IMG/VR virus record: IMGVR_UViG_3300020421_000063
Location: 1-38,780 of that record
Length of the DNA stretch: 38,780 nucleotides
Source: a virus
Direction: 5' to 3' (one strand)
The first letter of the stretch is position 1. Each line of letters starts with the position of its first letter. Under the pieces are notes generated by a model, which was not told the origin of the DNA, did not search any database, and saw only the letters and a list, made by a program, of their open reading frames with translations. A program made the translations under genes and the position numbers. This document shows positions 1 to 38,780 of this stretch, piece by piece.

Positions 1-3000
1 TTAACATATTTTTTTATTCTATTTCTATAAAAAGTAGCACCACCTGATGCAATAGCGAAACTATCAGCAAACTGTGTAGGTAAAAAACCTTTTCTAAGTA
101 TATAATTTAAAGCAGCTTTAGGTTTATTTGTTTGATCATGTACAGCATCTGCTATTTCAGCTTCAGCAACATTAAGTTTTATACCTTGACGCCTATCAAC
201 TAAATAATCTGAATTCATCAATTTACTAAAATCTTTCCAATACTGAGGTTGATTAGCAAAAGCTCTACCAGCAGCTAATGGATTATTTTCTTTAAAATTT
301 AAAAAGTTAGCAGCTGATATTGTTTGAAGAACAGCCGATCTAGTATTAAAGAACATGATAGCACCAGTAGAATTATTTATATAATCTAAAACTCTATTTT
401 CTAATGCACTACCTGAATCACTATTAAAAAATAATCTATTCTTACCTGCTTTTATTCTAGCTAATGAATTTTCTAAAGCTTCTCTATATTTAATACCAAA
501 TGCAGCTTCTAGTTTATTTAAATTTTTCTCGCTAAACATTATGTCTGCATTACTTATAAAAGGAGCTAAATATTGAGATCTTTTAGTGGTTTGTATGCTT
601 TTTATTAAATCACTAGTAATAGTACCAACTTCCCAGTTTCTACCAGGCTCAGCATAAGGAGTTCCTTTTCCTAATAAAATTAATTCTTCAGCATATGCCT
701 CTAACTTAGGATCGTTCTTAATAAAATTATCTAGTAATTTTAAATCAGATTTAGAAATATCAGGTATTGTCATTCCTTGTTTATTCCATATATAAACTCT
801 TATAGCTTGTTCTTTACTCCAAGGTTCGCCTTTTTCTATATTTTTTCTTAAATCTTTAGGTGATACTTTAAGTTGTTTCTTTAATGCTTTAAAGTTATTA
901 GCCATTGTAACTCTATCAGTAGCGAGATTTGCTTCAGCTTGAGCTAATGGTCTATAAAGATATTCATCATAAAACTTTTTTTGAGTTTCTCCAACTTTTC
1001 CTTTAGCAAGTGTTCTATACATTAAACCTTCAAAGTCTTGAGCTGATGATGCTAGTAATCTAATTTTACCGGACTTAGCCCCAACAACAGCAGCCTTAGC
1101 TTTACTGTATGTTTTTTCTTTACCAATACCTGTTTTTGCTTCTATTATTTCATTAAAAGCTAAATCTAAATCTCTTGAAGCATAACGTTCAATTAATTCT
1201 TCTTGGTTAGTTTTATCTTTTTCTTTTAGTTTTTCAAGTATCTCAGTGTTATTTAAATTTTTAACATCTATTCCTGCTTTATCAGCTATTCTTTTGTTTT
1301 CAACTTCAACTTTTTTAAATTCTTTAGAATTTTCAACAATTTGCTTAACTATAACACCTGTTGTACTTAGTTCATTTTCACTTAATCTTAATATTTCTTT
1401 AGCATTTACCTCTTTAGATATTTGTTCAGCAATACTAAAAGAACCTGTATCTCCAATAACAATTTGGTCTTTTGTTTTGTCACCTAAAAAAACTCTACCA
1501 TCTATAAAATCTCTTTTAGCAGATCCAGTTTTATCTTTTATACTCCTATCTTTTTCAGAAATAATAGCTTGTTCAGCGCTTGATACTATATTATTTACTC
1601 GTTTTTTAAGTGTTTCAGCATTAATCTTACCATCTACAAAAGCACGCATGTCCTTAATAACATTACTGTTTAATTGAAAAAACTCTAGTAAATGTTCATT
1701 ATGAAATCTTTTTGTTTTATTTTTAGTAGGCCCTGTTTCTCCTTTTAAAGCAAAAGAAGTAGTTACTATATTGTTTTTATTTATAGATTGAGCTTGATTA
1801 GTTAGAGGTTGAAGAGTATCAATTAAATTTTCTATTGTTTTTTTACTAGGATTTTTTATTATTTGATCAACATAACTTTGATAAACTCTAGCTAATATTT
1901 CTTTATTAATAGCTTGAGTTGCATTAATGTCTTCATTTTTAGCCATAAATTTTTCAACTAATTTTTTGGCTTCTTCTGGAGATTTTCCCTGGGATTCAAG
2001 TTTTTCAATATAGTTTTTAGTTCCAGAAACCTGAGAATAATACTTAGCTTCATTTAAGTTATTTTCATACTCTTTTCCTTGACCTTTTATACTACCAAAA
2101 ACCACTTCAATTAAATCACCTTTATCAACATTAGCGTTTTTATTTGGCGGAGCAATAATTTCTTTAATATTTAGCTTGGATTTTAATTCTTTTTCCCAAG
2201 CTTTATATGTCAAAGGCCTAGGTTTACCTTTACCATTGTCTATTAAAAACCTAGTATTACCACCTTCAACAGTGCTATAAATCATGCTTTGAACATCTGA
2301 TGGAAGATCTTTAAAAGTTAAACCTTTAGGTATAAGTGATTTTAATGTTAGTTTTTGAGTTTTTATCCAATCTGAACCACCAACAGTTTTTCCTTTTAAT
2401 TTTTTTAATCTAGTATCATAACCACCAACAGCTCTAACTTGAGCCCAACTAGTTTCGCCTTCTAAAAACTTTTCTTTAGCTTCACTAGTAGTTATATCAT
2501 ATTCTTTAGCAATGTCTTCAATTTTATATTTTTCAACTAACTTCGCTTCTTTTATAATGTTTGAATCTTTTCTAATTTTTTCTATAATCTCAAACTCTTC
2601 TAAATATTTTTCTTTTGCCTCATTATCTTTACGTAAAGCCATTAAACCAGCGGCAAGTCTTATTCTTTCTTTATTATAACCTTTAGGTAAAATTATATCT
2701 AATGAAGCTAAAAAATCTGATTTACCATCTGCTAATTGTTGATATAAAGCTATATCTTCTTCAGTTATACTTTTTCTTCTTGCAACACTATTTAAAGTAG
2801 ATTTAGCAGTTTCTCTTATTAAAGCATTAATTGCTGTAATTTGATTTCTTTTTGCTTTTGCTCCTTTGTTTGCACCAAATAATTCTAAAAATTTTTTCTC
2901 AACTTTAGGACTCCAAGGCGGTTTTATCTGTTCAGCTAAACCAGCTGTAGTACCTGTTTTAGCGTCAGCTCTTTTCCCTTTTTCATACAAATTTCTTATA

Positions 3001-6000
3001 ATAACAGGGGCTATTTTAGTAGAGGTTTTTAATCCTTGTGTTCTTTTTTTAACAGCATAAGGAAGCATGTCATATAGTTCCTTAGCATTTTCTCTTATAA
3101 ATTCTTTTTGAGAATCTATAACCTCTGTACTAGCTTTAAACGTTTTAGGTTTACCCTCAGGTGTTAATTGAGCTCCTCCGCCTTCTTTAAATCTAATCTT
3201 ACTACCGCCAGCAAATATTTTACTAACAGCATCTATTACTTCACTAGAAGGTACTAAATCAGAATAAGTTTTTTTAGATAAATCAATAGTTTCTATTTGT
3301 TTTTCTATAATATTCTCTAATATCTTTCCTTCTTTTTGATTTTCTTTAGTTAAAAAAGATATAGGCTCAATTACTTTTTCTTGTGTACTAAGTTTTTTCC
3401 TATTACCAATGCTAAGATCTAGATTTTCAAACTCACTTCCTTCTTCGCTTATTATATCTTTAACTTGTTTATCTTCAATAGTCTGAGTTTGTAATTTAGG
3501 GGCATATGTTTCTAATATATTCTTATATTCTAAAGGCAATATTTTATTCATATAAGCCCCAAATGGATATTGTACTTCTTTTTTAAGTTCCTTGTCATAA
3601 TATTTTTTAGAAGGATCATAAGTATTTGTTAATTTTACAAGTCTTTCAGCATAACCAGCAAGCCAGTCTTTAGGTTTAACTTGTTTTTCTATCTCTAATC
3701 CAATGTTTTGACCAGTTCTTACAGCTTGATTAGCCAACTTACGAGCTTTAAGTAGGTTTATTTCAACCAAGGCATCTTTATCAGCTTGACTTAAAACTTC
3801 TTTACCTTCAGTTATTTTACGATTTTTTTCTGCTAGTTCTTTATTTTGTTTAGAAATATTTTTTAACTCATCACCTAGTAATCTATCTTTAAAAATATCT
3901 AATGAACTCATGTTATCAGTATATTTTTCTGTAGTTTTATCAAATACTCTTTTACCATCATATACTAGGTTCTCTAGCATGCGTATCTGCTTACCAGAAC
4001 CAGCTTTACCTACATCACTACCTAACCTATCTAAAAATTGTAATAACTCAGTAGGTGTTTTAAATTCAATTTTCTGTCCTTCTAATGGTGTTCCTTTAAA
4101 TCTTCTTTCTATTATACTAGTTACTTTTTGTTTTAACTCTCCTAATATTGTACCTCTAGTTAAAGCTTGTCTAAACCTTGGTTCTTTTTGAAGCAACTCT
4201 ATTACATTACTTATGTATTCCTCAGGTCTTGTCTCTTTCTTCTGATCTCCGTATGTATCTTTAATAGCTTTTTTTAGATCAAAATTTTCTAATCCTTCTA
4301 GTTCTCTTACAGTTTTATTTATAGCCGGCTCTATAATGTTTCTTAAATTACCCATTGCTTCAGGTGAATTTAAACCTAAGTCTTTAGAAACAAAATGAAA
4401 CACCTCATGAGGTATCATTCCTTTTTTATACTTACTAGCGTCTATTATTATAAAAGGCTTACCATTAGGACCACTAGGCCTAAACTCAGCAGGTTTACCA
4501 CCCATATTCTCTCCATTTTCTCTTACTTCAAAATCAAATTCTTGCTTAGTTTCTTTTTTTAATCTGCTTTGTACACGTTGAAGTTCATTAGTTAATCTTA
4601 CGGCATTTAATTTAGGGTCCATGTTGGCTTGATCAGCTTGAATTTCCATTAATCCACTTTTAACATAACCAATAGCTTCCTCTAATTTTTTAATTTTTTC
4701 TTTATTTGTAGATATGCTTTTTTTACCATCAGGAGATACTTTTGTAGTGTAAGTTTCTTTTGCTAACTTTAACTCTTTTAATAATCCATTAACAACCTGT
4801 TCTCCTTTTCCTTGCAAAAGATTTATATCATATTTTTTTATTTTTGAAGCTCCAAAAGTAAAACCTGTTAAAAATTCTCCAAATAATTCTCTTCCTTTAC
4901 CTCCTTCATCCATAAATGGTACGTCAGAAAATTTTTCATCCATAAAAGTTTTAAAATCTTCTCCACCTATTAAATCATCAGCAGCTGCTTTTAAAAAAGA
5001 GCTGGCTTGAGACGCTGATGTAAATGAAATACCTGCTTGACCAGGTTTTAATACCACATTATTTAAAGGAGCATAAATACCTTTAAATTTACCACCTAAG
5101 ATTTTAGATAATTTTCCAAATTGATTACCCGCTATAGCAAAACCTGCACCAGTAACAGGATCATCAGTTACTACTCCCATAGTAAATGCTTCTTTAGCGG
5201 CGCCAATAGTTAATGCTTTAGTTCTACTAAGAAAAGTATTTGCTTTTGTATATGTTTTTTGTAACTTATTTAGTCCAGATAATGTGGCAAGTCCACCTGT
5301 TAATTGATTGGCTAAATAAAATTCTACACCAATTTTTGGAAGACTAAATAGTATCTCACCCGTCTCTTCGGCTAATGTTTTTTGAAAATTCTTAGCTTGT
5401 TGTTTTGTAGGTTTAATATTAGCATCCGACATTATATCCCTTATAACATCTAATCCTTCTGATTCTGTTGTTCCTATGTCAAATATATTAGCGTCAAAAC
5501 CTGCTATAAATCCACTAGTTCTTTCTATTGAAGCTGGATCTATATTTAAAAGATAGACATCTTCGTACGCTAATTTTTTAGCTTGATTTGATTCAGCTTG
5601 AGCAGCTAGAATATTAACATATTCACTCATAGACCCTTGAGAAATAATATCTTTATCTTTTTCAGATTCAGATACAGGGTTAATTTTATCAAAGTTACCA
5701 AATGTATCACTTTGAGAGTTAGCCAATGCAACCATATCTCTTAATAACACATCCTTATATACACCTTTTTCTTCTTTATACCCTCTTCTGCTTAATGCTA
5801 AAGACAATGGTTGATATACACCTTGTGGACCTTTAACATCAACATTATATTTCTCTGTATTAAGTTTGTTTTCAAAATTATATTTATCTACTTGAAATAT
5901 ATCAAAACTTTCTTGTAATGATGAAAAATCATTTGATTTTAAATCTGCTAATTGAGATTTTGTTAGTTTTACGTTTTCAGTTATATCAATGCTTTTTTCA

Positions 6001-7238
6001 GGTGCTTTATTACCTGATCTTGATACCGCAACCCCATCAACATATTCAAACCAAAACTTTGTGTTTTTACCTTTATATGATCTTGTTAATTCTTCTGCTT
6101 TTTTCTTAGCTTCTTCAACTTCATTTGCTATTTTAACAGCGTCAGCAGAATTTAATGTAGATGTTCCATCTTGTTGTTGTTGTTGTAATTGATAAAGAGA
6201 TGCCCAAGACCTTGCGACATCTTGTTTTTCATTATCAACTATAGACTTTATAGCCTCTCCTTTTAATAGCTCAGTTCTTTGTGAAGCATTAATATTATTA
6301 GATTCATCAAAACGTTGTATTGTTTTTCTTCCTTCTTCTAGCTCAAAAGCTTTTTCAATGTTTATAGTATTATTAACAACATTGTTAACAATTTTATCAA
6401 ATTGATAATCACTAACTCCATCTTGTTCTAAACTACTTTCAAAACTAAAACCTATACCTCCTTCATTTTTTCTAGTATTTGAATATCTATTTTTAATCTC
6501 ATCTCTTAAACCGTCTTTAAAGTCTTGAAATTTTTCCGGATCTTTTTGTAATAAGGTTATATTTTCTATAGAAGTATCTTGTAAATTATCAAAATCTCTC
6601 CAATCTTCTCTTTTCATTATATCCTCACCTATGCTTTCTACCATAGACCTAGAATCCTGTGAATTATTCCAAGTTTCATCATCTTTATTTTCACTTATAA
6701 AACTTTCTATTGCAAATACTCTATCTGAATTAAATTGTTTTTTTAACTCTTCTGATTCTTCCTTACTATTAGCTTGCCTTGTGTCTCTCCAAGTTGGACT
6801 ATCAAAACTTTCTGTTTCTCCATTAGGAGCTGTTATTTTAATTCTATTAGCTGAATAACCAAAACCAGCAGGGGCATAGGTTATTTCAAACCCATTATCT
6901 TCGTATGCGTTTTTAAATTCATCAACTATTTCTATATCTTTAAATCCAGATATGTCTTTGTTTATTTCAAACGGTGGTGATTCCAATAAAGTATCTACCG
7001 ATGCAGAATCCGTATCGGGTGTAATTTCCTCTACCACAGTCACACCCGGCCCTGTGGTTGTTATCTTTACTGGCTCATAATCGTTTTTAAAATCATCAAA
7101 TGAACCAACATAATCTTCGTTATCAGCTAGCTGAGTATATAAATTTTCATATTTATCTCCTCCATATTCTTTTTTAAATTGATTAAAATCACCTACGTAA
7201 TCACCAGCAGCAACTAATTTATCATATAGTTCTTTCAT
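1..7238 (-). CDS. Giant polyvalent-type internal virion protein with HExxH peptidase motif (partial, C-terminus beyond window)
   Basis: Reading from an ATG at 7238, the frame stays open to the left edge (at least 2412 residues, no stop), so the C-terminus is missing. Residues 3-54 hold two copies of a 29-residue repeat (LY...L....DYVG.F..F...Y). A Gln run lies near 6175-6190. A hydrophobic Gly-rich stretch falls at about residues 623-660. HEVFH at residues 944-948 is an HExxH zinc-peptidase motif, and PEEYISN with Glu1006/Glu1007 about 60 residues later could supply the third ligand of a gluzincin. Much of the rest is Lys/Glu-rich helical sequence. The region encoded at about 1-700 (with FFNTRSAVLQTIS and GGATFYRNRI) resembles the polyvalent-protein-associated domains of other phages, from memory. 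The start overlaps the upstream stop as ATGA, implying coupled translation. As the third gene after a 241-aa and a 555-aa protein it sits where T7 gp16 sits, so I infer an ejected internal virion protein. The open frame is certain; the function is not. Confidence 0.85.
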   Translation of the reverse strand, partial: MKELYDKLVAAGDYVGDFNQFKKEYGGDKYENLYTQLADNEDYVGSFDDFKNDYEPVKITTTGPGVTVVEEITPDTDSASVDTLLESPPFEINKDISGFKDIEIVDEFKNAYEDNGFEITYAPAGFGYSANRIKITAPNGETESFDSPTWRDTRQANSKEESEELKKQFNSDRVFAIESFISENKDDETWNNSQDSRSMVESIGEDIMKREDWRDFDNLQDTSIENITLLQKDPEKFQDFKDGLRDEIKNRYSNTRKNEGGIGFSFESSLEQDGVSDYQFDKIVNNVVNNTINIEKAFELEEGRKTIQRFDESNNINASQRTELLKGEAIKSIVDNEKQDVARSWASLYQLQQQQQDGTSTLNSADAVKIANEVEEAKKKAEELTRSYKGKNTKFWFEYVDGVAVSRSGNKAPEKSIDITENVKLTKSQLADLKSNDFSSLQESFDIFQVDKYNFENKLNTEKYNVDVKGPQGVYQPLSLALSRRGYKEEKGVYKDVLLRDMVALANSQSDTFGNFDKINPVSESEKDKDIISQGSMSEYVNILAAQAESNQAKKLAYEDVYLLNIDPASIERTSGFIAGFDANIFDIGTTESEGLDVIRDIMSDANIKPTKQQAKNFQKTLAEETGEILFSLPKIGVEFYLANQLTGGLATLSGLNKLQKTYTKANTFLSRTKALTIGAAKEAFTMGVVTDDPVTGAGFAIAGNQFGKLSKILGGKFKGIYAPLNNVVLKPGQAGISFTSASQASSFLKAAADDLIGGEDFKTFMDEKFSDVPFMDEGGKGRELFGEFLTGFTFGASKIKKYDINLLQGKGEQVVNGLLKELKLAKETYTTKVSPDGKKSISTNKEKIKKLEEAIGYVKSGLMEIQADQANMDPKLNAVRLTNELQRVQSRLKKETKQEFDFEVRENGENMGGKPAEFRPSGPNGKPFIIIDASKYKKGMIPHEVFHFVSKDLGLNSPEAMGNLRNIIEPAINKTVRELEGLENFDLKKAIKDTYGDQKKETRPEEYISNVIELLQKEPRFRQALTRGTILGELKQKVTSIIERRFKGTPLEGQKIEFKTPTELLQFLDRLGSDVGKAGSGKQIRMLENLVYDGKRVFDKTTEKYTDNMSSLDIFKDRLLGDELKNISKQNKELAEKNRKITEGKEVLSQADKDALVEINLLKARKLANQAVRTGQNIGLEIEKQVKPKDWLAGYAERLVKLTNTYDPSKKYYDKELKKEVQYPFGAYMNKILPLEYKNILETYAPKLQTQTIEDKQVKDIISEEGSEFENLDLSIGNRKKLSTQEKVIEPISFLTKENQKEGKILENIIEKQIETIDLSKKTYSDLVPSSEVIDAVSKIFAGGSKIRFKEGGGAQLTPEGKPKTFKASTEVIDSQKEFIRENAKELYDMLPYAVKKRTQGLKTSTKIAPVIIRNLYEKGKRADAKTGTTAGLAEQIKPPWSPKVEKKFLELFGANKGAKAKRNQITAINALIRETAKSTLNSVARRKSITEEDIALYQQLADGKSDFLASLDIILPKGYNKERIRLAAGLMALRKDNEAKEKYLEEFEIIEKIRKDSNIIKEAKLVEKYKIEDIAKEYDITTSEAKEKFLEGETSWAQVRAVGGYDTRLKKLKGKTVGGSDWIKTQKLTLKSLIPKGLTFKDLPSDVQSMIYSTVEGGNTRFLIDNGKGKPRPLTYKAWEKELKSKLNIKEIIAPPNKNANVDKGDLIEVVFGSIKGQGKEYENNLNEAKYYSQVSGTKNYIEKLESQGKSPEEAKKLVEKFMAKNEDINATQAINKEILARVYQSYVDQIIKNPSKKTIENLIDTLQPLTNQAQSINKNNIVTTSFALKGETGPTKNKTKRFHNEHLLEFFQLNSNVIKDMRAFVDGKINAETLKKRVNNIVSSAEQAIISEKDRSIKDKTGSAKRDFIDGRVFLGDKTKDQIVIGDTGSFSIAEQISKEVNAKEILRLSENELSTTGVIVKQIVENSKEFKKVEVENKRIADKAGIDVKNLNNTEILEKLKEKDKTNQEELIERYASRDLDLAFNEIIEAKTGIGKEKTYSKAKAAVVGAKSGKIRLLASSAQDFEGLMYRTLAKGKVGETQKKFYDEYLYRPLAQAEANLATDRVTMANNFKALKKQLKVSPKDLRKNIEKGEPWSKEQAIRVYIWNKQGMTIPDISKSDLKLLDNFIKNDPKLEAYAEELILLGKGTPYAEPGRNWEVGTITSDLIKSIQTTKRSQYLAPFISNADIMFSEKNLNKLEAAFGIKYREALENSLARIKAGKNRLFFNSDSGSALENRVLDYINNSTGAIMFFNTRSAVLQTISAANFLNFKENNPLAAGRAFANQPQYWKDFSKLMNSDYLVDRRQGIKLNVAEAEIADAVHDQTNKPKAALNYILRKGFLPTQFADSFAIASGGATFYRNRIKKYV

Positions 7239-8902
7239 GTATTGTTTTTTAGTTTTGGATCAAAGATTGGGTTGAGTATGTTGTATTTACCGGGTTCTTT
7301 TTCAGCACTAGTGTTTTTATTATTTTTAGCCATTTCTTTAAAAAAGTCAGTCATAGATCTTACTATTTTTGATTTATTATTTTTAGTAAGCCCGGAATAC
7401 TGTTTATTTACATAAGCCCGTGCAATTTGTTTCATTTGCTCAGGGTTATTTATGTTATATAAAGGCAGTTCTTTAGTATTTTGAATCATGGTTCCGTCGA
7501 CCATTTTAGGTACTCCAACATCATAAATCATCTTTATTTTATTACCATCTAGTGAGATCTCAGTAATTTTTTGATCTTGAATCTTTAATCCTAGGTCTGT
7601 GATAAAATTAAAGTCTTTTTTATCGTATGCATTAGTAAATATATTTTGAGTTGTTTCAGCTGCTTTTATTGGAGATTGATCTGCTGGAGGTGTTGGTTTT
7701 TTAGGTTTTTCATATCTTAACCCGTATTTTTTAGCCCTTGGATCTGTTATTTCACCAATTTCAGTATTTTGTATACCATCTTGACCAACATTAACAACTT
7801 TTTCTTTTATTTCATAGTTTCTAATTTTACTTTTGTAAAATTCAACCATTTTTTTTGTAAATTTTTCATGATCACTTTCAGCTATTGATCTACCTTCCAT
7901 TATTAAAGCTTCTTCATTACCAAAAACTTCTTGCCAAACCATTTGAGCTGCTTTAGGATCTTTTAAATACATATTTGCTTTTGCTGTAGCCCTACTCATA
8001 ACAGCATTAATTACTTTTTCAGTATCAACAGGGTATATATCAAAAATTTTTCTAGTCCCGTCTTTTTGAAGCTCATCAATTTGGTCTGATTCTTGTTTTA
8101 AATACTCAGGATTTATACTACCATCTTTAGCATATATACCCAAACCAGCCATACCAGAAGAACTAGTCTCATCCACGGGAGTATTTAAGTCATCAGTGAT
8201 GTCTTTTGTAACATTTGGTATAATACCAGGATCTTGATTAAAAGCAACTATAGCATCTACTGTATAACCGCCGGGAGTACCTGTAAATCCTCCACCAGTA
8301 TAATTCATCATCCATCTATTTGTTTCGGTGTTGAAAAATAGCTCTTGTTTACCAGGTTCTTCACCATCAACACTAGGTAAACCAGCAGTAATAGCCATAA
8401 AGTTATTGTAATTTTTATCTAATAAAGATTGCCCACCCTCGTCACCAGGATTAGCAGTATTTTTACCACTTAAACCAATATCCTTCATGTATGTTTCCTT
8501 AGCAGATTTAGTAAGCCCTATTATGTTACGTAAATCACCCATAGCACTTTGTAAAACAGCAAGCTTATTTAAAGCGTCTTGTTGTTCTTGTTTACCCCTT
8601 GCTTGTTTAACTTCTAATTGAACATTAGCCAGGTCGTTAATAAGTTTCGTTCCAGCTTCAAAATATGAGGGGTCATCCACGCCAGACTTACTAACAGCCA
8701 TAGCCCATTCACCATTGTGTTTTGTAATATAATTTAACTTATTGTCAATAAGTTTTCGTTCTCGTGCTACTTTTAAGTTTTTCTTTTCTGCACTTTTTTC
8801 TAAACCATACGTTATAGTTTTACCTAAGCCACTAATTGCATTAGCCCAAGCTTGACCAGAAGTTTTATCTATGTATGTTATTGGATTTTCGTATGCCCCC
8901 AT
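7235..8902 (-). CDS. Putative internal virion (ejection) protein, 555 aa
   Basis: The protein is 555 residues, hydrophilic and mostly helical in character, with no signal peptide, membrane segment or enzyme motif that I recognise. Its N-terminus (MGAYENPITYIDKTSGQAW) leads into a Lys-rich helical region with KSAEKKNLKVARERK near residue 40. A Pro-rich linker (KPKKPTPPADQSP) near residue 400 separates two parts. The stop overlaps the start of the giant downstream gene by four bases (ATGA), and the 241-aa gene ends 15 bases upstream. Position and size resemble T7 gp15, the middle member of the three ejected core proteins, but this is inferred from synteny and not from sequence similarity. It could instead be another tail-core component. 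Confidence 0.8.
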   Translation of the reverse strand: MGAYENPITYIDKTSGQAWANAISGLGKTITYGLEKSAEKKNLKVARERKLIDNKLNYITKHNGEWAMAVSKSGVDDPSYFEAGTKLINDLANVQLEVKQARGKQEQQDALNKLAVLQSAMGDLRNIIGLTKSAKETYMKDIGLSGKNTANPGDEGGQSLLDKNYNNFMAITAGLPSVDGEEPGKQELFFNTETNRWMMNYTGGGFTGTPGGYTVDAIVAFNQDPGIIPNVTKDITDDLNTPVDETSSSGMAGLGIYAKDGSINPEYLKQESDQIDELQKDGTRKIFDIYPVDTEKVINAVMSRATAKANMYLKDPKAAQMVWQEVFGNEEALIMEGRSIAESDHEKFTKKMVEFYKSKIRNYEIKEKVVNVGQDGIQNTEIGEITDPRAKKYGLRYEKPKKPTPPADQSPIKAAETTQNIFTNAYDKKDFNFITDLGLKIQDQKITEISLDGNKIKMIYDVGVPKMVDGTMIQNTKELPLYNINNPEQMKQIARAYVNKQYSGLTKNNKSKIVRSMTDFFKEMAKNNKNTSAEKEPGKYNILNPIFDPKLKNNT

Positions 8903-8917
8903 TTTTAAATATTTTTA

Positions 8918-9643
8918 TTAACCAGCTTGCCCCAGCGCAGTACCAGCTATACTTCCAACAGCTCCAATACCAGAGCTTAAAATATTAGCTTTATCTGCTC
9001 TTGCTTGAGCAGCTTGTGCTTCAGCGCCTGAAACCATAGCTTGTTTTCTGTTTAGTTGTTGCATTTCTCTTTGCTCTCTTGTTTCAAATTCATAAGTTCT
9101 ACCCGACACATTAGCTTGTTGTAATCTACCTTGTTCACTCATTAAAGCACTTTGAACTCTTTGAGCTTCACTCATTTTTATTTGTTGTAAGTTTTGTTCT
9201 CCTTGTGCCCTTAATTTTTCATTTTGAGCTTCTTGTTGTTCTATACTAGCAGATACACCTTTTTTACTTTGCAATGCAGCTTGAGCTAAAGCAGTAGCAC
9301 CACCAGCTGATGCTCCTGTAGCTCTTAACGTGTCTAATGTATTAGCTAAAGCAATATCAGCTTCTTCAATAGCAATTTCAGCAGCACCAGTAGCAACACC
9401 TAGCGAAGCAAAGGGGTTACTAGCCATGCCGCTTAAATCTTTTATCATACCTGACAAGTCTTCTACTTGATCATACGGATTTATAACGTCTTGTCTGTTT
9501 TTTTCTAATTCTTCAAGTTCTCCCTGAAGTCGATCTGCTTTTGATTGAGCACGTCTTCCTTGTTTATCAGCTTGGTCCATACCATAAGCTGTTCCACCAA
9601 TTAAAGCTGCGCCTCCTATTGCTGCTACTACTCCAAATGCCAT
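8918..9643 (-). CDS. Putative small internal virion protein (gp14-like), 241 aa
   Basis: The N-terminus is a Gly/Ala-rich hydrophobic segment (residues 1-22, MAFGVVAAIGGAALIGGTAY). A long Gln/Glu/Arg/Ala-rich region of coiled-coil character follows (about residues 25-210). A second Gly/Ala hydrophobic segment closes the protein (about 220-241, ending GSIAGTALGQAG). Two amphipathic Gly-rich ends around a helical middle is the pattern of small ejected proteins such as T7 gp14, which forms the outer-membrane part of the DNA-ejection channel. It is followed directly by the 555-aa and giant genes, giving a gp14-gp15-gp16-like order. The similarity is in architecture only. Confidence 0.8.
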   Translation of the reverse strand: MAFGVVAAIGGAALIGGTAYGMDQADKQGRRAQSKADRLQGELEELEKNRQDVINPYDQVEDLSGMIKDLSGMASNPFASLGVATGAAEIAIEEADIALANTLDTLRATGASAGGATALAQAALQSKKGVSASIEQQEAQNEKLRAQGEQNLQQIKMSEAQRVQSALMSEQGRLQQANVSGRTYEFETREQREMQQLNRKQAMVSGAEAQAAQARADKANILSSGIGAVGSIAGTALGQAG

Positions 9644-9648
9644 ATATA

Positions 9649-10119
9649 TTATTGTTTAAGTTGTTTTTGTTCTATAAACTTATCATAAGATTCATAATCA
9701 TCAGTTACAATATCTAATTCAAGTTCTTTTATATTTTCTTTATTTTCAGGGTTAGGACATACATTAACAAATATAGAATCCTCTAAAGCATAACCTATTT
9801 TTTTCTCTCCAGCTGGTGCATTCATATATATAGGAGCTGTATATGTTTTAACTCCAGTTGATGTAGCTATAGCTAGTTTACCTTTTAATAAAAACCAAGT
9901 ATTTGATTTTTTATGTATTTTACCAATTAAACAAGAACCTTTAGGTAGCTTCATTTCTCTAACATATATACCATCTGAAAAGCTATGTGTTAAAGGTAAA
10001 GCTTCATTTAATTTTTCACCTGTTACTATACAAGGATGTTTAGTATTTAATAAGGTTTTTTCTAAATGATTTATTTCTTTTCTGAAGTCTAATTGTTTCT
10101 TCGTTAATTTGTTTTTCAT
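9649..10119 (-). CDS. Cupin-like (RmlC-fold) small virion-associated protein
   Basis: A Lys-rich helical N-terminus (residues 1-25) precedes a compact beta-rich region (about 48-123). That region has the run of strands and turns of a single cupin barrel: GSCLIGKIHKKSNTWFLLKG at 61-80, then KLAIATSTGVKTYTAP, then APAGEKKIGYALEDSIFVNV. A lone His69 sits where cupins normally carry a metal-binding His pair, so an enzyme is unlikely and a structural or binding role is more plausible. I recall similar cupin-like proteins among tail genes of marine phages. It lies between the neck/tail genes and the ejection genes, with spacing of only 5 bases on both sides. The C-terminus is acidic (DIVTDDYESYDKF). 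Confidence 0.72.
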   Translation of the reverse strand: MKNKLTKKQLDFRKEINHLEKTLLNTKHPCIVTGEKLNEALPLTHSFSDGIYVREMKLPKGSCLIGKIHKKSNTWFLLKGKLAIATSTGVKTYTAPIYMNAPAGEKKIGYALEDSIFVNVCPNPENKENIKELELDIVTDDYESYDKFIEQKQLKQ

Positions 10120-10124
10120 TTAAT

Positions 10125-11627
10125 TTAATATGATGATTCTACATAGTCAGATGAAACGGCAAATAATTCTTTCATACCTCCAAGATCTGTCGATTGGTCC
10201 GTAGATATGTGTACTAAAGCAAAATGACCTTTTATACCCGTCATAGGATTAGAAAAAGGAATAGTGTTATTCATATATATAACTTCTCCAGCGCTTGGTT
10301 GAGTCCAATTAGTTAAATTAGTCATATACTTGTTTTCTTTTCTTGAAAAACCTGCGTGATTTAAAGGGGGTATTAATGTTGAAGGATATTCATTTCCAAA
10401 ATTATCATATGAGCCTTCATTATAACTTAAAACAGATATTGATCTATAATTTACGCTTGTTGTTGTATCAAAAGTACCAATTTTGTAAGCGTTTACCGCA
10501 TTAGAACCCACTGGTAATTGAGGTTCTCCTACACTAGCAACACCAGTAATATCAGAATCAAAAGAAACGACTTGCCAACCATTGCTACCTTCATAGTTTA
10601 CTGTTTTAAAAACTTTAGACATACTGACCTTTGGATTAAACACAAATTGTATATCTGAAGAAAATTGTTCTCCATAAAATACTCCTCTTGTATTCGGTGT
10701 TTGACTATAGTGTTTATATAAACTTCCATTTTTTAAACTGAAAAAATCACTTTTAACACTAAAAGTTTGATCGGGCTTATAACTATAAAAACTAGTCCAT
10801 CCATTAACAGAGTCATCAAAAGAAGCAGTGTGATAAATTCCAAATACAGTATTTGTTTTAAAAGGCTGTAAAGATAATACGTATTGTTTAGAGTACATAT
10901 CCCAGCCGCCTACAGCTTTACCTACATTGAAGCTAGAACTATTAAGATTACTTAATTGATCTCTGAAGAAATCAATCATTCCATAATTAGATATTTCAGT
11001 TAAACCATCTTGCGATAATCTTAGTACCGCGTTTCTATCTTTATCAATAAAATATTTTCTTCTACCATAAACAGCAAAACTTTCAGGGTTTTTACTTATA
11101 CCATAATTACCAATAAACGGTTGTACAGCACCTATTACTAAATTAGAAGAAGTAACAGTACCTCCACCCTCTGCTGAGTATATAGCATCTTTATCTATTA
11201 ATGCTCTACTTACTTTAGCTTCTTGAAAAATAATTAAGTTTGTGTCTTCAGCATATAGTTTTTGTATAGAACCATTAGCGGGATCTACACTTTTTACTAT
11301 ATCATCGGCAACTGAAAACACGTTTGTATCGTTTATACCTGTCCTTGAGTTAAATATACCAGAATATATCATTGAATTAATTCTAATAGAAGAATTAGGT
11401 TGATCTTCAACTAAATAAGCTTTAGCACCTAAGGATGCTTGTGTGTTGTTATATCCTCCTCTTACTCTTGACTCTTCAATAGCCCAATTAAGATTTGATG
11501 TGTCGTCACTATTTGGCTGAGGAAAAGTATTATCTCCCCTAGACCCGTTCCACATAGGTAAGTCTGCTTGACTTAATGTCTTTCGTAAAACGAAGCTATT
11601 AAAAAATTTTACTTCTATTGCCGCCAT
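10125..11627 (-). CDS. Putative tail/neck structural protein, propeller-like, 500 aa
   Basis: The 500-residue protein is rich in aromatic residues, Ser, Asn and Gly and looks all-beta, with no membrane segment. The segment at about residues 170-225 (YGISKNPESFAVYGRRKYFI, then DKDRNAVLRLSQDGLTEIS) resembles blades of phage stabilisation proteins, in which a displayed value is tied to a 'file position' style beta-hairpin. It starts 37 bases after the 1467-aa gene, whose N-terminal part has similar blade-like strings. The two may form one tail assembly, or may be the halves of what is a single protein in other phages. A role at the tail stub is inferred from position. Confidence 0.75.
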   Translation of the reverse strand: MAAIEVKFFNSFVLRKTLSQADLPMWNGSRGDNTFPQPNSDDTSNLNWAIEESRVRGGYNNTQASLGAKAYLVEDQPNSSIRINSMIYSGIFNSRTGINDTNVFSVADDIVKSVDPANGSIQKLYAEDTNLIIFQEAKVSRALIDKDAIYSAEGGGTVTSSNLVIGAVQPFIGNYGISKNPESFAVYGRRKYFIDKDRNAVLRLSQDGLTEISNYGMIDFFRDQLSNLNSSSFNVGKAVGGWDMYSKQYVLSLQPFKTNTVFGIYHTASFDDSVNGWTSFYSYKPDQTFSVKSDFFSLKNGSLYKHYSQTPNTRGVFYGEQFSSDIQFVFNPKVSMSKVFKTVNYEGSNGWQVVSFDSDITGVASVGEPQLPVGSNAVNAYKIGTFDTTTSVNYRSISVLSYNEGSYDNFGNEYPSTLIPPLNHAGFSRKENKYMTNLTNWTQPSAGEVIYMNNTIPFSNPMTGIKGHFALVHISTDQSTDLGGMKELFAVSSDYVESSY

Positions 11628-11664
11628 ATTATATTATTACTTATTTATTTTATAAGTTCCATTA

Positions 11665-14600
11665 TTATTCTACGTTTGGTTCAGATGATCCCATAACTTT
11701 ATCACCATTAATTTCAAACTGAGCAGTCCATCTAGAATCAAAACTCGATGGATTTGTTAAACCAGATTTAGGTGCTGAATAATTAGTTCCATATTCAGTC
11801 ATTATACCTGGAGAGACTGGAGCATATGCATAAAAATAATTATTAGCAGAAGGTATCCACTGTGTAGTCATTTTTTCATCTGTATAGAACTTAGTAATAT
11901 ATTTACAAGCCCATTCAGCTGCATAAACAACAACATCCGCTGGACCATTAATAGATGTTTTAGTTTCAAAATCTAAATCTTTAGCTGCAGTTCTTGTAGA
12001 AGCACCAGCCTGTGTAATTCTGTATTGATAAGCTGTAGTTTGACCACCTAATTCTTCTCCATTAGAATAATAAAAATCTCCAAACGCTACAGATACTTTT
12101 AAATTTTCATCTTTACCAGTTACTGTATCATTAGGTATAGATTGAGAATAATTCCAAGCACCTTTACGTCTTGAGGTATTACCATAAATTTGTGTACTTC
12201 CTAATGCAGGACCTCCAACAAGTGAATCACTATTAACAGAATAAGGGTATGTTATAAATAGCCTATATTCTCCAAGCCTTGTGTTTTGCTTATAACCTTG
12301 ATCTGTACCAAAAACAAAAGTTTTTTGTATTTTACCACTTATAGGAGCAGATGTGGCTGTAGCTGTAGTTCCTTTTATAGTAGGACTAAAAGGTTGATCA
12401 ACCTGTAAAGCCATTATATCTTCACCATTACCAAAATTAGTACCTTGAGCTGGATAAATACTTGTGCCTGTTGAACTGTTTTGAATTATACCTGTAGTTT
12501 TGTAGTTGTAATATTTTGGATCTACATTAGGATCAGTAGGTGTAGGTATACCATCATATTGAGAATAAGCTAAACCTCCAAAACGTATAGGAGAACCCTC
12601 AACATCTGTAGCTGTAACCCAATTATCATTAGAGTTTGCCCTGTATTGTAATATAACAGGCCACCCTACAACTGGTGCTATTGGACCAGAAGGTGCGTAA
12701 GGTGTAGATTCATTATAATAAGGTTGTTGAGTAAATTCGCACTCTACTGTTATAAAAGCAGTCCCAGTGGTTAAAGCATTTGGTGTAATATTTGTTTTAA
12801 AATAATCAGGTCTATAATATGTGTTTTTATATTTATAATATTGAGAAGGTGAATATTTCTTAATTTCACCAATATTATTAGGATCACTGTAATATATTTC
12901 ACTATTACTTTCTACGGGTGTTGATTCAACCTTAGAAGATGACAAAGTTGATGTATTCCATGTGCTATCGCCAACTCCGTAGGGATCATTAAATGGAGAA
13001 GGTGTGTTAACGCTTGGTGTTACGGTTCCTGATTGCCAAAAAATTGAAGCAGATTCAGCTCCTGTAGATATAGTAACAGGACTTAACAAAACACTATTAC
13101 TTTGTCCAAAACCTTCATTTAAAGGCTCTGTACCAATTAATAGATTAAAAGTAATTACATTTTTTTCATTACCCGAATCTTCTACTTCTATTATACAAGA
13201 AATTGAACCATTTAATGTTCCGTTTGGTGATGTTAATTCACCTGTTTCTGGATTTAGTGATATATCAGTAACAACAGTTGTAGAATTTGTTAAAGTTGCT
13301 TTTTCTAAATTCCAAATTAAATCTTTATTATTTTGTAAAGTGTCACCACAGCCATTAACCGCTGTAAAAGTGGTAATATTAGTAGTGCCTAATGGTAACG
13401 TTAAACTTAATGGTGTTGTTGTAATTGTTGGCGCTATATTAGCTAAAGTACCACTTTTTACTATTATAAAAGAAGGTTTAGTTGCTATAGTGTTATCAAT
13501 AACCTCAAATCTAAACGTAAATTGGTTTAAGTTTAAATTAGTATCATAATATAATATTTTTTTTGGTTTCAACTTATAAAAAACAAATTGCCCTCCTGTT
13601 TGTGTTTCTAGATCCCAATAGTCTGTTACTGTATTACCATCTTGATCTGTAACACTCCATACATTAATGCTTGAATCTGTAACAGTCACAGGGTTTATTT
13701 GCCCTATAACTCTTACAGGGTAAAAATCTCCAGCTACAGAAGTTCCAATACCAGTAGCTTCTGTTTGTGTAAATTCAAAATCAACAAGATCATCTATTTG
13801 ATCTACTGCGCCTAAAGAAATATTTAAATCATTTATAGTACCAGACGTGGAACTTTCCCAAAAAATATCTAAAGCTGATTCTACAGGTTTTGTTTCATAA
13901 ACAGCCAATTTAGGTACCATATTAGCAGCACCAGTAGTGTTTAGTGTACCTATAGCTTCTAAAGTAGAAACTCTACCTATTATTGGATTAGTAGATATTT
14001 GATATAAATTAGCTTTTCCATCTGTATCTAAACCTGTTGTTGCATCAATAGACATGTCTAAATCTATAGCATTTGCAATAGTTGATACAGTATTAGTTTC
14101 TATACCAGGATAATATTGATTATTAGTAGTAGCTGTATTGTTATTTACTCTACCATACAACTGAACAGAACTTCTATATTGTTTTTGATCAGGACCTACT
14201 TCGCTTAAATCTCTAGGTATTTTATTTATATTATCATTTAATAATACAATATGTGCTGTTTTACCATCTTCATTTGTAGGAAAAGGATCAGGTGTTACTA
14301 ATGAACTTGGGTATCCGTTTAGTATACCAGGTAAATATGTGTTATAATAGTCTTGTTCTGTTTGTTTTACAACTATTTTATATGAGTACCAGCCTAATGG
14401 ATTATAATCGCTAGATGATATATCTCCATTATATAAACCTGGAGTACCTTGTTGTAAATCTTTAAAACTTTCAACTCTTTTGTTTAATAATACTTTTATA
14501 GAATCACCTGGCCATAAAGCACTATTTATATCTGTAGCTTTTCTATATGGATGATAATAAGTAGAACCACCAAAAATTAAACCACCTGAAGTTTTTATAA

Positions 14601-16068
14601 TATCATTTATAGATGATAATATAGTAGTAGAAGATCTTCCATATCTATCTGATAATATAAACCCTACTTGATAATTTCTATTTTGTTTAACAGTATGCTC
14701 AGGATATTCAACAATACTAGTATACCAAACAGCTGGATTAACACCAGATCCTGTTTCTGGACCTAAAAAATCTAATTTAGGACTAATTGCTACATCATAA
14801 TCTAATGACTCAGGTGGAGTATGTTTTGTTTGAAAATTACCATAAACAACTCTATTACTTATTATTTCTTGAGAAAAAGCCCGTACTGGAACTTTATCAT
14901 AAACCCTTGTTATTTCAGAGTCTGGAAGTGTTCTATAAGGTTTACGTGATTGATAATCATAATTATAATAAAGATTTGTAGACGGAGCGCTTGTAGTTCC
15001 TTGAAAATCATTTCTAAGTATTGTGTCTAATACCTTTACAGCTAAAGCATTTGATTCTTTATATACAATTTCTATTTCTTCTATGTTTAGATTGTTATAT
15101 AAAACACCCGCAGCGTATGGTAGTGGAATATTAAGTATAATATTATTAACTTTATTTTCCATAAAATTAACAATAGTACTTCTATAAGCAGCAGATTCAT
15201 CATCATCTATAAAATAACCATCTTGTTTAGGTATAAAACAATCTTGTGTAAAAGGTGCTAATATAGAATATTCACCATCTACAAATTTAAATCTATAACT
15301 AAATCTTACAAATTTATCTTCTAAAAAGTCTGGATCTCCAGGCCATTGAGGATTATAATAAGGGTTTTTTGTAGTGCCATCAGGAAGAAGCGCACTTGTT
15401 ACATCCTGCATAGAGGTAACAAATTTATCTTTATTTGGATTTACGTCGCCAATAGGAGTTGTGGCGGCTTCATCTTCGTAATATAAATTTATACATTGAT
15501 AAGGGTTATATTTAGCTACTGATATTTTATCTTCAGTTGTATAAAAAAGACCATTATTAGCTAAACTTATATTTATTTTTCGAGGTTGATTTCTGTTATC
15601 TGTCCAAAACAAAAGATTTTCTACTAAATTTACCCCATAAATAGGATTTTTTGTAGAAAAATTTAAAAAAGAACCTTCTACTAATTTAATAACTTGATTA
15701 GTATTAGTGTTATATGAATAAATAAAGTTATTAGCAGATTTATTATAAGTAAAGTTACCTATCGTGTTATCTGTATAATCAGTTAAAAATATATAAACAA
15801 TAGAATTTGAGTTATCAACATATGTACCTATTGAAGTTAAAGAACAACCACAGTTTGATAAAACACTAAAATCAACATTGTTAGGTGGTTGAGAGGCATC
15901 TAAAGCTATTTCATTACCCAACACATTTTCTAAAGCGCCTACGTCTTGACCCTCTGATTTGCTAACTTGTATGTTAAGTCCGTCTCTATATTCTCCTGAT
16001 GGTATTAATCTATCATCAAGATCTTTATTCATTTTAGACTTAATAAAAGCATTTTTAACTTCTGCCAT
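11665..16068 (-). CDS. Large tail/neck structural protein (stabilisation-protein-like), 1467 aa
   Basis: The N-terminus (MAEVKNAFIKSKMNKDLDDR, then LIPSGEYRDGLNIQ and a SEGQDVGALENVLGN string) is one I associate with a conserved family of phage head-tail stabilisation/tail proteins. The next roughly 450 residues are blade-like beta repeats (for example NPIYGVNLVENLLFWTDNRN). Residues about 830-1020 look like cadherin or Ig-like domains (NIAPTITTTPLSLTLPLGT, then LNPETGELTSPNGTL and IEVEDSGN). The C-terminal third is Tyr/Asn/Ser-rich and may face outward. No catalytic motif is visible. It follows the 411-aa connector gene by 5 bases and precedes the 500-aa tail gene. At 4.4 kb it is the largest complete gene here, which fits a short-tailed virion with a large decorated tail hub. 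Confidence 0.82.
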   Translation of the reverse strand: MAEVKNAFIKSKMNKDLDDRLIPSGEYRDGLNIQVSKSEGQDVGALENVLGNEIALDASQPPNNVDFSVLSNCGCSLTSIGTYVDNSNSIVYIFLTDYTDNTIGNFTYNKSANNFIYSYNTNTNQVIKLVEGSFLNFSTKNPIYGVNLVENLLFWTDNRNQPRKINISLANNGLFYTTEDKISVAKYNPYQCINLYYEDEAATTPIGDVNPNKDKFVTSMQDVTSALLPDGTTKNPYYNPQWPGDPDFLEDKFVRFSYRFKFVDGEYSILAPFTQDCFIPKQDGYFIDDDESAAYRSTIVNFMENKVNNIILNIPLPYAAGVLYNNLNIEEIEIVYKESNALAVKVLDTILRNDFQGTTSAPSTNLYYNYDYQSRKPYRTLPDSEITRVYDKVPVRAFSQEIISNRVVYGNFQTKHTPPESLDYDVAISPKLDFLGPETGSGVNPAVWYTSIVEYPEHTVKQNRNYQVGFILSDRYGRSSTTILSSINDIIKTSGGLIFGGSTYYHPYRKATDINSALWPGDSIKVLLNKRVESFKDLQQGTPGLYNGDISSSDYNPLGWYSYKIVVKQTEQDYYNTYLPGILNGYPSSLVTPDPFPTNEDGKTAHIVLLNDNINKIPRDLSEVGPDQKQYRSSVQLYGRVNNNTATTNNQYYPGIETNTVSTIANAIDLDMSIDATTGLDTDGKANLYQISTNPIIGRVSTLEAIGTLNTTGAANMVPKLAVYETKPVESALDIFWESSTSGTINDLNISLGAVDQIDDLVDFEFTQTEATGIGTSVAGDFYPVRVIGQINPVTVTDSSINVWSVTDQDGNTVTDYWDLETQTGGQFVFYKLKPKKILYYDTNLNLNQFTFRFEVIDNTIATKPSFIIVKSGTLANIAPTITTTPLSLTLPLGTTNITTFTAVNGCGDTLQNNKDLIWNLEKATLTNSTTVVTDISLNPETGELTSPNGTLNGSISCIIEVEDSGNEKNVITFNLLIGTEPLNEGFGQSNSVLLSPVTISTGAESASIFWQSGTVTPSVNTPSPFNDPYGVGDSTWNTSTLSSSKVESTPVESNSEIYYSDPNNIGEIKKYSPSQYYKYKNTYYRPDYFKTNITPNALTTGTAFITVECEFTQQPYYNESTPYAPSGPIAPVVGWPVILQYRANSNDNWVTATDVEGSPIRFGGLAYSQYDGIPTPTDPNVDPKYYNYKTTGIIQNSSTGTSIYPAQGTNFGNGEDIMALQVDQPFSPTIKGTTATATSAPISGKIQKTFVFGTDQGYKQNTRLGEYRLFITYPYSVNSDSLVGGPALGSTQIYGNTSRRKGAWNYSQSIPNDTVTGKDENLKVSVAFGDFYYSNGEELGGQTTAYQYRITQAGASTRTAAKDLDFETKTSINGPADVVVYAAEWACKYITKFYTDEKMTTQWIPSANNYFYAYAPVSPGIMTEYGTNYSAPKSGLTNPSSFDSRWTAQFEINGDKVMGSSEPNVE

Positions 16069-16073
16069 TTAAT

Positions 16074-17309
16074 TTAGTATTTTATCCATTTAGATTTACC
16101 TCGCATTATTTGAACAAACTCTTCAAGTTTAATATTAGATAATCTTATTTTGGCATTTCTTAATTTAGCACTTTTTTCTTTTTTTAGTCTTTGTATTACA
16201 TATTCAGGCTGATTAACTCTACTTGCTAAAATACCATATATTATATAAGAATATATAGCATCTTCAGCTAGTTTAGGTACTTTCATGTCTTGATCATAAC
16301 CTAATCCATCAGATATATATTCTAATAATATCAATTTATCAGCTAAATCACTAGAAAAAGACATTTTACCCTCTCTATCATTTATAGTAAACCATCCGTT
16401 AAATTGAGATATTTCAGGTTGTAATCCATATTGTTGGCCATAGAACATCTGCTCTCCCCATGCGCCATACCATCCATTAGCTACAATTAATCCTGTAGCG
16501 TCATTTTGTAATTCTTTTTGCCATTTATAATCGTTATTATCCCATCTTTCTTCTATTTGTGATGTACCTTCTAAATTTTGGCCAGTATCATCTTGTGTTG
16601 CGATACCTTGATTATCTTGTAAAGGAACATTATATGGATTAGAGGTAAGTGTAGTAGGATAAATTATATGTTTAACACCTTGTCCATCTATCCAAGACAC
16701 ATTAACGTAGTTAACATAATCTTGAGGTAGTGGTATGCTAAGACTTTTTGGGATTGTAAGTTCTTGTGAATGTATACTTTTTAATGTATCATAGCTAAAT
16801 TCTTGCAAAGCTCTTTTAGCATGAAACGCTACATCAGTTGTTTTTACATTAGGTATCAATTTACCAGCACCAACATAACCAACAAGAAAGTTAGCTATTA
16901 CATCTTTTATAGATATGTATTGATAACTACCATAATTTTTTTCTACAACATCTCCAGTAGCATCTTTATTACCAAAATTACCACCAAATTCATTTTTTAA
17001 TTGGACAGCAACAACAGTTCCTTGAGCCAAAACAACGTTTATAGTAATAACATTATCAACGACAGTATAAGGATTAACATACTCAGTATAAGTTCCAGGT
17101 CTTCCATTAGGACTAGTATATAACTTAAAATTATTTAAATTATAATCTTGTTCAGCTGGTGATGGTGCACCAAATATTAAATTAGTATTAAAAGTAGCTG
17201 TAAAAACAGTAGTACCTGTTATTGTTACTCCAGAAGCTATAAAAGTTTGTACTCCAGAATAATACTGGGCATTAGTTTCGGTTATTAACCCTCCATTAGG
17301 TGTTGACAT
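16074..17309 (-). CDS. Putative connector/ring or tail-tube protein, 411 aa
   Basis: Residues 1-125 are a Thr/Val-rich beta segment with no recognised motif. From about residue 130 the protein changes character: an amphipathic region (SIKDVIANFLVGYVGAGK) leads to RALQEFSYDTLKSI, QELTIPKSLSIPLPQDYVNY and VNVSWIDGQGVKHIIYPT. I associate that string with phage head-tail connector or tail-tube proteins of marine podoviruses. The C-terminus is Lys/Arg-rich and helical (RLKKEKSAKLRNAKIRLSN) and ends in SKWIKY. It starts 6 bases after the 242-aa protein ends, in a tightly packed head-tail joining block. The N-terminal domain could be an addition to the core fold. Confidence 0.75.
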   Translation of the reverse strand: MSTPNGGLITETNAQYYSGVQTFIASGVTITGTTVFTATFNTNLIFGAPSPAEQDYNLNNFKLYTSPNGRPGTYTEYVNPYTVVDNVITINVVLAQGTVVAVQLKNEFGGNFGNKDATGDVVEKNYGSYQYISIKDVIANFLVGYVGAGKLIPNVKTTDVAFHAKRALQEFSYDTLKSIHSQELTIPKSLSIPLPQDYVNYVNVSWIDGQGVKHIIYPTTLTSNPYNVPLQDNQGIATQDDTGQNLEGTSQIEERWDNNDYKWQKELQNDATGLIVANGWYGAWGEQMFYGQQYGLQPEISQFNGWFTINDREGKMSFSSDLADKLILLEYISDGLGYDQDMKVPKLAEDAIYSYIIYGILASRVNQPEYVIQRLKKEKSAKLRNAKIRLSNIKLEEFVQIMRGKSKWIKY

Positions 17310-17315
17310 GTGTTG

Positions 17316-18044
17316 TTAGCTTTTTGAGTTTACTTCATCCGCTTGAACTTGTTGTACTGCGGCTTGAACTACCTGCGGATCTCTTATTATTATTCCAGCA
17401 TATATTAATATGTTTAATATAACTTCTGTTTGCTCTGATTCATGTAGGTCAAATTGAACAGAGGTATTTTCTTGATAAATGTATTGACCTAAAGTACCTA
17501 CTGTAAATCCCCAATTTATATCATTTGGCTTTCTTACATAGTCTACTTGTATATTATCTTTTATTGTAGTAGGTTTTATAAATAATTTATTATTTTCATA
17601 TAAATATGCAGGTAAAGAAGTTGTAGGTTTTGTAAGTTGAGATTTTTCTGCTCTATAAAAATCAGTTCTATCAAGTCTTTGAACTAAAGTGTCAGAATTA
17701 AAAACCACTGATCCTAATCTATAAAATGAAACATTAACCCCATATATATCAGTAGTAGGTAATATAAAATATGAACCTGTACCTAGAGACGTTACATAAT
17801 TAGCATTACCAAATGTTTTAAAAATCGCTATTTTTTCATCAATATTTTCAACTCTATCAGCATAATCTGTATCTGCTTGAGGCACACGCAGTTGCTGATT
17901 TAAATCATCAAAGTATTTTTCAAATATTTCTAACTGCACCTGTGTTCCTATACTATTAAATTCCATAGGTGTCATATAACCCCTTTGTTCTTTGTTTAAT
18001 ATATATAAAACAGTTTGATATACTGTATTTACGTTTATAGCCAT
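17316..18044 (-). CDS. Putative head-tail connector (ring) protein, 242 aa
   Basis: The helical N-terminus (NTVYQTVLYILNKEQRGYMT, then PMEFNSIGTQVQLEIFEKYF) is followed by a beta region with PTTDIYGVNVSFYRLG and LYENNKLFIKPTTI. The C-terminal half has QFDLHESEQTEVILNILIYA and a Gln/Ala/Val-rich tail. This helix-barrel-helix layout and its place just after the capsid genes suit an adaptor bound to the portal. The leader contains a GGAGG/CCTCC hairpin and then an A/T-rich stretch before the ATG. It is the first gene after the head block. Assignment to a specific connector family would need a profile search. Confidence 0.75.
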   Translation of the reverse strand: MAINVNTVYQTVLYILNKEQRGYMTPMEFNSIGTQVQLEIFEKYFDDLNQQLRVPQADTDYADRVENIDEKIAIFKTFGNANYVTSLGTGSYFILPTTDIYGVNVSFYRLGSVVFNSDTLVQRLDRTDFYRAEKSQLTKPTTSLPAYLYENNKLFIKPTTIKDNIQVDYVRKPNDINWGFTVGTLGQYIYQENTSVQFDLHESEQTEVILNILIYAGIIIRDPQVVQAAVQQVQADEVNSKS

Positions 18045-18062
18045 TTGTTATTTTTATTATAA

Positions 18063-18086
18063 TAAAGGAGGCATTACACCTCCCTT
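18063..18086 (-). terminator. Weak hairpin after the 272-aa gene
   Basis: GGAGG at 18067-18071 pairs with CCTCC at 18079-18083 across a 7-base loop, with a few further A-T pairs after a bulge. The minus-strand sequence after it is T/A-rich (TTTATTATAAT) and not a pure T-run. It is a weak terminator or a leader structure of the 242-aa gene. Confidence 0.45.
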
Positions 18087-18100
18087 ATTAATATTACATA

Positions 18101-18919
18101 TTAAGAGAACTTTTTCTCTATAGATTTATAAATTTCTAAACCTTCATCTGTTTTAAAGAAAGCTGCCATAGCTGAATATGGATGCTCATCAAAAGGAACA
18201 GTCATTAATTTTTTACCGTTAGATGACCACATAAAAGTTCTATTATCATCAGCTAATTTTATTATATTAGCTTCTGTTGCTTTAATAGCAAAATTACGAA
18301 GTTCTACATTTTCATCTTGAGCTAAATCAATAAACAGATAAGGGTTATATTTAGCAAACTGTAATAAATCTCTTTTTATTTCCTTAGAACTCATAGTAGA
18401 TACAGCAGTACCTATTTCTGTTCTTAAAATAGCTTCAGCTTGATCAATATCCATAGATCTCGCCATGTTTAATGCATCTACTTCTATTTCTAGATCTGCT
18501 AATTCATCTTTAGCTATTTGTTCAGGTTTCATTTCTTTATATGTTATACCTAATAAAGGATGATATAAAGATAATATTTTTTGTAAAGATTGATTTTTCT
18601 TACTTACACTTAAATGCCCATCATTAAACATAATATGACCCAAAGTTGCTTCGCCATTTTGTTCGTCTTTGAATGGTGAATTTTGATTCGTAGCATATCT
18701 TATTTCTCTTTGTTTGTTGTTTTTTTCATCATACCATAACAACGCGTGCCTTGTGGTATGTCTTGATGGTATTTTATAAGTTAAAGGAGTTTTGTTTCCT
18801 GTTAAATAATAATTTCTATCTTTTATTTCCCAAGTATCCTTAGGTTTTTTATTTTCAACTTTAGTAGTTGTTTTTGGAGGTGCAACCTCTATAGTTTCTG
18901 CTTGAGCTTTTTTAGCCAT
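18101..18919 (-). CDS. Putative head-associated protein, 272 aa
   Basis: A low-complexity Lys/Ala/Thr/Pro N-terminus (residues 1-28) precedes a mixed domain with YYLTGNKTPLTYKIPSRHTT and HIMFNDGHLSVSKKNQSL. A mainly helical C-terminal half follows (about 130-225). The C-terminal 30 residues (PYSAMAAFFKTDEGLEIYKS) are well ordered in character. The gene lies directly downstream of the major capsid gene, separated from it by a strong hairpin with a T-run, and upstream of the connector genes. That position suggests a minor head, decoration or completion protein. I do not recognise a named family. Confidence 0.72.
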   Translation of the reverse strand: MAKKAQAETIEVAPPKTTTKVENKKPKDTWEIKDRNYYLTGNKTPLTYKIPSRHTTRHALLWYDEKNNKQREIRYATNQNSPFKDEQNGEATLGHIMFNDGHLSVSKKNQSLQKILSLYHPLLGITYKEMKPEQIAKDELADLEIEVDALNMARSMDIDQAEAILRTEIGTAVSTMSSKEIKRDLLQFAKYNPYLFIDLAQDENVELRNFAIKATEANIIKLADDNRTFMWSSNGKKLMTVPFDEHPYSAMAAFFKTDEGLEIYKSIEKKFS

Positions 18920-18942
18920 AATATAATATAATTAAATAGTTT

Positions 18943-18985
18943 AAAAAAAGTAAAGCTGGGGCAAATTAATGCCCCATAACTTTAC
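18943..18985 (-). terminator. Intrinsic terminator after the major capsid gene
   Basis: Read on the minus strand, GTAAAG then TGGGGCA, a short loop, TGCCCC and CTTTAC form a two-part stem (outer GTAAAG/CTTTAC, inner GGGGCA/TGCCCC). Seven T residues follow. It begins 10 bases past the capsid stop codon and precedes the 272-aa gene. This is the strongest hairpin I found in the window. Confidence 0.85.
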
Positions 18986-18994
18986 AAATAATTA

Positions 18995-20503
18995 TTAAAT
19001 TCCTTGGAATAAAACAAAGTTGTTAGCAGCTTGCACAACTAAACATCTTTCAGATAGGAAGTTAACCTCCATAGCATCAAGATTTGAAGTATATGCACCA
19101 CCAGCAGAACCAGTTAACCAAGACTTCATACGTCTGTCTTCTGTTTGAGAAGCTCTATAACGTACATGTAAGAATGGTCGTCTGATGTTTGTTCCTAGAA
19201 TTTGGTCATAAACTGTTGAAGTTCCAGCAGGAACTAAAACACCTTCGATTGAAGAGATACCTGTCTGAGCACCACGTGTAGAAGCGTCATTTAAGTATTT
19301 CCAGTCAGTCTTATAGAAGTCATAAGAACCTCTTCTGAAACCACTAAACCCAAGGTTTAATGCCATTTCTTCAGAATTTTCAAATAATCCATAAGCTGTA
19401 CCACCTTGAGCACCATAAGAAACATTAGCAAGCATGTTGTCAAACTCTAAAGATGTTTGTCTTTGTAAGAATAACATGTTTTCTTCAATTGCTCCCTGAG
19501 TATCTAAGTTTTTAAGGATTTCATCAAAGTCATCTAAGCCAGAAGCTCCAGCAAATCCAACTTCAACATTACCTCTAGCTTGAATAGCAGCAAACATACC
19601 TTCAGTACCGTTAAATCCAGTAGCAAGTGCACCAGAACCAGCAGCAGCAATTTCACCTTCAACCATACTCATTTCAAGATAATCTTCAAAACGTAGTCTA
19701 GTTTCTGATTCAGCTTTTAAATACCATAAATATCCAGTAGTTCCATCTTCAGTAGCAACTTCAACCCAACCAATCTGAGACATATCAGATCCATTGACAG
19801 TATAAGTGTTACGTATAATAATTGGAGAGTTTGAATATTGTGTAAAAGTTGGAGTTATACTAATATTAGTATTTGCAGCACCAGCACCTTGGTTTGTTAA
19901 GTTAGCAGCAGTACCATTATAGTTTACTATTGCAGATCCTTTTCCAAATTCTGAACCGTATACAAATATTTTAACAACAGCACCTAAACCAGCTGTAGTA
20001 GCAGCGGTATAAGGTTGTACAACTAAATCTCCAGCACCAGCAGCTCCAGGAGCGGCAGTGTTACTAGAAGTAACCATACATTTTAATTCATTACCGTTAG
20101 CATCCATAGCCACAATTGTTTGGCCTGGAGATACAACGTTAGTGATAGCTTCAACAACTGGAGGTCCAGCAGCTCTAACCCTTACAGGTATTGTTATAGT
20201 AGATACACCACCTGCAACTGCGTTAGCACAGTTATCATAAGCAATGTGTAATCTATTTTGTTCTGACCAAACAACTTGATCTGATGTCATAGGCATTTCT
20301 GCGCCTACCATTCTTAAGAATCCAGATAACGTTCTGTTTCCATAACGCTCTACTTCTTGTTCATATATTTCTGGTAAATACTGTTGAGCAAAATCAGCAA
20401 AGTTTGCGCCAGCACTATTTGTCCATTGTAAATAGTTTGTTTGCAATAATTGTTGCGATTGCGACGGAATTATTGAACCAAACTGTGGAGTTAATACACC
20501 CAT
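18995..20503 (-). CDS. Major capsid protein (HK97-fold, probable)
   Basis: The 502-residue protein follows the scaffold-like gene and the portal gene in the canonical head order. The N-terminus (SNAG-type string LQWTNSAGANFADFAQQYLP) leads to YGNRTLSGFLRMVGAEMPMT and SDQVVWSEQNRLHIAYDN, an N-arm and helix layout typical of phage capsid subunits. A Gly/Ala/Thr-rich beta region (about 90-215) could be an inserted or E-loop-side domain. GWVEVATEDGTTGYLWYLKA, ETRLRFEDYLEMSMVEGEIA and a C-terminal FLSERCLVVQAANNFVLF complete it. Codons here use more C and G than the flanking genes, as expected for a highly expressed gene. A strong terminator lies 10 bases past the stop. Family assignment rests on context and general pattern. 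Confidence 0.85.
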   Translation of the reverse strand: MGVLTPQFGSIIPSQSQQLLQTNYLQWTNSAGANFADFAQQYLPEIYEQEVERYGNRTLSGFLRMVGAEMPMTSDQVVWSEQNRLHIAYDNCANAVAGGVSTITIPVRVRAAGPPVVEAITNVVSPGQTIVAMDANGNELKCMVTSSNTAAPGAAGAGDLVVQPYTAATTAGLGAVVKIFVYGSEFGKGSAIVNYNGTAANLTNQGAGAANTNISITPTFTQYSNSPIIIRNTYTVNGSDMSQIGWVEVATEDGTTGYLWYLKAESETRLRFEDYLEMSMVEGEIAAAGSGALATGFNGTEGMFAAIQARGNVEVGFAGASGLDDFDEILKNLDTQGAIEENMLFLQRQTSLEFDNMLANVSYGAQGGTAYGLFENSEEMALNLGFSGFRRGSYDFYKTDWKYLNDASTRGAQTGISSIEGVLVPAGTSTVYDQILGTNIRRPFLHVRYRASQTEDRRMKSWLTGSAGGAYTSNLDAMEVNFLSERCLVVQAANNFVLFQGI

Positions 20504-20522
20504 AATTTCTTTTTATTAATTT

Positions 20523-21776
20523 TTAATTAAACGTTCTTTTTTTTAGTCTTAATTTTGAAGAGTCAGAACCACTAATTGCTTTTACTTTTAATCCTTGAAC
20601 AAAAACTTCACCACTCATAGTTTTACGTGGTTCAGTACTTATATTCTTAGATTTAACTAATTCATTTTTAATAGCATCAGTTTTACCTTGCTCATAAAAA
20701 TGACTAGCAATTGTATCTGCATTTCTGGCTGCATATATAGCTTTGTGATAACCTTTAGTGTCAACTATTTCTCCATTATCATTTAAGAACGTCCCAATGA
20801 AATTTGAAATATCACTTTGTTGGTTAGCAACACTTTTAACATCTTTAACACCATATCTAAATTTTTGCTCACCTATTTTGAAATCAAAACCTTTGAAATC
20901 TTCATTAAGTAAATTATTAGTACTGGTTAAAAATTTTTCATGTTTAACTTTATTTGCTTTCTGGTCTTCAGTGTAGCGATTGAAAAAGTCAGTAGCTTTC
21001 TTTTGTTCTTGGGTTACGCCTGGTCTCAACTTGATCTCATCGTAATATTTATCCTTAAGAGTTGTAAGATAACTTTTAGCTTTTGCAATTTCTTCTTTAT
21101 ACGCAAGTTTTTTCTTTCGAATGTCTCTTGCTTCATCTAATTCCTCATCAAACGAAAAAGAGTCTTCTATTATAAATCCTCTTTCTTCTGCGTTTAAATG
21201 TGGTTTAGCTGCTTTGTAATATTCATGTAATAGAGCATCGTCGTTTATATTTGTATAATCAGCATTAAGACGGGTATAATCTTCAATAGTACCGCCTGTT
21301 TCCTCCATAAATGAAACTAATTTTTCTATATTCTCAGGGAGTTTTTGTGTTTCAACTTCCTGAGGTATTTCTTTTTGTTCTTGTGAGGTAGTGGTAGTTT
21401 CAACGCTTGATTCCACTCCGCTCTCGTCAGTTGAACTATCTTCATCACTTATTAATTGAATAGGAGAAGTGTTTTCTTCTTCCTTATTTATTTCTTTTTC
21501 TTCTTTATCTTTAACATCGGAAGTGGGCTCTTGTACTTTTTGCTCCACTTTAACCAAATTTCCGGTAGGTTTATTTTCATCCAATTTTCCTGTTTCTTTG
21601 ACTTGAATGGCATTTTCCTCTTGTTTTTTGAAATCCATTTTCAATGGATCACTTGTTGATTTATTTAAGTTTTTAGGTCTTTTTTTAACCTTAGGTATTT
21701 TAAAATCACCTTCTTGTTTTATAACATCGTTTGATTTTACTTGTATTCCTTCTTGTATTTCTTTTGTAGTTGACAT
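20523..21776 (-). CDS. Putative scaffolding protein, 417 aa
   Basis: The N-terminal 150 residues are disordered-looking and highly charged (Lys/Glu/Ser/Thr-rich, with DKEEKEINKEEENTSP and SSTDESGVESSVETTTT). The middle is helical and coiled-coil-like with many Lys and Glu (EARDIRKKKLAYKEEIAKAK). The C-terminal part (FIGTFLNDNGEIVDTKGYHK, then AIYAARNADTIASHFYEQGK) matches the pattern I associate with phage scaffolds, and it ends in a very basic tail (KLRLKKRTFN) suited to binding the capsid interior. Location between portal and major capsid genes supports this. No protease motif is visible. Confidence 0.75.
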   Translation of the reverse strand: MSTTKEIQEGIQVKSNDVIKQEGDFKIPKVKKRPKNLNKSTSDPLKMDFKKQEENAIQVKETGKLDENKPTGNLVKVEQKVQEPTSDVKDKEEKEINKEEENTSPIQLISDEDSSTDESGVESSVETTTTSQEQKEIPQEVETQKLPENIEKLVSFMEETGGTIEDYTRLNADYTNINDDALLHEYYKAAKPHLNAEERGFIIEDSFSFDEELDEARDIRKKKLAYKEEIAKAKSYLTTLKDKYYDEIKLRPGVTQEQKKATDFFNRYTEDQKANKVKHEKFLTSTNNLLNEDFKGFDFKIGEQKFRYGVKDVKSVANQQSDISNFIGTFLNDNGEIVDTKGYHKAIYAARNADTIASHFYEQGKTDAIKNELVKSKNISTEPRKTMSGEVFVQGLKVKAISGSDSSKLRLKKRTFN

Positions 21777-21803
21777 AATATAATATAATATAAATTAATA
21801 ATT

Positions 21804-24212
21804 TTACCTTGGGGTAAATTGTTCTAAACCAAACCCATCTAAATTATCATTACCAGCTGATTCAAAATTCTTTGGTAATAAATCATTTTGTCTTTGGTTT
21901 ATTAGTTCACTTTGTTGAGTGCCCTGTATTTTTACTCTTTTATCTTTTCTATCTTCAATAAGTTGTTCTTTATTTCTTTGAGCTTCTGATTGAAGTTTAG
22001 CTAAGTCTAATTGATATTTAAACTCTTCAGCCATTAATTGTTTCTTAATTAAAGCCTCTTGTTCCATTCTCTGTATTTCAAACTGCGACTTTGCCTGTTC
22101 TATTTGAACTTTAGTTTGTGCCACGGCTTGTTCTTTTTGCACCTCGGCCATTGCTGCTTTCTCTGCAGATTGTGCGTTAGCATTTGCTTGAGCCTGTATG
22201 TTTTCTAATTGTTGTGCTCTTTTAAGTTCTTCTTTTTTCTTTTGTCTAAACTTAAGCATTTGATTGGCTAACTTAATATTTTGTATTTCTCTTATATCTA
22301 TTGCATCTTCTAATCCAATATTACCAGATTTCAATGCTATTTGTATATTTTGCTCTAATTGAGCTTTTTCTTCTTCATCAGGTTCTAGTTCTAAAAATAT
22401 ACCAAAATCATGAATATGTAATTTATCTATTTCTTCTAATGTATTTACATTAAATGTATTTATACTACCTAATAATGATTGTTTAGTTAAAGGAAATTGT
22501 AACATATCACTAATTCTTAAACTAATATTTTCACACACTCTAACAGTCATATACATTAAAGATTGTAATATATGTCTTGTAGCTGTATTAGAATTAGCAG
22601 CAGCAAGTTTTTGTAAACCAACTAAAGCGTTTTTATCTGGAGTACTTCCATCTCTAGCTTCATTTAAACCAGTAACATCTCTTATCATTTGAAGATAATA
22701 TTGATATGTAGAAATCATTGATTGAATTTTAGACATACCACTAGATGTTTGTAACTCTTGTATTGGAACTTTACCCCTATTCATGTCACCATCCTGTGTA
22801 AGAGATCGACCTACAATACTACCAGTTTGAAAATACATATTTAATGCTTCTTGTGCATTATAATTAGTACCATTACCTAGATCTACTTCAGCTAATCCAT
22901 CTACGTCAACATATACACCATCTGGTACTATACGAGATAATACTTGTTGTAATTTTAAATGAGTTACTTGAATCATATCAGCAAAACTAGTTGTTCTACT
23001 AACTATAGACTCAATACGTCCTTGATACATTCTAGGCGCTGTAATTATATAATTCATATTTACCTTAGTGGTGTCTGAATATGGTCTAGTCATATTTTCA
23101 GATAATTTCCAAGATAATATTTTATTACCCATACCTAACACTTTAGCCCCACAGTAAAGTACTTCAATGGCTCTAGAAGCTTTTTTAAAGTTATCACTTT
23201 CTGGAGGGTTAAATGTATCTGGTTTTTCTAATGTTTTTTCTAAACCTTGTTCGGTTTGTTTTATTTTAAAAACTTGATCGTGATAAGTTTTATATTCAAA
23301 AAATAACATTTGAACTTGGTCTTGAGTTTGTTGGCCCCACCAAGTATTAGTATAATTATTTCTTCCAGGATATTTTTGTATTTCTTCTAGTTCACCACTT
23401 GTTAATTCTGGAAACATCCTTTTAACCTCAGATAAAGTCATATTTTTAACTTCACCTACATAATATATATCCTCAAAATTAGGATCATCAGTGTAAGAAT
23501 AAACAATATGAGCAGGATCTACATAATCTACAGTTACACCTTCTGATAAATTAAAACTTGTTTTAGTACAACTTATACCTAAAACTGTAAGATCGTAAGC
23601 TAATTGTTTTTTAATTTCATCAAATTTATTATAACTTAATATATTTTCAATTACTTCTTCTTCAGCTATCTCAATACTTTGTTTATAATCAAGCTGCATA
23701 TATAGATCTAACTCTTTAGGATCATTAGGTAATTCTTCAGGTTTAGCAGATGCATAAAAATTTTTCCCTGTTAGTTTTGCTAATTCTTCAATATCTTGCT
23801 TATTCTGTATGTCCCTTAATGCATTAAAAGCAAAGTCTGTTCTTTGTTGCATTGCAAAAGGATCAGAAGCATATGTTTTTATTTGATAACCTTTTGAAGT
23901 CATACCATTAACAACTATATCTACAAATTTAGATATAACTGGTATTGGTTTCCAATCAAGATTAAGATAAGATAAATCACCATTTATAGCTAATTCATCT
24001 TTATATTTTTGTATAGGTTGTTCTCCTCGAGCATAGAGCTTTAATAAATTAAAATTTTGAAAATTATTAATAAACCTGTTTTGACCTGTACTATTTCTGA
24101 ACCACTCTTGTTCTATAGCATTTCCTACAGCTAAACCATATTCATATGTCATTTTCTCTGCTTCAGGTACAACCTGATCTGGAAAAGTACTATTGTAGTT
24201 AATGTTAACCAT
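21804..24212 (-). CDS. Portal protein, 802 aa
   Basis: The 802-residue protein directly follows the large terminase and precedes the scaffold and capsid genes. Portals of about this length occur in crAss-like and related phages. The N-terminal two thirds are mixed helix and strand with an aromatic-rich wing-like part (DPNFEDIYYVGEVKNMTLSE). A region with PIQELQTSSGMSKIQSMIST and IRDVTGLNEARDGSTPDKNA lies at about residues 485-540. The latter is a string typical of portal stem regions. Residues about 640-765 form a long Gln/Lys/Glu/Ala coiled coil (EKAAMAEVQKEQAVAQTKVQ), probably the barrel that reaches into the head. Its start overlaps the terminase gene by 8 bases. Confidence 0.88.
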   Translation of the reverse strand: MVNINYNSTFPDQVVPEAEKMTYEYGLAVGNAIEQEWFRNSTGQNRFINNFQNFNLLKLYARGEQPIQKYKDELAINGDLSYLNLDWKPIPVISKFVDIVVNGMTSKGYQIKTYASDPFAMQQRTDFAFNALRDIQNKQDIEELAKLTGKNFYASAKPEELPNDPKELDLYMQLDYKQSIEIAEEEVIENILSYNKFDEIKKQLAYDLTVLGISCTKTSFNLSEGVTVDYVDPAHIVYSYTDDPNFEDIYYVGEVKNMTLSEVKRMFPELTSGELEEIQKYPGRNNYTNTWWGQQTQDQVQMLFFEYKTYHDQVFKIKQTEQGLEKTLEKPDTFNPPESDNFKKASRAIEVLYCGAKVLGMGNKILSWKLSENMTRPYSDTTKVNMNYIITAPRMYQGRIESIVSRTTSFADMIQVTHLKLQQVLSRIVPDGVYVDVDGLAEVDLGNGTNYNAQEALNMYFQTGSIVGRSLTQDGDMNRGKVPIQELQTSSGMSKIQSMISTYQYYLQMIRDVTGLNEARDGSTPDKNALVGLQKLAAANSNTATRHILQSLMYMTVRVCENISLRISDMLQFPLTKQSLLGSINTFNVNTLEEIDKLHIHDFGIFLELEPDEEEKAQLEQNIQIALKSGNIGLEDAIDIREIQNIKLANQMLKFRQKKKEELKRAQQLENIQAQANANAQSAEKAAMAEVQKEQAVAQTKVQIEQAKSQFEIQRMEQEALIKKQLMAEEFKYQLDLAKLQSEAQRNKEQLIEDRKDKRVKIQGTQQSELINQRQNDLLPKNFESAGNDNLDGFGLEQFTPR

Positions 24213-26436
24213 TTATTTTGAGTATTTTTGAATTAATTCCTTTATTATCATATGTTTTAAAACCTAAAGGAACTTTTGATATAGTTCTTTTTGCGTGAGG
24301 TGTATATCTATTTTTATTACAAGCCATTATTGCTAAACCAGAGCTTATTGAAGCATCATGTTTAGTTCTATTATTAATATTAAATTTTGCCCAGTCTTCT
24401 AGTGTTTTTTGAAAATACATATCTCCATAACCTCCTTGTATTAAACCAACAAAGTTTTCAATATAATCTTCAATAGCAGCTGCGTGAGCTTGCTTTATAT
24501 CTTCACTAGAGTTAGGTATACCACCTATTTCTCTTTCTGTTATTGATAATTTATTATAGATTTTATCTGGTCTATTCATTGAATAACCTCTATATCCTCT
24601 TCTTTTTAAATAGTATAAAAGTCTAGGTTTATTATTTTCAGCTAATAAAGGCATACCATAAAAAACCAAAGACATTAATACGTCTTCAAAAAATATTTCT
24701 GCAGTTTGTGGTCTTGCTATATATTCTAGAAAAAAACTATTAGGAGGAACATCCTCCATAGAAAACTTAGTTAAACCATGTAAAGAGCCATTAGAGCCTC
24801 TACCATCTACAGTACCCGATATATCATAACTATCACAACCAAAAGCCCCACAATGATCATTTCCAGGATATTTAATACCGTTTTTTATTAAATATTTATT
24901 TTGTAAATTTGCAGGTGGTATCCATGATATTAAAAACCTACCATGTTTGTTGGGCATAAAAATAACTCTTGTATCTTTTACACCACCTTCCCATTGAAAA
25001 CTACCGCGTGTTATTATATTTGTATTTTTTAAATCTTCATTATAATCTATTTGCTCGTAAATCTTAGTTAGATTAAATAAAGATTGTTTTGCTTCGTCTC
25101 TAAAAGCATGTTTCTCTGTTCGTGGAAACTGACGATAAAATTCGTTTAAACTATCTTGATCATCTTTAAAACCTTCAACTTCATTTTCCCAGTGTGATAT
25201 TACACCTACCTTGATTTGTGACCCATCAATTCCTTTGACCGCTTTTTTCGGAGTGTCGAATACAGGAAATCCATAAGTATCAATGTATCCCTCGTAGTTC
25301 CATTCCATAGGTATGAACAAACTATAGAGTCCTGAATTAGTCTGTCCATTTCTGTTTCTTTTTGTAACATCTGAAGCTTCATATATTTTTTTAAAATTAG
25401 AACCACCTTTATCAAAAGAATTAGAAGTTGAGCCCATCATACATCTACCTATTATTCTACTACCTAATCTTAACGTTGTTTTCGTGACACGCCAGTTATT
25501 GAGGATGTTGTCCGGACGCTCCCATTTCCCTGATTCGTCGTGGGCAAGGAGCTTAAGTTTCTCCCCATCGTACGAGTTGTCTCCCGTGTTTTTCCAGTCG
25601 ATCGTGGTGTCAAGCCCGACAAGGTCCTCGGCACGTTGATTCTGATCAATTTTACGCCTGGTAAGCTTCGAGGCAGGGACTCTATAGGCGAGTTCGGTCT
25701 TGGGTCTGTCCATACCGTCCTGGATCGGTTTGAAAAAGAACGGGTAATTAACTGAGATGGGTACCACTTTATCGGTAAACATCTTCTTTGCATCAGCTCC
25801 AGTCTTCGATAATATTCCATATCTGGAATCCGAAGAGATGGTTGCTTGGTGTACAAGTTCTGAAGATGCCATGAATGAAAAGCCAGAACGTCTGTTCTTA
25901 AGGTAACACAATCCGTAACATCTGGAGTCCAATTTACATGCCTCCCAGAATATGAAAAAGATCCTATTGGATTCCCTAAAGTCTGGCCTGCCCACGTCAA
26001 TCTTACTCCACTGCAGGTACATGTAATGAGAACCAGTAATGTAACTAGGTATACCTTTGTTATAGAACCAAAAACCTTCATCACGCCTTTTAAACTCTTC
26101 ATCAATATAATCATACCACTTTTCTTTAAAATTAGTAGGATAATTATTCCAATCAAATACAGTTTTAATTTTCTCTAATTCTTTTGGATAATTATAAGCC
26201 TCCCAATATTGTTCTTCTTTTTTTCCAGATCTTTTGTATGCATTTTTATCTAATGGAAGTGCAATTTTGAGACCTTGTATTTCATATATTTCACCAATTT
26301 GACCAGTTTTACTAATAACAACAACATCATGTTCTTCATTATAACCTGTCTCCCATTTTTTATATCTATTATTTCTTTTAAGTATTTTAGATTTAATATG
26401 ATTGGGTAAAATTTTATAAAGATTTTGCTCGTACAT
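24205..26436 (-). CDS. terL: Terminase large subunit (ATPase-nuclease)
   Basis: This motor protein pumps DNA through the portal and cuts it. The ATPase half has a degenerate P-loop (KNRRSGFSF, residues 180-188), a Walker B ending LLAHDES (Asp300, Glu301) and a GSTSN coupling motif at 335-339. The RNase H-type nuclease half has three acidic positions: Asp535 in FGCDSYDISG, Glu600 in PLLAENN and Asp694 in TKHDASISSG. At 743 residues it is longer than the common 450-600. The start overlaps the upstream 90-aa gene as TAATG, and the stop overlaps the portal start. Bases 25500-25740 inside the ATPase domain are about 52% G+C with G/C-ending codons, unlike the roughly 25-35% around it, yet the frame is intact. 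Confidence 0.93.
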   Translation of the reverse strand: MYEQNLYKILPNHIKSKILKRNNRYKKWETGYNEEHDVVVISKTGQIGEIYEIQGLKIALPLDKNAYKRSGKKEEQYWEAYNYPKELEKIKTVFDWNNYPTNFKEKWYDYIDEEFKRRDEGFWFYNKGIPSYITGSHYMYLQWSKIDVGRPDFRESNRIFFIFWEACKLDSRCYGLCYLKNRRSGFSFMASSELVHQATISSDSRYGILSKTGADAKKMFTDKVVPISVNYPFFFKPIQDGMDRPKTELAYRVPASKLTRRKIDQNQRAEDLVGLDTTIDWKNTGDNSYDGEKLKLLAHDESGKWERPDNILNNWRVTKTTLRLGSRIIGRCMMGSTSNSFDKGGSNFKKIYEASDVTKRNRNGQTNSGLYSLFIPMEWNYEGYIDTYGFPVFDTPKKAVKGIDGSQIKVGVISHWENEVEGFKDDQDSLNEFYRQFPRTEKHAFRDEAKQSLFNLTKIYEQIDYNEDLKNTNIITRGSFQWEGGVKDTRVIFMPNKHGRFLISWIPPANLQNKYLIKNGIKYPGNDHCGAFGCDSYDISGTVDGRGSNGSLHGLTKFSMEDVPPNSFFLEYIARPQTAEIFFEDVLMSLVFYGMPLLAENNKPRLLYYLKRRGYRGYSMNRPDKIYNKLSITEREIGGIPNSSEDIKQAHAAAIEDYIENFVGLIQGGYGDMYFQKTLEDWAKFNINNRTKHDASISSGLAIMACNKNRYTPHAKRTISKVPLGFKTYDNKGINSKILKING
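25500..26040. other. GC-rich, codon-shifted patch inside terL
   Basis: By hand count bases 25501-25740 contain 126 G+C of 240 (about 52%), and 25741-26040 contain 126 of 300 (about 42%). Flanking lines are near 25-35%. Within the richest part codons end largely in C or G (GCC, GTC, CTC, GAC, AAC, TCG, GGG), unlike the A/T-ending codons elsewhere. The frame is uninterrupted and spans the Walker A-like and Walker B regions. Confidence 0.85.
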
Positions 26437-26708
26437 TATTTAGATCTTCCTTCTGCAAAACCCTTAAAGTTTGCACTTTTATTTTTTTTTGAAACTTGAT
26501 TTAACATACTTTCTTCTTCTTCTATACGTGTTAATATTTCAAAAGCATCAAATATTGCTAATTTTTTAGTAGCAGCAGCGTTTTTTAATCTATCAGCCGA
26601 TACATCATCTTCTGAGTCTACTATTTTTTCTTTTGCAACTTTAATTAATTCTTCAACTGCTTTCTGCCCAGCTTGGATTATATTCAGTTTCGTTTCTTTG
26701 GTGTTCAT
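26436..26708 (-). CDS. Candidate terminase small subunit or packaging accessory, 90 aa
   Basis: This is a short helical, acidic-then-basic protein. Residues 12-32 form an amphipathic helix (GQKAVEELIKVAKEKIVD). An acidic stretch (DSEDDVSADR) follows, then a second helix (RLKNAAATKKLAIFDAFEIL) running into TRIEEEE. Its stop codon shares a base with the terL start (TAATG), implying coupled expression. I recall the AAATKKLAIFDAFEIL string directly before large terminases of other marine phages. Small terminase subunits usually occupy this place, but there is no clear helix-turn-helix, so the assignment is tentative. Its 5' end overlaps the upstream Cpn10-like gene by 56 bases. Confidence 0.7.
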   Translation of the reverse strand: MNTKETKLNIIQAGQKAVEELIKVAKEKIVDSEDDVSADRLKNAAATKKLAIFDAFEILTRIEEEESMLNQVSKKNKSANFKGFAEGRSK

Positions 26709-27258
26709 ACTTAATTAAAATATCATTTGATTGCATACAATATAAAACCTCTTTATCTATTATAAATTCAAACTCTCTATTGTTTTTAAAGCCAATACAG
26801 TCTCCTGGATTTATTTCTAGCGCTTCTAATGAACTATTGCCATATTTAAGTATACCAATATTCTTTTTTAATTTAAGGCTTTTATTTTTGTTTTTTTCTA
26901 AAACAGGTTTTACAAAACAATATTCATCATTTGTATACCATTTATTGTTTCTATTATATAAATAAACCTGATCATAACTAGCAAAATATAAATCATCTTT
27001 AAAAAATTTAGAACTATTAACTGCTTTACCTTGTAAGTTATAATATCTTCTAAATAAATTATGATGAACTATTATTTTATCACCTTTTTTTATATCTGTT
27101 TTTAAAGCGAGAGGTATACTAACTACTTCAGCTGTTCTATTAATAAATTTATGATTTGAAATACTAGAATTAATAATTAATTTTTTATTATTAATATTAA
27201 CTTCATTATTGTATCTATCACCTATAGGTTTAATTATAAACTGATAAAGACTATTCAT
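26653..27258 (-). CDS. Tandem Cpn10 (GroES)-like protein, 201 aa
   Basis: Both halves read like a Cpn10 fold. Half one (about 5-100) has YQFIIKPIGDRY, then AEVVSIPLALKTDIKKGDKI and IVHHN, then SYDQVYLY. Half two (about 112-185) has YCFVKPVLEKN, then IGILKYG, then INPGDCIGFKNNREFEFIID, KEVLYCMQSNDILIKY. The last part lines up by eye with the GroES end (VGDIVIF...KIDNEEVLIMSESDILAI). Each half lacks a clear hydrophobic mobile-loop tripeptide, so it may use the fold structurally and not as a lid. It ends in a hydrophilic tail overlapping the candidate small terminase gene and starts as TAATG on the previous stop. The second-half match is the firmer one. Other possibility: an unrelated beta-barrel. 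Confidence 0.75.
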   Translation of the reverse strand: MNSLYQFIIKPIGDRYNNEVNINNKKLIINSSISNHKFINRTAEVVSIPLALKTDIKKGDKIIVHHNLFRRYYNLQGKAVNSSKFFKDDLYFASYDQVYLYNRNNKWYTNDEYCFVKPVLEKNKNKSLKLKKNIGILKYGNSSLEALEINPGDCIGFKNNREFEFIIDKEVLYCMQSNDILIKYEHQRNETEYNPSWAESS

Positions 27259-27485
27259 TAGTATTCCAAATCATATTCAACAGATATTGACATGTTGGAG
27301 TTAAATTTTTTCCAAGGCAATACTTCATTATTTTTTTTTATATAAATATTGTAAGAAAAATCGTCTTCATCAAATAATATATGAGATATTGTATGGCCAC
27401 CATAAACTTGCTGTCCAATAGCATAATGCATGGCATCATTTTTATAATCAGACCCAATGCTGATTTTTCTTACAACTTTACTCAC
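27258..27485 (-). CDS. Small conserved-looking phage protein, 75 aa (GTG start)
   Basis: The start is a GTG overlapping the preceding TAG by one base (TAGTG), and the stop overlaps the next ATG as TAATG. Both ends are thus fixed by the packing. The sequence has a beta-type character: VRKISIGSDYKNDAMHYAIG, then QQVYGGHTISHILFDEDDFS and YNIYIKKNNEVLPWKKF. No membrane segment, Cys pair or catalytic motif is visible, and I do not recognise a family. It sits in the accessory strip just before packaging genes. Confidence 0.65.
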   Translation of the reverse strand: MSKVVRKISIGSDYKNDAMHYAIGQQVYGGHTISHILFDEDDFSYNIYIKKNNEVLPWKKFNSNMSISVEYDLEY

Positions 27486-27751
27486 TATTCCTTTTCTTCT
27501 ATAGGTTTGTATACACCAGTTTCAAGATCTATACTTATTGAACCATACTTTTCTTCTAATTCTTTTTTAGAATCTTCAACCTCACCAATTAACTTAGCGT
27601 ATTCATGAAGTAACGTATGTTTTTGAGTTTCAATAAAACCAATATTACGTAATGATGTATTGACTTTATCTTGTTGTTCTTTTATAGACTTTAATTCTTT
27701 GTCAGTTATAATTTGTTTAGCCTCTTCGACTTTATTTTCTACTTTTTTCAT
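27485..27751 (-). CDS. Small coiled-coil protein, 88 aa
   Basis: The protein is almost wholly charged helix: KVENKVEEAKQIITDKELKS, IKEQQDKVNTSLRNIGFIET, then LHEYAKLIGEVEDSKKELEE. The heptad-like spacing of Ile/Leu/Val suggests a coiled coil. The C-terminus (SIDLETGVYKPIEEKE) is acidic. It is preceded by an A/T-only leader with repeated TTTAA units. Function is unknown; a small virion assembly or chaperone-like factor is possible given the neighbours. Confidence 0.65.
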   Translation of the reverse strand: MKKVENKVEEAKQIITDKELKSIKEQQDKVNTSLRNIGFIETQKHTLLHEYAKLIGEVEDSKKELEEKYGSISIDLETGVYKPIEEKE

Positions 27752-27790
27752 TTGATTTAATTTAATTTAATTATTATTTTTACTATTGTT

Positions 27791-28390
27791 TTATCTAAGG
27801 GCAAGTAACCCTGATGCTGGAGTTCCAGCCGCTCCAAGATTAACACTACTACATAGTACACTTAAAAAAGTTCCCGCTGGTACACCAACGAATTTAACTT
27901 CAGTTGAATCACTTGCTAAAGTTAGTGTTATATCACCTGATACTCCAGCGTATAAAGATACTGGGTGTTGAGTGAAATTAGTACTTGGTAATTCTAAATT
28001 AGCGCCCGCTGGAGTATATGTTATTGATCCTGTTATAGCTGGATCTTGAACCCCAAAAGCCTCTGTTAAAGTAGTAGAACTAAATGTAATAGTTTTTCCT
28101 GCTGCAGAATTAGGTCCTTGCGTTACTACAGTTATACTTGCTACTGATCCATCAGCTGCTGAAGTTACTTGATATAAAGCTCCATCTGTAGTTCCTAGTG
28201 CAGTTTTACTTGCTGAACCTGTAAATGTTCCACCATCTGCATAAACAATAGCTGTTAAACTAGCGGGTAGATTAGCTACAGTGCTAGCTAAAGCAGCATT
28301 TGCTATTAATATAGTTTCAGCTTTTAATGTAGAAACTAAAAGAAGATCAATAGCGCTTGTAGTGAAATCACTTTGGTTTTTTTGATACAT
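27791..28390 (-). CDS. Putative structural beta protein, 199 aa
   Basis: After a short helical start (SDFTTSAIDLLLVSTLKAET) the protein is Ala/Gly/Thr/Ser-rich and appears all-beta. The C-terminal region has PVSLYAGVSGDITLTLASDS and EVKFVGVPAGTFLSVLCSSV, a pattern I associate with small virion-surface or decoration proteins encoded near the terminase genes of many phages. There is no signal peptide or enzyme motif. It lies 7 bases after the holin gene. A head decoration or minor structural role is inferred. Confidence 0.68.
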   Translation of the reverse strand: MYQKNQSDFTTSAIDLLLVSTLKAETILIANAALASTVANLPASLTAIVYADGGTFTGSASKTALGTTDGALYQVTSAADGSVASITVVTQGPNSAAGKTITFSSTTLTEAFGVQDPAITGSITYTPAGANLELPSTNFTQHPVSLYAGVSGDITLTLASDSTEVKFVGVPAGTFLSVLCSSVNLGAAGTPASGLLALR

Positions 28391-28396
28391 AATTTT

Positions 28397-28777
28397 TTAT
28401 TTTACTTTGTCTTTAATTTTTTCATACGTTCTTAAACCACCTAATCCTAGCATACCTAACAATACGGTCATTAAATGGTCCATTTGTAAAGCAGGTGGAG
28501 CTTCGGTAGTTTGTGTTATCCATATAAATAAATCTCTAATAACGAAATTATATGCTAATGCTACTCCACATATCCAACCAATAAATGGTCTCCACCCAGC
28601 AACGAATAACGTGCGATGCTGAGCTTCAACTGCATTGATTTTTGTTTGTAATTCTATTAATTTTTCAGGATCTAACTCCTTACCTTTTATTGCTTCTCTT
28701 ATATCCCAAGCCAAGTTTCCAGCAACAGTTTTATTTCCGCTGCCCTTACCTAAAAGACCTAATAATAATTTAAACAT
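28397..28777 (-). CDS. Holin of the 3-TM superfamily
   Basis: A short hydrophobic N-terminus (MFKLLLGLLGKG) is followed by a charged helix (KELDPEKLIELQTKINAVEA). The core then reads GWRPFIGWICGVALAYNFVI (residues 61-80, first TM). A second hydrophobic segment (RDLFIWITQT) and a third (HLMTVLLGMLGLGGLRTYEK, about 101-120) complete the pattern. The GWRPFIGW and GMLGLGGLRTYEK strings are characteristic of the Holin_3TM family that permeabilises the inner membrane at lysis. No endolysin is recognised nearby; the small HExxH protein at 29167 is a possible but unproven lysis partner. The 126-aa length is typical. Confidence 0.88.
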   Translation of the reverse strand: MFKLLLGLLGKGSGNKTVAGNLAWDIREAIKGKELDPEKLIELQTKINAVEAQHRTLFVAGWRPFIGWICGVALAYNFVIRDLFIWITQTTEAPPALQMDHLMTVLLGMLGLGGLRTYEKIKDKVK

Positions 28778-28796
28778 TTAGCCTTTTTTACTAATT

Positions 28797-29150
28797 TTAT
28801 TTTAGGTAACTATCTGGATCTCCAAGATTTTTTATTTTCTTTGCTAATTTTTTACCAGCTCTATATAGATCTCCAGGAGCATCCAGTAAATTATAATTTT
28901 GTGTACGACCTCCATAACTATCTTTAAAAGTTATATTTTTACTAATCTTTTGTCTTGTAGTTTGATTTGAATGATTATGTTTTTTTCCGTCGTTATCGTG
29001 GTGTAATGGACTTTTTGATCCACTTTTTGCTATTGAGTGCTTACTCATCCAAGAACCTCCAAAACTAGTAGCACGATTATCAACCGCGTTAATACCTAGT
29101 AAGTTTTTTCTTTCTTGAGCAGCAGATTCTTTACTTTTTCCGTATCCCAT
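28797..29150 (-). CDS. Small basic His/Lys-rich protein, 117 aa
   Basis: This is a hydrophilic, basic protein with low-complexity segments: KESAAQERKNLLGINAVDNR, then SGSKSPLHHDNDGKKHNHSN and QTTRQKISKN. The C-terminus (YRAGKKLAKKIKNLGDPDSY) carries an amphipathic basic helix. No known domain is recognised. It belongs to a run of small, mostly basic proteins between 28.8 and 32.1 kb and is packed between the holin and a putative peptidase. Confidence 0.65.
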   Translation of the reverse strand: MGYGKSKESAAQERKNLLGINAVDNRATSFGGSWMSKHSIAKSGSKSPLHHDNDGKKHNHSNQTTRQKISKNITFKDSYGGRTQNYNLLDAPGDLYRAGKKLAKKIKNLGDPDSYLK

Positions 29151-29166
29151 TTTATTTGTTTTTATA

Positions 29167-29472
29167 TTATTTTTTATTAGCTTCTATTTCCCACGCTAAG
29201 GCAGGAGAACCTTCTGTTATATTTTTTCTTTTTATTATTTTACCTTCCCAATATATATTTTCATCGTCATAATCTAATCTACCTTCTTTCATTTGTTTAA
29301 GATGGATTTTTTCATGTTCGATTGTTTCTTTTAATTGATTAGGATCTGTAATGTTTTTATTTATTAAAATACTTCCATTTCTATCAGCTTTACCTAAAAC
29401 ACCATCTTCCATATCTATCTTGTATATTGGAGTATTATCTATTTCGTATGGTGGTATTATTTTAAAAGCCAT
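29167..29472 (-). CDS. Small putative zinc metallopeptidase (HEKIH), 101 aa
   Basis: Residues 52-60 read EHEKIHLKQ, giving an HExxH motif (His53, Glu54, His57). RLDYDDENIYWEGKIIKR follows, then a C-terminal LAWEIEANKK with Glu95 or Glu97 as a possible third zinc ligand. I recall this HE..H - DYDD..YWxG - WExEA arrangement from small proteins in other marine phages, where it is usually annotated as a putative peptidase. There is no signal peptide, so it is presumably cytoplasmic or packaged. It starts 1 base after the 51-aa gene ends. Candidate targets are head proteins or host proteins; nothing here decides between them. Confidence 0.75.
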   Translation of the reverse strand: MAFKIIPPYEIDNTPIYKIDMEDGVLGKADRNGSILINKNITDPNQLKETIEHEKIHLKQMKEGRLDYDDENIYWEGKIIKRKNITEGSPALAWEIEANKK

Positions 29473-29473
29473 C

Positions 29474-29629
29474 TTATTTTTTATAAGGAAACATTTTATT
29501 TAATGTGTTTTTTCTTTCTTGACATCCACAAGGGATATTAAGACCATTGGAAACTTTGTCAACAATAGTCTTAATACCTGTTTTTGCAGTAAACTTTTCA
29601 ATAGAATCGCCTAATCCTTGTGATTTCAT
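29474..29629 (-). CDS. 51-aa Cys-containing micro-protein
   Basis: ATG at 29629 to TAA at 29474. The sequence begins MKSQGLGDSIEKFTAKTGIK, then TIVDKVSNGLNIPCGCQERK, and ends NTLNKMFPYKK. The GLGDxIEKFTxxTGIK start, CGCxxR pair and LNxxFPY end form a compact pattern I recall as a widespread tiny phage protein of unknown function. With only two cysteines a full metal site would need a dimer. It is separated by 1 base from the downstream gene, which supports it being real despite its length. Confidence 0.7.
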   Translation of the reverse strand: MKSQGLGDSIEKFTAKTGIKTIVDKVSNGLNIPCGCQERKNTLNKMFPYKK

Positions 29630-29639
29630 TAATCAGTTA

Positions 29640-29987
29640 TTATGCCCACTGAATATCACTCCAATACATTTGAACTGGTGTTGAAGCTTGATCTTTGCCT
29701 AATTGAGCGCTAGCTTTTACGCCGCCTGGATTAGCAGTCATAGCTGATTTTACAGCATCCCCTAATGGAGCGCCAGAGCTATTCGTAGGGTTAACCTGCG
29801 AAGATTCAGATGTACTAGCTGATAAAGTAATAGTATCTTTTCCACTAGGTAGTGCGTTTAAAACAACCTCTAATGTTTGAGCAGCTGTTTGCTTTATTTC
29901 AGTAATAAGATCTACATTAATTAAATGTTTTGTATTTAAGTAACTAGAAGCATTACCTATAACTTTAAATTCTATAAATTTTGCCAT
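29640..29987 (-). CDS. Small hypothetical protein, 115 aa
   Basis: Residues 1-60 have a beta-strand character (MAKFIEFKVIGNASSYLNTK, then LINVDLITEIKQTAAQTLEV and VLNALPSGKDTITLSAST). A Ser/Asn/Gly-rich linker follows, and the end is PVQMYWSDIQWA. No motif is recognised. The gene stands directly behind a 36-base hexamer tandem repeat that forms its leader. Minor structural protein is a guess from composition only. Confidence 0.62.
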   Translation of the reverse strand: MAKFIEFKVIGNASSYLNTKHLINVDLITEIKQTAAQTLEVVLNALPSGKDTITLSASTSESSQVNPTNSSGAPLGDAVKSAMTANPGGVKASAQLGKDQASTPVQMYWSDIQWA

Positions 29988-29991
29988 TTTT

Positions 29992-30027
29992 TGTTTGTGT
30001 TTGTGTTTATGTTTATGTTTGTGTTTT
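29992..30027. repeat. Six-copy hexamer tandem repeat in a gene leader
   Basis: Six adjacent hexamers of the form TGTTT(G/A/T) on the plus strand, or (A/C/T)AAACA on the minus strand, occupy 36 bases. The array ends 5 bases before the ATG of the 115-aa gene, so it forms its ribosome-loading region. The copies vary only at the last base. Confidence 0.9.
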
Positions 30028-30045
30028 GGTTAGATTTATACAGTT

Positions 30046-30465
30046 CTATTCTGTTTTTCTATTTTTTTCTCTTTTAGCTTGTCTAGCTTTTCTGTCTTTA
30101 ACGTTTTTAAGTCTTTTTTGAGCTCTTAATGCTTTTTGAGGATTATTAGACTCTTTAGCTTGCTGTAATTTTTTTTCAGCTCTAGCTTTTGCATTGTCAG
30201 TTCTAGTTGACCTTATTTTATCTCTACCAGTTTGTCTTTTTATTTTCTTTTGTTTTCTGGTATCATCTTCTTTATAACTACTTTTAGTTTCTGCTTTTGT
30301 ATCTTTTATTTTTTTCTTAGTACCTTTGTTATCAGGTTTTACAACAGCAGTGTCTTGTTTAATTTTAGAGTTTTCATCGCCTACAGTATTACCTACCTGA
30401 GCTCCAACTTCTTGATATTTAGAAGGCTTAAAAGGACCTGTTTTATAAAAAGGTTGTTTTTTCAT
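30046..30465 (-). CDS. Highly basic Lys/Arg-rich protein, 139 aa
   Basis: From residue 50 onward the protein is nearly all Lys, Arg, Asp, Glu, Gln and Ala (GTKKKIKDTKAETKSSYKED, RKQKKIKRQTGRDKIRSTRT, then KNVKDRKARQAKREKNRKTE). This charge points to nucleic-acid contact or DNA compaction, but composition alone does not prove it. The start overlaps the previous stop (TAATG). No known domain is recognised. Confidence 0.65.
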   Translation of the reverse strand: MKKQPFYKTGPFKPSKYQEVGAQVGNTVGDENSKIKQDTAVVKPDNKGTKKKIKDTKAETKSSYKEDDTRKQKKIKRQTGRDKIRSTRTDNAKARAEKKLQQAKESNNPQKALRAQKRLKNVKDRKARQAKREKNRKTE

Positions 30466-30788
30466 TATTTTCTTGGTTTTCCACTAGTATGATGTGAATC
30501 AAAAAAATTAGCATCTCCAAACATTTTACCATCATGCTTATGTAATGGAGAATGATGTTTTTTATCATATCTAATATCTTCAGCTAATTTAGATATATGT
30601 TTTTCATCAGCAGTTTGATTTTCATCTTTATATTTACCACCATGTTTTTGATCATTAAGTATATCTCTTTTTAAATAAGAAATATGAGCAGCATCATCTT
30701 TTTCAGCTGAATGTACGTTGTGAGTTGTCACTGGTGTGTGTGAATGTCTTGCATTACCAGTATAATGTCCGTAGTGTCCTTTTTCCAT
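30465..30788 (-). CDS. Histidine-rich small protein, 107 aa
   Basis: I choose the ATG at 30788 (MEKGHYGHYTGNARHSHTPV) over an upstream ATG at 30845. The shorter start begins one base past the upstream gene's stop, whereas the longer one would overlap that gene by 56 bases and add an unrelated hydrophobic stretch. His is frequent throughout, with the densest part near the end (KKHHSPLHKHDGKMF and FFDSHHTSGKPRK). A metal-binding or disordered role is possible. No family is recognised. Confidence 0.65.
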   Translation of the reverse strand: MEKGHYGHYTGNARHSHTPVTTHNVHSAEKDDAAHISYLKRDILNDQKHGGKYKDENQTADEKHISKLAEDIRYDKKHHSPLHKHDGKMFGDANFFDSHHTSGKPRK

Positions 30789-30789
30789 T

Positions 30790-31077
30790 TTATTTTTTCT
30801 TTTTATGTTTATTACAAAAATTTCTAGCAGCTGCAACACTACCAAATCCCCATTTTTTTAAAGCCATAGCTTTTTTAGTTGGCTCTCCTTTGGCATTTTT
30901 CATTGCCCCTGCCATACCTGCAAATCTACAAGCAAAAGAAATTCTTCGTTTTCCTGTACCTGACGTTTGTCTAGAGCCTAATTTTTTTCCAGTTTCTGCA
31001 GTGTATTTCTTACGCATTTTTCTATTTTGTTTTTCGTAAGATTTTTCTGTAATTTTAAAAGGGCTATTTGACGTCAT
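30790..31077 (-). CDS. Small very basic protein with Cys residues, 95 aa
   Basis: Basic throughout: KSYEKQNRKMRKKYTAETGK, KLGSRQTSGTGKRRISFACR, then FAGMAGAMKNAKGEPTKKAM and ALKKWGFGSVAAARNFCNKH, ending KKKK. The KGEPTKKAMALKKWGFGS segment resembles a small cyanophage and marine-phage domain of unknown function, from memory. The net charge is strongly positive. A virion or DNA-binding role is possible but unproven. Confidence 0.68.
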   Translation of the reverse strand: MTSNSPFKITEKSYEKQNRKMRKKYTAETGKKLGSRQTSGTGKRRISFACRFAGMAGAMKNAKGEPTKKAMALKKWGFGSVAAARNFCNKHKKKK

Positions 31078-31094
31078 TAGCTATATTTTAATTA

Positions 31095-31247
31095 TTACTT
31101 CTTTTCTTTAAGTTTTACCCACTTAAATATTGTGTATCCAATAGTTACGAGTAAAAGTATTATTTTTAATGAAACCTCTAATTCAGTCATAGTTATAGCC
31201 AAAGTTATACCATTTATAACTAATAATTTTATATCTGTCATTTCCAT
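31095..31247 (-). CDS. 50-aa single-TM peptide
   Basis: ATG at 31247 to TAA at 31095. The N-terminus is MEMTDIKLLVINGITLAITM. A hydrophobic helix follows (VSLKIILLLVTIGYTIFKWV) and the C-terminus is basic (KLKEKK), giving one membrane span with a cytosolic positive tail. Such peptides occur beside holins as antiholin, spanin or accessory factors, but the role is inferred. Tight spacing (12 bases to the next gene) supports coding. Confidence 0.65.
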   Translation of the reverse strand: MEMTDIKLLVINGITLAITMTELEVSLKIILLLVTIGYTIFKWVKLKEKK

Positions 31248-31260
31248 TTTTAATTTATTA

Positions 31261-31485
31261 CTAACCTAGTTTGCCTTTAGCAATTTGTGTTATAGGTAAT
31301 CTTTTTTGCATAGAAACTTTTGATTGAGGAAATTTAGAAACCTCCATACCCGTTATACCAGCGCTAGAACCACTACCGTGTAATCTACCAGTTTGGTTTA
31401 ATGGACCATCCCATATATGAGATTCACCTACTATACCTACTTTTTTACTTTTGCTTGCTATGTTGTATGCTTTATCTTCGTGCAT
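31261..31485 (-). CDS. Small hypothetical protein, 74 aa
   Basis: The protein is Ser/Gly/Lys-rich with no membrane segment: MHEDKAYNIASKSKKVGIVG, ESHIWDGPLNQTGRLHGSGS, then KFPQSKVSMQKRLPITQIAK. No family is recognised. It is packed between two micro-genes in the accessory strip. Confidence 0.6.
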   Translation of the reverse strand: MHEDKAYNIASKSKKVGIVGESHIWDGPLNQTGRLHGSGSSAGITGMEVSKFPQSKVSMQKRLPITQIAKGKLG

Positions 31486-31490
31486 GATTA

Positions 31491-31601
31491 TTATTTTTTT
31501 ATTGATTTTAAAATTTTGTCAATTTTTAAAGCCTGTGCTTTATGCATGGCTGAAGCTTTTTTTAACTCAGCTGATATTGTTTTTAGTTTTTTAGTATCCA
31601 T
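31491..31601 (-). CDS. 36-aa basic helical micro-peptide
   Basis: ATG at 31601, TAA at 31491. The sequence is MDTKKLKTISAELKKASAMH followed by KAQALKIDKILKSIKK, an amphipathic Lys-rich helix. It lies 4 bases after one gene and 5 bases before another, and its leader is the same A/T-only type as its neighbours. Coding is likely but not proved at this length. Confidence 0.5.
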   Translation of the reverse strand: MDTKKLKTISAELKKASAMHKAQALKIDKILKSIKK

Positions 31602-31605
31602 TATA

Positions 31606-31821
31606 TTATTTTTTACAACCAAAGTTATTAGCGTAGTTAGCCATAGATCTTACCTCACTACTATACTTACCTTTTTTAGCTTTCATTATAGTAGATGCAG
31701 CGGCGCAGGTGCTTTTACCTGGCATGTTTTTTTTAACCCACCTAGTAAATTTACCTTGATTTTTCTTTTTTATTTCAGGAAATGCTTTTTTATAAAACGG
31801 TGAGTTATTAGTAGTCATCAT
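31606..31821 (-). CDS. Small basic protein with two Cys, 71 aa
   Basis: MMTTNNSPFYKKAFPEIKKK, then FTRWVKKNMPGKSTCAAAST and KGKYSSEVRSMANYANNFGC, ending KK. The MANYANNF and Lys-rich helical parts resemble other small basic phage proteins. The start overlaps the upstream gene by 14 bases. A second in-frame Met directly after the first could be the true start. Function unknown. Confidence 0.62.
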   Translation of the reverse strand: MMTTNNSPFYKKAFPEIKKKNQGKFTRWVKKNMPGKSTCAAASTIMKAKKGKYSSEVRSMANYANNFGCKK

Positions 31822-32149
31822 TATATTTTTTTAATGGTTGATTATCTTTATTGTTTTCTACAATACCTAAATTCATAAAAACTTGCTTACTCCTTGGCTC
31901 TCCAAATAAATAATTAATCTGTGATGATTGTTTAACCCCATTTGGCATATTTGTAGAATAAGGATCAGAAGTAGCAGCATCAATATCAAGTGGTCTTGGT
32001 GTATTACTTGGTTGTGTATTATAAGGACCTTTTGTTAAAGCAGTATAACCAGTTTCTTCTATACCTGATATAGTATTAGGGGTAGTTGCACCTATGTTTA
32101 TATTTTCGTAAGGATTTATTTGCATTAATGGTTTTTCATCGTAAGCCAT
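31808..32149 (-). CDS. Hypothetical protein, 113 aa
   Basis: The protein is Asn/Pro/Thr-rich and looks disordered: MAYDEKPLMQINPYENINIG, ATTPNTISGIEETGYTALTK, then PRPLDIDAATSDPYSTNMPN. It ends in a short Lys-rich tail (QPLKKYNDDY). A small virion-interior or accessory protein is possible. No domain recognised. Confidence 0.6.
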   Translation of the reverse strand: MAYDEKPLMQINPYENINIGATTPNTISGIEETGYTALTKGPYNTQPSNTPRPLDIDAATSDPYSTNMPNGVKQSSQINYLFGEPRSKQVFMNLGIVENNKDNQPLKKYNDDY

Positions 32150-32151
32150 AA

Positions 32152-32598
32152 TTATCTATTTTTATCGTTATTAACATTATTTACAGCGGTAATTAAAACT
32201 TTATCTGTATAAGTTTCACCTCGCATTATTTTATTTCTTCTTTTACTCGTAGGCACATCTTCTTCACCTAACATGATTCGGTACATTCTTGCTATTAGTT
32301 GTTTACACTTAAAAGAAACTTTATAGATATGATACTTTTGTGTAGTTCTGTTTCGTTTCCTCCACACCACTATCCAATTGTTTTTTATCATTTTGTTCCA
32401 GCGTCTGTTGTCCCAACTGTAAGCATAAGTACCGATTTTAAAATCCTGCTTTGTAAATAATCCCATACAGTCAAAGTATATTAATAACTCTAAATCTGCA
32501 TCATTTAAATCATTATTTCTACAAGCCCATTTACGAATTAATCTATAATGCTTTAATAAGTTTAATTCTTTTATGTCGCTTGCATTAAATCTTTTCAT
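32152..32598 (-). CDS. Winged-helix-like DNA-binding protein (putative), 148 aa
   Basis: Helices in the first half (LNLLKHYRLIRKWACRNNDL, DADLELLIYFDCMGLFTKQD) are followed by a region reading WDNRRWNKMIKNNWIVVWRK, then RNRTTQKYHIYKVSFKCKQL. This fits a recognition helix plus a beta-hairpin wing, as in MarR-type folds. The protein is very basic. Its ATG overlaps the groES stop by four bases (ATGA), so it is probably co-translated with the chaperonins. It might be a transcription or packaging factor, and a small-terminase role is a further possibility. The fold is my inference. Confidence 0.68.
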   Translation of the reverse strand: MKRFNASDIKELNLLKHYRLIRKWACRNNDLNDADLELLIYFDCMGLFTKQDFKIGTYAYSWDNRRWNKMIKNNWIVVWRKRNRTTQKYHIYKVSFKCKQLIARMYRIMLGEEDVPTSKRRNKIMRGETYTDKVLITAVNNVNNDKNR

Positions 32599-32855
32599 AA
32601 TACAACTACGACATCTTGTAGTTTTATAACAGTATATTTTTCTTTATCAAACTCCACACCGTGACCAGCGTGTTTGTCATAATAAATTACATCGTCTTTT
32701 TTTAAACCTTTTATATCATCACTTATTGAAAAAATAATAGCTTTTTTATACCTTATATCTTCTCTATCTTTTTCTATAAGTAATAAACCACCTTTACTTT
32801 TATCTGTAGTAATTTTTTCAGGTTTTATTATAATATTATTACCTATCGCTTTCAT
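32595..32855 (-). CDS. groES: Phage co-chaperonin GroES (Cpn10)
   Basis: The 86-residue protein begins MKAIGNNIIIKPEKITTDKS, with the strand of the Cpn10 core. The mobile-loop region contains KGGLLL (Gly22-Leu26), the equivalent of the GGIVL tripeptide with which GroES docks on GroEL. KKDDVIYYDKHAGHGVEFDK, then EKYTVIKLQDVVVVL, give the GD-type turn and the C-terminal strand. The roof hairpin (KHAGHGVEF) is His-rich. The start lies within the groEL gene (17-base overlap), so the order is groEL then groES. The family is clear; the native partner is inferred to be the phage GroEL. Confidence 0.93.
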   Translation of the reverse strand: MKAIGNNIIIKPEKITTDKSKGGLLLIEKDREDIRYKKAIIFSISDDIKGLKKDDVIYYDKHAGHGVEFDKEKYTVIKLQDVVVVL

Positions 32856-34410
32856 TAATTCTTAAATTATTAATTACACAATCGGTTGATAATATCGTTG
32901 TTGCCACTGAAGCCGCATTACGCAAAGCGCTTTTAGTAACGAGTAAAGGATCTATAATTCCAGATTTAATCATATTTACCATATTTCCTGTAACCACATC
33001 AAGACCTTTTCCCTTTAATCTAGGTAATAACTCGTCATCATATAAAATACCAGCATTATCTAAAATAACCTTAAAAGGCGATCTTATCGCATTAAGCAAT
33101 GCTTGTTCACTAGTGTTTTTACTTTTAACGTATTGTGAAGCATTTAAAAGAGCAATTCCACCTCCTGGAACTATTCCTTCTTTTATTGCGGCTTTTGTGG
33201 CACAAATTGCATCTTCTACTCTATCAGTCTTTTCTTTTAACTCTATATCAGAATTAGCACCTACTTTAACTATAGCTATTTTAGCTGATAATCTAGCAAG
33301 TCTTTTTTCTAATCTTATAAGGTTACCAGGATTTTGTTTTTTAGTTAAATCTTTTTTAATACTATCTATTATACTTTCAATTTCATCAGATGGCTCACCA
33401 ACTTGTAAAATTGTTTCAGCTTCTGTTGTACTTGACTTTAAACATTCACCTAAAAATTCTGGTTTAATTAAATCCATGTCATCTCCAAGATCTTCATTTA
33501 TAACCGTAGCTCCGGTTAATAAAGCTAGATCATCAAGTGTTTCTCTTTTATTAACACCGAATGTTGGAGCATTTATAATATTTACTTTTATATTACCTTT
33601 AGTTTTATTCATAGCTAAAGTAGCAGCCACTTGTGGTTCTACATCTGCTATTATAAGTAAAGGTAAATTTTTCTTTATAACATATTCTAATACTGATTGA
33701 ATCTGTCTTATATTTTCTACAGGTGATTCAATAATTAAAACTACTGGATTTTCTAATTCACAACTTTTCTTTTCATGATTAGTTATAAAATGTGGATTAG
33801 ATGAACCTTTTTCATATTGAACACCGTCTACTACTTCTACTATTGTTTCAGGTAAATCTGATTGTTCCATCATAACTATACCTGTTTGACCAACAGCTCT
33901 GAAAGCATCACCAATAATTTTACCTAATTTAGAATCATTATTAGTAGATATAGTTGCTATTTGATCAATCATATCTCCTTTTATAGAAACACTGTGTTTT
34001 TCTATATATTCAATAACTTTTTCAGTAGCAATATTTATACCATCTTTTAACTGTCTTGAAGTAACATCTTTATTATTTTTTGTTAACTCCCTAGCTTCCT
34101 GTAATATTGCATGTGCTAAAACTGTAGCTGTTGTGGTTCCATCGCCTGCTTCGTTTACTGTTTTACGTGCTGCTTCTTTTAAAAGTGTAGCACCCATATT
34201 TTCTACTGGATCTAATAAAACTATTGAATTAGCAACAGTAACCCCATCTTTTGTTATAATAGGTTTACCGTTACCATCTTCTAATAATACACACTTACCG
34301 CTAGCTCCTAAAGTGGAGCTAACAGCTTGTGTAAGTTTATTTATTCCTTTAAATACTTGATCTTGAGCTTCTTGCCCAAAATTAAGATTCTTGACTATTA
34401 AGTCTGACAT
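32839..34410 (-). CDS. groEL: Phage chaperonin GroEL (Cpn60)
   Basis: At 523 residues it is a near full-length group I chaperonin. The ATP site is intact: ITKDG (Asp55), GDGTTT (89-94) and the catalytic Asp400 in RVEDAICATKAAIKEG, with PGGGIALL after it. The apical domain is divergent: the segment matching E. coli GYLSPYF is GSSNPHF (202-208), and helix positions matching Leu234, Leu259, Val263 and Val264 read Gln, Ala, Ala and Met. These E. coli residues bind substrate and GroES. The Gly-Gly-Met C-terminal tail is missing. The 17-base overlap with groES implies coupled translation. It probably folds phage virion proteins. Alignment was by eye. Confidence 0.96.
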   Translation of the reverse strand: MSDLIVKNLNFGQEAQDQVFKGINKLTQAVSSTLGASGKCVLLEDGNGKPIITKDGVTVANSIVLLDPVENMGATLLKEAARKTVNEAGDGTTTATVLAHAILQEARELTKNNKDVTSRQLKDGINIATEKVIEYIEKHSVSIKGDMIDQIATISTNNDSKLGKIIGDAFRAVGQTGIVMMEQSDLPETIVEVVDGVQYEKGSSNPHFITNHEKKSCELENPVVLIIESPVENIRQIQSVLEYVIKKNLPLLIIADVEPQVAATLAMNKTKGNIKVNIINAPTFGVNKRETLDDLALLTGATVINEDLGDDMDLIKPEFLGECLKSSTTEAETILQVGEPSDEIESIIDSIKKDLTKKQNPGNLIRLEKRLARLSAKIAIVKVGANSDIELKEKTDRVEDAICATKAAIKEGIVPGGGIALLNASQYVKSKNTSEQALLNAIRSPFKVILDNAGILYDDELLPRLKGKGLDVVTGNMVNMIKSGIIDPLLVTKSALRNAASVATTILSTDCVINNLRINESDR

Positions 34411-34422
34411 ATTATATTAAAT

Positions 34423-34506
34423 TTAATTTGATTTATAGTAGTACCATAATATAGAAAACCATAGACATATACATGCCATCATACTGATTGTATCTATAAA
34501 ATGCAT
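34423..34506 (-). CDS. Possible 27-aa membrane peptide
   Basis: ATG at 34506, TAA at 34423, reading MHFIDTISMMACICLWFSIL then WYYYKSN. It would be a single hydrophobic helix with a polar C-terminal end. It starts 2 bases past the stop of the 95-aa gene and ends 12 bases before groEL. The packing suggests real coding, but at 27 codons chance is a fair alternative. Confidence 0.4.
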   Translation of the reverse strand: MHFIDTISMMACICLWFSILWYYYKSN

Positions 34507-34508
34507 CA

Positions 34509-34796
34509 TTATTTAAAGGTTTTAACGACTTTTGGACCATTTAAGAATTCAATTTTTTTACTGTAATGTTCAACAGATGTGTTGATAGCATTTTCAGCTC
34601 CTTCAATTGTTTCTCTCCTTGTTACGTCAATCCATTCTTCTTTATCTGGATTTTGGTATTCAGTTTGATAAAAACCATTTGGTAACTGGGTGATACGCCA
34701 ATTTTTTTTATTAGCAAGGTGTTTCCATAGTTTTTTGGTTTTTTCTGAAATTGGTGGTTGACTACTCCACGATTGAGTCTGGTAATATAGTGTCAT
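34509..34796 (-). CDS. Conserved small phage protein, 95 aa
   Basis: The middle reads NWRITQLPNGFYQTEYQNPD, then KEEWIDVTRRETIEGAENAI, then a Lys-rich end GPKVVKTFK. I recall close forms of this NWR.TQLPNG.YQTE pattern as a conserved hypothetical protein in many marine phages. No enzyme motif or membrane segment. It heads the operon with groEL and groES, directly after the only clear intergenic region of the window, which contains a promoter candidate. Confidence 0.75.
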   Translation of the reverse strand: MTLYYQTQSWSSQPPISEKTKKLWKHLANKKNWRITQLPNGFYQTEYQNPDKEEWIDVTRRETIEGAENAINTSVEHYSKKIEFLNGPKVVKTFK

Positions 34797-34829
34797 TGGT
34801 TTTGGTTATTATGGTTTACACAAAAAATA

Positions 34830-34865
34830 TTATATTATCAAAGGTAAACCTTCTTTGACAATAGG
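34830..34865 (-). promoter_or_regulatory. Candidate promoter and palindrome upstream of the chaperonin operon
   Basis: In the 106-base gap before the 95-aa gene, the minus strand reads CAAAGAAGGTTTACCTTTG (34839-34857), an imperfect palindrome with arms AAGG/CCTT. Within it TACCTTTG (34839-34846) fits the Bacteroidetes -7 element TAnnTTTG, about 42 bases from the start codon. A sigma70-like TTGTCA (-35) with TAATAT or TATAAT downstream overlaps it. Only one such site was seen, so the call is tentative. Confidence 0.4.
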
Positions 34866-34902
34866 GTTATATATATTATTACTTGTTTTTTTATATTTTA
34901 AC

Positions 34903-36411
34903 TTATGGTGTATTACCAATTTTTACATAATTAACATAAGTGGTATTTGTATTACCTGAGGCATTAATTATTGGTGCATAACTAACAGTTCCATCTCCAA
35001 CCCCACTAACCCATGGTGTCCATGTTGTAGAAGAGGAGTAATATGGTGAAATAACCATAGATGTTACAGCATAAGCAGCGTTAGCTAAATTAGTAGCATA
35101 AGGCGGTCTTACTATAACATTTGTAGTTTTCTGGTATGTTTTGCCAGCTGTTACACTGATATTAGATCCATCAAGAGTATAAACAGGGTTAGTGTTTCCA
35201 CCTCCAGTATATAACGTACCATCACTCATGTTATATTTGCTTATTGTAACAGTTCCGCTTCCACTTGCCGCACCACCTTGCGAACCCCAAAAGAATGCCC
35301 TACTTGCGGCACTTGAAGTAGTACCATCAGCGTCAACAAATCTTCCATTAGGCATATTACTATAAGGTAAATCTACGGGAGCCTCAAAACAAACCGTACT
35401 TACGCCCGGATTTAATTCCACAAAACCAGTTAATTTACCTCCACTAGTTGTTACTGTTGCATGAATTCCTTGAGTAACAGTAGCACTTTTTCTATTTAAT
35501 AACCAAAAATCAACACCATTATACATTACATCAATACCTCCTCCAGGTTCGGGTGAAGGATCAACAAAAGCCTTATGTATTGTAGGATCAAGTTTGTCAT
35601 CTAAATTAATATGATCAGCAGCATCAGTAGAGTAGGTATAATTACCTTGTTCACCACTTATAACTCTTCTTATACCACCCATACCCACAAGAGGATTATT
35701 ACCATTTCTATCATCACAATTTTTTGTCAAATAATTCCACCAGTTAGGATCTCCAGTAGGTGATGTTATAGCACCATTTCCTCCGCCACCACCAATTGAA
35801 CCACCCATCATAAATGCCCAGTAATCACCGTATCCATCAGCTGGAGCAACTCCAAGAGCACCAGGAGTTCCACTTGCATTTCCTCCGTTTTGATTAGAAG
35901 ATCCTTGTACCGTATAAGTAGAACCACTTAAAACACTTGCGTATGGTGTTGGATTAGGTGAGCCATATGATGTTCTTCCATTAGAACCTTGAGAGGTATA
36001 ATTTGAAACAACAGAACCAAAAGCTTCTGGATTAGCCTCAAAATCATACGACTGATATGATTGGTTGTTACTTGTTCCTGTATTAGATGGTCCCCAAAAG
36101 GTAACATAAAATTTATTTGCAACAGGATCATAATAAATACCCTGCATGGAATTATTCCAAATATAAAAACCTTGATTAGTAGAAGTAATAGCATTACCAC
36201 CGTCTTGTGAAAAAGAAGATTGAGCGCCTGGATATGATGCTACATCACTATTAAGTGTACCAGTTTTTTGCCATATACTACCATCACTAGTAGTTATAGT
36301 ATCGTTAGTACCATCACCTCCGGATACGTAAAAGTGACAGTATGTTCCTAAAGGTATACCAGTTCCACCACCTCCGCTTCCAGCCGGAAAAAAATCAGTA
36401 AAATTACTCAT
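34903..36411 (-). CDS. Putative tail fibre / receptor-binding protein, 502 aa
   Basis: MSNFTDFFPAGSGGGGTGIP is a fibre-type Gly-rich start. The rest is Gly/Ser/Thr/Asn/Tyr-rich and all-beta in character, with several Gly clusters (MGGSIGGGGGNGAITSPTGD) and GGIRRVISGEQGNYTYS. No enzyme motif is recognised. It follows the fibre gene at the right edge by 24 bases, so the two probably act in the same adhesin complex. The Gly-rich C-terminal part is the likely receptor-facing portion, by analogy. Confidence 0.75.
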   Translation of the reverse strand: MSNFTDFFPAGSGGGGTGIPLGTYCHFYVSGGDGTNDTITTSDGSIWQKTGTLNSDVASYPGAQSSFSQDGGNAITSTNQGFYIWNNSMQGIYYDPVANKFYVTFWGPSNTGTSNNQSYQSYDFEANPEAFGSVVSNYTSQGSNGRTSYGSPNPTPYASVLSGSTYTVQGSSNQNGGNASGTPGALGVAPADGYGDYWAFMMGGSIGGGGGNGAITSPTGDPNWWNYLTKNCDDRNGNNPLVGMGGIRRVISGEQGNYTYSTDAADHINLDDKLDPTIHKAFVDPSPEPGGGIDVMYNGVDFWLLNRKSATVTQGIHATVTTSGGKLTGFVELNPGVSTVCFEAPVDLPYSNMPNGRFVDADGTTSSAASRAFFWGSQGGAASGSGTVTISKYNMSDGTLYTGGGNTNPVYTLDGSNISVTAGKTYQKTTNVIVRPPYATNLANAAYAVTSMVISPYYSSSTTWTPWVSGVGDGTVSYAPIINASGNTNTTYVNYVKIGNTP

Positions 36412-36435
36412 AAGTTATTTATTATTTTATTTTTT

Positions 36436-38780
36436 TTAATTTGCACCTACTATAATCCAACCATTGGTTGCATCAGTATATATTAATTCAAAAGCCGCAT
36501 AGTTAGTATCAAGAGTCATAGTTTGCCCTAAGGCCATTATTTTTTCTCCTGCAGCGGGGTTTAATGTACACGTAGCGGTATTAGAAAGATTGCTTATTTT
36601 AATAGATGAACCTACAGCTCCTGTTGGTAGCGTTAATGCTAAACTTGCTGTAAACACATATAAATATCCAGCTTGAGCTGTTGTATTAGTTGAAATTACA
36701 GACTGTGCGTATGTACCAGTGGTTCCTGCAGATAAAGCAGTAACTCTACCAAAAGTATCAATACTAACAGTAGCAAGAGGAACGTTTGTTTGAGCTGCAC
36801 CAACGGTTGCTAAATCTACTTCAACAGTTCTACTGGCTTTAGCCTCGGTAGTAATATTACCCGCTGTACCTAATAATTGCACTAATTCTCCGTCATTTAC
36901 AGTTTGTTCTGGACCACTGTCTCCATCAAGCTTCCAAGTACTCATAGAGCCTCCATCAGAATTTATCTCACCGCCCATGCCTGAATGGTTTTGACAATAA
37001 TAATACAACTTAGGTGCATCTTGCTCTAATATAACCTGTGTATATGCACCAGCGCTACCTGGGGTACCAACCGTTGTAACACCTGTAGTAAAAGGAGCGC
37101 TAGGTGAATTATCAGGATTTTCACTTAATAATAAAGGATGTGTTGAATTACTAGCAGCGCTTTGATCTAATCTATAAGTAAAACCTGGTAATATAGTTAT
37201 AGCTCCTTGTTGAGTACCATCAATAAAGAAATAATTACTACCGCTTACAGTTTGAACTGTTATTGTAACAGTATTTACATCACCAGAATTTGCTTGAACA
37301 AACGCCGTTGTGGCTACTTTAGTTGTATTATCTCCTACAGATTGTGTTGTTGCGGTTGTTGCAGAACTTATAGTACCATCTAATTCACCATTAACTGTTG
37401 TAACCCAAATATTACCTGAACCATCTCTATCAACTAACGTATTAGCTGTTGCAACACCTGCAGCACCTATATGTGGAGCAAATGTTATTGTTTTAGTTGT
37501 TCCAGCTGTAGATATTGTTGTTTTAAAATAAGTGTCACTTTGTGTTATTCCACTTGGATTACTATAAGCGGCTTTAAAATCTAAAGTATCACTACTATCT
37601 ATTACATCTGATGTACCAGCTGTAGCACCAGCAGTCCAACCAACATAACTAGTCCCACCTGTAAATGTTAAAGTATTGGTAGCTGCGTTTGAAGTTATAG
37701 TTATACCAGAACCCACTAAGTTTAATGTATCAGTATTAGACCCTGCCACTATATCAGTTTGTCCTGAAACAGCAACAGTTTTAAATATGTTCTGAGAAGA
37801 TCCTCTATCGCTATTAGTTACTGTTAGTAAATTAGGAGTTCCAGTAGCGGTAGTCATAGTAATACCCGTCCCATTAACAAAATCTATTTTAGATGTTGCA
37901 GAGTAAGCTACTAAATCAGTTTGTCCAGGAACACCAATTGTTTGATATATATTTTGATCAGCACTAGTAAGTGTGGCTGTACCACTGCTATAAGAAACAT
38001 TAACTGTACCAGATCCAGCTACTATTACTGCTCCTTTTTGTGTAGCAGAAGAATCAACAACATCTAATGTTGCTGTACCTGTTGTATAAGGAGCTGTTAT
38101 AGTATTAGAACTACCTGGAACTACGTTGCCTATACCAACCACAGAAGCACTTGCTAAATCTACATTGTTTTGAACAGTTGTCCAATCATTTAATGAGTTA
38201 GCACTATTAACATTAGCAATTAAAACATCCCCGGCTCTTACTTGTTCTGTAAAGAAACTTCCATCAGAAGTTACTGTATAAGTCCAACCTTTACTTACAG
38301 TTACAAACCCTGCACCAGCTGGTGTATCTAGGTTTGGACTATTGTTAGCCGCATCATAACCACCTTGATAAATTAAAGAACCAGATCCTGCTAACGCATT
38401 ATCTACATAGGTTTTAGTAGCTACATCTTGAAGATTAGTTGGATCAAGAACATTAGTGATTTTATGATTATTCATATTAAAATCACCAGGAGGTGATGCT
38501 AAATCATCTACACTTAAACTTGTTACATACGAAACTATTTGAGCTCCAGTCGCTAAAGAAGTAGTACCAACACCTGTAATAGCTGCTATTTGAGCATCTA
38601 TGTTTGTTGTTAATCCAGCACCATTATTAGTAACGCTTAACTGATTAGGTGTATTAGTTGTTATGCTACTTATTCCATCTGCTGGAACAAGCGCCCAACT
38701 ACCATCACGTTTTAAAAATTCATCTCCAGAAACACCTGCAGCTGAAGGTACAAAACCTACATTAGCACCACCCGCAAAAA
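36436..38780 (-). CDS. Tail fibre protein with cupredoxin-like segment (partial, N-terminus beyond window)
   Basis: An ATG at 38475 is internal: the same frame runs open to the right edge (at least 780 residues), with SGDEFLKRDGSWALVPADGI and LSVDDLASPPGDFNMNNHKI upstream of it. MNNHKITNVLDPTNLQDVAT then KTYVDNAL is a T4-type fibre motif. Two copies of a repeat begin QNI[YF]-T--V-GQTD-VA. Near 36970-37250 a domain has YFFIDGTQQGAITILPGFTY, NSTHPLLLS and KLYYYCQNHSGMGG. The His at 37138-37140 and the C-x2-H-x2-M set (36976-36996) match type I copper ligands. The C-terminus (AAGEKIMALGQTM) is beta-rich. The fibre assignment is firm; copper binding is inferred. Confidence 0.85.
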   Translation of the reverse strand, partial: FAGGANVGFVPSAAGVSGDEFLKRDGSWALVPADGISSITTNTPNQLSVTNNGAGLTTNIDAQIAAITGVGTTSLATGAQIVSYVTSLSVDDLASPPGDFNMNNHKITNVLDPTNLQDVATKTYVDNALAGSGSLIYQGGYDAANNSPNLDTPAGAGFVTVSKGWTYTVTSDGSFFTEQVRAGDVLIANVNSANSLNDWTTVQNNVDLASASVVGIGNVVPGSSNTITAPYTTGTATLDVVDSSATQKGAVIVAGSGTVNVSYSSGTATLTSADQNIYQTIGVPGQTDLVAYSATSKIDFVNGTGITMTTATGTPNLLTVTNSDRGSSQNIFKTVAVSGQTDIVAGSNTDTLNLVGSGITITSNAATNTLTFTGGTSYVGWTAGATAGTSDVIDSSDTLDFKAAYSNPSGITQSDTYFKTTISTAGTTKTITFAPHIGAAGVATANTLVDRDGSGNIWVTTVNGELDGTISSATTATTQSVGDNTTKVATTAFVQANSGDVNTVTITVQTVSGSNYFFIDGTQQGAITILPGFTYRLDQSAASNSTHPLLLSENPDNSPSAPFTTGVTTVGTPGSAGAYTQVILEQDAPKLYYYCQNHSGMGGEINSDGGSMSTWKLDGDSGPEQTVNDGELVQLLGTAGNITTEAKASRTVEVDLATVGAAQTNVPLATVSIDTFGRVTALSAGTTGTYAQSVISTNTTAQAGYLYVFTASLALTLPTGAVGSSIKISNLSNTATCTLNPAAGEKIMALGQTMTLDTNYAAFELIYTDATNGWIIVGAN

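Follow-up and report, generated by a model that had tools for sequence, protein, structure and literature searches.

Genes at the locus

The window, by which we mean the whole stretch of DNA analysed here, is a linear virus record of 38,780 bases from IMG/VR, and its left end is occupied by a giant gene, P0001 (3..7238, minus strand), which begins with an ATG and shows 2412 codons before its 3' end passes beyond the record. No stop codon interrupts the minus-strand frame from 7238 up to position 3 at the left edge, which confirms the reading of the earlier note, and because the record is linear and the frame is still open there, P0001 is truncated at the end of the record. Complete relatives continue for about 285 aa past the point equivalent to aa 2412 of P0001 (residue 2082 of 2367 in relative L008, 2911 of 3198 in L033), so that the full protein would comprise about 2,700 aa. 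Its first 54 residues (7077..7238, minus strand) contain short repeats (DYVGDFNQFKKEY / DYVGSFDDFKNDY) that are present in L008 too, and residues 1-109 match L008 in BLAST at 41%. P0001 found nothing above cut-off in Pfam and PHROGs (the best sub-threshold family match is Phage_int_SAM_5 at aa 1838-1894) and zero matches among named phages in tblastn. Neither Pfam nor PHROG matched an RNA polymerase domain in P0001, a protein whose 3' end is missing and whose regions are divergent. A frame-shifted query from the middle region (window 1538-4721) found zero relatives and is little informative. A transmembrane reading of P0001 was rejected, as a Kyte-Doolittle scan gave zero segments.

The giant gene lies among late and virion genes. 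A structural module on the same strand (10125..26436) encodes muzzle-, ring/adaptor- and major capsid-type proteins, the portal and the large terminase (phrog_14478, 13977, 14543, 13704, 6547 and 6681); PHROG gives the terminase, the portal and several virion proteins, and the capsid-, ring- and muzzle-type labels are read from a crassvirus-like gene order. Two further minus-strand genes, both without a PHROG match, are found between this module and P0001. The first (8918..9643) encodes 241 aa with a Gly/Ala-rich hydrophobic N-terminus and, judged by this sequence and by its similar place in relatives, is a probable small ejection protein. The second (7235..8902) encodes 555 aa, overlaps the start of the giant gene and, by its position and the similar place and size of its counterparts in relatives, is a probable middle-sized ejection protein. 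In the window and four inspected relatives the gene order is the same: a muzzle-type gene, a gene of about 430-500 aa, in some phages one or more small variable genes, a gene of 232-257 aa, one of 527-686 aa, and the giant. The slot between the muzzle-type and ejection genes (9649-10119, minus strand) is variable: here it holds a small cupin-looking gene, in L006, L008 and L119 a member of another family, 136 aa long.

A small-medium-giant order is likewise seen in phage N4, with gp52 (16.5 kDa), gp51 (66 kDa) and the virion RNA polymerase gp50, and gp14, gp15 and gp16 of T7 are ordered alike. The match with N4 is our main argument that the giant would be ejected into the host. The N4 polymerase (vRNAP) is expelled together with two further ejection proteins (PMC12633501). 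By analogy, we consider it very probable that P0001 is a polyvalent protein that is ejected and contains a zincin.

The terminase of the window is closest to that of Podoviridae sp. ctfjg026 (64%), followed by Elemovirus phages of Flavobacterium (45%); further relatives are Maribacter phage Panino and the Cellulophaga and Tenacibaculum phages of Pachyviridae and Pervagoviridae. A prophage search for the host returned just MAG contigs, whose labels vary and include Flavobacteriaceae and Cryomorphaceae. Because the isolate relatives of the terminase infect such bacteria, we infer a marine, short-tailed phage (podovirus) with a flavobacterium-like host, the prophage labels being mixed. The window also encodes a protein that is GroEL-like chaperonin by sequence (32839-34410, minus strand), and Elemovirus and Panino annotate both GroEL and GroES.

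Architecture of the giant-protein family

A search of viral contigs with P0001 yields 62 relatives, for the most part via a conserved C-terminal module that spans aa ~1998-2412 (3..1247, minus strand) and continues past the edge of the record. This module alone was confirmed by tblastn at 532 IMG/VR loci at least, 80 of which were kept. The earlier note had suggested looking for polyvalent-associated domains at this end of the protein; the C-terminal module has no Pfam or PDB sequence match.

Among the giants that bear the zincin domain, 103 of 112 are complete at both ends and measure 2056-3432 aa (median 2611). In the giants the median position of the first zinc histidine is aa 850; a variable stretch with a median of 949 aa comes next, and then the C-terminal module. 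The position of the zincin is constant, while the 950 or so residues that follow it differ between giants and hold cassettes. One of these is marked by DFDDT, a HAD-type phosphatase-like motif that a simple pattern detects ahead of the C-terminal module in 67 of the 112 giants (e.g. L033). PHROG matches to polynucleotide kinase occur in 16 of 53, and a Zeta-toxin/AAA_33 kinase in one relative; a virion-borne cassette for the repair of RNA or DNA ends in the middle of the giants is conceivable. The family consists of large polypeptides that join unrelated domains, namely the zincin, a sigma-like module, HAD-type and kinase cassettes and the C-terminal module; in P0001 itself, the zincin is the only secure domain. 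Both this architecture and the position of the gene fit the polyvalent-protein idea of the earlier note, in which one phage protein carries several effector domains into the host, and support it.

The closest named relative (MW202828.1 741-12320, minus strand; L070) encodes a giant of 3859 aa labelled 'reticulocyte binding/rhoptry protein', in which HEFGH occurs twice and the C-terminal module is missing. Many divergent giants (e.g. L006, L012, L115 and L033) begin with a short module like Y-x-G-x-x-Y-[ST]-L-E-E-x-x-x-A-A-x-x-x-x-L, which has the look of a tag for packaging or ejection that is swapped between them.

The predicted zinc site

A plausible gluzincin site had been proposed in the earlier note from the motifs HEVFH and PEEYISN, and comparison across the family upholds it. 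HEVFH (aa 944-948; 4395..4409, minus strand) is the sole HExxH in the visible 2412 residues of P0001 and would provide the zinc ligands H944 and H948 and the general base E945. PEEYISN occupies aa 1005-1011, with glutamates at 1006 and 1007. The latter (4218..4220, minus strand) is the predicted third zinc ligand: it forms an invariant column in alignments A1 and A3 and is kept in 112 of 112 aligned domains, as opposed to position 1006 with Glu in 74 and Asp in 24, and for this reason E1007 and not E1006 is the ligand-like glutamate. E945 and H948 are equally invariant in all 112 domains, H944 is found in 103, and the complete four-residue gluzincin site is present in 103 of the 112.

Among 114 unique long relatives, which were selected via the separate C-terminal module and independently of HExxH, the motif is present in 103 (0.92 observed versus 0.0026 expected per giant from composition). 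The quartet H944/E945/H948/E1007 furthermore constitutes the sole invariant columns among 90 domains, many of them just 16-20% identical to the first, in a set that was itself chosen for HExxH, the glutamate having played no part in the choice. As far as conserved residues can tell, the metal site is of the gluzincin type, i.e. HExxH and a Glu about 60 residues on, with the metal presumably bound at H944, H948 and E1007.

The first zinc histidine is lost in two lineages, two changes being needed on a domain tree that kept the columns of the trait itself, which is a small weakness. One lineage is a clade of eight members (L003, L023, L060, L075, L090, L094, L095 and L128) with EEL[FS]H instead of HExxH; the other is L115, which has QEVGH and groups with L062, P0001 and L146. 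Since all nine retain E945, H948 and E1007, the site was altered and has not simply decayed, and in the EEL[FS]H clade the metal or the function may have changed. The loss of zinc-site residues in close homologues, which according to the earlier note would speak against the proposal, concerns H944, nearby L115 included, and leaves the other three residues untouched. Because two lineages have lost the first histidine, one of them in P0001's own branch, a universally active protease is disfavoured.

Predicted fold of the internal domain

Alignments A1 and A3, the modelled fold of L119 and its fold matches place a putative zincin (gluzincin) domain at aa 866-1093 of P0001 (3960..4643, minus strand). 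The AlphaFold model of P0001's own domain is weak (pLDDT 61.6, core 75-85), and a fold search with it gave no PDB zincin and helical noise instead. For this reason the assignment leans on L119, a relative in P0001's alignment and a central member of the family, whose domain was modelled from 90 sequences with a pLDDT of 92.0 and a pTM of 0.90. This model has strands at 19-24, 48-52 and 59-64, the HExxH in helix 76-85 and E139 in helix 133-150, which together make up the three-strand, two-helix core of zincins. The zincin fold suspected around HEVFH is accordingly predicted for the family by way of L119, and was not recovered from P0001's own segment.

In VIA-align the best matches of the L119 model are lethal-factor-type zincins (Z 6-7), ahead of YbeY (5.1), IrrE (4.8), Spartan (4.6), ArdC (4.4) and N4 gp50 (3.3), where values under 8 may mean a common arrangement and most of the top rows are HExxH-type metalloproteins. 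Viral fold matches comprise 'structural proteins' of Gundel_1 and phi17:2 as well as LPD and ART-PolyVal proteins. For the zincin domain no Pfam or NCBIfam model exceeds its cut-off; the sub-threshold Pfam list is headed by zincin families (M78 in 16 of 90 domains, SprT in 6, DUF3267 in 6, DUF6782 in 4 and M90 in 3), and a PDB sequence search with zincin profiles gave weak zincin-like matches alone (aureolysin, E 0.15; small zinc proteases, E 1.2). Taken by itself, P0001 has no zincin match in Pfam or PHROG, as would be expected if HEVFH had arisen by chance within a helical structural protein; the excess of HExxH over expectation, the invariant quartet and the confident zincin fold of L119 refute this explanation, to which we attach practically no probability.

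Comparison with known zincins

Zincin metallopeptidases occur in about 36% of polyvalent proteins and are their commonest domain (Iyer et al. 2017, PMC5512222). Like the polyvalent MPTase described there, the domain of the P0001 family would combine a three-strand sheet, an HExxH helix and a later helix with the third-ligand Glu, and it is part of giant phage proteins with several domains whose genes lie among the late ones. Unlike it, the P0001 family forms a clade of its own, with the sigma-like module behind the zincin and the conserved C-terminal module. At E 10 the corresponding Pfam model, PF18818 (MPTase-PolyVal), matched nothing in the window, in L119 or L008, or in the Elemovirus records; N4 is not matched by it either.

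The nearest structural neighbours, the lethal-factor-type zincins (ATLF family), align over 142-179 residues, but with an rmsd of 4.2-5.1, an identity of 10-14% and a Pfam match far below cut-off; the likeness is one of shared fold, not of membership. That effector proteases are among the nearest solved folds speaks for an alternative, in line with the earlier note, in which the zincin would be a host-directed effector, delivered with the DNA and cleaving host defence, stress or transcription factors for takeover. Iyer et al. suggest polyvalent MPTases as possible effectors of this kind (PMC5512222), and relatives of the zincin-bearing giant carry other enzymatic cassettes. Against this stand the fixed place of the zincin with the same conserved module behind it, which suits an internal role, and the two lineages in which one zinc ligand has disappeared. 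We consider a host-directed effector doubtful, if worth keeping in mind.

The ejected vRNAP of N4 bears an HExxH in its C1 domain (gp50 residues 2124-2375; PMC12633501). As in the P0001 family, the giant is the last of a small-medium-giant ejection trio, and the HExxH domain is followed by a large helical region; the difference lies in the RNA polymerase domain of gp50, which Pfam and PHROG did not find in P0001. Profile similarity links the two domains: hhalign of the zincin domain against nine Schitoviridae C1 domains (N4, the only one found in viral contigs, and eight more from named Schitoviridae) gave a probability of 85 and a score of 44.3 over 61 columns, above all of 200 motif-keeping shuffled controls (best 39.6). 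This similarity would suit a structural zincin that binds metal or folds in the DNA conduit and cuts no peptide, comparable to the C1 domain of vRNAP, for which we found no reported cleavage. Moreover, N4 vRNAP is packaged unprocessed (PMC5512222), and the retention of E945, H948 and E1007 in the His-to-Glu clade points to conservation beyond the canonical zinc triad. However, the fold resembles that of N4 C1 weakly (Z 3.3, rmsd 7.1), and a complete gluzincin quartet in 103 of 112 domains is the outcome to be expected from selection for catalysis, so that a purely structural role seems rather improbable to us. The possibility of a hydroxylase (alphaKG-HExxH, which PMC12633501 cites for N4) was set aside, as the third ligand is predicted to be a Glu in a zincin fold.

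Among cultured phages, gp18 of Elemovirus (Flavobacterium phage elemo; 3694 aa), for which 'structural protein' is the annotation, sits after the muzzle and ejection genes as P0001 does and has the zincin of the P0001 family (A1 profile, domain E 9e-9; HEIFH at 1543); unlike P0001, it lacks the conserved C-terminal module and has a DUF3293 domain. The cargo of Crassvirales (phiCrAss001 gp45-gp50, PMC10172136) resembles our case in its capsid-stored giant and mid-size virion proteins and in a muzzle-bearing set of virion genes, but these giants are RNA polymerase-associated, and PMC10172136 mentions no protease.

The earlier note had presented a protease delivered with the DNA as something new in the early takeover by this phage group. 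The kind itself is not new, because polyvalent proteins carry zincins more often than any other domain (PMC5512222), and the N4 protein has its HExxH (PMC12633501): the zincin of P0001 belongs to the broad polyvalent-zincin kind and introduces no new principle, yet it is a clade of its own that no Pfam, NCBIfam or PHROG model covers. For this phage group we found no report of such a zincin, and the relatives are annotated as 'structural protein' or under unrelated names.

A module possibly resembling sigma-70 region 2

Some 200-300 aa after the HExxH lies a conserved module with a consensus like DEIxTGxxGIxDLIxxYdPxxxVPLAAYINxxLPxR, which in P0001 corresponds to aa ~1165-1250 (about 1144-1303; window 3489..3746, about 3330-3809, minus strand). 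Profile comparisons at the family level are no more than suggestive of a resemblance to sigma-70 region 2. The A6 profile has 19 PDB matches at E 10 (best 0.0012), most of which belong to various types of RNA polymerase sigma factor, and the A7 profile, built from separate members and partly overlapping A6, again has a sigma factor as its best match (E 0.021). Sigma families are on top of the PHROG matches, and in a reverse search with a sigma profile 17 of 31 hits fall on the module, more than elsewhere. On the other hand, hhalign of the module against sigma gave a probability of 4%, barely above shuffles, and the closest 18 rows were beaten by a shuffle; a first comparison with five ECF-type sigmas did not exceed its shuffles, and P0001's own module segment alone has no sigma match.

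If the resemblance holds, it bears on how transcription could start in such phages without an injected polymerase. The giant might then be an ejected starter kit for transcription: its sigma-like module, carried in with the DNA and cut loose by the zincin, would guide the RNA polymerase of the host to the earliest promoters of the phage. We regard this as unlikely; if true, it would set a virion-delivered sigma-like factor beside the virion-delivered polymerases of N4 and the crassviruses.

Proposed mode of action

We lean, with slightly better than even confidence, towards a polyvalent ejection protein with an internal gluzincin that most likely acts in cis. The capsid would hold the giant together with the 241-aa and 555-aa proteins, and the giant would be driven into the cell before the DNA or along with it. 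H944, H948 and E1007 would hold a zinc ion and E945 would activate a water molecule, enabling the zincin to cut the chain of the giant or the two ejection proteins that accompany it, either during assembly or just after entry, and the cutting would release the variable cassettes behind it. Cis processing, unprocessed packaging and host attack are all discussed by Iyer et al. for polyvalent proteins, the first with DdrB of phage P1 and the second with N4 (PMC5512222). We favour cis processing over host attack, because a zincin that keeps its place while the cassettes behind it vary is best explained by release or trimming in cis. By analogy, the unprocessed packaging of the HExxH-bearing N4 vRNAP (PMC5512222) would argue against cis processing; no cleavage site was identified.

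A predicted active site and fold can now be named for the largest protein of a widespread, mostly uncultured family of marine phages, of which at least 532 IMG/VR loci encode a relative and whose giants are otherwise without useful functional annotation. With the first histidine naturally lost in two lineages, active and altered sites can be compared within the family, and the presence of the zincin in the cultured Elemovirus, whose laboratory host is Flavobacterium sp. BAL314, makes laboratory testing possible.

Small proteins with an HExxH were observed apart from the giants. The window encodes a separate protein of 101 aa (29167-29472, minus strand) with an HExxH of its own (IEHEKIH), which matches the unknown-function PHROGs 10499 and 16532, and a similar small HEEGH protein is encoded in L062 (19358-19726).
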